A stretch of DNA of 64,000 nt from Liolophura sinensis (taxonomy: Eukaryota; Mollusca; Polyplacophora; Chitonida; Chitonidae). How positions within the stretch are numbered: position 1 is the first letter of the stretch; each line of letters starts with the position of its first letter. The position numbers and the translations under genes were made by a program. This document shows, piece by piece, positions 1-64,000 of the stretch. The DNA lies in the NCBI RefSeq assembly GCF_032854445.1, contig NC_088302.1:35406191-35470190 (forward strand), read 5' to 3'. Below the pieces are notes generated by a model. That model made no database searches. It worked only from the letters and a program-made list of their open reading frames with translations, and was not told the origin of the DNA.

Positions 1-103
1 GCCGGAGAGGAAGCCAGCATGAGCTGGACTTGAACTCACAGCTACCTCATTGGTGAGAGACTCCTGGGTCATTAGATAACCAACTGAGCCACGGAGGTCC
101 CTT
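1..103 (-). mobile_element. tRNA-derived SINE, fragment in reverse orientation
   Basis: This is the reverse complement of the 5' half of the SINE seen intact at 31715-31969. It shows the box B-like and box A-like promoter parts of the tRNA-like head and the start of the body. The rest lies before the window. A short AAAT microsatellite follows at 104-130. Confidence 0.8.
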
Positions 104-313
104 GTAAATAAATAAATAAATAAATAAATGTAACGAGATTTCCCGCAAGACAACTACATTCATTAACCTAAGAAGTCGCATGTGCGAATCTAGCTCTTGC
201 TGGATTCATTTGAAGCTCGGTTTGGGAGACTGATCAAGTTTATGCCGATGTTTTCTTTGTGCACTGCCCGTCTTTCTACACACATGAACCAGTCCATCGA
301 AATACTGATGTGT

Positions 314-350
314 CCAGTGAAATATTTTTGAGTACGGAATAAAACAACAA
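314..350 (+). mobile_element. SINE 3' end fragment
   Basis: A short stretch matches the 3' end of the common SINE (the part reading gtgaaatatt, then gagtacgg, then aaaacaacaa). Only the tail region is recognisable, so it is an old or truncated copy in an intron of CAX copy A. Confidence 0.5.
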
Positions 351-513
351 TGAACGATCGGTCTACGTATAACAATTTGCTACGTATACATGTACATGTC
401 AACATAAGCACCGTCATATATATAATGACAAATACTTGAGGATGGCGATAAGCACCAATCAAGTAATTAAGAAATAACCTGTAATAAATAAACATCGCTG
501 ATTTTCTTTACAG

Positions 514-3500
514 TTTGGAATTAATGGTGACACAAAGCTTTACGACTCACACATCAAACCCCTTGTGTATGCTTGTGCCATCATGCTGCCGATCTCCTAC
601 ATAATAGGACTGGTGTTCACCCTGAAGACACACAAAGAGCTGTTATACGGGAAGGACAGTGGCGAGGAACAGTCAAACGGTAGTAGATTCATTAAACAAA
701 TTTACCTCCTCCGGTACGGTTGTGTTTTTTGTCGGCCTGTATTTGTCTATCTGTCTTTCTGCTACTTTTTCAGAAAAAAGCTATGCATGCAGGAATGAAA
801 TCACTGACTTAGGGCTAGGGACCAATCAGTTAAATTTTGGTTGTTATCCAAATAGGGGTCCGGATCAAAGGTCGTGTTTAAACGATACTTTAAGATTTAC
901 AGATAGGTCCAAAATGCAGAGTATTGTCTATAGTGTGAGGATTTGTACATTTAGCTGTGGAGGCCTCTTGTGCTCTCGGAGTTAAGCATTTGTCATCGTT
1001 TTATAATCTCCGCCAGTGATGCATATGTGACCGGAAACTAGCAAGCACATTGTTGCTCTTTTTTTTTTTGTTTTTTTTGTTTTGTTTTGTTTTTTCCAAA
1101 CTGACTATATGCAAAATTATATCAAAGACGTAATATATTAATTTCTGCGTGACATTCCTGTTGACCCTCTGTTTTTACCAGCTCACCGTGGTCAGGCCCA
1201 GTGGTCCATCCTCAAGTCAGCCGTCATCATGCTAATCGGCGCTGTCCTCATCTCTCTCTGTGCTGATGTGGCTACAGAGAATATACAACCTTTGCTGCAG
1301 GTATCTGGTATATCTGAGGTAAGTTATCACAACAAAATGAAGTAGTCTGGTATCTCTTAGGTGAGTGGTCACAGATTACTTCGGGTGTCTGGTATCTTCA
1401 TCGTAAGTCGTGACAGTATACTAAAGATGTCTGGTATCTCTGAGGTAAGTGATCAGCTTTCGCTGCAGAGTGAGACAGCCAGCCAGGTCAGAGTGCAGAT
1501 CCAGGACACAACCACCGACATTTGTTAGGCACTCAGAGACTTAAGGTCGCAAACGAACCAGAGAAGTTGGATTCGAAAACGCGACCTCATTGACCAGTGG
1601 TCCAATGCTGTATATGAACGGGCTGGCAAGAATCCTACATCATATTGCCTAGCATTCCGCTTAATCCCTGACTTTATTTAGGTTTAACTTCCTAGTTCTG
1701 TGTATATGTATGGATTATCCTACTACTTGGTTAGGCTCTTATAAGCAACAAAAAACTAAGATACGTTTATTAACTGGTATTATAAGATTGTTTATTCATA
1801 ACTCATTTTGTCCTTGCAGTATTTCATCGGGGTAACGCTGCTGGCAATCGTCCCCGATCTACCGGAAGTGGTCAACGGCGTATTGTTCGCTTTACAGAAC
1901 AATGTGGCATTAGGGTATGTCATACTTAACCGAATGCAACTATATTATGTCCATGGACCACCACGGTTAGCACTTATATGATTAAATGATTTAATTGTCT
2001 TTTATCTGCTGGTTAAATCTCTGCTGAGTTCTGTAAATTTGATTACAGTTTACACGCTGTATGTGACTAAAGCTTGGACAGTCCAAATGCAGGTACACTA
2101 AAAAAACTGATCTGTTAGGTTTAACAGAAAGTCTGGTGATTCTAGAATGTACAGCTAAAATTACAACCGACTGATCTGTTAAATGTAACACACATATTCT
2201 GTTCTGTTAGACTAACGAGATATTATGTTGAGTATGACAGAACATTGTGTTATAATAACAGAATATATACATCCTGGCATCGCTCAGGTATAGGCTTTCT
2301 GTTAAAATTAATAGATTAATTCTTGAGTATAACATGTTGATAGAGAACAAACAAAGTTAAATATATACAAACATTTATACGTATATTATGCAAATCCGAA
2401 AAAAATACTACCTCACCATGCCATATTTTGGGGAGTCCAACGACTAGCCTACAAAGAGACACTTTGAAATATCAAGGTCTTGGCGTCAGCATTGAATGGA
2501 TTTATAGTTGACTCAATCACAGAAATCTTACAGTCACAACGAAAATCTTTGATTCAGTAACTATCACATCACATATGTTTGAATGTATTTCATGTCCAAT
2601 TGAATGTACAAATATTCCAATCTATCCCTGTCACCGGTACACACCCAAACTCCTTACCGCGCATGCACCACTCTTTACATTCGCTGATCACTGTCACCAC
2701 AAGCAAATTTTGTCCAGAAAACAACGCCAATGTCAATGGGGTCAGGGTAATAAGGCATGCAGCGATGTCATAAAATGCTAACCCTGTGTCGACATTTGTT
2801 TCCATCTAAACTTGATACACATGCGATTTCTTTATCTAAAAACACGCACAGCATGATTCTGTTAGGCATCTGAAACAATTTTATGGATGGGTGCTGAATA
2901 TAGGTACGCGAGATGACAATAGCGGTAACGCTAAGTCTAAACAAGTCTACGTAATTCGCACAGACTACACAGGCCAAGCTTGTCCAGTGATGGCAGTTAT
3001 GTAAAGCGAGCCTAAGGAGCGGCACATGCGCTGTGAAGAGTATGTGTATGTGTAAGCTCTGTTTCTATCAACCTGTTTTTCTTCCAGGTTAGAGATCGGC
3101 AGTTCAGCGGCTGTCCAGGTTTGCCTGGTGCAGATTCCTACCCTCGTGCTCATTGATCTGATTTATGTAAGTGACACAACCCCGGAGCCTGATACTTTAA
3201 ATACTCTTCTCTGGCCCTCTCGAAACTTAATCTTTGATTTATAATAAGTCTAGAGACACATGCGCAGTGGGTTACCTGTATAGTTAAACGGTAAAACGGT
3301 AACTTACGCAATACGACTTTACTCTTTTAACCTTTCGTATTTGATTGGCGTTCAATAATATTCCTTTCTGGTCTGTGATTTACTTTGTGTTCCAGTCTTT
3401 TAGATTTGACCAGTATTCAATGATATTCATTTCTGGGCTGTGTTCTTTTTTTTATTCGAGCCTTTCGGATTTTACCTGTTATTCAATAATAATCACATAT

Positions 3501-3994
3501 GAGATGTAATTTTTTTTCTATTCCAGCCTTTCGGATTTTACCTGGTATTCAATGATATTCATTTCTGGGCTGTGATTTTTTCTGTCATTGTGATGAACTA
3601 CACGATCCAAGATGGCAAAAGCAACTACTTTCAAGGTAATTAACTTTGTTCAGAGGTTCATACACTTATGAGCTCGAGAGAACCTGCGCTTTCAATTAAA
3701 CTATTTCATTTAAATAATTACATTAAATGATTAATGATTATATCATTACATTTAATGGTTACATTATGCTATTTAATGATTAAATTAATACCCGTTTAAC
3801 CATTGAACTAAAACGCGTTTAATTATCACATTATTACATTTAATGTTGAAATCATTGCAGGATTACGTTTAATGATACTTAAGTGACCCTGCATCTTTTC
3901 ATCTGTTTCAGGCTGGATATTGCTCGGTATTTACTTCGTTATACTGGCTATGTATTTCTTCACACCAGTACCTCCTGATGTCAGATGTTCCTAG
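514..3994 (+). CDS. CAX-family Ca2+(cation)/H+ exchanger, copy A, 3' part (six exons)
   Basis: This is the C-terminal half of a membrane cation/proton exchanger of the CAX family, which in other organisms moves Ca2+ or monovalent cations into acidic compartments in exchange for protons. Exons: 514-679, 1182-1318, 1820-1914, 3088-3166, 3527-3635 and 3912-3994 (stop TAG 3992-3994). All junctions are GT-AG, and phases agree with exons 15-20 of copy B at 35471-40337. Exon 514-679 encodes the LPISYIIGL membrane segment and the FTLKTH turn. Exon 1820-1914 encodes the second alpha-repeat with VPDLPE, whose last Glu is probably a transport residue; copy B has VPELPE. Exon 3088-3166 encodes LEIGSS and AVQVCLVQIP. 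The last exon ends FFTPVPP plus a short tail. The first alpha-repeat must lie before position 1. No frameshift or stop was seen, so the copy looks functional. A possible polyA signal is AATAAA at 4744-4749. Confidence 0.9.
1300..1460 (+). repeat. Degenerate tandem repeats of the exon 16-type donor in CAX copy A
   Basis: Starting at the 3' end of exon 1182-1318, the motif tctggtatctctgag followed by a GTAAGT-like donor occurs about four times, at irregular spacing and with mutations. The homologous boundary in copy B (36393-37640) carries a much longer array of the same motif. In copy A, reading through the true donor soon meets an in-frame TAG. Confidence 0.75.
1522..1601 (-). mobile_element. 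Old SINE fragment of a second family
   Basis: The stretch reading acttaaggtcgcaa through ggattcgaaaacgcgacctcatt resembles, in the same orientation, the element at 53580-53770. It carries a box B-like segment on the minus strand. It is short and diverged, and lies in an intron of CAX copy A. Confidence 0.45.
1915..3087 (+). other. Intron of CAX copy A with no recognised element
   Basis: This intron lies between exons 1820-1914 and 3088-3166. It is AT-rich with no supported gene inside. Short ORFs on both strands near 2575-3150 show no recognisable protein features and overlap each other, so they are not called. Confidence 0.6.
3326..3526 (+). repeat. Tandem copies of the exon 19-type acceptor and exon start, CAX copy A
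   Basis: Three diverged units of about 63-70 bp precede exon 3527-3635, with unit starts near 3326, 3396 and 3459. Each resembles the beginning of the exon (ctttcggattttacctg, then attcaatgatattcat, then ctgggctgtg) and ends in a pyrimidine-rich tract with an AG. The homologous boundary of copy B is repeated in the same way (38832-39089), but with copy B-like sequence. Confidence 0.8.
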
Positions 3995-6540
3995 TTGTCT
4001 CCCTCACTAAGCTTATGACTGTCGGTTTTACTCCTTGCCAGAAAATTTTGAAAATTGTGTCCGTGATGGATCTAAACGTGGATAACATAAAACTGGTCAG
4101 TTAACAATTTGTACATGATACAACATGGTTAGATTGACTTTTGGCAAGGTTTCGTTTTGAGGTATAAAATGTGGCCATCATGATTCCACGCTGCCATGAG
4201 TCCAACGACGATTGAATGGATGAAAACACAGTAATTACTGTGTGATGCATACTGGTATATGTATGCATATAGGTGTCGCTTTCCGTGACAGTTGGACAAT
4301 AGGGACTGGATTACATTTCACATTAAGTCTCGCAAATAACCCAATGATGCGAGACTAGCATCTGTCAGATAAAGTATGAAACACATATGCTACTCAAGAG
4401 GAGAAAGGAACATGATGAAAAACATTTTGGCAATATATTTTTATATGTGATGACAGTTACAGTAGACCCATATATGTGATGATAGTCTGTGTGATCGCAT
4501 ATTGCACCAGTCGAACATTTCTTGAAAGACTTAACTTAGCTTTTGATGTATAAACCACAATAAGTCATAATATTAGATATATTAATAATATAAGTCATAC
4601 ATATCAACTATAGTAATATAAGAATCTAAAGTTCTTGGTTAAATGTTGTTAGAGCTACAATGTTCGGAGAAATTGACCATTGCGTGGTTTAGGGGTTGTA
4701 AATTCATTTACAATAAGACTTCTTAAAGACTTTAAGGATTGTAAATAAATAATACCACCACAATTCTTGTGGTCTGTATCATATCTCTGTAGCCCTAGCT
4801 GCTGTGTTTGTTGCCTTTAATGAATAGATATAATGTTCTAACATCATGTGACATTGACCTCTGCCCACTTTCTCCTACACTAAATGGTATATATACAGCA
4901 TTTTCTAAAAATATGTATATATATTTTTTAAATTTGTTACAGCCTAATTTTTGATGTTAAAATCGCCATTCATAATCATTACTGTGGGACTATATACAAT
5001 CAAGTAAAGATAAATCACACCGCCATTACTTTCACGTTCCCACATCCTTGCCTGTCCAGAAGAGAACATGACTCCATCCTGCTTCCTTAGTTCCTGTGTA
5101 CTTGCTCCACGCAGTGTGTATTTAAGTGGGAGAGACAAGCCGGACTACACGAAGAGCTGCAGGCATTTTCTCGAGGAAGTGCTGGCTTCAGATAAGGCCA
5201 CATGTTCATGTTTGTTAGCACGGAATATATGAGGTCGTATAGGACTGACAAAAATATTATTAAAATTAATTTTTTTTTTACTTAATTAAAAAAAAACTGA
5301 CTTGGATGTATATATAGGTAAATAAATGTTGTATATTGGAGCCTGTGCTCAGTACAGTTTACCGTTGCCGTTTACTTCATTGTTTTCATTGTTCATTATT
5401 TCATGTTTGTCTCGGTTTTGAATATATTTCTGCCATATAACGACAGCATATCCGCTGTTAGGGCAGTTCCAGCAAACGTACATACATATATTATGACGAC
5501 TTCATCAAGCTTAATGCCATTCCAACACAACATGTATTGTCATGGTGCTTATAATCAACTTAGACTACGATCGCTTTGTGAATCTGGATCCCTCCAGGTC
5601 AGTCAAAGATTAAATACACGAGGAAACCAGTGCTTGCTCTCCCCCCCCCCCCCCCCAATCCAAATGTTAATCGGGAACCAGGAAACAGCCTGTAATTATA
5701 GATAAAGGTGAGTCAAAGCGGCAGTGAGCCTTATTATGGCAGTCAAATATTGGTATCTGGTTAGACAATGAATATATTTTAAGACGTACAGCATAGAGAG
5801 TACGACGGTGTGATAGCTGGCAAATGGTCACACGTAACCGGTGAAATACCGGTTAGTCTCTTTCCAATTCGCCTCAATCAGCGTTTTATTCTAACACGTC
5901 ATGACACACATTTACAGCTACACGCTGGTGTTTATGGGATAGACGTTTTCAAGACACAGAGATATCATATTCTAAACTCATTTGATCCTATATATTGTTA
6001 TCGGAGGAAAATTGTCTATTTTTACGAACTTTGTGTATTATTTCATTACAAAATTCCAATAACCTTCTGAGATATTGTCACTTGAAAATTCTTCTTGTAG
6101 AAGTCAAAAATGGTAATGCAAACGAACTGCCCTGATTCCAATGGGGTTAATCTGACTTCAGGCAGAAAAACAAAACAACAAAACAAGAAATGCACAAAAT
6201 ATATATATAGGTATAACTATCTCCATTACCTCTTTGTACACCGGTTTAAAGATGCAGTTCCTGCCTGTATAAAGAGAAACCTGATTGTACTTGCTTGTAT
6301 ACCATATTATTTTTAGGAGTCAAATCTTTGTAAATTAATATCAAATTTAAATAAATTCTGTTCCTTTCAATGAAAGACCTGTGGCTTTTCAATGGTTACT
6401 TTGTCAGTCAGTAAACTGAGACATGTATTCTGGAGCCTAAATCGCCTCAACAATTTTCTTGATAAACAGTATTCAGTGACAGCTAAGAATCTCACATAAT
6501 TAATTTTTTACGAAATAAAGGGACTTTGTTAGAGGCCGTT
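3995..6540. other. Intergenic, 3' flank of CAX copy A
   Basis: AT-rich DNA after the copy A stop codon. Possible polyA signals lie at 4744-4749 and in later TAAATAAAT runs. A poly-C run occupies about 5641-5656. No coding exon or RNA gene was recognised; the short ORFs here have no family resemblance. Confidence 0.6.
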
Positions 6541-6544
6541 GTGA

Positions 6545-6720
6545 TGTATTTTATTTATTTGACTGGTGTTTACAGCTTTAAGATTTTTCACTTATATGAC
6601 CGACAGCTGTTAGGATTACGAGTGGAGTAAACGGGAGTACCCGGAGTAAACCACCGCCTTTCGTCAGATAAATGACAAAATTCCTGACATAAAGTCGCAA
6701 CCGAACTAGCGAAAGATGGT
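6545..6720 (-). mobile_element. Diverged SINE-like element, reverse orientation
   Basis: It begins like the reverse complement of a SINE tail (tatttatttgactggtgttt, then tttttcacttatatgac) and continues with a body resembling the 53580-53770 copy (cctgacataaagtcgcaa, then ccgaactagcg). It is heavily mutated. Confidence 0.5.
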
Positions 6721-6859
6721 ACAGCAACAAATACTGTAGCCTACAGTGTGGAGGCATTTCCAGCACAAAGGTTTCTATACACGTGTACATACCTGTGAGC
6801 AAGTTATGCTGATATTACTAACAAAAATATTGACGTATTTTTATACTGTATTAGGCTCT

Positions 6860-7010
6860 TTCGCGTCCTAAAATGGTCCCGTGGCCTTCGCTGAATCATA
6901 CGGTTGAAGCACCCTTGATTGTGTGTTCGAAGCCAGTTGTCGTTGCGGCCGTAAGTCAGGTACCTATGGCGAAGGGCGGTGCACCGGACCGTCATAGAAG
7001 CAAACAATTC
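6860..7010 (+). mobile_element. Diverged tRNA-derived SINE-like element
   Basis: It contains a box B-like segment (gtgtgttcgaagcc) followed by cgttgcggccgtaagtcagg, which resembles the element at 39360-39525 (gtgtgtttgaattct, then ggctgcggctttaagtcagg). It seems to be a family different from the common SINE. Confidence 0.45.
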
Positions 7011-7919
7011 TTTAATGTATGTAGCTAAAATAGTTTTTGGTCATTTGATTAAACTTTAATTATTCATTTATTGGTGTTTTAGGTATTATACACCGTGCTC
7101 AAATATATATGACATCGGACAGATTTATGTGTGGAAGTGAGCAGACAGAGCCAAGTGTGAAATCTGTGCCATAACAGTGGGCGCTGAAAAATCTTTTTAC
7201 AAATGTTGGGAGATTGCCCATTGCCCATTTGTCCGTTCAGCATGAGGTTAACGTTTAAGGTGTATACCAGTATACAGTAAACTAACAAACCTTTTAAGTA
7301 GTGAATCATTAATTATATTGTATCAAGATATGTTATATAATATCTTTTTCTAACTTCTGTTCAAACCGCGTTTGAGTTGATAAAGGGGTGTATTAAGGGC
7401 TAATAATGGCTATGAAGTCAGAACAAAATCTTGACTGAATAAGATATACAGGCCTAAAGATGTCAAGTGTCCAGTGTCAAGTTCACCACGGTGTCAATCT
7501 AGATAGGCTTGCGTGTTTGCCCTACGTTTTATCTGCAACGGCTGTTTAAACTCTGACATCACACATACAAGGTCATAGTGTATGTCATGTAACTGCCGGG
7601 GTGACCTAGCTGGATTAGCATAGCTAAACTTAAAGAGTCTGACCTGAATACTCAGAAAGGGTCAGTTTGGGGTCATCTGCAAATACCATCCAGCTAGGTT
7701 AATTGTCAAAAATCGATGTCATTGATTCTGGAGGACTTTGGTAATAAGTGGTCTCGCATATATGGCAGTTAAGGCGTCTCATGTAGGAAAGTCCACCAGT
7801 TTCCTGCCAAGGTCGGTGGTTTTCTCCAAGCAATTCAGTTTCCGCCATCAAAAAATGTTCATAAGTGAAATTTTCTTGAGTGTATATTGTCTTTGATAAA
7901 TTGTGGATCAAGTGTAACC
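7011..7919. other. Intergenic, nothing recognised
   Basis: No supported gene. A short related pair (gtgacctagctggattagc near 7601 and ccagctaggtta near 7690, in opposite orientation) could be the ends of a small decayed element, but the match is too short to call. Confidence 0.5.
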
Positions 7920-8125
7920 AGGAGCCGTGGCCGTGGTCGTTAGTGTGCCAGCGCGGCCCGTAGGCCCAAGAGCCTCTCACCAATGCGGTTGCGGTAAGTT
8001 CAAGTACAGGTCAAGCTGGTTTCCTCTTCGGCCATACATGGGAAGATCTTCCAGCAAGCTGCTGATGGTCGTGGGATTTCCCCAGACTCTGCCAGGTTTT
8101 CTCCCTCCATAATAAATAAGTCTCC
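7920..8125 (+). mobile_element. Common SINE, diverged copy
   Basis: It reads in plus orientation from the tRNA-like head (ccgtggccgtggtcgttag) through the agcctctcaccaatgcggtt block, the box B-like aagttcaagt, and the body (tgggaagatct, then gatggtcgtgggatttcc, then ctctgccaggttt) to cataataaataag. The 3' tail segment found in intact copies is missing. Confidence 0.75.
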
Positions 8126-8689
8126 ATTTCTAAAATATTACAAGCACTCAATATCTGGCTGAATTAAACAAGTGCATTTTGAGCAGGATGAGATTTTGTT
8201 TGTATCTGAAATAACACAACGAAACCGATGATGTTTTCAATTATTCTTTTTAACATTAAAGGATACATGAAAAGGTATTGTAAACGAAGAGGATAATTTT
8301 AAGGAAAATGAAGAAAAACTTGCCAAAAAAGGAGAAAAAAGATCATTTTCTTTGTATTTTATAATTTTAAATAACCGCCCTATTTCATGCATATATATCC
8401 GTCATATACTAGCATTTAATCGACGTCATCGATGACTATACTGGGAGCGCGGGACCAGCTTAGCGCCCCCAAGCCGGGCTCTGCCCCTAATAAATTTCTG
8501 CAGACGGCCATCACCGTTGACCTTTAAAGGGACCTTCCATGTATACTTTCGCTCCTCCATGTACTTAATGTTTGCATGGCGTTACGTGAGTATACCCGCA
8601 AATCTGACCAACCTAACCTTATCTGCTTGTCTTTTAAAAACTATGTGTCTGACAACTGGTCTGCTTTTTAAAAACTATTCTCAGATGCA

Positions 8690-9500
8690 TCAAAGTGCCC
8701 AGAAACAGGGAGGTGTGGTATTGGGTTTTCAGTACCGGATATAAAATTATGCCAATCACTTAGAGTGTCTGATAAATTGTCGGTCTTCACATGTGAGTTA
8801 TTAGCAATCCTCTGTTCTTTACGCTGGCTTGAGGAATATAGACCAGTGAGGGATGTGATTTTTTCTGATTCACTTGCTGCATTGCAGGCAATTAAGAATT
8901 AATTATCTGTCTCTTACACGTTACCATGTCGAGAAATGTTCAACGAAGTCAAGTCACACTTCTACTCGCTTTGGCAGAATGAGTGGGATACAATAATGGT
9001 CGTTTTTATTTTCAATTTCAGCCTTTTATTTCCAGTGGTTATGTAAGCTTATCTCCAAGACGACACGATGTCTTATTTTTCAGATTAATGTCTGGTGTCT
9101 TACCTCTTAATTTACGCCTTTTCAAGATAAACTGTCAACAAGCTGGCTGGTGTGATTTTTGTGATGTAGATGAGTCTGAAGTACATTTTCCTTTAAGATG
9201 TCCCAGATGTAATATAGTCAGAACTCAAATGTTTGCAAAGCTATCACATTATGGTATTTTTCAGCAGGCATTACAGGCAGTTCTGTGTCCTCCACGAAAC
9301 AGAGTTAAAGTTTTCTATGAAGTGGCGAAATTCATTGTTAATTCAAGGCGATTTTGAGTCGCCCCAACCCTCATCCTGTTTATTTGAGTGTTATCTCTAG
9401 TAATGTAGTATAGATTTACTCTTGCAGTTAGGTGTGGCGTGCATTATCCTTTTCAGGGCTTGGTAAACGCCAAATTTATAATTTCATTCACTCACTCACC
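8690..9500 (+). mobile_element. 3' fragment of a non-LTR retrotransposon (RNase H-like and C-terminal zinc-knuckle region)
   Basis: From about 8760, broken frames read like an RNase H domain: SVFTCELLAI, then about 25 residues on SDSLAALQAIKN, then a stop near 8900. An open stretch at 8983-9357 then encodes a typical retrotransposon C-terminus: RRHDVLFFRLMSG, LPLNLRLFKI, and a C-x2-C...H-x4-C pattern (WCDFCDVDESEVHFPLRCP). A 3' UTR-like region ends near 9500 in a tail of cattcactcactcac type. The RNase H module is typical of I/R1-type clades, but the clade is not settled. The upstream reverse transcriptase is absent, so this is 5'-truncated and dead. Confidence 0.75.
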
Positions 9501-12500
9501 GCTGACCTCACCAAAGTAGGCTACTTAATTTCCGAAACCGCTGGAAATTAGAAAAGTTTATTTTAAATTCAATTTTGGTCACCCGAGAAGAAAGATTAGA
9601 AGTTTTTTTGTATGCGTTTCATAAATCCTGTAACCTTGGGTTAAGCGGATTTCCGATGTGTACTATTTATTTACGTATTTGTCAAATCGTTTGTTTGTTA
9701 GACTGATGTTTGAGCAATACTCAACCATAATTAACTCTCAGGAGGGTCAGGGTGAAGGAAATCAGGCCGAGCAATGGGAAACACCCGAACCTCTACTGGT
9801 TAATGACCAACTTAACGACTTAAAACTGTGTACTGGTGCAAATATACACCCATTCCTCCACACATTCTCGTTGCTGATTAATTTCTAGCAAAGCTTTACT
9901 GATTTCTTTGCCATTTCACAAGTTAAGAGTTATGATAAAGCGTTTTTTCTTTCAGAATTCCGTCCAGTAGAGAGAGAATCCAAGAAACTAAAAAAAACCG
10001 TTGGAATCTGCACTACACGTGTTTTCCCCAATCACGATACCTCAGTATATAATGTGTAATGACATGTTGTGTAATGTAACTGTAAAACATCTTACTTAGC
10101 TATTGAAATTAACACTTGGAGTTAACACCACCACATATTAAATCAATTATGTGCAAAAACCATGTCTAAATGGCGTCTTACTTAATTTCGACATGCGGTA
10201 GTCCTACTGAATGGCCACGAACATTATAAAGAGGCATGAACATTCATGTATATGCGCAACATGGTGTTTGTTCCACCGGAACTCGATCTGACACGTGCTT
10301 GACGTCCTTCCAGCGTACTAAGATTCATACACACACTTTCCTTAAATAAACCTTCACATTTATACTTCAAACCAGACTTCATGTTTTATTGTATAAATGC
10401 ATACATACAATAATAATTATATAATCCGCCAACACCAATACGAAAATATACAAGACAAGTTGTATTCCTTTTGGTTTTCAAGTATATAGGCCATCAAATA
10501 CTTTTACAGTCTCAAATAGATTTACCACGCGGGTGTTTCTCAACAACTAAAGGCCATCTGCCAATAAACACACAGAAACTACTTAAAGGTAGTTCATTCA
10601 TTCTGAATGCCGAATGTATGTCTCTAGCTTCAGTCAATTCAGTAATTGGTTAGAAGATAGACGTTAAAAAGCCGTTAAAGCCCGGCATTTTGTGAGCTTA
10701 AAAGCTTAAAAGTACGTATGCATGAATATCCTTCTTATGATTCAGTTAGCAGGCTACATGCTTACATGTATGCACAATTAGGTACGGGTTCCTATACACA
10801 CATGACCACGAAACTTCAATGACTCATGGCTATGAATTTAATTATGAAATCAGGACAAACATGAAGCATGTCTTGAATATCTTCTTGTGTGTTATATCTC
10901 TGCTATATACATGTTTCACAATTCAAGTATACGGATTACATGTTGTCGCTGGCTCAGAGTGAGCACCTTGGCGATATAGCCTAGCTGTGCACGTGAACCA
11001 TGGTCCTATAATCACATTTGTTGGACATCTGGCTTCAGAGAACGGGGACATTCGTGAAGCTTAGGATTTGACCCTGAAGGGACATGTCTGAAGACAATAG
11101 GATATATGACCTGTGAAAGGGTATAGTGTGTGCATATGTATGTGGAATCTAGATAAGATAGCACATACTGGAAACATATTCGTACTGTATATAAAATCTC
11201 TGGAAAAGTTTCTACGCTAGTCCTGTAAACTTAACAGTCAAGTTCATATTGTGTGTTGAAGACGAGGAGATACTGTGCCTGAACACAAAAGCTGATACAC
11301 TTTCCTTGGGAAGATACATAAATCATCGGAGCTCAATACGCCAAAAAAAAAGGATGGACAGCGGAGTCCAAAAAAATTGTAAGTCTGGTTTTACAACATA
11401 CATATTTTAGTTTAAATGTACACTGATCCCACTTTTCTTCTTTTCTTTATTTTCCAAATTGGCATGTGGTTACGAGAAGCTTTTCACCACGCATGGTAAA
11501 AATCGCTTGTTTATACAGAGTGAAAACAATCGGCTTGGTTGACAGCGTCTTAGAATACATAGTGGAGAGTGTTCCATCAAGCTGCAAAATTAAAATGTTG
11601 GCTCAGTCATTCGGCAAGTCCCAATATATGGTGGAGAGAAGAAGAGTGATAATGGTAGACATGGAGTATTCTTCTGTGTCGACCAAAGTTCTTCATCAAG
11701 ATTGGTATGGATTGCAGATTTGCATGACTCGGCATGAATAAGGATAATGCTTATCACTGTTGCTCCGTCTCTCCTTGGCCCTGCGGACGGACCGTGAAAC
11801 TATGAATAGATCATATATACCTGGCCAAGGGGTCACGAAGCGATCTTAAACTTAAGTCGAAATATTAATCATTAAATTTGGTATGTTCCTTTTGTTGTTT
11901 TAGCACAAATTTGTTGAACAATAACTTACACTCTCAGGATTTACGTTGTCAAGCAATATTTTGGCCTGGTTACATCAGAAATAACAATTTTAAAGTGATT
12001 TTAAATTTTGATTTATGCATAAGATCACTTCGTGATCCCCGGGCCTCAGCCGCAATAACATCAAACGCATTTAATTCAAATGTTTCTGTCAAAAGTACGA
12101 ATTGTCTTATCCCGTAATTACGTAATTAATAACAAATATGACAGTTTTTATCTGCAATTCTTGACGTTTTGCCAACATATTGCTTTGGCGTTTAATGTTT
12201 TGAGCAGCATTTCTACATATATAGACAAATCGTAACTGTCATAACCGTGAGGATTCATAATAATTCGGCTTAATTAATAAACAATTGTTTTCTGATTTCT
12301 ACTAACTTAAAATCCATGTCTTAAAGGGAAGAAAACATAAAAATGATGCCAAAATCAGATGAAAGAGCGTCAAAACTTATTTGCAAATATAATGTTATAT
12401 AATTTTTTTTGGATTTCATATTTCAAGAGAAAAGGGTATTTGAAAATATTTTTGTATGGTGGGTATTTGGACCAACTTTTGGTAGTTATCGTTGTTGCAT

Positions 12501-13513
12501 AATCATGTCCTAAATAAGGAATGTGATGCTTGTTTAATAAATTTATTTGAATGTAAATTTGTTGTTTATATCGAAACACATGCATTTAACCAAAATTATG
12601 ATAATATTTATGAACATATTAAAAATATAAATATGATCCAAACTGAGTATAAAGGAGAAGAAAACTTAAAAACATGACACTATAGGCTGAAAAGAGCACA
12701 TTTTCTTTTTATATCTGGTGGTGCCTGTTGCATAATTTTGCGATTTTTCCTCGCCATACACGTAAAGCCTGAAAACGGCAAAGCTGGCCATAAATCGCTT
12801 AGTCCATACCGTCCTCCATCTTTAACACCCTGTTATTTATGCTGGGAGTGTGTTGCTTCTCAGCCAATGTGAGTCGTTAAAACTGCCCGCTTGTTGGTGT
12901 AAACTCGGAACCTACGTCCAACATTCCGGTTTCCCGATCGTCAAACGGAAAACGAACTGTACTGTTCGCTACCCTCTGCGAAGAAGAGTTCTACGGGAAA
13001 TGTACGAACTGCATTTCAGCGGTTTCCGACGGCAATTTTCTTCCTAACACAGAAGACTTCAGGACTAGTTCTTAGGCAAAATGGAGTGGCCCACAGCGGA
13101 TTTTGGCGCTGACTTTATTTATAATTTATCAACTTGAGGTACATATTAGAATTTTTATGGCATGCACCTGCCAGTAAATTGCATACTCTTTCAATGGTAT
13201 TTGGTTGATATTTAAATTTTCTTTTCCTTTAATACATGTGTTAGCTGAAAAGAACAAATTCTAGCGCAAACATATTTATTAAACCTGTGTTGCATCCTCA
13301 TTTATGACATTATTAAACAAAGATTTTAAATACCAAGGTGGTCCCATATACCCGTCATACAAAAATTATTTTCAAGTGTCTTTTTCTCCTTAAGGAAAAA
13401 TCGGAAAAAAATATTGAAGAAGAATAACTTTTCGCACTCTTTCATGTGAACTTTATGTTATTTTTATATTTTCTCCACCTTTAACTCCGTTGTCAGGAAG
13501 AAGCTTTTAATCA
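9501..13513. other. Intergenic, nothing recognised
   Basis: About 4 kb of AT-rich sequence. No exon with protein-family resemblance, no RNA gene and no clear transposon copy was recognised on either strand. Short ORFs near 9658, 10471, 11466 and 12850 have no repeat, domain or splice context. Confidence 0.55.
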
Positions 13514-13675
13514 TGTCCGAAAAAGAGAAGCAGTCATCAGTTTTCATTGATGTTCGAAAAAGAGAAGTAGTCATCAGTTTTCATTGATGTTCGAAAAAGG
13601 GAAGTAGTTATCATTTTTCATTGATGTCAGAAAAAGAGAAGCAGTCATCATTTTTCACTGATGTGAGATGCAGTC
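13514..13675 (+). repeat. Short tandem repeat of about 40-44 bp, roughly four copies
   Basis: The unit reads gtccgaaaaagagaagcag, then tcatcagttttcattgat. Four successive copies diverge progressively, and looser relatives (gtcagaagctgagaagc) continue to about 13850. No open frame of interest crosses it. Confidence 0.75.
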
Positions 13676-13947
13676 ATCATGTCGTTTCAATATAGCGGAT
13701 GACTAATTACGATTTAACATGATATCGTGACTATGTCAGGATAAACGAGACAGTCGTCCATTTTCAGTGATGTAAGAAGTTTTCAATAAGGTCAGAAAGT
13801 TCGAAGAAATCCTCAGCTTATGTCAGAAGCTGAGAAGCTCCTAGAGAAGCTGTGATCATTTTGTCAAGAGAGAAGCATTGGTTACTGATCAATGAGGTCG
13901 AGTGGAGGGAATGGGATCCTCGCAGGATTGGGGGTTGGCCAGGGGTT

Positions 13948-13969
13948 GGGGGGGGGGGGGGGGGGGGGG
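13948..13969 (+). repeat. Poly-G run
   Basis: An uninterrupted G tract of about 22 bases. It generates the proline- and glycine-rich short ORFs on the two strands here, which are not genes. Confidence 0.95.
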
Positions 13970-14729
13970 CAGTAAGGCCTGTCCTTCATCTTAGTCGGAA
14001 TTTCCTCACATTTTCGACCACTGTGCCGGGCTATCTTCCTGGTCAGATCGAGGTGCATCGCTATCATCGTCTTCCTAACAGTATATAGGACAGGGTCAGT
14101 CCTATTTTAGGGTGAGTTTACTCTGCACGGGCACTCCTGATCCTATACGTCGTACACCATAAAACTGACCACCGTTATATAATGAAAGATTCAGTTAGTC
14201 AAATGTATTGCGATAAAAAAAATACACCAACAAATAAACAAATAAACAAATAAAGAAATAATTTTGTGCATGTCTGTCCATACGAGTGAATGACGCAGTC
14301 CAAGTTTCGGGTGTTCCTAAACGACGTTTCTGGCCATGACCCCCTGATAATCTTTAGGCCTACATCCGTGTTGTTCAAAATGTCACTGACCATGCGTTAT
14401 CAGTGTTTGGCCGTCCAGGGATATCCAGACGGCTGAATAGTTGTAAGGGTATTTAGGCGTTTGGTCTAGCAAGATTCAAGGGCCGAGTTATGTCTCTACA
14501 CATTAACATGTAAGTATAATGTAAAATGTTTCATGGTATCTGGCACCCTAAGCGTGGGTTTAAGTCAGATAGAACAATACATAGTTACGATTTTGCTAAG
14601 GATGAAAGGTACAGTATTTAGGTGTTTTCACCACAATCACTAAAAATGTGTTTGTGTTTAGGAATTCAGTATGCATGAATTTCGCTTTAATTGTGTGCAA
14701 GTCTCATTAACCGCTATGACTTAATTGTT

Positions 14730-14890
14730 TGATGCTCTGTGGTTCGAGGGGGGCGTTTAAGCTGTTGATTTTTAAGCATTTACGTCAACAGTTAAAGAAT
14801 AAAGCCCTGGGATAAATTGACAAGAGACCGTACTTCGCCGGTTATGTGTGATCATTTTCCATCTATATATCACACCGTCGTTGCTGCTCT
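14730..14890 (+). repeat. Dispersed repeat, related to 44930-45085
   Basis: The segment with gcatttacgtcaacagttaa, then ttgacaagagaccgtacttc, then atcacaccgtcgttgc resembles 44930-45085 (gacaaagagaccgtatttca, then catcacactgtctgtg) over about 150 bp with many differences. It adjoins the left arm of the long inverted repeat. The family is unidentified. Confidence 0.45.
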
Positions 14891-14909
14891 AGTTTTACTC
14901 TTCATGCAT

Positions 14910-15295
14910 GCTATCGTATGAAAGCCGGATGAGGACATCTCGCCCCGTCACGAGGACGGTGCAAATCGCGCGCGAATGGTACGTTCCATTCCCCCGCGAG
15001 GCGCGACACGAGGGGACGAGGACAGTCCCGCTTGCGCCCCAAGGCCGGCGACCACGTGATGTAGGCCTACATGCTATAGACCAATAGTGGTAGTCTGGAG
15101 GGCAACACGCTGATAGAAATGACATGTGTTTGTTGGAGTCATCCTTAAACCTTGCCCTAGACTTATGAAATGGACCAACTTGTAGGTGCTACCAATGAAA
15201 ATTATACATGTATAGAGTTCTTACATATTCTCTGAGTAAAAAAATGCTTAGAAAGTATGTATAAATGTTTTATAACATCAACAATGGAATATGCA
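14910..15295 (+). repeat. Left arm of a long inverted repeat (about 0.4 kb arms)
   Basis: This arm is the diverged reverse complement of 16031-16460. Matching blocks in order: gatgaggacatctcgcccc, cacgaggacggtgcaaatcg, cgacacgaggggacgagga, gtctggagggcaac, gacttatgaaatgga, aatgaaaattatacac/t, gagttcttacatat, aaaatgcttagaa and tggaatatgca. The outer third is strikingly GC- and CpG-rich; the inner part is AT-rich. Some indels are present. It could be a foldback or MITE-like element. No transposase or clear target-site duplication was seen. Confidence 0.88.
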
Positions 15296-15534
15296 CATAC
15301 TGTATATAGCTTGCATGGTATAATCTTGGTAACCGATATTCAAGTATAATCTTCTGAAGACTATGAATTTGATGTAGCTCGTTCAGTGACAATGTAATAT
15401 AATTTCTATAAGATTCTAGTTCATGTCCATTTTCCCCTGAATTTTTCTTGTGTACCCAGATACTCTCCGATTTTATGATATATTATTTATTTCATGTTTC
15501 ATGATATATTTCATAAATAGCTCTCGAACAGGCA

Positions 15535-15790
15535 AGCCGTTTGGTTAACGTGTCAACGCGGGCACAATGACAAAGGCGTCTCTCACCAATGCGATCACTG
15601 TGTGTTCAATTCCAGCTCATGCTGGCTTCTCTCCCGTCGTATGTGGGAAGATCTGTCAGGAACTTGAGGATGGTTGTGGGATTCCCCTGGGCTCTGCCCG
15701 GTTTCCTCCTACCGTAATGCTGGCCGCCGTCGTATAAGTGAAATATTTTTGAGTTCGGCGTAAAACAACAATCAAACAAATAAATAAAAC
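15535..15790 (+). mobile_element. Common SINE inside the loop of the inverted repeat
   Basis: A plus-orientation copy with a worn tRNA-like head (tttggttaacgtg), the cgtctctcaccaatgcg block, box B-like gttcaattcc, a full body, and the 3' end (gtataagtgaaata, then gcgtaaaacaacaatcaaac) with an AAAT-rich tail. It sits in the roughly 735 bp spacer between the arms. Confidence 0.85.
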
Positions 15791-16030
15791 ATACGCAAAC
15801 ACGTATACTTTGCATGTGCGCATTTATATTGGTACATATGTGCATGTGTGTGTGTGGCCTCGGTTAGGTCAGTTTTATCGATACTAACCTCAGGTCCGGG
15901 ATTCAAGGTATAAACTAAGCTACAGGTTAATCAGTGTTTTATTTTACTGACTTTAATTCCATGTAGATTACTGACTTTAATTCCAAACCAGACTTGTTCA
16001 GGACTTCAGTGATATAGTCCCAAGCCACAT

Positions 16031-16460
16031 CTGCATATTCCATGGTTGACTTTGTAAAACATTTATACATAGATTCTAAGCATTTTTCTACTCAGACGAT
16101 ATGTAAGAACTCCGTTCGTGTATAATTTTCATTGCTAGCGTCTACAGGTTTGTCCATTTCATAAGTCGAGTGCAAGGTTTAAAGATGACTCCGACAAACA
16201 CGTGTCAGTTTCTGTTAGCGGGTTGCCCTCCAGACTAATAGACTACTATTGATCTGTAGCACGTAGTCCTACACGACGTGGCCGCATGCCGCGGGGCGCG
16301 AACGGTACCGTCCTCGTCCCCTCGTGTCGCGTCCCGCGGGAGAACGCCACGAGAACGGTATTGTTCGCGCGCGATTTGCACCGTCCTCGTGCCGCGGTCC
16401 GCGACCGCACCAATCTCGCTGGGGCGAGATGTCCTCATCGGGATTCCATATCATCCAGCT
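16031..16460 (-). repeat. Right arm of the long inverted repeat
   Basis: Reverse-complement partner of 14910-15295, slightly longer because the GC-rich block has extra sequence (for example around ccgcgggagaacgcc). Long ORFs in the GC-rich part on both strands (16235-16508) are composition artefacts. About 735 bp separates the arms. Confidence 0.88.
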
Positions 16461-17916
16461 GCCGTCCTATCGTCTTTGGTACTATTGAAATATCACAATG
16501 ACGTTTAGCTGAAGTTTTCAAGACGTTATTATATAAAAATCGCATGCCTTTAATAGGTTTTGGTCCGGACACTTAAAAGAACAGTAGTATATATAGTGTA
16601 TATGCACCATCTGTTTCGAGGTGTGTATAGGTGGCGTATATAAATATATATGGAAATATAGATCTGAAAGCAAAACAGTATTATATATGCATGACAAATT
16701 AAACATCCATCCGACAACTTCACATTAACTGAGTGTCATAAAAGAGATTATGTGTAATTATTTATACATCTTAGCAGCACATCTTGGACCCGTGACTAAC
16801 TGTCATAGGTCAGTCGTGACAATAAGTGTGCAAAAACCATTCAGTTGTTATAGTCTCATGATCGTGGTCATTCGCTACCTTAATGACTTAATCATTCTAT
16901 GGCAAATATATGTACATTTCTGTAACGTTATATGTCTACGAGACTTATACAATTAATAATAACTTCACCGCGTAACAGATGTAGCTATATATGATTATTG
17001 TTGGGCAAAAATTAACAGCACCTGACGCTGAGTGGGTAAAGATATTCGTCAAATGCTTTAGAAGAGTTCCCCAGCTCATGGAAGACGTTTGACACAGAAC
17101 TACTGCGGGGAAAATTGTACGCTGTGATTTTGCTTCAGGCAGCATTATATAATGAAAGACAAAGTAAACGATGACTTGGACGACGAAGACGAGCAATATA
17201 TAGTAGGTGTTGAGGAAACCTCAATGTGAGTACAAGCTTTTATAGTTCAATACAATTGTCCGAGATCACGTTCAGACTGAGATGCTTGTAACAAAGAATT
17301 TGTCGGATAAACGTAAAATAAAAGGCGGTTAAAAAAATTATAGCTATATATCATGAGATACCATCATTTATACCATTTCATAAGAATGTTTTCCGCATAA
17401 AACTAGCTTTTAAATCATTTTGCATTTAGTTATTATTGGACATAAACCTGACCATCACCGACCAAAAAAACAAACATTGAAACACGGAATCCATAATGTG
17501 CAAAATTTATGTACTGATCGGGTTGCTTTTAAGACTTGAGGTTTGACTCTGTCAACTTGCACACAAAATTTTATCGAAATCGGACAATATTTGGAGGAGC
17601 ACGGAAAATCAAATCCTGACAGATAGACAAACGAGAAAGCGCGAGATAATAAAAGAATGCTATAATCTGCAGCGTTTGATTTCATCTACGCATCTCCTAT
17701 TGGTCAATTATGGGCCAATCGGCTATGGCAAGCCATTTTCGTATTTATCCATTAAATCCTATGCAAATGTAGGCTATTTCACACATGTACAAGAAATGGT
17801 ACACCTGTAAAAAAGAACTGGACATAATACGGTTCTATATAACTATAGACACGGATGTTTCCAGAATAATTCCAAATATCATATATGTAAACACAGTAGG
17901 CTTAATAGCGATGAGG
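16461..17916. other. Intergenic, nothing recognised
   Basis: AT-rich sequence with no supported exon, RNA gene or element copy on either strand. Confidence 0.5.
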
Positions 17917-18217
17917 AGGCCTCCGTGGCCAAGTGATTAGCGTGCTAGCTTCGCATTATGACCCAGTAGACTCTCAAACAATGCGGTCATTGTGATTTCA
18001 AGTCCACGTAGCCCCTGCTGGGTTCCTCTCCAGTCCGTAGGCCTACATACGTGATAAGTTCTGCCAGCAACCTACGGATGGCAGTAGCTTTCCTTCCAAT
18101 GTTAGCCGACATCATTTCATGAGTAAATATTCTTGAGTATGGGCTTAAAACCACAACCAAAAAGAAAAAAGAAAAATAAATAAATAAATAAATAAAAAAT
18201 AAATCAATAAATAAATA
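17917..18217 (+). mobile_element. Common SINE, full-length but diverged
   Basis: It runs from ggcctccgtggccaagtgat (head with box A) through gtgatttcaagtcc (box B) and the body (tctgccagcaacctacggat) to gagtaaatattcttgagtat and aaaaccacaacc, followed by an (AAAT)n tail to about 18217. A poly-C run lies just downstream at 18424-18438. Confidence 0.85.
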
Positions 18218-18779
18218 AAATAATATGCAAAAACAAAAATAGCTAAAATTTCTGCTTCTGCTTCCTTTGTTACAGCTATATAGGGATAAGTGCTTTTTAC
18301 AATTTTATATGTAGCGACAATGTCGACGATAAACAGGCCTGTATAAAAATGGAAGTGCATCGTGCATCGTGCCACTGTTGTAGCAAACGACCAGTTCAAT
18401 CACCTCTTTCCACACTGCGGAGCCCCCCCCCCCCCCCCAAACAAATGTTCACAAGCAACTGATGAACCCCCGTAGTTTAACAAACTAACGGTCTGTTATT
18501 GGCAGCCGGTGAGTGGAGCTATATATAGGCGATATATTGTGTTAATAACGGCCCCAGTCAAGGAGAGCAAGCCTTTAAAGATGCACAGTACATTTTTAAT
18601 GTATAAAGATAGTACAGGCTAATGACAAGTCACATGGGCACAGTCGTTTGAAATAACAGAATAGGCAGCAGTTCGCGGTACGGTCAAAGGGACTAAATGT
18701 TTTCACCCGTAAACCTACAGCTTGTTTAGTGTGATGCATTCGTCGTCTGAACAGTATATGGGTCAGGGAATTTAAAGTC

Positions 18780-19026
18780 CACAGGTGAACTTCCGGTAAC
18801 GACAGAGTTCACGGAGAACATCCGAATGGGTTCATTGACCGCTACGCTCGTCTGACCACGTGCTCGAGTTGTTATTGTCTAGGGGGCGCTCGTAAGCCAG
18901 TCACGAGGACCGTCTCTAGCTGTCAGCCAAGGTATGCACATGACTCCGAATGCAGCTTACTGAAGTAAAACTGACTTGTCTACTTCCTTTGGGCTCGTAG
19001 CGTCTGGCTTCCGTTTAGGAATGGAG
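18780..19026 (+). promoter_or_regulatory. Possible promoter and noncoding first exon of CAX copy B
   Basis: This is a locally less AT-rich stretch upstream of copy B with two good donor sequences: CCAAG|GTATGC near 18931 and GGAG|GTATGT near 19027. Either could splice to the acceptor just before the start codon at 23201. An ATG just before the second donor would give only a short upstream ORF. No TATA box or start site was established, so this is a suggestion. Confidence 0.25.
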
Positions 19027-22000
19027 GTATGTAACTATTTGTGGACAAATGACACATTTATTTCTTGAAAGGCGACAGTTAAGCACCAAAACACTGGTTA
19101 GGCCCAAACACACCGTTGTTGTTGCTGCGGAGATTTTTTTTTTTTTTTTTTAAAGAATGTCCATAATGTCATTTTTATGTTGTCTTTGGGTTACCTTGAA
19201 GATGTACTTTAGACGCAAATTGCAACTTATGATAGAATTTTGGGTAATTGTGAAGACTAGGTTGATGCTTTTGTTAGTCCATGCATGAACCCCTTCTCAG
19301 ATATTCATTTTTGAAAGCTGGTTCATCAAGGAATAAGCTGTGCCAGCATTTCAGGAGTTCCACGAGATATGGACAAGACACAATGTGTTTTCTTGCAAAC
19401 TAACGCAGCTAAAAGGCGAGGTTTTATGATACTAGCAAGACTTAATACACATCTGCCATCAGCAATGGTCCATGTAGATAGACTCGGAGTGCTATTTTAT
19501 AATTCTGACATTCCATGGTAACACTGAGTCCATCGCCGCCTCTCAAGAAACATGGGGCGTATTTTCGAACTCCCTCTTCGTTCCAAATTATGGCAGTCCA
19601 ACTCGCACCCTCTGCACATTTAAATGTAATTTTCTGGTTGAATCTCGAATACTATCGTTTTAATTTAGTATTCACACCAGTGAAACTAGTTCACACGCTG
19701 CCTTACGGTTACACTTACTGCTAGAACTTCAGCGGTACTGAATGCCTCGCCGAAGACAGCCATTTTGAAGTGTCGTGTGACACTTCTGGTCTTAAAATGC
19801 ATTGAAATCCTCTAGAAAACTATTGTATTTCCATAGTCGTCCGCAAGAACAACTTCAATCTGTGTTATTCAAACAAAAAATTCTAGATGAACTACTATCA
19901 GCAGCTGCCATAAAATCACGCCTTTAGCACCATTAGTTCGCAAGAACGTCCACCCTATTTTGTCTCAGCTTGCTTGAACTCACAGGATTCTTGCGATGCT
20001 GACTAGGCTTATTGATGACACTGCACCTTGCGATAACAGTCTGAACTTAAATTCTTATCGGTTTCTTCGATTGCATCTTAATATTCCAATGCCCAACTAA
20101 GTTCAGCAAGTGAGATACATGCAGAAAGCAATCAAAGAAACTGAGGTGCAGAAAAGATGGCAGGACAAAATATTTTTTCGAGAGCTTTTAAGCTGAGGTT
20201 GCTCAGCTAGCTAACTGAGCTAATTAGTCACTTTGTACTATTACGTATGGCTCGGGTTTGGTTATACCGGTACCGACTTCCACACTAGCCCTACATAGCT
20301 TGATATCTACCTTTCCTAACACTCTGGTAGAGCCATATAACATTCTATTTATATTACCCACCTTATCCTCTTGTTTCACCTACGTTCGGGCACTTCTTCT
20401 CTCCTCATCCAAGGTTAGCTTTTGCCTGGTAAGTCCATTTTGAACAATATTTTGACAAACAAATTGTTTGACACATCTGCTCCGTCCACACTATTTTACT
20501 GTCTTTCACTTTCGTTGACACTCCTCCCCCCACTTTCCCCTTTGTGTACACAAAGTGCTGTCACATGCTTATCGCAATGTCAGTTCTGTAAGTTCTAGTC
20601 AAAAAATTCAGACTACATCTACAGTGTATTTTTGTCAGCATTAGATTCTAACAACGCACAGGGTCTATGACCAGCATGGTAGCACCATATAAATGTGACG
20701 ACTCTCTCTGTGCTGAATGACTATTTGTTCAGACTCATCCTGTTTGAGCTCCCAATATTGAACCTTGTTTTGTCGGCCAATCCTTCACTTTCTTGTGATA
20801 TATGATTAATAGCCTTCTACATGTAATTGTTTTTGTGGTGCTGATAGTAGATCTAACAGATGACCTTTTTAAAGGAATGGTGAATAACTTGAAGCAGTTG
20901 CAGATCACACTGGTGGCCATTAGACATTATTAAGGCTTGATGCTATAGACGAGATCATAATGTTGTCTGTGCTAAAGTGTTAAAATGACTGACCTGGAGG
21001 ATTTACATTTTATTTATATACATATACTTGAGTGATTTTTAGCTTTTCTGATTCCGTGAACAGCAAATATAATGGTATAAATATTCAACAGAAAATTCTA
21101 TAAATTAAAAGAACTTCAGGGGTTAAAATATTGGTTGTATGATAGAGCAGCATTTAAACAGAAACTGCTGTCCGCACTTTGTGATGTCATGCTGATGTGA
21201 TTGGTGTTGCCGAACTTTCCATTTAAAAGAACCTATTTTTTCCAGTCCAGTCCTGAAATCATACAGAATCCTCATAAAATTATGGTTTATGCCCAATCCC
21301 TTCATCTCACAAGAGTTTCATTTTGTACTTGGTTGGAAAAGAGTAAAGGATAGATGGTAAGGGTAAGGCGGAAGTAATCTACAGTATAGTCAAATTTGTA
21401 AAGTGATTTCTTCCCACAGCCATTATCAGAAAGTAAATAATATGTCAATGGAGTCAATGCCATTAACTAATTTTGCCTCGATTTTCATATAGTTTTGATC
21501 TTAGGCTTAATATTTTTATTGCCTTCCTTTTTGGGTTATGCCAGGGCAAAAATTCATAAAAGTGAAGGAAAATTAATTTAGGTAGCTTTTGTTTGCTTGG
21601 AAGGTAACAAATTTAGTCATTATTAGCCAGATTTTATGCTGCAACAATTATTTGTCATACTGGCAATATGAACTACCCCTCATGTTAGTCCAGTCCTAGC
21701 TGTCTGTTCTAGATTCACACCCAATAGAGCTGACCTGATTCACCATTAATAAGGGTCAGGACTGTGTGTGTGCTTGTACCTGACCCTGATTTGAACTGAC
21801 ATGTTCTGCCCAACACACACATGTAATACATGTGTGTGGAACAGCTGATTCATTTAGGGGTTAATATTGTGGTGTCAGTATAGAACGCTTGTACAGTATG
21901 CAAAATTTTGTTTAGCCTGTATCTTGATTTCTGTTAAATCTGAGTATTTGTGTGGCTTCTCTCAATTGAATTAGAATACCTGTTGATCAGATTTCAGAAA

Positions 22001-22389
22001 ATTGGAATTGATGATTTCAGGAACATTGTTATATATACTTGTACATTGTGCATGTTTAGATTAAACTTGTGGTTTTACCTAGTAATCGGACAGCTCATAA
22101 TTGCTTTGTTAGAAGCTGTTATCTCTGCCTACAGGCCACCCCTCATATCACATGTTTATGACTCATGTAGTGTAGCATTTTCATATACTGGATATGTGTA
22201 ATCCTCAACTTGTCACCTTTGAATGGGTGGGGATGGGAGTGCTTCACTCATCCATACACGTGCCTGTAGTGTAGATCATGTGTTCTGTCTGTGAGTGATG
22301 TATTTGGAATGGCCCCAAAGGCATTGGAAGTCCAATACATATCCTGCTTGTAGCCCTCTTGTGTTTTAATTGGAATCAAAGGTGTTAAA
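19027..22389. other. Probable first intron or upstream flank of CAX copy B
   Basis: About 3.4 kb with no recognised exon. A T-rich run is at about 19135-19152. Short ORFs (19515, 20258, 21950) show no family resemblance. Confidence 0.4.
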
Positions 22390-22560
22390 TGTTAAAGGTC
22401 TTATCTAAAAAGTACTACATGTATTGGGCTCAGGTTGTGCATATATATATGTATGTATAAAGCAGAGAAACATAAGTAGGATGTTCTGTTGTTGATGCAC
22501 TGCATGTGTTTTAATTACTGCATATGACAAAATTCATGATTTCACGTCTCTTATATGTAT
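22390..22560 (+). repeat. Single copy of the ~175 bp intronic repeat family
   Basis: It carries the family landmarks aaaaagtactacatgtattg, then gggctcagg, then gttctgttgttgatgc and gacaaaattcatgatttcac. The same landmarks recur in intron 2 (24860-25400) and in the intron 8 array (29370-30440). Confidence 0.65.
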
Positions 22561-22804
22561 TAGAATCCATGTGAAAGGAAAAGACAATGCTAGAATAAAT
22601 GTATATGCCTTGATAAAGTATTCAGCAGCATGTTTAAACAGCATAACATTTTATTTTTTTGGTGTTTCACAACAGAGATATCGCAGTTTCAAAGGAAGCA
22701 AAATTATGCACATTTAGTAAGACAGTCGGAAAAAAGTGTGCATGACTGTTTTAATCTGTTTTCACCCCTCTTCATTATTTGTTGCCTTTTGATTTATCTA
22801 TTTA

Positions 22805-22942
22805 TTTACATATTTATTTGATTGGTGTTTTACGCCATACTAAAGAATATTTCACTTATACGACTGCAGCCAGCATTATAGTGGGAGGGAACCGGGCAGA
22901 GCCCGGCGGAAACCCACAATCATCAACAGGTGGCAGACCTTT
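22805..22942 (-). mobile_element. Common SINE, 5'-truncated, reverse orientation
   Basis: The reverse complement of the SINE 3' half: tttgattggtgttttacgcc, then atttcacttatacgac, then gccagcattatagtgggagg, then gggcagagcccggcggaaac. It ends at ggtggcagacct, so the tRNA-like head is missing. Confidence 0.85.
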
Positions 22943-22952
22943 TTTTGGCAGA

Positions 22953-23200
22953 ATTGCTGAAACTTGTCTTTTGGTGGTGCATTTTGTTAAATTTTATCTT
23001 ATTGTATTCTTGGGGTTTGCAGGATGGCTGATTGACATTTGTCTTCAGAATATTGTGTTCTTGATGTTTGGAAAGTTGCTGAACATTATCTGATTGTATA
23101 TTTTGTTATTTCTAAAAAGTCTGAACTTCATCTTATTGCATATTTTGTTGTTTGCAAAATGACTGAATTTTATAGTGTTGTATATTTTGGTGTTTGCAGA
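22953..23200 (+). repeat. Diverged tandem copies of the acceptor and start-codon region of CAX copy B
   Basis: Upstream of the start-codon exon, a 40-50 bp unit (ctgaa, then cttattgtatattttg, then tgtttgcag, then a variant of aatggctgaac) is repeated about four to five times. Unit ends lie near 23024, 23073, 23118, 23158 and the real one at 23201. The copy at 23022 even has an AG followed by gATGGCTGA, but its frame stops immediately. The array ends exactly at the real acceptor. Confidence 0.75.
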
Positions 23201-24434
23201 ATGGCTGAACCTGGAAAGAACCTAACTTCCTCGCTACCGCCGTCTCCTCTGCCCAGCTACATGGCGACCACCAACGAGGAAGTACAGACTGACCCATTAT
23301 CACAGTCGTTCTCAGAAACCGCGGCTGGGAGGAGGAACACCTACAGTAGTGTCAACGGGCCCATTGTCAAGTCTGCTGGAGGTATAGAGCCTACCGATGT
23401 CTTCCACCATTCCTACAAATCACAGACGTCTGTGTCGTCTACCCCAGCAAACATGGACACCTACGTAGTGGTAGGCCGACCAAACAATGAGATAGAGGCA
23501 CACAAGATCGCAAACAATCACTTGGTAAATACAATTTTTTATTTTTTTTTATATTTTTACAGTTACAAAACTCACCATAATTTTGGATGTTAAGTGATCT
23601 TGTTTTACGGCATCTGTTTGTCATGTTGTTCAATCAGCTTGTAAGGTACTAATATCTTTTGGCCCTCTTGCACAAAACTTAAAAATCTATTTTTGATTAT
23701 CTGAAATTCTTTTAAATCTTGTCCCCGTATAGTGCTGTTACGTAGACAACGTCTTGTACACAAAAATTTTTTTTTTCAAAGCGGCTCCATACACAGTGGA
23801 ATCTAACTGTGGTCCAATTCAATGTTTTTGCATATGGGAACTAAAAAGGTCTTGGTCATGCTTATTTTTATTTTCTTCTTGATTCAAAGTTTGGTTTCAA
23901 GAAGTGGAAAAGTCATTTGAGTTCTCGACCTCTGTCTGAGCGCTCAGATGTTGTGAAGGAGCTATATGATGACATCAACAAGATCAAACCTGTCAGAGGT
24001 GAGAAAATAGAACCTTATTTACACCACCAAGTCACAGTTCTAAATTTGGCACCGGTCATGCATGTTGATCGTTATACTTAAAAGGCTAATTTTGTACAGG
24101 TGCTGAGTACTTAGCACATGCACAGGTACATGCTTGTCAGTCCTTTTTGCAGTGACCTGTAGACTTACAGGCAAAGAAAACACCAATATGATGTATATCA
24201 CAGATGAAAGATAAAAACACAGTAATTTGATTTATTTTGTTATTTTCTTCATGTAGTAAAATGCATTTGAATCTTTTCTAAAATATATCAAGCAATAAAT
24301 ATTTATGTGATGCTCTCTGGGTTTACCGACCATTGTAGAATCTTATGCTTTAAAACCATTTTACTTGGTTGGGGAAAATCCTAAAAAAACATATCACATG
24401 ATTTTCCTGCACAGTGATTGATGGTCTTTCATCT

Positions 24435-24473
<39 letters not shown>

Positions 24474-27400
24474 TTTCACACCTTTAAGTAGTTTCTTTGC
24501 CTTCAATTTATAGGGCATAATAACCTTTGTCACCATTTAGTGGGAAGTTTTTGCTTGTGATTGGTCAATTCTGGGTTGTAAAAATGTGCCTTAACCTCAG
24601 TTTATTTATCTGTGATATACTAGTACATTCAGCTTTAGTAATTTAGTAATGAAATATGGGTGAAATACATGGATATAAAATTTCTGTACATTTAAAAATA
24701 CCAACACGAAGTAGAATGTACATGTCAAATGAAAGACCATTAAACACTGTTCAGGAACATAGTTGGATATGTTTTTTAGCTCACCTGTACAAAGTACAGG
24801 CGTAGCAATATATTGTACCCTGACTGTTGGCAATCAATAACAGGGAAAGCAGTATTAAACAAAATGTTAGGGGTGGTTTCTTAAAAAGTACTACAGGTAC
24901 TGACATCAGGGTTTGAACACATGTAGAGCACAATAACACAAGGGGGAAATTTCATTGTTGATTTGGTGTGTACATACTAAATACCATAAAGTACTGAATT
25001 CCTGACTTAATGTATTGTGTATCAAAATCAGTATGAAAGAAAAGTTTATAGGTGGTATCTCAAAAAGTACAGGACTTATTGAGCTCAGGTTTTGTACATG
25101 TGTAGAGCAGAATAACATGAGGGGAGGGTATTCAATCATTGATACTGCATGTGCATATTAAATATGGTAAATTAGCGGCTTCCTGACTCAGTGTATTGTG
25201 TATCAGAATCGAAGTTAAGCAAAATGTGAGGGGTGGTACGTTGTATCTCAAAAAGTAGAGCATGTATTAACCTGAAGTTTTAAATGCGTATAAAGCACAA
25301 TGACACACAAGGAGAATGTCCCATCACTGATGCTCTCTGTGCATATTAATGACTGTAAATGACCAAATTCACGATTTCAGTACTTTTTGTATTGAGCTGA
25401 AGTTTTGCCTTCGTGTGGTTCCTACAGGTGAACCTTTTGCAACTTACATTTACTACCAAATGTAAGTTGGAATTATTTCAACCAGTTAAGATGCTTTTGA
25501 AACATATTGTCACCTATGATATAACACTAATTTTTCACCAATTTTGGAAAAATTCCAAAATATGAATTGAACTGTTTTCCAAGACGTGGTTTGGTGGTCT
25601 TTCATCTGGCATATGTTTTAAGGGTTTAACACTTTCGTCTTGGTGTTTGTTGTGTAACCCAATACTGCTGAACCTTGTTTCATACCTTGTCAAATTCCTG
25701 AAAGGCTGTGCATTCTCGGGATTTGGCTCTGTTACAGCTTACAAATAAATAATAAGTTCTTTGTCTTTATTTCAGTGTCAACAGTGCGACCGAGTAATCT
25801 GCTATATGTTTTATTATTTGGCTGGTGGATATCACTGATCTATCTGTTTGTTGGAGCCTTGTTGATGATCACAATTGTTGGTAGAGTTTATGGTAAGTTA
25901 GCACAGGCTGATGAATATTATTGTGGGAAAGCTTTATGTGGGAAGTTAGCACAGGCTGATGAATATTATTGTGGGAAAGCTTTATGTGGGAAGTTGGCAC
26001 AGGCTGATGAATATTATTGTGGGAAAGCTTATGGTAAGTTAGCACAGGCTGATGAATATTATTGTGGGAAAGCTTTATGTGGGAAGTTAGCACAGGCTGA
26101 TGAATATTATTGTGGGAAAGCTTTATGTGGGAAGTTGGCACAGGCTGATGAATATTATTGTGGGAAAGCTTATGGTAAGTTAGCACAGGCTGATGAATAT
26201 TATTGTGGGAAAGCTTTATGTGGGAAGTTGGCACAAACTATTTTCTGAAGAGGACATGGTAATTAAGTTAGCACAGGTTGATGAAAGTGTAGTGCAAAAA
26301 AATGTACAAGGGCTGAAGATAACACAAATCAATCAGTTCAGTGTTAATAAAGCAAGATTTTGATATAAACTAAGAAGATACACATGTGTAATTGTGGCAA
26401 CAGTGCAGAAATGGTCACTGACCAATGATCACAAACAAATCTGTTTTCAAGACATTTCATGTTTACACTGTCCTTTCTTCTGTAGTAATCTAAAAGTGCT
26501 GATGTATTTTGCAGGTCCATTCTGTTGGAAGATGGCAAAATATTTCATATGGCCCTTTGGAAAGTTTGTTCATCAGGTAAGTTGATTGATTTGATTTATT
26601 TGACTGGTGTTGTACGCCATACTCGAGAATGTTTCACTTATAGGACAGCCAGCAGCATTATTTTGGGTGGAAACTGGGCAGATCCCGAGGGAAACCCACG
26701 ACCACCCACAGAGTTGTGACAAACCTTCCCACGTACGGCCAAAGAGGAAGCCAGCATGAGCTGGACTTGAACTCACATTGACCGCATTGGTGAGAGGCTC
26801 CTGGGTCATTACTCTGCGCTAGCGCGCTAACCAACTGAGCTATGGAGGCCTCTAGGTAAGTTGGATATGAATGTTTATGGTTGCTATTGGTTTTATGGTT
26901 GTGATGTGGTTGGTGATACTGCTTTAATACTTCATACTTTGTTGGAGCAGCACAATACTTGATATTATTTTAATACATCTGCAAACATTGGATATAGATG
27001 TAATTTCCTCAGATTTGGTTTAAGAATTTCTTTCATGTCTGACATGTCTTGAATCTTTAAATTACTTTAAGATTAAATGTACATTTAATAATTTGTATGA
27101 ATAGAAATTGTGAACAAAATCTTTGACTGGGACTTAACATTCTTACCATCAGATCCATCCTGTTCCTTTGGCGTATGTAGCTGAGAAGACGAGTGAAAAC
27201 GGCCTGGTCCCGTCGCCCGAGGGTGGAATTTATGTGGCAGAGACTACAGCTCTTCTGTCCGGCAATGTATCTCTGGAAGTCACAGAGCCAGAAAAACCCA
27301 AGAGATTCAAATGTGACAAGTCATACTGGGTTAGTTCCCCTTACTATACATCTGTAAAATAGATGTATATAATAAACAAAAAAAAAAAAAAAAAAACTAT

Positions 27401-28201
27401 CAATCATTGATGACTTCCTTACTCATCCCGTTCCTTTTCCAACCCTGAAAATAAGCAGAAGGACAAGATCAGTGTCCTGTACCAAAATAGTATGTTGACA
27501 GAATCCAACTGTTTGGTTCAGGGCCAAATTTCCGTGTAAGTAACATTGTAAGTAACTGTTTTAATAATATGAATGGGTGGAAGATTTGCCATTATGTCCT
27601 GTTTCTTGAAGACGGTTGCAGTTTTTATTCTGCTGAATGTCATGACGATTCTCAAGTGAAATTTTTAGGCGACAGCTACTGAAGATTTTAACCAGTAATG
27701 TAATTCATTTTGTCAAAATTTAGCTACCACATTGATGCAGCTGCAAGACTTCATTTTGACAGAATTGCATTACAATACTGATACCACATGACAGGTGAAA
27801 TATCCATGTAAAACTTCATTTAAGAGGATTTTTTCTGTGAATTCTCACCTCGATTTCAGTGTTGTTCCACAGTTAGCTGTATACATGTACATATAGCTGA
27901 TATGAACGCCTTGGTAAAACTAAGATTTAATTCTGAATGTCTTTTCTTCATAGTGTCGTCCCAGAACCATAGTGTGGCTGATCCTGGGCTGTCCACTGTT
28001 GCTGCTGGCTCATGGGATAACCATTTTCATCAGCTGGCTGTTGGTGGTTACCATACCTATTGCTAAGGTATTCAGAACACAAGAGCAACTTTCACAAACC
28101 TTAGGCCACATCCTATGTGTTATAAGACCATAGAGTTAGGAGGCTACACGAAACAATTAAAACAAACTAAGAAGTTTTTGTGAAAGTGGCTGCAGGCATC
28201 T

Positions 28202-28252
<51 letters not shown>

Positions 28253-31200
28253 ATTGGTGTTTTACGCCGTACTCAAGAATATTTCACTTATAAGACGGCA
28301 GCCAGCATTATGGTGGGTGGAAACCCACGACCATCCGCAGACCTTCCCACTTACGGCCGGCATCTTCTTACTTTGTTGTCAAGCATATTAACTTTTATTG
28401 GTGCATCAGAAATTGGCTTCTAATGCGTTTTTGGTTATCCATCTTTACAGTATGGACTAATTGTAACTGTACAGTAGACAGAACTTCAAGTGTTGGCAAA
28501 TCTGGCAAAAGTTTTAACAGTTATGAAACCATTACCGTTTTGCCCTGTTCTTTAAAAAATAAATTTGTGACTACAATGAACACATGTCTGCCTTATTATA
28601 CTCTCTTACAGGTCAATATTAAGACAGTTCAGAAGATCCTATTTCTGCCCCCTGAACAAGTTCAGATTGGGGACTCCGGGGTCATGACAGTGGTAAGGCA
28701 TACCAGTGTGCTAGCTGCTGCCAATGTGTTAGTAATAATATAAATGGTACCAAAATTTCACCCATGACTTAGCTTCACATTTAACCTGATTTTGAGAGTT
28801 TTATTGGCCCTAAATAGAAAGGTATTTTGAGGTTTGTTTGGAACATAGAATGTGACACCTGCTGGAAAACAGTTTCAGCACCAAAATATCTTCTGACGTT
28901 TATTGGCCTCTAAAAAGGCATTTTGGAGGGGATTTTTAAGGTCATTTACCATAAGCCTTTCAACATACAGATTAATTAAGGCTGTGAATCTGGCTTCATT
29001 CAGATATTGCAGGTCTGGAGTAAATTTTATAATTGTAGTTCTGTGAATAGTTGTGAACAAGAATGGCTTTTTCGTTTGTGTTTAGAAACTTGTGTCTTGT
29101 GTCTCATGCAGTAATTCTTCCTTGATTTGATTTCTAGGACTTGAGTGTCCTTCACAGTGAGATCATCATGTACACACACCAGTCTGTGAACATCTACTAC
29201 TACAAGTACACAGTGGATGGCATGAATGTCATTCTTGTCAGTATCCTTGTTGGAGTGGATCGTTATTTTCATGATATTGTATTTATTAGCTCGCCTGTAA
29301 AAAGTATGGGTGGCACCCTGAGTGTCGACGTTATAGTCCAATTATAGAGAAAGCAGTGTTAAAAAAATAGGGGGCTGATGAATAGGGGTGATATCTCAAA
29401 AAGTACTGCAGGTGTTGAGCTCAGGGTTTGCACACATGTAGAGCACAATAACACAACGGGGGATATTCCATCGTTGATTTGTGGATATCAAGTACTGTAA
29501 ATCACTGAATTCCTGACTGTATTGTGTGTGCATGTAAAAATCAATGTTAAAGTGTTAAGGGTGGTTTCTCAAAAAGTACTGCATGTATTGAGCTCAGGGT
29601 TTGCCCACATGTAGAGCACAATAACACAACGGGGATATTCCATCGTTGATTTGTGGATATGAAGTACTGTAAATCACTGAATTCCTGACTATTGTGTGTG
29701 CATGTAAAAATCAATGTTAAACAAAGTGTTAAGGGTGGTTTCTCAAGAAGTACTGCATGTATTGAGCTCAGGGTTCGCACACATGTAGAACACAATAACA
29801 CAACGGGGATATTCCATCGTTGATTTGTGGATATGAAGTACTGTAAATCACTGAATTCCTGACTGTATTGTGGGTGCATGTAAAAATCAATGTTAAACAA
29901 AGTGTTAAAGGTGGTTTCTCAAGAAGTACTGCAGGTATTGAGCTCAGGGTTTGCACACATGTAGAGCACAATAACACAACGGGGATATTCCATCGTTGAT
30001 TTGTGGATATGAAGTACTGTAAATCACTGAATTCCTGACTGTATTGTGTGTGCATGTAAAAATCAATGTTAAAGTGTTAAGGGTGGTTTCTCAAAAAGTA
30101 CTGCATGTATTGAGCTCAGGGTTTGCCCACATGTAGAGCACAATAACACAACGGGGATATTCCATCGTTGATTTGTGGATATGAAGTACTGTAAATCACT
30201 GAATTCCTGACTGTATTGTGTGTGCATGTAAAAATCAATGTTAAACAAAGTGTTAAGGGTGGTTTCTCAAGAAGTACTGCATGTATTGAGCTCAGGGTTC
30301 GCACACATGTAGAGCAGAATCAAAAGGGGGGGATATTCCATCGTTGATTCCGTGTGTACATATTAAATATCGTAAATTGCTGAATTCCTGGCTTAGTGTA
30401 TAGTGTATAAGAATCACTATTGAACAAAATGCTAGGGTTTTGTCTTAAAAAGTATTGTAAATAATGACCTGAAGTTTTACATGCATATACAGCACACAAA
30501 GGGGATGTTCCATCGCTGATGCTCTGTTAATTACCCTAAATAACCAAATTCACAATTTCAGTTCTTTATGCATTGAGCTGAAGTTTTGCATTCTTGAGTC
30601 TCAAACAGAATTTGGGAGCCTTGCCTTGCTATCAATTCTAATTTTTTTTTTTTTTTTTTGATTTCATTTATTCCATGCTCTGCAAGTCCATATACAGAAT
30701 TGTTAACAATTAAGACGTTCAGTGGAGTGCAAAAAAAATTAGCTGTGTGCAAGTATATAAATAACAAGTGTTATCCAGGATAGGATTATACTATAATGTA
30801 ATACTACAGAATGAAATAATATCATATAACAAAACATTATTACGAAAGAAGTCACCTAAAGTAGATTTTCACAGTAGAGGATGCCTTGCATTCTACCAAA
30901 CTGAAGTGAACACAGATGTGTATTGGAAGTGAGCTTTAATATTTGAACAGATTTTTATTCCTGATCAACATTAGTAAGATTTATATTTGGCAGGAGTGTA
31001 CTGAAATCAATATTTAGCAGGACAGTAGGCCATGTTGACTATGTACCATGTTGCAGTATACATTTATTCCAGTTTTCTTTCTCAACACGTTACTTAAATT
31101 TTGCATGAACATGAAGTCAATTTTAAAGAAAATTTTTCTTCACACGCATAATTACACATTTTTGCTATTAAGCATACTTTCTCTTCTTTCATTTGTAAAA

Positions 31201-34200
31201 GTATTTTACAGTTGCTCAAATAATATATTAAGGGCAGAGATACAATGACCTTATATAAATGTACATTGTATGGAGCCATGTTGCTTAAAGGTTTATTTTA
31301 GGATAAATGTTGTGAATCTGTGATGTAAATTTGTTGCCAACTTGTCTTCGCATATGCTGGTTCCTTAATGCCATCAGATTTATTGGTGTTTGTGGTTGTT
31401 GCTCTTATCCTTGGCTACTCTGATCCTGACAATAACTACACCAGTGGCTTTGTGGTAAGTACTACACCTATGAATTCATGTATGGAGCATTCACCTGAAG
31501 CAAAAAAAAAAACAATAAAAAAAGTGTAAGAAAGAGCAAATGTTGGTCAAACTGGTTATTATATTTTGATTTTGTTTAAAACACCAGCTGGTTGGTGTGG
31601 AAGGAATATTGCTTTATTAAACATCAGAATTTAGATTTCGGTTTTTAACTGAAATTTCTATGAGTGGGCAAGTGTCAGTGGAGACTAAAACTATTTTAGT
31701 TTCAATAATAGGAAGGGGCCTCTGTGGCTCAGTCGGTTAGCGCGCTAGCGCGGCGTAATGACCCAGGAGCCTCTCACCAATGCGGTCGCTGTGAGCTCAT
31801 GCTGGCTTCCTCTCCAGCCGTAAGTGGGAAGGTCTGCCAGCAACGTGCAGATGGTCGTGGGTTTCCCCCGGGCTGTGCCCGATTTCCACCCACCATAATG
31901 CTGGCCGCCGTCATATGAGTGAAATATTCTTGAGTACGGCGTAAAACACCAATCAAACAAACAAACAAATCAATAATAGGAAAGAAAAAGATTATTTCAC
32001 AGATTGATCACAATATGGTAGCGTGTGATCTTGAGGTCACCCCAAGACCCCACATGTGATTGTTGTCCTACAAGAACATGTAATTCCAACATTGGAAAAT
32101 GAAGAATTAATTTTAAAGTGAGGTGCCGTTTGCAGCAGCACATCTTATTATCAGTAGTTGTGTACCTGAGTATTGCTGCATACAGTATTGTATTAAGAAA
32201 TAAATGTCCTAACTCTGCCTTCTTACTCCCTCACAGAAATGTATCATGTCCCTGTTGGCTATTGTTCCTCTTACTTACTACATCGGAATGGGCATAGCAT
32301 GGTAAGTCCTCCAGGGAGAACAAATTGTTTAGACTGATTAAGTGTAATCAGGTTTGACAATGTACAAGCATTACTGACAGTTACAGATTTTTGTGTGTTC
32401 TTTAGGCAGATTTTAATAGTTGTCTTCTTTTTCACAAAATATGTGTATTTAATGTAGTTGTAAAGAAAGTGATTTATGTGCATGATGGTTATTTACCTGT
32501 GTGTTTTTACCTGCCCCTCTTAAATGTGGCATTTATATCAGATAAAGAGACTAGGGTGTTTGCCATTTTTGCGCATTGATATGTGTAGCAGAGTGCTTTG
32601 GTTGTTGGTGGGTATTCTTAGCCATATAATTGTTTTTCTTGTGTTTTGGCCATCCGTATAGCAGCTCAGTGTTCTGACCATGGGAGCTATCATGAAAGCC
32701 ACATTTGGCCCATCTGTTCTAACTGACTATTTCTGTTTTGGCCATTAGTATAGCAGCTCAGAGCGTTTTGGCTGTGGGAGCTATCATGAATGCCACATTT
32801 GGATCAGCTGTTGTAACTGACTATTTCTGTTTTGGCCATTAGTATAGCAGCTCAGAGCGTTTTAGCCGTGGGAGCTATCATGAATGCCACATTTGGATCA
32901 GCTGTTGTAACTGACTATTTCTGTTTTGGCCATTAGTATAGCAGCTCAGAGCGTTTTAGCCGTGGGAGCTATCATGAATGCCACATTTGGATCAGCTGTT
33001 GTAACTGACTATTTCTGTTTTAGCCATTAGTATAGTAGCTCAGAGCATTCTGGCCGTGGGAGCTATCATGAATGCCACATTTGGATCAGCTGTTGTAACT
33101 GACTATTTCTGTTTTGGCCATTAGTATAGCAGCTCAGAGCATTCTGGCCGTGGGAGCTATAATGAATGCCACATTTGGATCAGCTGTTGTAACTGACTGT
33201 TTCTGTTTTGGCCATTAGTATAGCAGCTCAGAGTGTTCTGACTGTGGGAGCTATCATGAATGCCACATTTGGATCAGCTGTTGTAACTGACTGTTTCTGT
33301 TTTGGCCATTAGTATAGCAGCTCAGAGCGTTCTGGCCGTGGGAGCTATCATGAATGCCACATTTGGATCAGCTGTGGAGGTGATCCTGTACATCATCTTT
33401 CTTGTGAATGGACTAAAGGCTAAGAACAACTGTTATGTTGAACTAGTGAAGTCAGCCATGGCAGGTAAGCCTGCTTATTTTAATTTGAATGAATCTTATG
33501 GCTTTGGAATTTGATTCTGTACCCTATGTATATCTTTACCTGGATTAAAATTATTGAATCATTTACGAAGAGAAAACCTGTTTTGATTAGCACGGTAGTC
33601 TCTTGTAGAAGCTGTGTTATTGTCAGACATAGGTATCGGTTGTTGCTCTATTTACTTAAATACCATTTATACTTGCAGTGTTTTTGAGTATGATTTTATT
33701 AATTAATAACATATGTATTATTTTTGGAATGGTGATTTATCTGTTGTTTGCTTGTAGGAACATTGCTGGCTACCATGATGTTAATTCCGGTGAGTGACAT
33801 TCAAGGTTCTAAATCTTGTTGCCAGCACTAGATAAAAGAGCGGTGGTAAAACATCCTGCAACAAAGGAGGCACATTACATGCACTCTAATGATTACTTCG
33901 TCGTCCTATGACCGAAAAATTGTTAAGTACGACATTAAACCCCAAGCACTCACTCACTCAGTTGTTGCCAAGAACTAACTACTGTCATATATTTCATCTT
34001 AATATAATATAGCAGATGTGATTTGTGGAAGTTTACATGTACATGTAGTTGTTTAGGCCTCTCAGAGCCGAAAGTCCAGTAGAGTACAGGATGGACATTT
34101 TTGGGAGGTGGGTGTGAACTCTGAACAATCCGTCACTAATCTCTTTATGAGTCAGTATTTCCTTATTTTTTTGAATGAATCAATTGAAAGGTGCCCCATG

Positions 34201-37200
34201 TGTGAGGGGAGTGGTTAATATTACGGCATGAGGTAGCTCCTCTTGTATCTGAGAGCCTGACTTACGGAATTCAAATCCAGCTATTGGCAGTTTGCATGAA
34301 CAAGAATGTGCACTTAACACAGTATGATGGTTGCAGGGCTTAAGCATGGTGGCAGGGGGCCTGAAGTATCGAACACAGAGGTTCAACCCTCAGTCTGCTG
34401 GGGTCAGCGCATCACTGCTCTTTGTCTCTGTAGCAGGTAGGTTGGCTTAAGAAATAAAGTTCTACTCGGGTATAGATATTGGCTGGTATGTAAGCCTTAA
34501 AATTACCTCTCCTTAGCTGTGTCATTGGCATGGTAATCTTGAAAAATTCAAAAATCTGAGTGAAAAGTCCCTCCAGAAAAATTTGTAGTACATCGGTTAA
34601 TGGGTAAAATCATATTTTCAATGTCAACAGTTTGAATTTGAATTCGTTATGTTCAAGCTGCTATAAAATTGCAGTAAAAGATAATGAGATATCATCACTG
34701 ATGTTTACAACAATTACACAGTTGGAATTATTTGTAATGCATTTAACTTTTTTAGATATATGTATGTACTATTGCCATTATTATTAATTTTACTTCTTTT
34801 AAATTGTTTTATATTACCATTTTGTTGATCATTTTTATTTGTCCAGGGATTTTTGCCCCAACAATCTTCTCTAAGGTTTATGGAACTCTTCAGTGTCAGA
34901 AGTGTGAAAACTATACCACAAATAGTACCACAGGCAATGGATCGAATGTCGGGATTCAGTGCTCTGAGTGTGAACAATCTATTGTAAGATCACTTGTTGA
35001 ATTATTCAGCACTCTTTTTATTCATGAATCAAGTTTTTTGTGTGTTTATAAATATGTTTTTGTGTTGACCTATATCAGTGCTTGAAAGAATTATACATTT
35101 ATTCCAAGCAGTGTAGTCTTTGGTTCTTTTCTGTAACACATATACATGTATGTCATTGTCTCTGTATAGTTTTACTTGCAGAGCAAGGAGGTAATTCACA
35201 AACACTGCAGCATAACATCATAAAATGATGTAGTTTTACACAGCTGGGCAATGGCTTGTATTGGTAAGAAATAGTTGTGTGATCTTCAAATTTGTCGACA
35301 AGGACAGCATGTGGCAATTTTGGGGCAAAAAATTAGAGGGATATAGCTTTTAATCTGGTTTAGAACTGCTGAGAATTTGTCATTCTTCAGAAGCAAAACC
35401 GAGAGAAAAATATGGTGAATCTTGTCTTAATTCACATTGCAATTATTCCATGTATGAACCTTGTTTCCAGTTTGGTCTAAATGGGGACAAAACTCTGTAC
35501 GACTCTCACATCAAGCCCCTTGTGTATGCTTGTGCCATCATGCTGCCGATCTCCTACATAATAGGACTGATATTCACCTTGAAGACACACAAGTCTGTTT
35601 TGTACGAGACAACGGATGAAGGGGAACCACAGTCACAGGGTAAGAGCACTGATTAGGAGACTTGTCTGATTATGGATTTGATTTTAACACCCGAAGTTAT
35701 GGAACTGTGTATTTCAGTTTGGGTATGGCTTTTAACACCTATCATATAGATTGCTAACTACTATAATTCTTCAACCTGTTGGAATGTTTGCTTGGAGTTT
35801 ACTTAAGCATGTTTTCAAGCCATTATTCTGTGTAGACTGATAAATTTATACTTTTTGTGAAGCCCAAACTCAAACTGGCCCATCCATCCAGAATCAAATC
35901 AAGAATGTGTATAAATTGCACTGAAAGTTGCTCTTTTACGTGCAGAAATGTTGAGGAATGTCATAAGCATAGACCTTGGTATCAATAAAAATGAATTACG
36001 GTGTTTGACCTAATAATTCACCCCAAAAAATGAATTATTAGAGGCAAATAAAGGTTTATTATTATGTCTAAAGGTAAATATTTCTTCCGGTGCTGAAACT
36101 TACATTTCCCACTGCCATATCATCCTACTTTCCACTCAAACCTCAAAACACCTTTATAACATCAAAATCAGGCAAATTGAGCAAATTGGAGTTGGATGAA
36201 AGGTTATCCCGTCTATTGCATATCATTTAGAAGTAGCTAAATAATTTGTGCATGTTCTTTGACACTGGTGGATTGTTGTAGGTCACCATGCCAAAGCACA
36301 CTGGTCTAAGCTGAAGTCTGCCATCATAATGCTGGCCTGTGCTGTGCTGATCTCCCTCTGTGCAGACCTGGTTACTGAGAATATCCAGCCTCTACTCCAG
36401 GTGTCTGGTATCTCTGAGGTAAGTTATCAACCTCTACTCTACATGGAGGTGTCTGGTATCTCTGAGGTAAGTCACCAGCCTCTACTCCAGGTGTCTGGTA
36501 TCTTTGAGGTAAGTTATCAACCTCTACTCTACATGGAGGTGTCTGGTATCTCTGAGGTAAGTTATCAACCTGTACTCTACATGGAAGTGTCTGGTATCTC
36601 TGAGGTAAGTTATCAAGCTCCAGTCCAGGTGTCTGGTATCTCTAAGTTATCAACCTCTACTCTACATGGAGGTGTCTGGTATCTCTGAGGTAAGTCACCA
36701 GCCTCTACTCCAGGTGTGTGGTATCTCTGAGGTAAGTTATCAACCTCTACTCTACATGGAGGTGTCTGGTATCTCTGAGGTAAGTTATCAACCTCTACTC
36801 TACATGGAGGAGTCGAGTATCTCATAGGTAAGTGATTAGTCCTATCCAGGTGTCTGGTATATCTGAGGTAAGTTATCAACCTCTACTCTACATGGAAGTG
36901 TCTGGTATCTCTGAGGTAAGTTATCAAGCTCCAATCCAGGTGTCTGGTATCTCTGAAGTAAGTTATCAACCTCTACTCTACATGGAGGTGTCTGGTATTT
37001 CTGAGGTAAATGATCAGTCTTATTCAGGTGTCTGGTAGCCCTCAGGTTAGTCATCAGTCTCCACTCCATATGTCTGGTAACTGGTATCTCTAAGGTAAGT
37101 TATCAACCTCTACTCCACATGTAGGTGTCTGGTATCTCTGAGCTAAATGATCAATCCAGATGTCTGATATCTCTCAGTCATCAGTCTCCACTCCAGGTGT

Positions 37201-40200
37201 CTGGTATCTCTTGAGGTAAGTTATCAACCTCTACTCTACATGTAGGTGTCTGGTATCTCTGAGCTAAATGATCAATCCAGATGTCTGATAGCTCTCAGTC
37301 ATCATTCTCCACTCCAGGTGTCTGGTATCTCTGAGGTAAGTTATCAACATCTACTCTACATGGAAGTGTCTGCTATCTCTGAGGTAAGTTATCAAGCTCC
37401 AGTCCAGGTGTCTGGTATCTCTGAGGTAAGTTATCAACCTCTACTCTACATGGAGGTGTCTGGTATCTCTGAGGTAAGTCATCAGCCTCTACTCCAGGTG
37501 TCTGGTATCTCATAAGGTAGGTGGTCAACCTCAACTCCTGGTGTCTGGTATCTATGAAATATTAAGTCATCATCCTCTACTCAAGGTGTCTGGTATCTCT
37601 GAGATGAAGGATCAGCTTCATCTTCAGGTGTTTCGGTCTTTGAGGTACATGTGTTTGGTATGAATCCACTGATTTATGTTACTACAGCTATAAGGTACTT
37701 CTTTCCATAACTGTAAAATTCACTTAAAAGTAGCTTGGAATCACTGCATTGTATTTCGCAAATGACCAGATATTCTGCATTGTGATTTCAGTACTTCATT
37801 GGAGTGACGCTTCTAGCAGTAGTACCAGAGTTACCGGAAGTGGTCAATGGAATACAGTTTGCTTTACAGAACAATGTGGCATTAGGGTATGTAATTCACA
37901 AATAAGGAGTCTTTTGACTGAAGAATTTTTACATTATTTGTTAAGGCAGTATAAATCCATATGAAACATGATTTAACACTTTGTTTTCTTACATGTATGA
38001 TGTATTTTTTTATGAAAATAGGATGGAACATAATTTTCATATTGCGCGTAACATTTTCTTGGGTATACTTTACATAGTCTGGATAAAAAGTAGCATGTGA
38101 GTTATTCCCCTTGATCTTCATGAGTTTAAGGTTATTTTCCCTTGTTACTGTTAGGTTGGAAATCGGCAGTTCAACAGCGGTCCAGGTCTGCTTGGTCCAG
38201 ATTCCACTGATGGTTCTGGTTGATCTTATTTATGTAAGTAATGGAAAACAACAGTGACAAACAGAACAATACCTTATCAGTCCACACAGAACAATGCCTT
38301 ATCAGTCCACACAGGACAATGCCTTTAGAATATGCATAAAATAAACACCCTGCAAACATGTGAAAAGGTTGAGGAATTACAGTAATCAATATTGTGAGCA
38401 TTCATAAAAACAAAATCCAAGATAAAAGGAATTTATCAGATTTTTTCCCAAATTTAAATTATGAATGAAAAAGATGTTTTTTTCTAGAAGATACTATGCT
38501 ACTGTAAACCCTGAAACCTGTTTTGTGAACTTCTATCAGGTTTGCCATGTTTATAGTTTGTGTCTTAAGAAAAACATATTACATATCAGAAATCAATTCA
38601 GCTTAAGGTAAGATATCCAAATTGTGTACACAGTGATTGGGATAAGGTCATCTCTTTTACACATTCACCAGAGTGAAGTAATGACACAAACATTTTATTC
38701 GTCTTGAACTTTATGCTCACAATAAGCAGACAGTCTGGGATTTTTTCTTAACCATTAATTTTTTTTGTCTTCCAACCCTTTAATATATCTTTATCAATGA
38801 TACTAATTTTTGTACTAGGATATTCCTTTTCTTATATTTTCTCTTTCAGCCTTTTGGTTTCTTGCTGTATTTTAGTGTTATCTTTGGTCTGTGATATTTT
38901 CTCTTTCAGCCTTTTGGTTTCTTGCTGAATTTAAATGTTATCTTTGGTCTGTGATATTTTCTCTTTCAACCTTTTGGTTTCTTGCTGAATTTCAGTGTTA
39001 TATTTGGTCTGTGATATTTTCTCTTTCAGCCTTTTGGTTTCTTGCTGAATTTCAGTGTTATCTTTGGTTTGTGGTATTCTCTGTTTCAGCCTTTTGATTT
39101 CTATCTGGTTTTCAATGATATTCATCTATGGGCTGTGATATTTTCTGTGATTGTGATGAATTACACCTTTCAAGATGGCAAGAGCGACTATTTTCAAGGT
39201 AAGCCTCTTTCTTTGAAAACAACATAGCATGTTTTACTATCTACAATCTGTTTTACTGTCTACAGTCTGTTTTACTGTCTACAGTCCTTGCTTTGTGGGT
39301 TGTTAAGAGGAATTGATTCTTTTTATGTTATTCTTAAATGGTTTATAATAAAACTCTGCCTCACTGCAACTACCAGACCCTTGAGGGATGAGGTTGTGTG
39401 TTTGAATTCTGCTCTCACTGTTTTGGCTGCGGCTTTAAGTCAGGAGGATCGCCCAGCAAAAGTCGGTTCCTGACCACGGTCATGATAGCGAAAACTTCTT
39501 GAGCAAGGCATGAAACACCAATGGCTCAGACAATCAGATTTTCATCATCGTAGGTCTCTGTATACCTTGTGTTGTACTTTTACAGTAGAACAGTGTAGGT
39601 TGGCTGCATACATCACCCTGATGTGCTCGTGTAAAATATTTCATTGTCATCTTCATTTCTTCTAAACTACATTTGTGTGAAATACATCGGTGGTAATGAA
39701 AAGCAGATAATACGCAGTGAAGGGTGAATATCATAACTCTTCTTCGTGTGAGAGGTGAAAATGATATCCCAAAAGATGCGAAGCGTCAAGTGGATTATCA
39801 TTCGCATCTTTCACAAGAATATTCATGAGATATTTCACTTTCACTGTGCAATATTCTATTTAATATTTACATGTTGACAATGTTGTGATTTCTTGTATTG
39901 GAACAGGTTTAAAATGTTGTTTCTAGCTGTAGGCCTTCATGGACATGTGTATATACATATAGCGTTACGTGGAACGTAATGTCTTCTGTAAGAAAACGTT
40001 AAATTTGTTTGAAGTGCAAGAAATGTTAAAATTGGCTGAAGTTGTATTATGATGTCATTGTACTGAGCTCATATTGGAACGTCATAAAACAACATGGTTC
40101 TTTTTTCACTTCATGATGCCGGTGTGTGCAGTAACAAAAGTGATATCTAACTCTAGCCAGTGAGATATCACTTATCAGTGATAGAAGTCCCGACATTTCA

Positions 40201-40337
40201 TCTTTGTATAAATAATAAATGCTCCTGTTTTACCTTTTGCAGGTTGGATACTGGTTGGTATTTACCTGGTGATACTGGCCATGTATTTCTTCACTCCTGT
40301 ACCACCAGAAGCCAGGTGCTCTGCTACCCCAGACTAG
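23201..40337 (+). CDS. CAX-family Ca2+(cation)/H+ exchanger, copy B, complete (20 coding exons, 777 aa)
   Basis: A membrane exchanger of the CAX family, expected to move Ca2+ or another cation into acidic organelles against protons. Exons: 23201-23524, 23890-23998, 25776-25892, 26515-26576, 27153-27329, 27954-28067, 28612-28692, 29138-29240, 31378-31454, 32237-32301, 33313-33464, 33758-33789, 34337-34436, 34847-34983, 35471-35639, 36282-36418, 37792-37886, 38155-38233, 39090-39198, 40243-40337. All are GT-AG, phases agree, and the total is 778 codons with TAG. Residues 1-150 are a polar cytosolic N-terminus, and exon 3 holds the first membrane helix. Exon 11 carries the first alpha-repeat (NATFGSAVE, Glu near residue 432). 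Exons 13-14 carry the GLKYRTQRFN, AGVSASLLF and FAPTIFSK signature. Exon 17 carries the second repeat (VPELPEVVNG, Glu near 668), and exon 18 LEIGSS. The long N-terminus recalls fungal Vnx1-type members; ion specificity cannot be read from sequence. The start ATG is one base after an acceptor, with G at +4. Five of its exon boundaries are tandemly repeated. Confidence 0.93.
24438..24472 (+). repeat. (TA)n microsatellite in intron 2
   Basis: A pure TA dinucleotide run in the intron between exons 23890-23998 and 25776-25892. Confidence 0.95.
24770..25400 (+). repeat. About three diverged copies of the ~175 bp intronic repeat family, intron 2
   Basis: It starts with tagctcacctgtacaaagta and a short lead, then has units with aaaaagtactacagg, cagggtttgaacacatgtag, agcacaataacacaag, gttgatttgg and gaattcctgact. 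The intron 8 array (29290-30440) has the same lead (agctcgcctgtaaaaagtat) followed by the same unit, so both introns received one element type, and that in intron 8 expanded more. Confidence 0.8.
25886..26240 (+). repeat. Higher-order tandem repeat starting at the exon 3 donor
   Basis: The array begins in the last codons of exon 3 (tttatg|GTAAGT). Three subunits of 45, 48 and 48 bp form a 141 bp higher-order unit, repeated about 2.5 times. Subunits share agcacaggctgatgaatatt and attgtgggaaagc. The first subunit of each 141 bp unit keeps a perfect donor (GT at 25893, 26034, 26175); in the other two it is altered (tatgtgggaag). The exon frame stays open across the whole array, to about 26248. 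Confidence 0.95.
26585..26853 (-). mobile_element. Common SINE, full-length, inserted at the exon 4 donor
   Basis: A full-length reverse-oriented copy from tail (gatttatttgactggtgtt) to head (ctaaccaactgagc, then atggaggcctct). It is flanked by the 10 bp direct repeat aggtaagttg at 26575-26584 and 26854-26863. This target-site duplication spans the exon 4 splice donor (exon end 26576, GT 26577-26578), so a second donor-like copy now lies on the far side of the SINE. Confidence 0.93.
28206..28358 (-). mobile_element. Common SINE, 5'-truncated with internal deletion, intron 6
   Basis: A reverse-oriented copy with a very long poly-T (its poly-A tail) at about 28206-28251, then gattggtgttttacgccg through accttcccacttacggcc. 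It is flanked by the 11 bp duplication ggcatcttctt at 28195-28205 and 28359-28369. It lacks the block with gggcagagcccg present in other copies; the join is between short ggaaac repeats. Confidence 0.93.
29290..30440 (+). repeat. ~175 bp tandem array, intron 8
   Basis: After a lead at 29290-29370, about six units of roughly 170-180 bp follow, with landmarks tctcaaaaagtactgcatg, attgagctcagggtt, cacatgtagagcacaataac, ggatattccatcgttgattt and gaattcctgact. The middle units are nearly identical; the last is diverged and continues loosely to about 30590. The minus-strand ORFs here are repeats of this unit and not genes. Confidence 0.93.
30600..31377 (+). other. Rest of intron 8, nothing recognised
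   Basis: AT-rich intron sequence with a poly-T run at about 30641-30659 and no recognised element before the acceptor at 31376-31377. Confidence 0.55.
31715..31969 (+). mobile_element. Common SINE, reference intact copy, intron 9
   Basis: A near-complete plus copy. The tRNA-like head has box A (tggctcagtcgg) and the palindromic gcgcgctagcgcg; the body follows, and the 3' end gagtacggcgtaaaacaccaa is followed by a caaa-rich tail. It is flanked by the 13 bp target-site duplication tcaataataggaa at 31702-31714 and 31970-31982. In this copy the box B region is shortened (gtgagctcatgctgg) compared with copies reading gagttcaagtcc. Confidence 0.95.
32650..33312 (+). repeat. 94 bp tandem copies of the exon 11 acceptor and exon start
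   Basis: Seven copies precede the real exon 11 (starts 32657, 32749, 32843, 32937, 33031, 33125, 33219; real exon 33313). Each has ttggccattag, then tatagcagctcagagc, then gccacatttggatcagctgt, matching the first ~63 bases of the exon. The copies diverge from the exon just where it reads GTGGAG, so all lack the codon for the transport Glu. Read in the exon frame, each copy ends in TAG. The first copy is the most mutated. Confidence 0.95.
33313..33464 (+). other. CAX copy B exon 11: first alpha-repeat
   Basis: This exon encodes CIAAQSVLAVGAIMNATFGS followed by AVEVILYIIF. The NATFGSAVE motif is the first conserved CAX alpha-repeat; its Glu (near residue 432) is expected to bind the transported cation in the membrane centre. 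It is preceded by seven decayed copies of its own 5' half. Confidence 0.9.
33880..33961 (+). mobile_element. SINE 3' end of another family
   Basis: The stretch gattacttcgtcgtccta, then attgttaagtacgacattaa, then accccaagcactcactcact looks like the 3' end of a SINE with a CACT-repeat tail. Only the end is recognisable. Confidence 0.5.
36393..37640 (+). repeat. Large tandem array of the exon 16 donor
   Basis: It starts inside exon 16 at ctactccaggtgtctgg and repeats [gtgtctggtatctctgag + GTAAGT + tatcaacctctactctacatgga or a shorter linker] about twenty times over 1.2 kb, degenerating toward the 3' end. The first downstream donors, at 36467, 36509, 36557 and 36605, are 48, 90, 138 and 186 bp after the real donor at 36419, all multiples of three. 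The exon frame stays open to about 36688, encoding repeats such as VSGISEVSYQPLLYME. Confidence 0.95.
37792..37886 (+). other. CAX copy B exon 17: second alpha-repeat
   Basis: This exon encodes YFIGVTLLAVVPELPEVVNG followed by IQFALQNNVALG. It is the second conserved CAX alpha-repeat, with the partner Glu near residue 668. Copy A has the same exon at 1820-1914 with VPDLPE, a conservative change one helix turn from the key Glu. Confidence 0.9.
38234..38831 (+). other. Intron 18, nothing recognised before the acceptor array
   Basis: AT-rich intron between exon 18 and the acceptor array. A short direct repeat (gaacaatgccttatcagtcc) occurs near 38261-38320. No other element was recognised. Confidence 0.5.
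38832..39089 (+). repeat. 60 bp tandem copies of the exon 19 acceptor and exon start
   Basis: Four units of exactly 60 bp (exon-like starts 38850, 38910, 38970, 39030) precede the real exon at 39090. Each reads tgatattttctctttcag, then ccttttggtttcttgctg, then gttatctttggtctg. The third has lost its AG (ttcaac). Read in the exon frame each copy ends in TGA after 14 codons. Part of the unit's acceptor tract resembles the exon's own later sequence (gctgtgatattttctgtg). Confidence 0.93.
39360..39525 (+). mobile_element. Old tRNA-derived SINE-like element, intron 19
   Basis: A box B-like gtgtgtttgaattct is followed by ggctgcggctttaagtcagg and a 3' part (cttcttgagcaaggcatgaa, then acaccaat) resembling SINE tails. 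It is similar to 6860-7010. Confidence 0.5.
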
Positions 40338-40358
40338 CCCTCAGATCAACGCATTTGG

Positions 40359-40364
40359 AATAAA
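40359..40364 (+). terminator. Possible polyadenylation signal of CAX copy B
   Basis: AATAAA lies 22 bases after the stop codon. It would give a very short 3' UTR, so a later signal may be used instead. Confidence 0.4.
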
Positions 40365-43002
40365 GTGCTGACTGAAAGTGAAAGTCACCTTGTACCTCAA
40401 TGCTATGTCTTTCATAGTGCGTCCAGGAGGGAACATGAAGTTTATTTCGGCTTATTTTATATGAGAACAAAACTTTCTAAGGTGGCGTTGTTCAAATTTT
40501 AATGCAGTGCTCACATTTGAGTGTAGTTCAAATGCCATTTTGGTGAAATCTTACGTTTTACGAAAGCTACCAGAAATTCTTTTATGCGCTTATAACTGCC
40601 AGAAGAAGTGGGGATTACATCATAAATGATTTTGATAGCTAAAGACCTGTTAACAGACAAGGTTATGCTTGCAGTTACAATGTGGGTGGCAAGACAGGGA
40701 CATGAGCCTGCTTGTACGAAGCCTTGTTAATGTTACAAGCATGGCTACCAGCGATGTAGGCATTACGTTGCCATGGCTGTTAGATGCCCGTAAGGTTAAG
40801 TGGGTTTCATACAAGTGGGCCACCTACATGTATATGTGATCACCTGTTTACCTCAGCTTTATAGTGTTATGGGGAAGTATGAATCGTTTTTACATGATTA
40901 AATGTGATTTTACTTCTCCAGTACATGAAGGTGAAAATACTCAGCAAATTTTTTGTGCGTTTCAAGTATTAGTATTTAAACAAATGTAGAAGTACTCGTA
41001 TATGTGTTGGAAGTGTTACAATTGCTATTAGTGTGCACAAAAAATGAGCTACTTGTATATGATTTATATGTTTAAATTACTTTACATATAAATGCTTGAC
41101 TTAATTCTTTTTTTAGATAGAATTAGTTTCAGAACTAAGTTTGTCCCAAAAAAAAGGGGGGTGGTGGGGGGGGGGGGGATTGCAAATTGTATTTATAAAT
41201 TATTACTTTTTGTGCTGAACCTTATATTTTCTGTTAGAATGTTCTACTTTCCAAACAAACCTCAAACCAATATTGTAAGATCAATGAAACGCCGAAAATG
41301 ATTTAAACTCAGAAACTTAGACACGGACAAAATTTGAAGGCAAATGCAGTAAGTCTTTGACGGTAAATGTGAACTAATGTAATTATATTAAATCATGGGC
41401 CTGTGGGTCATGAGAGATTGAGAGGTGACCAAACTAGTGCTCATTCCTGGTGAGGAGTTCATTATGGTAATTATCATGCAATATGACACTTTTTTTTTTC
41501 TTCCTGAACCTATGATTTTACATATAAAACAGTCATTGGTTTATTTCTCCATTGTGATTTGGGTGATTGGACAGTTACGTGCAAGAAGTTGACATGAAAC
41601 GTGTACATCAGTTCATATCACACAAGCACAACCTTGTTTGCAAGCTGTAATACAACATGATTTCTATGGTGTTCTATTTCCCCTGTTAATTGCCTTGACC
41701 TATATATGTCAGATAACCAGGGCCCTATTTCACATGTACGATAATCCGACATACAGGGCAATGGTACCGTAATAGTGACGTACAAAATATCATCCGATAA
41801 ATGTACGGTAAAAAAAATATCATATGCTGCTTTGTAAAACTGGGCCCTGATGTATACAGAATGTCCAGAATACTTGTTAGCGACATATCAGTTTTTATAA
41901 GGATGTATTTTCTAGTTGAAAATATACTTGTTAGAATTGGGTATTACTTGATCTGGTTATGTGGTCCAGTAATTCTACATAGTACATATTGAACATATAT
42001 GCGCTTTGCCTCTTCTTTAATACATTTAGTACATTACAGGTACAATTTTCTGCTGTTTTTTTGTAATGCACGAAACAGAGACTTCAGGATGTGATGTAGC
42101 TATCCCTTTGAAAACTGACATAGTTATGTGAAAGCAAAAAATGGTATGGAAAGTTCTGTATAAAAATTTGCAACAGTATTATATGTATATTCATACACTG
42201 TGTCGCTCTGCCACAAGTAGAGCTCAGGTAAAGTATGTTTGATTAACATACATGCCATGTGGATTTGTTGCGAGACCACTCTTATCAGTGTCTCAGTCCA
42301 TTCCCCAATTGTATTACTATCACAAACTGTGCACCTCTGAATTATACCTCTGTTGAATGGATTTCTTAAACGAACAAACAGCTAAAAGGGCATTACAGGT
42401 ATATTTGATCGTGATAACAGTATTGTTTCATTAGGCAACAGTTACATTTGATGACTAAAAAATGCATATCTACTTTAATGCATAACATTTATTTCAAAAT
42501 ATCAAATTTCTAATATTATTTGGGTTTGTAGAGGTTCTGCTGTCATTAGCTTCAGTTTTACCGGCCAGTAGTTCTAATTTTAACCACAAAGTCCAAATTT
42601 TATGAGTGAGATGGGAAAGCCAGAACAAATGAAAATCATTTTTTGTATGTGAATGACGAGAAAGTTTGTTTTGTATGTACATAAACATATATTCTGGTAT
42701 ATGTTGTTTTGGTCCAGTCTTAGTGACGCATATGTATAGAAATAAGCAATTGGGTTATGATGTAGTATTATTATGTGTATAAATGTAAGGTTAAAATTGC
42801 TGATTATGGTATTAAGCATGACCACAACTTCGTTTAAAGGACAAGACAGCGCCTGGCTAAAACTTATTTCAGTCGAAAGCAGGATAGTCAAGTTTTCTTA
42901 AAAAATATCATACTTTATTATTTCAATGGGATTTCATCGAATAACATGTAGAACAAGACAATACTGCACAAATGCCGTAAGACGAGTCGTAAGTTGGAGT
43001 TA
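40365..43002. other. Intergenic, 3' flank of CAX copy B
   Basis: No supported gene. A short G-rich run is at about 41157-41179. The short ORFs are unconvincing. Confidence 0.55.
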
Positions 43003-43678
43003 AGAATCCCCTGAATGATGATAAAATGCTTGTGAGATATCTGAGGCGTTCAGTGGACATACTCGTAAACTGTATAAATGATATAGTGGGTCTACTGTAT
43101 GAACAGTTCAAGCAGTGGAAGAAATATCCTTCCAGTATATCCAGTTTCCGCGAATGCTATTTTTCAGTTGGGCCTCCATGGTCGAAGACCACAACTTTAA
43201 TCTATCATAGGCTATTGCTTAGGCTATTATACGGGAAGTACCTTGGGCGTTAGAGAGCTAGAGTCAACGTGACATCACTTTGCTGTCGACAATGGAGACT
43301 CGCTAAAGCTGTGACCCGACAAGTTTCTCTAAACTTTTACTGGGTTTTAAAAAATATTTAAAAAAAAAGAAAAATATTTAATGCCGGTGGTTTAAGATAC
43401 AGTCTTACAGTCTGGAATGAGTCTTTCAGTGGACGTAAACATTAGTCAGGTGCTGTCTTTCACTTTAACATAAAAATAAACTGAAAGGAAAACAAATTAT
43501 GCGAAATATAAAAGACTCCAGCAGAACAAACAATCTATAAATCTCTAACAAAACACTATACATCACCTAAAAGATGTCTTTGCTCTTTTCAGATTTGATT
43601 TTAAGTATTTAATGCATTTTTTAAGAATCCTCTGAATGGTGATAAAATGCTTGTGAAAAGACGGAGGCGTCCATTTTC
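43003..43678 (+). repeat. Direct repeat pair of about 55 bp, 618 bp apart
   Basis: 43003-43058 (aagaatcccctgaatgatga, then taaaatgcttgtgaga, then gaggcgttca) matches 43621-43678 (aagaatcctctgaatggtga, then taaaatgcttgtgaaa, then gaggcgtcca). It may be two partial copies of an unidentified element. Confidence 0.6.
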
Positions 43679-43882
43679 CCACATTGGTCATGCCATAATT
43701 GGTACACGCCAATTATGTGTGTGTGGCCCAATTTACGTAGGCGGAAGTTGAGTTCATTGGCTGCCTCTACTCATGATCAGGATATAACAATGGTCACTTG
43801 CTACAGCAAGTTTGATTTGAGGGACTTAAGCCTGTTTATTTGTAGACGAAAAAATTTTTGAATACACATTTCAAAAGAGCAA

Positions 43883-43885
<3 letters not shown>

Positions 43886-43929
<44 letters not shown>
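43886..43929 (+). repeat. (CT)n(TA)n compound microsatellite
   Basis: A CT run followed directly by a TA run. Confidence 0.95.
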
Positions 43930-44589
43930 GCAGACTAAACGTAATTTATATTAGAATGCACTTTTCGTTTCATTCGCTTTACAAACAAGTACTGTCACAG
44001 AGAAAAAAGAAGACATTGTATTGATTGTAACCTAATTATTACAGGTGGGCATTGTCTTATGCAGTATTTCAGACAGGATTATATAGTAATTATGTGTTAT
44101 GCATAAGTAGTTTTGCATATGATGTTAATGTGAAGCAACTTCATTAAAGTCCAGACTGTACCATTTGGGAACATGACAATTTTAGTCAGCGATGCATTGC
44201 GGTGGTGCAGGTATATATTGTTATATACATGTGTATTTTCCATATTGTCCAATTCGTAAAAAATATAGTATATGAATATTAAACTGTTATATCAAGTCGT
44301 GAAAATAATTGTCTTAAAAATTACTGTCCTTATGGCGTGGCTTGTGACGGGATGTTTATTGTGTTATGTGTATGGTTAAAACCATGTTGTATTTAAATAG
44401 ATGCTATTTGTTAAAGTCCAGCTCGATCTCTCCACTGTTTATAAGAGATCAGCAGATAATTGTAGTAAATATAACCACGAGTAATTTGATCGTTACAATG
44501 GGAACAAAACGTTTTATACAACCAGTGTTTTTGAATAAATTGCTATGTAAATGGTAAAACTTTGGGTGGCGTCATTTGCATTTGATTTT

Positions 44590-44740
44590 TTTATAGGATT
44601 GCTATTCTCGAAATTTACAATGATTTGACGGCTGTCAGGTTGGTGGAAGGAGGAAACCCGACAAAGCCTGTGGAGAAACCGCTGGCTCGTACGCTTTACT
44701 AGAGAATATTTTCACTCATACAATGACGTTTCTATTTGGA
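44590..44740 (-). mobile_element. Decayed SINE-like fragment
   Basis: ggttggtggaaggaggaaac, then ccgacaaagcctgtggagaa, then gagaatattttcactcatac resemble SINE body and tail blocks in rearranged order. Weakly supported. Confidence 0.3.
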
Positions 44741-44929
44741 ATTGAAGAAAGACACCAGACGAATTAAAGATCTTATATCTGATCATATAGAACCAATTAA
44801 ACGCGGCCACTTGTTTACAGTCACAGGGTTTAGCTGGAGTGTTGATTTTGATGTTCTAAAATCAACATACTGATCACCAATAAACTGCAAGTAACATCAC
44901 TGCATTCCTTTTTTACCTAAATCTGCTTT

Positions 44930-45085
44930 AGCCATTGTACTTGAAGGCATGTAATGTGCATTTATTTACGCTCTTACATGAACAGTTAGGATAAAATTCG
45001 AACTGAGGTAAACTGACAAAGAGACCGTATTTCATCGGTGGCCTGTGACCATTGATAAACCATCACACTGTCTGTGTTTCCTCTT
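44930..45085 (+). repeat. Dispersed repeat, related to 14730-14890
   Basis: It contains gaacagttaggataaaattc, then ctgacaaagagaccgtattt, then catcacactgtctgtg, matching the 14730-14890 element with many differences. Confidence 0.45.
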
Positions 45086-45326
45086 TATAAGTCTTGAATA
45101 CTGATGATCTGCTATCTATACACGTGGTAAATGATTTGTTATTGATTAAATTAACGCGCCTAAAACATTCTTTTGCGTCTTCACTTATTCCCCTTAACAA
45201 AACTCCATCAAAGTTTCATACTTTTTACATTTCCTGTTTGGTTAGTGGTTTCTGTTAAACATTGCTTTGGTAAATGATCTTGCGGTTATCAAGCTGGAAT
45301 CTCCATTATAGTTGACTGGTATAGGC

Positions 45327-45331
<5 letters not shown>

Positions 45332-45379
<48 letters not shown>
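45332..45379 (+). repeat. (AT)n microsatellite
   Basis: A pure AT run. The sequence gacgctctggtytac occurs on its right side twice (near 45380 and 45402). Confidence 0.95.
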
Positions 45380-45380
<1 letters not shown>

Positions 45381-46985
45381 GCTCTGGTCTACATGTATAC
45401 GACGCTCTGGTTTACTTTACGGTATTCTTGCATCTCCAATAAGGGTAACATTTCACACATACTGAAATATTGCCTAAATTAACGTCGTTTACATATGTTT
45501 TAACGAAACACTGAACAGCTGGTCAAGGTAAAGGCCAGGAACACTTCCTATAGTACCGTACTTTGATTTCAACAGAAAAACTGCGTCGAAGTATATAAGT
45601 CTTAACTTATGTGAGTGAGTTCAATGTCCAGCTCAGACTGATATTACTATATATACAAACAAGAGGAGAAGAAAAACAAAAGAAAACTCTCAACAAAATG
45701 TCGACCCAGAATGGGACGGCTATATTTCCTTCCACAAAAATGCTGAACCGAGTCATCAACCCGAAGGCAGACGATATCTGATAATATGCCAGTTTGTGTA
45801 TATATGAAAAAAGACCCAGTCTCGATATACCGGCACAGAGCCGTCCGGATCTTCAGCTATATATATCTAGCAAAGGGCGACAGCCTGCGATTATTGGCTG
45901 ATATTTAGACCAATATACGAATGTGTCGGCAAAGTATGATTAACATGTTTAATAACCATGTAATAGTGCTGACAACTTACTATTTATGGTAAAACAGAAA
46001 CCACAATAGATAATGATGGAGCTGCATGATGATGTAATCTTTCAATGTCACAACACAGATATCGTTATTGTTCATCACATGTTCAATAAATATAGGCACT
46101 ATACCACACCAATGAGGAAGTTAAGGGCTGACAATAATAGTTTGTCCTACCCAACTGATGTCAACAAGATACGGAAGTTGAGTTGAGTTAAATGTACTTG
46201 AATCACTTCAACGGGATTTGGTGGTAGAGCACATGCTACAGTGACCAAACAACTAAATAAGACCTTATACATCATATGTACAGGTAACGTTAAGGAAAAT
46301 TCGCCTATAATGTTAAATACAGGCCATGCAACACACTCTACAACTTGTGCTAGAACTATTAAAATTATCTATATATTTCTTTTTTACTGTATTAAGTTCA
46401 CGGTTTAGGCATGTCAGGCACATTTTAACGATGCGATCGAAGACGGCTAAGTTCAAAACTACAATAGGCACAAGTTCTTATTACAGAAGTCATACAGAAG
46501 TTGACAGAATAGCATCACAAAGTTTCTTTATGGATAACAACTTGTAACTTGATAACGATGTTAGACAGTCACTTATCATGTACCATACACAAAGTACTGA
46601 AGGTATGTGTGCTTTGGGATCTTTCTGGCAAGATGTATAGGAAAGAGCGAACTCGTCTTAACTCGGTCACCATTCAATAAGTTGTCCACAGCTATATATG
46701 ATTACTCTTTGATCTTTCGTGTAACATTTCACGCTTTAAAACACTTGATGAATGTATAGTGAGGAAAACGATGTGTTTGTTGGTGCAAGCAATGGCCTGA
46801 GGATTCTCACAATTACAAGCATTTCGTCACTAAAATAACTAATTACACAGAATTAAGCATAGCTGTTCCCATTTAACTTATGTTCATTCCACAATTAACC
46901 CTCTTTCCTAAATACCATATAGAGACAATGTAAAATCGCAAAATGTACTTGTAGCTATATAGTCCATTTCCTTCAGAGAGTCGCC
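45380..46985. other. Intergenic, nothing recognised
   Basis: AT-rich sequence without a supported exon, RNA gene or element copy. Confidence 0.5.
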
Positions 46986-46993
46986 TATATTCA

Positions 46994-47125
46994 GCTGGGT
47001 GGTCGTGGGTTTCCCCCTGGCTCTTCCCGGTTTCCACCCACCATAATGCTGGCCGCCGTCGTATAAGTGAAATATTCTTGAGTACGGCGTAAAACACCAA
47101 TAAGAAAAAAAAAATAAAAAAAAAA
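46994..47125 (+). mobile_element. Common SINE, 5'-truncated
   Basis: It starts within the body (gctgggtggtcgtgggtttc), has a well-conserved 3' end (tgctggccgccgtcgtataa, then gagtacggcgtaaaacacca) and an A-rich tail. It is flanked by a 7 bp duplication atattca at 46987-46993 and 47126-47132, so it was truncated on insertion. Confidence 0.88.
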
Positions 47126-47132
47126 ATATTCA

Positions 47133-48694
47133 AGTTGCATGCTTGTTTTTGGGCGTGGAGAGTAATTTGTTTTACACTTGCTGCACCAACAAGCAGTTAG
47201 AGCAAACCCCATGCAATAACACAGCCTACACTGGTGTCTCTGAGAATAAATAGATTGCTTTAATTTCCTAATATCCACCTCTGAAATATACCGTCGTGTG
47301 ATCATATACTATAAGAGATAAAGTAAAATTCATTTATTAAGATTATATTATATTAAAACGTGCGAACGATTTCAAATATGGCAATGTCAGAAACAGCAGT
47401 TCAGGTAACTGGTGTCACCCTCCTTCAAAACATGTTGAACTCCGCTCAGTACCCAGCATACCACTGCTTTTTGAATAATTATGACGTCACCCGAGGCAAT
47501 TGCTTCTTGCGGTAGAAACCGAGCTTATGAACTTTAACATTATGAATTAGAAAAAGTGTTCTTACTTCATTTTCCTAGCAAGAATGTGAACTTCAAACTT
47601 ATCCATGTGTAGAGCTTGTGTTGCTACGTGTCACTGATTAAAGGTAGTTTTGGTAGCCAGTATGACTGATTTTACAGACAGATGAATATAGGCGACTCTC
47701 AAAAAGAAATAGACTATAACTAGACATAATGGGGAAAAAACATTCATTATAAACAATATACTGTAAATAAATTACAGAATAATTATGTGCATAAATTAAT
47801 AATTAAGAGATTTGAATACACCAGCCAAATTAATTGTGTGCTAAATTGAAAAAAAATTATTTTAACATTTTTGCTGTATCGACATATGCAGATTTGGGAG
47901 TAACTCGGTCCAATATAGAGCCCTTCAAATACCGCTATTAGCAGTTGAAAGTTCATCAGGTATCTATTTTGAGTTGCGATTCTCACCGAAATAAGAAGAC
48001 TTCTGCCGAGGTACTGTATAACTGCTTCTGGTCGACGTGAGCTCTAAATACATCATTTCCTGACAATAGACGGCAACATCTCCAGTATATGTCCCTTATT
48101 TCATGTGACAAATTCAGCCCTCTTCATTCACATGTACAAATTCTAATGGTAGAGACCTCATATGTTCGTGTTCTATACTCTCACTAAATATATGTAAACG
48201 TTGTATACACTGACATTGTCACTGAAATAGTGGGGTGCGTCAGTGTGCGTATATGACGGGGCTTTTCACAAACACGCAAGGGTAAGCAGTTCTATTATCA
48301 CTGCCACAGCTTTTCCTATTTAGGGGAATTTAGTGAGGGGGCAAGAGAAGACGGTAAGACGGCAAAGCAAGAGCAGATGAAATGCCATGATCTGCGCGTA
48401 GACGGTAGGTCCTGAATACAGTGTGTGACTTTGAGTCATCGCGGGAAAACGAAACTACAGTGGGTTATATCTACCAGGAAGTTATCCCTCGTGACAAGTG
48501 TGTGGTTATTCAAACACAACCTATACTTAGGCATATGATCTGTTCGCATTACAATAAACAGTCCAGTCTTGTGCTGGGCGCCTAGAGATGAACATTTAAC
48601 TGGCAGTCAGTCCAGGTTATCTCTGAAAGCTCCTTGCTAAATACAACGGTGGCACAGTTTATTTTAAAGTCGGGCACTAACATTATACGAGACA
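47133..48694. other. Upstream flank of MPEG1
   Basis: No exon was recognised. The gene's promoter should lie here, but no TATA box or start site could be fixed. Confidence 0.45.
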
Positions 48695-51031
48695 ATGGGG
48701 CAAGTATCTCACAACATATTGTGGATGGCTCTTCCCCTAACACTGCTAACAGTTACATTTACAGTGATTGAGGTCTACGCCACAGACGCCGCTCCGTCAC
48801 TCGTCCCCGTGTATGATCAGAACGATCCACGTCGATGCCTGTCCGCTTCACAAACGTCAGGTACCGCTGCCCCTCTCACCCGCTTCGAAGTGCTCCCCGG
48901 AGTCGGCTTCGACAACTTGAGAAACCTGGATGCTGGACAGGTAGTCACCTGGACATTTGACCAGTGTAAGACGACGGAGGACGGTCGTTACCTGATCCCG
49001 GACTCTGTATTCGTGGTGCCGATCAAGTCCAGCGAGCTAGACGTCTTTGCCGAGATGTTCGAACACTGGTCATCTTATTCCAGCGCCACCTCCAGGAGCA
49101 TCAACGCCGACGTCGGTGTCGGTTTCTCTCACGTCAGCATCAGTGGCAAATTTTCCTCAGAGTTCGAATCGGTGAAGAAACATCAGGTTCAGGACAAGGC
49201 CACGACGACCCGGGTTCAAATACGCCATACGTTATACACGGCCAAGCTCCAGCCTGACGCCCCGCTCCACCCGGCCTTCAAGGGCAGGTTGATGAACATC
49301 GCTGCGCAAATCCAAAACAACAACACGGCAGTCGCCGGATACCTGAGTCAGCTCCTGGTGCGGGATTACGGGACCCACGTGGTCACCAGTGCAGACGCTG
49401 GAGCGGCGCTCGTCAAGGAGGACCAAGTGAAAAATTCCTTCACCAGTAACTACGAGAACTCCAAGAGTTCCATCTCCGCTTCGGCCAGTGCGTCGTTTTT
49501 CTCAGTTCTGAAGTTCGACGCCGGGTATTCTCAGCAAACCAGCAAAACCTTTCAAGACCAGTATATGGGCAACATGACACACTCGACTGTGAGAACCAAT
49601 GGCGGTCCAGCCATACGCGCCAATTTCACCATCCAGTTCTGGGAGGACGGCTTGCAAAACGAGCTCGTGGCCGTGGACCGATCTGGTGATCCTCTACACT
49701 TCGTGATCACACCTTCAACGCTGCCGGAACTCCCGGAACCCACCATTAAAGATCTGTCCGAACTCGTCCGGTCTTCCATCGACCTCTACTACAAGTTCAA
49801 CACGTATGCTGGCTGCACGAAGCAAGACTCCCCCAACTTCAGTTTTCAAGCAAACATTGACGACGGCTCCTGTAAACAAACTCTGACAAATTTCACTTTT
49901 GGAGGCGTGTACCAAACGTGCTCTCAGAGTTCATTCGGCGCAGGAAACCTGTGCACGAATCTTGCCCAGAAAAACCCACTTACTGGACGTAACAGCTGTC
50001 CTGATGAATACCAGAGTGTTCTTCTCCACCAAGGATACGCCACAAAGTCGGACACACGAAGAGAATGCGACAGAAAGTGCCATCGGTGCTGGTTGTTCGC
50101 GAAATGTTGCCATGATGAATGTGGAGACAAGCGCTACTCGAGTATGGCCAGATATGAAGCTTACTGGTGCGCCGCGAAGGGAGAAGTCAGCCAAAATTCG
50201 GGCTACTTGTTTGGAGGGCTGTTCACATCTCGAACGAACAACCCAATGACAGGAGGAAGGTCATGCCCTGTTGCCTTCTATCCACTTAGGGTCGGGACAG
50301 ACCTTGACGTGTGCGTAAGTGACGACTATGAACTCGGAAGTAAGTATGCCTTGCCGTTTGCTGGTTTCTTCAGTTGTGCGTCAGGAAACCCCCTGACGGT
50401 TCTTCCGAATTCTGGGACCCCCAGCCATCTCCTCCGTCAAGGCGAATCCAAACCACTACGAATGTTCATGGAAAGCTCCGGACCACAAAAATGGCCTCAT
50501 CGCTGTCCAGATGGCTACAGCCAACATTTGGCCGCATTGGACCAGTCGTGTGAAATTAACTTCTGCATCAAAATGGGAGCTCTGGATGACAAAACGTTAC
50601 CAAGCATCCGCCGACCCCCATTTATACCTCAGCCTAGCGACAACCCCAACACTACCACCACAATCATCGTTTATGGTGTTGCTGGAAGAGTCTGGATCAA
50701 AAACGAAACTCGAGGCGATTGGGTTCGCCTTGACAACAAGTCTGATAAAACTTTAGCGCAGTGGGCTAAGCAGCATCTAAAGAAAATGGGGGAGGGAAGC
50801 AACGGTGATGACCAGACAGAGGTTTCCGCTGGGGTAGGGGCTGGTATTGGTATAGCTGCCACGGTCCTGTGCGGTCTTATCGTTGTAGTGATCGTGGTTC
50901 GCATCCGAGGCCGGCGAAACAGAATCGAAGAGCGAGAGATACCCATCAACTCGCAGACGGAAAAGTACGGAACTGTGGATGAAGTCAATTCTGATACATA
51001 TGTGAATGAAACCAGACTTCTCATTCAGTAA
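48695..51031 (+). CDS. MPEG1: Macrophage-expressed gene 1 protein / perforin-2 (MACPF pore-forming protein)
   Basis: A single-exon gene for a 778-residue type I membrane protein of innate immunity. The family is delivered to phagosomes or endosomes, where it forms pores in engulfed microbes. Residues 1-30 look like a signal peptide, with a hydrophobic core at about 10-27. The MACPF domain covers about 45-370, with the YGTH signature at 225-228. Residues ~375-650 are Cys-rich and correspond to the family's P2-type membrane-binding region. A hydrophobic helix at about 712-735 precedes a basic stop-transfer (RIRGRRNR) and a 43-residue cytosolic tail. The tail has a YGTV motif and ends with ETRLLI, which fits an acidic dileucine sorting signal; this role is inferred. 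The ORF has no break. It is clearly more GC-rich than its AT-rich flanks. A polyA signal follows at 51206-51211, and the gene converges on the nocturnin-like gene. Confidence 0.96.
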   Translation: MGQVSHNILWMALPLTLLTVTFTVIEVYATDAAPSLVPVYDQNDPRRCLSASQTSGTAAPLTRFEVLPGVGFDNLRNLDAGQVVTWTFDQCKTTEDGRYLIPDSVFVVPIKSSELDVFAEMFEHWSSYSSATSRSINADVGVGFSHVSISGKFSSEFESVKKHQVQDKATTTRVQIRHTLYTAKLQPDAPLHPAFKGRLMNIAAQIQNNNTAVAGYLSQLLVRDYGTHVVTSADAGAALVKEDQVKNSFTSNYENSKSSISASASASFFSVLKFDAGYSQQTSKTFQDQYMGNMTHSTVRTNGGPAIRANFTIQFWEDGLQNELVAVDRSGDPLHFVITPSTLPELPEPTIKDLSELVRSSIDLYYKFNTYAGCTKQDSPNFSFQANIDDGSCKQTLTNFTFGGVYQTCSQSSFGAGNLCTNLAQKNPLTGRNSCPDEYQSVLLHQGYATKSDTRRECDRKCHRCWLFAKCCHDECGDKRYSSMARYEAYWCAAKGEVSQNSGYLFGGLFTSRTNNPMTGGRSCPVAFYPLRVGTDLDVCVSDDYELGSKYALPFAGFFSCASGNPLTVLPNSGTPSHLLRQGESKPLRMFMESSGPQKWPHRCPDGYSQHLAALDQSCEINFCIKMGALDDKTLPSIRRPPFIPQPSDNPNTTTTIIVYGVAGRVWIKNETRGDWVRLDNKSDKTLAQWAKQHLKKMGEGSNGDDQTEVSAGVGAGIGIAATVLCGLIVVVIVVRIRGRRNRIEEREIPINSQTEKYGTVDEVNSDTYVNETRLLIQ

Positions 51032-51205
51032 ATAAGCCAACTGGCGTCTACAGCAATCAGTCAAACCATGTGTGAAAGGAGGAGGTGATCATGTGACAGT
51101 TTTTTTTGGTATGCGTGTTTTTTGTCAGGGTACTCTGTTTTGTTTTATCAAAGTTCACTTGTTCTGTAAATAATATGTACTTGTCCTGATCTTCTTTATT
51201 TTTGA

Positions 51206-51211
51206 AATAAA
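51206..51211 (+). terminator. Polyadenylation signal of MPEG1
   Basis: AATAAA about 175 bases after the stop codon, in an AT-rich context, with further AATAAA-like sites to about 51245. Confidence 0.6.
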
Positions 51212-51404
51212 AAAATTAGTTTTATTTCGGTAAATTCATAATAAAATTAGACTTTATTTGCTTTGGGCATGTCTAGTAAGACACATGTAAGACACATGAG
51301 TTTTCGGCCGAACAGAGATTTTACAGGAAGAGAAATTAGCCCTTGACTAAGACTGTCGTCTGTTCAAAACCCGTGACCGTTGGATTAGAGTTTTGGGATC
51401 ATGG

Positions 51405-51545
51405 AACATGGTGTTCTGCTACCTGACGAAGTGCCGTGGTTTCTCCGTGCTCTACCAGAACTCTACGATCCATGAACTTGATTCCTGACGTGTGGACAAG
51501 GTATTCTTGAATAAGGTGTAATGCACCGATTAGTGCCAAGAAAAA
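51405..51545 (+). mobile_element. Decayed SINE fragment
   Basis: The 3' part (acaaggtattcttgaataag, then gtaatgcaccgatta) resembles the common SINE's end, with a body of poor match before it. Confidence 0.45.
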
Positions 51546-51689
51546 AACACACACACAGATAAAGTGTGATAACAACATGTCATTTATACGTGTTGATAAC
51601 AACTCAATGGCTCGTTTATCTTACGCTGTAGCAGAATAGCTCTTCACCATCAAATCCAGCCAGTTCCAATCTAACTACAGCTGGCTAGG

Positions 51690-51795
51690 TTGCGGATTCA
51701 AGTCCGAAGAAATGCGTTTACTCTGAGTTCAAGTCCAGCTTATTTTGGCTTCCTCGCCAGTCGTAAATGGGAAAGTCTGCGACCGTAAAACACTC
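51690..51795 (+). mobile_element. Decayed SINE fragment with box B and body
   Basis: gagttcaagtccagcttatt, then ggcttcctcgccagtcgtaa, then atgggaaagtctgc match the box B and body of the common SINE. The fragment then jumps to a tail-like cgtaaaacac. Confidence 0.65.
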
Positions 51796-52147
51796 CTCAA
51801 GTCAAGCCCAATTTGAAAATTACCTGATGACAGGTGATGTCCTTTTTGGGCTTTGTCCGCTTTCCGTCACATATAGTTTCAATTGTTATCATCTAGATGA
51901 TACAATACAGAGGGCATTTATAAGCTATACGAACTGAATGACGACGAAATGGGTCAAAAAAGTTTGATAATTTATTCTCAGAAACACCATTAATAATATT
52001 ATATTATTATGACTTTAAGACGAATGAATAATTATGGAAATGTCTGCCTAGAGGAATGACAGAGAATTATAAAAACAATGCTCTCAGAAACTCATGCTAT
52101 TGTTATACAACAGTGGCTGTTGATTTTTTCTTATTTCTCCGAGATAA

Positions 52148-52153
52148 TTTATT
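52148..52153 (-). terminator. Possible polyadenylation signal of the nocturnin-like gene
   Basis: TTTATT on the plus strand (AATAAA on the minus strand), about 115 bases after the stop codon. Another lies near 51970. Confidence 0.4.
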
Positions 52154-52267
52154 CTTTGAAACACCACTGGGAAGGGAAAATATTTGTGATTTTGTTAGAA
52201 ATATCAATTTCTAACCGAATTTTGGCTGTTGATTTTTGTTATATTATTTCCCAAAATGTCCCACCCA

Positions 52268-55200
52268 TCAGTTCTTTAGTATTAAGTCACACACAAGGGA
52301 GAGGTGATCAGAAGGATAAGCCAGGCTTGGCAGTCTACCAGACCCTATATCCTGCTCACGTGGAAGTCCAAGGAGGCCAAGAGCAGAAAACTGACCTTCA
52401 CTTAACCAAATGTAGTCAATAGTGGAGCAGCTTTCTGTTGTGGCTATTCTTCTGCCTTGCACAGTCTCCTTGACCTCTTGTCTCTGTTGCTCCTCACTCT
52501 TGACCTCTGCTTTCCTTTGCTCCTCCCTCTTGACCTCTGCTTTCCTTTGCTCCTCCCTCTTGATCTCTGCTTTCCTTTGCTCCTCCCTCTTGATCTCTGC
52601 TTTCCTTTGTTCCTCCCCCTTGGCCTCTGCTTTCCTTTGCTCCTCCCTCTTGACCTCTGCTGTTTCTTGCTTCTCTCCTATGACCTTTGTCATGTGTTGC
52701 TCCTCCACAATAACCTTTGCCTGCCCATTCACCATACCTCTGACCTTCCAGGTTGTGTATGGAGGTTCCTGGTGACCCTGTGTTAGCAGTCTATACACAG
52801 AGGTTAAGTTGAGCTTACTGTTCTGCATAACCTCGTAGAAAGGTTCTGTCGGCTGTCCATTAAAATCACCACAAATAATAACTGGTTCTTCTCCCACCCT
52901 CTGCCACACCCAATCAGTCAAGTATTCAGCCTGCTTTCGTCTCAAGTCCTCATAGCCTGACTTAGCCTTCAGGTGTGTGACCACCACATGGAATGCTCGG
53001 GGTTGACTGACACACTTCTGACTGAAGGTTGCCAGAAGCCCTACCTGATTACATAAGGTCCGGCCAGGTGGGACATAAATCTTAATGTCATCATGACTGA
53101 GGAGTGTCAGTCGGTCTTTGAGGTAAAAAATGGCGCAACCATCTGGTCCAGAGTTATCCTGGACATCAAGACAAGGTGACCAGAGTTTTGAGAAGAACAG
53201 GCCTTCATATCCAACCTGTGACAATTCAGCATTAAAATGAGTCATCATGTCAACCTCCTCCAAACATACAATACCAGGAGTGCGAGTCAAAATCTCCTCT
53301 ATCAGGCGCACTCTCCTCACCTCCCATTGGAGGGCTTTCCCAGGACACAGCACAAAGTTATCTTCTCCCTTGCTTAGAGCTGAAACGTAAAAAAAAATTG
53401 TCAAAAACACCAAAAATCTTAAAAAATACCATACTGGGATAGGTCAGTCAGTCAATTATTGACCCATTGTTTAACTGAATAGATCTGATCTGACTCAGTG
53501 GAACCTGAATGTTGAAGGACTGTATCTGGTGCGGATGTTGGTGATTCTACTTCTGACTGATGGATTCATTTTACTGAATTGACTTGTCCTTGGTCAAGAA
53601 TAGTTCGCTCATACAACGGCAATCAGGTTTTTAGGTGGAGAAAATTGGATGTCCGGAGAAAAACACCAACATTTGTCAGTCACCTAACATACCTCCCTGA
53701 CTTAAAGTTGCAACTGAAGCAGTGAGAGCTGGATTTGAACTTGCAACCACATTAGTGAAGGGCTTGAAGGTTGCAGAATGAGTGCTTATCTCTGTGCGAG
53801 CTGGAAAGATTACTGCTGAATGACACTGGGATTACCACTTGGTTGATTGGTTACTGCTAAATGAGTGTAAGACTTACCACTGTGCAAGTTGATTAGCTTA
53901 CTGCTAAATGAGTGTAGATATACCACTGTGCGAGTTGGTGAGCTTAATGCTGAATGAGTGTGAGATTGCCACTGTGCAAGTTGATTAGCTTACTGCTAAA
54001 TGAGTGTAGGTATACCACTGTGCGAGTTGGTGAGCTTAATGCTGAATGAGTGTGAGATTGCCACTGTGCAAGTTGATTAGCTTACTGCTGAATGAGTGTA
54101 GGATTACCACTGTGCGCGTTGGTGAGCTTAATGCTGAATGAGCGTAGGATTACCACTGTGCAAGTTGATAAGCTTACTGCTGAATGAGTGTGGGATTACC
54201 ACTGTGCAAGTTGGTTAGATTACTGCTGAATGAGTGTGGGATTACCACTGTGCAAGTTGGTTAGATTACTGCTGAATGAGCGTAAGATTACCACTGTGCA
54301 AGTTGGTTAGCTTACTGCTGAATGAGTATAGGGTACCACTGTGTAAGTTGGTGAGCTTAATGCTGAATGAATGTAGGATTACCACTGTGCAATTTGGTTA
54401 GCTTACTGCTGAATGAGTGTGGGATTACCACTGTGCGAATTGGTTGGCTTAATGCTGAATGAGCGTTGAATTACCACTGTGCGAGTTGGTTAGCTTACTG
54501 CTGAATGAGTATAGGGTACCACTGTGCAAGTTAGTGAGCTTAATGCTGAATGAATGTAGGATTACCACTGTGCAATTTGGTTAGCTTACTGCTGAATGAG
54601 TGTGGGATTACCACTGTGCAAGTTGATTAGCTTACTGCTAAATGAGTGTAGATATACCACTGTGCGAGTTGGTGAGCTTAGTGCTGAATGAATGTAGGAT
54701 TACCGCTGTGCGAGTTGGTTAGAATACTGCTGAATGCGTGTGGGATTACCACTGTGCGAATTGGTTGGCTTAATGCTGAATGAGCGTATGATTACCACTG
54801 TGCGAATTGGTTAGCTTAATGCTGAATGAATGTAGGATTACCACTGTGCGAGTTGGTTAGAATACTGCTGAATGAGTGTGGGATTACCACTAGGTAGATT
54901 TGTCAGCATACTGCTTAATGAATGTAGGAATACCACTTTGTTGAGTTGGTTAGCTCAATGCTGAATGAGTGTAGGATTAACACTGTATGAATTGGTTAGC
55001 TTAATGTTGAATGAGTGTGGGATTACCACTGGGTGAGCTGGTCAGCCTAATGCTGAAAAAGTGGAGGGTTACCACTGGGTGAGTTAGTTACCTTACTGTT
55101 GAATGAGTGTGGGCTTATCACTGGGTGGGTTGGTTACCCTACTGTTGAATAAGAGTGGAATTACCACTGGGTGAGTTGGTTAGCAAGCTTACAGCTGGAT

Positions 55201-58200
55201 GAGTGTGGGCTTACCACTGGGTGAGTTGGTTAGCTTAATGCTGAAAAAGTGTGGGCTTACCACTGGATGAGTTGGTCAGTTTAATGCTGAAAAAGTGTGG
55301 AGTTACCACTGGGTGAGTTGGTTAGCTTACTGCTGAATGAGTGTGGGATTACCAATGTGCAAATTTGTTAGCTTAATGCTGGAGATTGTGGGATTTCCAA
55401 TGGGTAATTGTAATTCTTTGTTTGTTTATCAAGTATTTCCCACAGCTCGATAGCCACGAGGGGATCTCAATAAAACAATAAAAAATCAACAATCAAAACA
55501 ATAAAATCAACGTATATACATAAAATAACATAGACAACAAAGAGAACAAATGACATGTACATGTACAGAATAAAGTGATTGGAACAAAGAAAGATCAAAA
55601 TCAAATCATATTACTGCTGGACTTGGATGGTGAATCTATTGGACATGATTATAAGTATGTACAGATTTTAAGATCAATTGATTATTATTAACGATTAGTT
55701 CAGGTGAACCAAATAAGAGTATAGTACAAATGTGTTTAGAACAACTGGTCAAAAATACAGAAGGGTCAACCCCAGGAGATATAATTCTAAAGATGCTTTT
55801 TAGCATATGCTTTCTATGAGTGGCATAGGCAGGGCAGTCAAGGAAATAATTAGATGCATTTTCACATTTATGTTTACATTTACTACATGGCTGATCGTCA
55901 ATAATGTTATATTTAAAGAGGTCACCATGAAGAGCGCTCAGTCCCATTCTAATTCTACAGAGCACAATAGAGGGAAAGGTGTCGAATGAATTATACACAG
56001 ATGTTAGATCACGGTTAATACTGTCTTAAGAGTACAAAAAGTTCTTAACTGTTTCCAATGAAGAGTTTTGGACATGAACAGGTACTGAATTCCATTCTTT
56101 GGTAGTCTCAGGAAAGAAGGAAGAAGAGAAAATCTGAAATCGGCATTTAAATAATCGAAAGATATGTCTATATTCAAAGATTGTAGGCATCTGTTTCACT
56201 GTTATACCTTTGAATTAGTAAGGTCTTTAGGTATGGAGGTGAGAGCCCATTGATGATTTTATGAAAAAACAGAATGCGCTTGGATCTACGCTGACTGTAT
56301 AAGGGTTCCCATTTTAGTTCATTTAAAAGAGATTTATATGAAGTTGGACGTAAGCCCCCTGCCAATACCAATGCTGCTCGGCGTTGGACATTTTCCAATG
56401 AGTTGGATACTGAATCGCTGCAGTCTCCATATTCAATAGAAGATCATACTCAATTTCATATTACTTTTCTTAACTATAGCCCTTACATACTCATTCCATT
56501 TACCATTGTGTTGCAGAATAATTCCGAGATGTTTATCGGACGGAATGCTCTTCACAGCTACGCAATCTAAATGCAATCTCGGATGTGAGGGATTATTTTT
56601 CAATGATATTAAGAGATCAACAGTTTCGGTAGCATTAAATGACACAAGCCATTGACTAGCCCAGATGGACAGACGTTCAAGATCACGATAAAGTTTAGCC
56701 TAAGATATTGCTAAATTTGCATCTGCAAATATGTTAATATCACATTCAATATTCATACTTATATCATTGACAAATTAAGAAGAGAAATAGGACCCAATAC
56801 AGAGCCTTGCGGGACACCAGCATATATTGGATAAGTTTTGGACTCTGTGCCGTTAAGGCAAACCTTAATTTGTCTGTCACACAAATAATCTTTTAACCAC
56901 ACAAGCAGAGGATCTTCAATACCCAACAGCTCTAACTTAAGAGACCATCTTGCCAGGCTTTATCAAATGTCTTACTGACATCTAAAAATAGTAAACAGGT
57001 GTCATTTCCGCTGTCAAGACTTTTGTATATGTCATAAACAATTTTTGTAAGCTGGCATAGAGTTGAATCCCCACGTTTAATTCCAGAGTTCTGTGGTATA
57101 AGAAGATTATTTGACATACAATACTCATACAGATGTTTTTACATGACCTTCTCCAAGGCCTTAGAAAGAGAGGGTTGAAGGGACACTGATCGATAATCAG
57201 AAACGTCATGTCTATCTCCTTTTTTAAACACAGGGCAGACTTGAGAGTGCTGCTGGAAAGACAGCTGTCCATAAGGAATAATTAAAAAGATTTGTCAGGG
57301 AAGCTGCAATACAATCAGCAGAATTTTTAAGCATGAAGTTGTTTATACCATCGGTATCTGAGGCTTTCCGTGTATTCAGAGTCTCAAGGAAATGTTTAAT
57401 CTGATTTTCACAGGTTTGTATACAACTGAGACGTGATTTTGTAACATACGTGAAAGGTGGTAAGAGGGGTGTGGTGAGGGGCTGACCGAGATGCCAAAAA
57501 TGTAAAGAATTCATTTGTCTTTTCAACGTCATTTGACACGTTTTTGCCATTGACAGCAAGAGGAGGAATAGGCGATTTTGCTTTCGATCCTAGTAGAGAT
57601 TTCATTATCGACCAGTATGTTTTTGTATCCAGCTAAGGGTTGGAGAGTTTACCTTTTAAATTTGTGGAGTAATTTGTGGAGTATTGCCTGACGTTTAGCA
57701 TTATTGGCCTCCCTTCTAGATATATAATATCGAAACTTATCCCCATTGGACTTCGTCCTCTTTTTTTTTGTATTTTTTGAAACGACTCCTCACTCTTATC
57801 TTGTATCCAACATCGTTGGTCATCCAAGGCTTGTCACGTGGTCTAATAATGACTTTCTTATTCAGAATACATTCATTGCAACATGACAAAAACAAACTGT
57901 TCCAGACAAATAATTTGTCATTAACATGAGAGAAAGTATTACCAATGGCATCAAATGATGTAACAGAGGGAAGGTTGTGCAGACCATACCAATCGGCACA
58001 TTTGAAGTCCCACACATGTCTTACAAAAGCCTTCGGTTTTTCGTTACATAAGATGTTTACAGTACAATAAATACTACAATGGTCAAGATTAGCCATTGGT
58101 GAGGCAACTCCATAGTCAATTACATAACCAATACAATCCTTCCTAATTAAGTCCAATACTTAAGCAGCATCATCAGTATATCCAGTGGGTTCATTAATTA

Positions 58201-61200
58201 ATTGAAAAAGATTTTTCTCAGCTACCCTATCATAAAGGCTCATTTTCAATTCGCTCGTATCGTGGTATTTTTCCCAGTGTAGACATCTATCATTAAAATC
58301 ACCCATTATTAACATGGCATTGGGATTTTCTCTTAAGATTGAAGTTAAATTTTCTTCCAGATTACGTAAATGAGCCGGTTGGTTAGGTGGCTGGTAACAC
58401 GATGCGATCAGCACACTTTTGTTATTCTGTTCCACCATTATCCATAACATCTCAGTGCCATTCTCTAAATCCTTACGTCTAGTAACATTAAGAGATTCCT
58501 TGCAATAAATTGCCACCCCTCCTCCATATCCGTCTCCGTCCTTTCTTTCTATACAATACCCATCTAGATAAACAGTATCATCAGGAATATCACCACTAAG
58601 CCAGGTTTCACTCACACACATAACATCACCATTATATTCCTTTGATAATACAGTGGACAATTCATCTAACTTAAAATAAGATGACAGCTGATCATCACCT
58701 TGGCCCAATAAACTCCAGGCATTAAAATGACAACAAGATAAATTGTGCTGATTTGGGGGTTCCGGGTTTCTATGTACATCACCACACCTCATTAAGACTG
58801 CCATATGTTTAAAACTAATGAGTAATGCAGATTGCATAATGTACTCAGAAAAGAAAAAATAAATATACCAGTTAGGGATTCAATTCCCAGGAACATAATT
58901 AGCATGTCTTCAAATAATGTAAATAATTTTCGAAGATGTAGACTCACTTTATAACACATAAAATTGTGCCATGCCCCAATTGCCACTCTGTACTGATTTA
59001 TGTTATCCATGATGTACCCATAATAAACAAAGAGATAGCGAGTGAAAGCACATGCACTAAAACCTTCATGTAAATATCCAGTTCCTCAAAGACATAATGA
59101 ACTTTTTCAAGATTATTAAATGTAACAGTAACTGTTGATCCAAAATACCGTATTTCTTGACCAAATTAACCAAAACGATCCAACTGATTGTTCCCTTACA
59201 AAGCAAAGTGACACAAAATAAAAACATAACACTATACACAGCATGAGTTAGGTGAATACCTAAAGTATGGCATAACAAAGGGAGGGTTAATTTACTATGA
59301 GGGGGCCTCCATGGCTCAGTTGGTTGGCGCGCTAGCGCAGCGTTATGACCCAGAAGCCTCTCACCAATGCGGTCGATTTGAGTTCATGTCCAGCTGATGC
59401 TGGCTTCCTCTCCGGCCGTACGTGGGAAGGTCTGCCAGCAACCTGCAGATGGTCGTGGGTTTCCCGCGGGCTCTGCCCGGTTTCCACTCACCAGAATGCT
59501 GGCCACCGTTGTACAAGTGAAATATTCTTGAGTACGACGTAAAACACCAATCAAAAAGAAACTCATCTTCATCCAAAGTTGATAAAAGAGATTGATAAAT
59601 CTGACAGGTGTGGTATTTACATTCAGTTTAGATGATCCTGACATGAAGACACATTAAGATGCCTGGATGACACCGGAGCTTTCTACCAACAGAATGATCC
59701 GTTTTAAAGTCCGCTGGTCAAATCTGGCACGATTACATAATATAATAACACAAATTTACGAACACAACCGCCCCTGTGATCGGGGAAGTCCGTGCAGTCT
59801 CTCCACGAGGATACTGAGCAGTACATACCCAGAACACATTTTACTGGTATACAAAGATTACACCTTTGAATGCATGAGCTGACACAGGACAGAACAGCAA
59901 TCCCGAAATTCATGCAGCTTAGCGATTATTACACAGCACTTAAACCCGATCGAATGGGTGGGTTGGTTAGCTTAGTGCTGAAAAAATGAGGGCTATAAGC
60001 GAGCGAGTTGGTTACATGTAGCTTACAGGTGAATGAGTGTGGAGTTACCACTGGGTGGATTATTAGCTTAATGCTGAAAAAGTGTGGAGTTACCACTGGG
60101 TGGGTTGGTTACTGCTGAATGAGTGTGGGGTTACCACTGGGTGGGTTGGTTACTGCTGAATCAGTGTGGGGTTACCAACTGGGTGGGTTGGTTGCTGCTG
60201 AATGAGTGTGGAGCTACCACTGGGTGGGTTGGTTACTGTTGAATCAGTGTGGGGTTACCACTGGGTGAGTTGGTTACTGCTGAATCAGTGTGGGGTTACC
60301 ACTGGGTGGGTTGTTACTGCTGAATGAGTGTGGAGCTACCACTGGGTGGGTTGGTTACTGCTGAATCAGTGTGGGGTTACCACTGGGTGGGTTGGTTACT
60401 GCTGAATCAGTGTGGGGTTACCACTGGTTGGGTTGGTTACTGCTGAATCAGTGTGGAGCTACCACTGGGTGGGTTGGTTACTGCTGAATCAGTGTGGGGT
60501 TACCACTGGGTGCGTTGGTTACTGCTGAATCAGTGTGGGGTTACCACTGGATGGGTTGGTTACTGCTGAAGGAGTGTGGAGTTACCACTGGGTGGGTTGG
60601 TTACTGCTGAATGAGTGTAGGGTTACCACTGGGTGGGTTGGTTACTGCTGAATCAGTGTGGGGTTACCACTGGATGGGTTGGTTACTGCTGAAGGAGTGT
60701 GGAGTTACCACTGGATGGGTTGGTTACTGCTGAAGGAGTGTGGAGTTACCACTGGGTGGGTTGGTTACTGCTGAATGAGTGTAGGGTTACCACTGGGTGG
60801 TTGGTTACTGCTGAATGAGTGTAGGGTTACCACTGGGTGGTTGGTTACTGCTGAATGAGTGTGGGGTTACCACTGGGTGGGTTGGTTACTGCTGAATGAG
60901 TGTGGGGTTACCACTGGGTGGGTTGGTTACTGCTGAATGAGTGTGGAGTTACCACTGGGTGGGTTGGTTACTGCTGAATGAGTGTGGGGTTACCACTGGG
61001 TGGGTTGGTTACTGCTGAATGAGTGTGGAGTTACCACTGGGTGGGTTGGTTACTGCTGAATGAGTGTAGGGTTACCACTGGGTGGTTGGTTACTGCTGAA
61101 TGAGTCGCTTCATTGTGTCTTCTATCCTCCATTGTTAGTTACATATAAAGCAAGTTTGTAATGCTAAAACAATGTATCAAGGTATGGCTGACCTTGAGAT

Positions 61201-61736
61201 GTATGGCTGACCTTGAGCTAAAACATTCCACTGCATCACACGGATAATCTGATCATCAGCAGCTGGAGCCTTTAGCTGACACCATGGTCTGGGCAACAAT
61301 GACGGAAGTCCCAGGTCATCACTCTTCTGCTTCAACGCCTTAAGTCTGTCACTCATCATGTTTTTCAAACTAACCAGAAAAAAAAACAGTCAAAACAAAA
61401 TTATTTTTTTTTATCTAAAAAAAAAAAGTTTACAGTAAGGAAGTCTCTTACTACAGAAAAAAAACATCATAACATACATTCCTGTATAATGATAACTGCT
61501 TGTAAGAACTAAATGAAGTAATTATTCCAATATGCACATTTGTTTCTTACTGTAGCATTCAAAAGTCACCCCAAGTTAACATTTAATATTCAAAAGTCAC
61601 CCCAAGTCAACATGTGACATTCAAAAGTCACCCCAAGTCGACATTTAACATCTTCAGTTAACCAACTGCTTACCCATTACCAAGAGTTTTCTGGTACACA
61701 AGATTTTTCAATTCTGCAAAACTTGAAGAAAGAAAT
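52268..61736 (-). CDS. NOCT: Nocturnin-like EEP-family phosphatase/nuclease, three 3' exons, 5' end not found
   Basis: Nocturnin belongs to the exonuclease-endonuclease-phosphatase (CCR4-like) family; vertebrate nocturnin removes the 2' phosphate from NADP(H). Minus-strand exons: 61736-61674 (low certainty at its 5' edge), 61369-61212 and 53379-52268, with phases that join cleanly into 443 residues. Motifs in order: MQWNVLAQ, CLEEVD (catalytic Glu), FSKLWSPCLDVQD and GPDGCAIFYLKDR (nocturnin-specific), VTHLKAKSG, CGDFNGQPTEPF, EPPYTTWKVR, TIDYIW, and PSDHLSLVCD (catalytic Asp-His). All catalytic motifs are present. Between TTWKVR and TIDYIW there is an unusual insert of about 95 residues of EEQRKAE repeats (52454-52738). 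An exon-like frame continues upstream of 61369 (AELKNLVYQKTLGNG), but the start codon and any targeting peptide were not located. The large last intron holds a minisatellite and a LINE. Convergent with MPEG1. Confidence 0.9.
52484..52663 (-). repeat. 30 bp coding minisatellite inside the nocturnin-like catalytic domain
   Basis: Six near-identical 30 bp units (plus strand: tgacctctgctttcctttgc, then tcctccctct) encode a 10-residue period KREEQRKAE[IVA] on the minus strand. Phase is kept, and degenerate versions extend to both sides (EEQHMTKV, GEKQETAEV, EEQQRQEVKE). It forms a charged, probably helical insert. The plus-strand ORFs across this region (52422-52786) are shadows. Confidence 0.95.
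53580..53770 (-). mobile_element. Old SINE of a second family, intron of the nocturnin-like gene
   Basis: A reverse-oriented element: ttggtcaagaatagttcgct and catacaacggcaatcagg, then cctgacttaaagttgcaac, then gagctggatttgaacttgca (box B region on the minus strand). It resembles 1522-1601 and 6545-6720. Confidence 0.6.
53790..55398 (+). repeat. ~46 bp minisatellite, left part (about 34 units)
   Basis: The unit reads gattaccactgtgcgagttg, then gttagcttaatgctgaatga, then gtgtag, with moderate divergence. Neighbouring units form larger repeats (for example 53870-54080). Toward the right end the unit shifts to the cactgggtgagttggtta type. The array stops at 55398, at the target site of the LINE, and resumes at 59960 with the same unit. 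Confidence 0.95.
55406..59952 (-). mobile_element. Nearly full-length, decayed non-LTR retrotransposon (Jockey-superfamily/CR1-like), split by a SINE
   Basis: A minus-strand element flanked by a 7 bp duplication aatgggt (55399-55405 and 59953-59959). After a 5' UTR, an ORF at 58837-58160 encodes the APE-type endonuclease: CGDVHRNPEPP start, CCHFNAWSL, CVSETWLSGDIPD, GGGVAIYCKES, SCYQPPNQ and LIMGDFNDR. After a frame break, 58156-57737 has a LDHCSIYC segment where endonucleases usually read SDH. Broken reverse transcriptase frames follow (IKRGDSTLCQL and FLDVSKTFDKAW at 57117-56932), then thumb-like VQRRAALVLAGGL, ELKWEPLYSQRRS at 56398-56174, and a C-terminal CSKC...C knuckle region at 55998-55636. 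The 3' UTR ends in a short tail with no long poly-A. Multiple frameshifts and stops show it is inactive. Confidence 0.9.
59296..59560 (+). mobile_element. Common SINE nested in the LINE 5' region
   Basis: A well-preserved plus copy: ggcctccatggctcagttgg (box A), tgagttcatgtcc (box B region), a full body and gagtacgacgtaaaacacca, with a short A-rich tail. No clear target-site duplication was seen. It interrupts the 5' UTR-like part of the LINE, so it is younger than the LINE. Confidence 0.93.
59960..61108 (+). repeat. ~46 bp minisatellite, right part (about 25 units)
   Basis: The same repeat as 53790-55398: ttaccactgggtgggttggt, then tactgctgaatgagtgtggg. Units here are more uniform than on the left, suggesting recent expansion; some lack the ttagctt segment, giving about 43-45 bp. 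The array ends near 61108, about 100 bp from a coding exon of the nocturnin-like gene. Confidence 0.95.
61181..61218 (-). repeat. 19 bp tandem duplication of a splice donor in the nocturnin-like gene
   Basis: The plus strand reads gtatggctgaccttgaga, then tgtatggctgaccttgagc. On the minus strand this gives two successive CTCAAG|GTCAGC donors, GT at 61211-61210 and 61192-61191. The first keeps frame with the last exon; the second would add 19 bases and shift the frame. Confidence 0.9.
61557..61640 (+). repeat. Short tandem repeat, three units of about 32 bp
   Basis: Three copies of attcaaaagtcaccccaagt followed by a variable caacatttaa-type linker, in the intron just downstream of the exon-like segment 61736-61674. 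Confidence 0.9.
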
Positions 61737-62139
61737 CTGCAACAATTAAAACTATTATAAATTTACATAAAATACAATTATTCACAACTGAGAGGGTAGT
61801 AGACCTACTGTAATAAAATCTTAAAAAGTATGATTAAAATATGTCAAAAATAGATAAGAAAAACAGCACTGGTACTCACGTACACAAATTTGATGTTTTT
61901 GTTATCTTTTGTACAATTAAGCATACATCAAGGAAAATATAATAATTCAGTAAATAATAATAAATACTTTATGATGGTTATAATATATTAGTCTTGCTGT
62001 TTTACGCACACCAAGTTATTAATTGTTAGCTGTGTATGTCGTCATGCAATAATGTGAAAACAATATGACATGTACCAAGTCCTATACAATATGATTCTGG
62101 TTATCCTGATTCATTTGCCATTTCTACTGAAAATCCGCG

Positions 62140-62345
62140 AAGAATTGGCACACCAATGCAGTCGCTTTGAGTTGAAGTCCAGCTTCTGATGAGCTTCCTC
62201 AAAGGCCATAAGTGGGACTGTCTGTTAGCAACCTGCGGATGGTTGTGGGTTCACCCCGAGCTCTGTTCACTTTCCTTCCACCATAATGCCGTCGTATAAG
62301 TGAAGTATTCTTGAGTAGGGCGTCAAACACCAATCAAATAAATAG
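62140..62345 (+). mobile_element. Common SINE, diverged copy
   Basis: A plus-orientation copy starting within the head (ggcacaccaatgcagtcgct), with box B-like gagttgaagtcc, the body (gttagcaacctgcggatggt) and the 3' end gagtagggcgtcaaacacca, then an AAAT tail. Confidence 0.85.
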
Positions 62346-64000
62346 GAATAGCTGAATAAATAAATATTAGGAAAGTGCACATTATAAACATAGCGCGAGA
62401 CCTTGAAAAAGACAGATAAATGGCAGTTGGCTGTTTTAATACAGAGGCCCATAGCGGCGCATTTTTACTACAAAGGAAGAAATTACAGACGGGGATCGAT
62501 GCTTTAGCTGTCTGACGTTACGCCTTTTCCTGGTTGGTGCTGGGTCATGGGCTTATGAAGTTGTTGGGATCAGGGTCCTCAGACCACTGGCAATACCTGT
62601 TTGACTCAGTGTCGACTCGAGTTGATCAGAGCATGACACGCATTTGCAATATTTTAAACATACTGATGTGAGGGCGGAACAAATGTGTGCCCACACGCCT
62701 GTTCATGTCACTTCGGACTCACCAACCACATTAGTCAAGAGCTGTCAACAAGCGCTGAACAGGGTTGTTCTACAGTCAACAGTTGAACCACAGCAGGTGC
62801 CCCGTGCGTTGCGTTTGGATTTAGACAGCATTGGTTATGGACCTGTGGGAAATCCGCTCTGTCCTCTTACAAATTCACAAATGCATTTTTTTTCTTTAAA
62901 AAAAAGAGTTTTAAATAACGGATTGATGAGTAGGCAGGCCTACTATATGCTGGTGTGAAACTCTTATATCACCAAGAGATGCCTACCATACAAGCCTACC
63001 CTTAAAATATACCTTAAGTTAAATCCGTTCCAAAATTGATGACGGATTGCATTCCTGGTAACGAATAAATCGGTTTCTGATAAAGAACGGTAAACACAGG
63101 TGCATTACTGGTAGTCTGAAAACAAAACAAAGCACGAAACAATATACCGGGTAGTCCTAAAAAAAATTTATCACCTGCATAATTACTCTTGGATTAAGAA
63201 ATATCCTGTATTCCCGGGGGAAAAAAATGAGACGTCGCATATTTGACATATCCATATTTCGCCCTTATTTTATTTGTCATCTTCAGGATTGTTTACCGGC
63301 AACGCTGTGTGAAGCCTATCTTTTTGGTTTAAGAAAACTGGTATACTATATAAAAACTCAGGTAGGCCCAATTGTTCAAAACTGTTTTAAGATACGAGAA
63401 TTAAATTTTAAGCAAAGCCTTCAGCTTTGTACTGAGCCCAATTGTAGCTTTGAATCTGGAAAGCTGCATTGGCTGGTTTTGCTAAATTTGAAATAATATA
63501 AATTTATACCGGTATTATACAGCTAATACACTTTCGAATACATGGGGACTGTAATAATCGCAGTTGTCCAAAGTCGCAGTATAGCAGTTTTAGTTCATAT
63601 TTAATAGGCCAATAATGGTACACATGTTCTTTTTTTTTTTACGCGAAGTGCAAATTTGAAGACTTGGCTTAAAGCTAACTCGATCTGGTATTAAGTCTTA
63701 AAGCAGCTTTGAACAACCGGGTCCTGTATTTAATATGTCTTATTGTGCAGGCTAAAACAGTTTGAAATATTAGGTCAAATAGTATAAAGGTTATGAATTC
63801 CATCTGGGATTAAATTTTAATCTCCGGATATCAGGTCCACCGTTAAAAAGTTTACGTTGATTATAAAACTGGGAAGAAGGGAGCTGCATAAGTAGGATTA
63901 AGATAATAGGCCATTAATCCTCCTAAAATAAACAACTTTGAATCCGAGCGTGTTAAAACTTGAAGTAAAGTACTGTACGGGACTGTGGACAGACGAGTTA
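62346..64000. other. Upstream flank or 5' introns of the nocturnin-like gene
   Basis: The 5' exon(s) of the nocturnin-like gene should lie here or beyond the window. A weak donor-like ATGTGGTTG|GTGAGT occurs on the minus strand near 62725, but nothing confirms it. The plus-strand ORF at 62644-62958 has no recognisable domain. Confidence 0.4.

Follow-up and report, generated by a model that had tools for sequence, protein, structure and literature searches.

Mirage minisatellites at splice junctions of two paralogous CAX genes in a chiton

Results

The CAX locus and its surroundings

The window, by which we mean the whole 64,000-nt stretch of Liolophura sinensis DNA analysed here, contains one complete CAX gene, CAX B, and the 3′ part of a second, CAX A, which spans -11155 to 3994 in window numbering (Table 1). 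About three-quarters of CAX A lies upstream of the window, with exons 1-14 in stretches L010/L011. The introns of CAX B are all GT-AG and its spliced gene model gives a single frame, with Pfam matches to Na_Ca_ex (PF01699, 4e-21) and YccF (PF03733, 1.2e-16); the spliced frame of CAX A is 747 aa. The two proteins are identical at 545 of 744 residues, and 138 of 251 fourfold sites differ (JC about 0.99). A and B share the positions of all 19 introns, the end of exon 4 being displaced by 6 nt, which upholds the statement in the first-pass annotation that the introns existed before the repeats described below. A search for a third CAX paralogue with the C-terminal 171 aa found none, all ten matches falling in A and B. 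A genome search with PF01699 (21 matches) listed neither A nor B and is thus no test for such a paralogue, and the PF01699 relatives on stretches L031-L033 did not match CAX B convincingly by tblastn.

The rest of the window carries several other features. A minus-strand gene with a Pfam match to Exo_endo_phos is presumably nocturnin-like. A 17-nt sequence occurs twice without mismatch, at 61217 and 61198 (19 nt apart), across one of its donors (61180-61220, minus strand; exon ending at about 61213), a duplication that is too short for the 36-mer test used here and is not counted. A 30-bp repeat in one of its coding exons (52469-52661, 6.4 copies) encodes, in frame, a 10-residue repeat with many E, K and R residues, and two large minisatellites 5 kb apart (53792-55399 and 60023-61105) apparently share one of its introns; their 41-46 bp unit is by eye largely common to both and is not obviously derived from an exon end. 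A single open frame of 787 residues (48668-51031) has a MACPF domain, and we take it to be perforin-2/MPEG1-like. Within intron 8 of CAX B, a 176-bp repeat (29386-30349) is by eye akin to a 179-bp array in stretch L026, and, in contrast to the junction arrays, probably belongs to a dispersed satellite.

Table 1. CAX genes and their junction arrays, in window numbering (negative positions lie outside the window, upstream; scores out of 36 are matches of the junction 36-mer)
Feature	Position	Strand	Boundary, unit or basis	Score	TRF row
CAX A 3′ part, exons 15-20	1..3994	+	tblastn, exon tables
Exon 3 donor array, CAX A	about -9793 to -8400		units 47 and 31 bp	28/36
Exon 11 acceptor array, CAX A	-3231 to -3006		89 bp x 2.6	32/36
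Exon 16 donor array, CAX A	1304..1455	+	exon end 1318; 42-bp unit x 3.6	29/36
Exon 19 acceptor array, CAX A	3351..3581	+	exon start 3527; 66-bp unit x 3.5	33/36
CAX B	23200..40337	+	20 coding exons, 777 aa, spliced ORF
Start-codon exon acceptor array, CAX B (weak)	23051..23210	+	42-bp unit, ~3-4 copies		23079-23210 (42 bp x 3.1)
Exon 3 donor array, CAX B	25874..26235	+	exon end 25892; unit 45-48 bp	24/36	25891-26235 (48 bp x 7.3)
Exon 11 acceptor array, CAX B	32642..33375	+	exon start 33313; 94-bp unit	35/36	32642-33375 (94 bp x 7.8)
Exon 16 donor array, CAX B	36389..37603	+	exon end 36418; 42/48-bp units	36/36	36389-37603 (42/48-bp units, several overlapping rows)
Exon 19 acceptor array, CAX B	38834..39146	+	exon start 39090; 60-bp unit	29/36	38834-39146 (60 bp x 5.2)

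Five junction arrays in CAX B

TRF arrays and the gene model agree with the original observation that tandem units cross the splice junction at five boundaries of CAX B. The ends of exons 3, 11, 16 and 19 lie inside or at the edge of TRF arrays. The array at the acceptor of the start-codon exon is short and degenerate, reaching 29/36 in a local recurrence search; it is present at 23079-23210, but it is weak, and the units that had been proposed from 22953 onwards match with 15-16 mismatches of 38 and are not counted.

Contrary to what had first been stated, the splice site is missing from some of the units. Unit scans, whose mismatch limit means that unit counts include some chance matches, found AG in three of six units at the start-codon exon, ATGGTAAGTT in three and TGTGGGAAGTT in five of the eight units at the exon 3 donor, the acceptor AG in seven of eight at exon 11 and CAG in four of five at exon 19. 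The exon 16 array has 23 to 27 units in two such scans, and GGTAAGT occurs 17 times in its region (36389-37640); its unit contains both CAGGT and GAGGT. By inspection, the unit consensuses of different CAX junctions are mutually unrelated and each resembles its own exon end. The exon 11 unit, the sole unit searched genome-wide, gave eight matches, all inside its own array, in keeping with the earlier view that this is not one spreading repeat. As to whether the edge of an array escapes homogenisation, a trait of mirages, the two CAX B acceptors disagree by eye: the true copy of exon 19 is unlike the remaining units, which is not so for the true copy of exon 11.

The same four junctions are arrayed in CAX A

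In the junction test, a 36-mer of 24 exon and 12 intron bases was searched in its own intron, for 76 boundaries (38 in A and 38 in B; the start-exon acceptor was left out). In 1852 control searches, made in non-cognate introns, the maximum was 23/36. Eight of the 76 junctions beat all of the controls, and they are the same four in each gene: the exon 3 donor, the exon 11 acceptor, the exon 16 donor and the exon 19 acceptor. The lowest of the B scores, 24/36 at the exon 3 donor, is barely above the control maximum. The chance that two independent sets of 4/38 coincide is 1.35e-5. The first-pass annotation had seen only two of these boundaries repeated in copy A; the 36-mer test, and arrays that lie upstream of the window, bring the number to four. 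Nothing matching the start-exon array of B was seen in CAX A.

The arrays of the two genes are also alike in period. At exon 3, this is 47 bp in A (140 for three; a larger block has a 31-bp unit) and 45-48 bp in B (141 for three), and the values for A and B respectively are 88-89 and 94 bp at exon 11, 42 and 42/48 bp at exon 16, and 65-66 and 60 bp at exon 19. The break point of the exon 11 array lies 63 nt inside the exon in both genes, and the array break points agree by eye. Only introns 3, 10 and 16 of the 19 align between A and B (blastn, E 1e-3), and every one of them is arrayed; intron 18 also carries an array, at its distal end, but gives no blastn alignment at this threshold. Between A and B, the intron bases flanking arrayed junctions show no significantly greater similarity than those at other junctions (Mann-Whitney p 0.12).

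According to the sections of PMC11068029 that describe it, the assembly (GCA_032854445.1, Liolophura japonica) was built from 14X PacBio HiFi and Omni-C data with a mean read of 8,347 bp. Assembly error is an unlikely source of the arrays, given that they are 1.2 kb long at most.

Junction arrays in other genes

Junction arrays are not confined to CAX. Nineteen stretches of 10 kb were taken at round positions, and so were not randomly drawn, and 11 exons were picked by eye from their 77 coding candidates, leaving out repeat-like ones and those of stretch L024 (C5; its several long frames have the look of a large mobile or virus-like element). A Pfam scan of 10 segments gave a match for nine of the 11 tested exons; the other two, L026 2821-3004 and L013 7032-7206, were outside the scan. 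One of the 11 was positive, a tyrosine kinase exon in L017 with a degenerate acceptor array.

Twenty further kinase exons were then listed by hand before retrieval, and the first 15 were tested. The rule for listing was an open frame of up to 125 aa with at most one stop, one exon per cluster, with L017 excluded; the list departs from it in that the L036 exon has two stops and that one later exon on C7 was overlooked. A clear donor array was found at the tyrosine kinase exon L034 600-1003 (reverse complement), where six copies of the exon end and donor, 63-67 bp apart, reach 36/36. The acceptor of the L039 kinase exon is borderline at 30/36: the sequence tested is T-rich and was removed by the low-complexity filter, and the exon part repeats vaguely. 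The remaining 13 of the 15 kinase exons have no junction array. For the other genes in total, the 52 exon ends tested include two clear cases and a borderline one; some of the 52 are gene ends (e.g. in L041 and L044).

Genomic background and choice of null

TRF with a period of at least 25 returned 48 rows, for 47 distinct arrays, in 190 kb. The donor motif occurs in one of the 48 consensuses and the acceptor motif in one, in what is a blunt test. By coverage, junctions recur no more than random 36-mers of the genome. Of 5667 such random 36-mers (the same low-complexity filter had removed 33 of 5700), 10.4% have a further match of at least 26/36 within 350 bp on one side, and none of 1140 has one in a shuffled-flank control; the CAX junctions give 7/76 on the same measure (8 at 24/36). 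The sliding procedure applied to the 52 ends gives 15.8% of 760 for the background, 8/76 for CAX and 2/52 for the other ends.

An event-based null, in which the chance of a founder unit straddling a given junction is about 0.72%, does yield an excess in CAX, of about 15-fold. Here CAX B has 5/39 junctions arrayed (P 9e-6), or 4/38 if A and B are counted once (P 1.6e-4), with the caveat that CAX was picked for its striking pattern. In a separate calculation, the straddling of a junction by at least five of the seven CAX B arrays has P 1.3e-4. For the other genes, the event-based null gives P 0.054 for 2/52 and P 0.006 for 3/52 with the borderline case included.

Over the whole genome (609,464,459 bases in 632 contigs), triple AGGTAAGT arrays with 38-68 bp spacing give 808 overlapping matches, as against 643 for the backwards motif, a 1.26-fold difference. 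Merged by hand, those in the first 40.5 Mb of C1 form 14 distinct arrays against 12 for the backwards control, and single octamers in the sampled sequence outside the window number 8 against 6. Because there is so little excess of the motif over its backwards control, there is no need to invoke a process directed to splice sites across the genome, at least where arrays retain a strong donor, although this depends on the null.

Discussion

The CAX arrays are a known phenomenon, that of mirages, found here in a chiton. Mirages are tandem repeats across exon-intron boundaries, named in amphioxus Adh3 and also present in the amphioxus globins BflGb6 and BflGb9, in TnC and in PGBD5; the passages on them in PMC3087553 and PMC3902484 report that they are unstable in length, that at Adh3 they are somatically unstable as well and that splicing is not disturbed, and describe mirages in lancelets only. 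Like the mirages of these passages, the CAX arrays have tandem units that span a donor or acceptor, many but not all of which hold AG/GT signals, and an authentic exon copy at one end, which in CAX is intact and keeps the frame in both genes. The CAX units, at 31-94 bp, are within the mirage range of 10-160 bp given in PMC3087553. Among the results listed by a literature search of open PMC papers there was no mirage report in a mollusc, and the relevant passages on earthworm metallothionein (PMC12783039) and gastropod hemocyanin (PMC7931591) contain no junction-spanning minisatellite. CAX differs from the amphioxus cases in its mollusc host, in the five junctions arrayed in one gene, in the four that are common to an old paralogue, and in being known from the sequence of one assembly alone.

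In a related process, AGGT-containing exon segments are duplicated in tandem and a new intron is gained, as Hellsten is said to have described in 2011. The same route is attributed to Rogers 1989 in a passage of PMC3087553, and a potato RdRp gene is presented as a case of it in PMC4974935. It resembles CAX in that exon segments with proto-splice sites are duplicated in tandem. However, CAX has no new intron, A and B having 19 matching introns, and its junctions are older.

We consider it likely that the CAX junction arrays are mirage minisatellites that have a common origin in A and B and are anchored by the exon copy. Each array would have been founded by a local tandem duplication of a 40-95 bp segment straddling the splice junction, mostly exon with 12-30 intron bases, and would since have gained and lost units through slippage or unequal exchange. 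Coding would be confined to the copy contiguous with the remainder of the exon, the others being intronic and spliced out, as the intact frame and the amphioxus reports suggest. Arrays of this kind may occur because the genome is rich in minisatellites and because a duplication straddling a junction can be spliced away, unlike most of those inside an exon. The presence of arrays at the same four junctions, with similar unit lengths and matching break points, suggests that four of the five were probably born before the CAX A/B gene duplication and kept in both copies. Conservation of the exon part would also make arrays born independently in A and B look alike, so that it is the few unit lengths and the break points that argue for a common origin. 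Gene conversion between A and B could in principle have made the arrays alike as well. The most likely reason for their maintenance would be anchoring: with protein and splice site both under selection, the exon-side copy would stay fixed, and the array may stay recognisable because this selected copy supplies a fresh template.

Other origins can be weighed against this one. The first-pass annotation proposed, as one of two options, a local mutational process originating at the ends of exons, with repeated seeding of arrays, and R-loops, or replication trouble linked to the polypyrimidine tract or to U1, could direct such a process to junctions. The excess in CAX B under the event-based null, the marginal excess in the other genes and the P of 1.3e-4 for the straddling arrays are what would be expected of it, but there is no excess by coverage and the motif counts (808 against 643, and 14 against 12 on the C1 part) leave it unsupported. 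Recurrent seeding also predicts private arrays; four arrays are common to A and B, and the start-exon array of B is the one that fits. On balance, a directed process seems doubtful, though some preference for junctions may be real. The annotation's other proposal, selection that keeps redundant splice sites, can be widened to include decoy sites that regulate splicing, and would explain why the same four junctions have been retained in A and B over about one substitution per fourfold site. Selection for redundancy predicts that the splice bases should be the best-kept part of the unit. The splice dinucleotides are above the unit mean in five of nine arrays and below it in four, which gives no consistent trend, some of the scanned units being chance matches; the exon 3 array of A, the largest in that gene, has GTAAGT in three and GTAACT in 14 of its 37 scanned units, and the donor is present in three of the eight in B. 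The first unit at exon 16 can be read through in frame, but unit lengths of 94, 89 and 31 bp disrupt the reading frame, and we regard selection of this kind as improbable.

Two further explanations have very little to recommend them. Introner elements are repeated sequences carrying splice sites, the same element being dispersed over many loci. They share with the CAX arrays a repeated sequence that bears splice sites, but the CAX unit differs at each junction and that of exon 11, the only one searched, is not dispersed. The position of the arrays is the one point in favour of introner-like or transposon-derived repeats inserting at junctions; since each unit matches its own exon end, and the exon 11 segment has all eight of its matches in its own array, such an origin is very improbable. 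It is equally hard to credit that the arrays were created by an assembly artefact, even if copy numbers could be somewhat off at 14X coverage and after haplotype purging, given that the mean read (8.3 kb) is longer than the arrays, that distinct variants occur among units and that two diverged genes carry arrays at corresponding junctions.

If the CAX arrays are indeed anchored mirages of common origin, those shared by A and B suggest that such repeats can last very long. With mirages present in a chiton, both in unrelated genes and at four shared junctions of old paralogues, it becomes possible to measure how old they are and how they turn over; they also provide a natural setting for testing whether splice sites and introns can arise by tandem duplication. 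A more tentative suggestion, which may well prove wrong, is that splice junctions are long-term refuges for minisatellites, where anchored arrays last for roughly the neutral saturation time and those in other parts of introns are lost. If this were general, a few percent of exon ends would be arrayed in minisatellite-rich genomes, and these would form a lasting reservoir for alternative splice sites, for the sliding of introns and for the birth of new ones.
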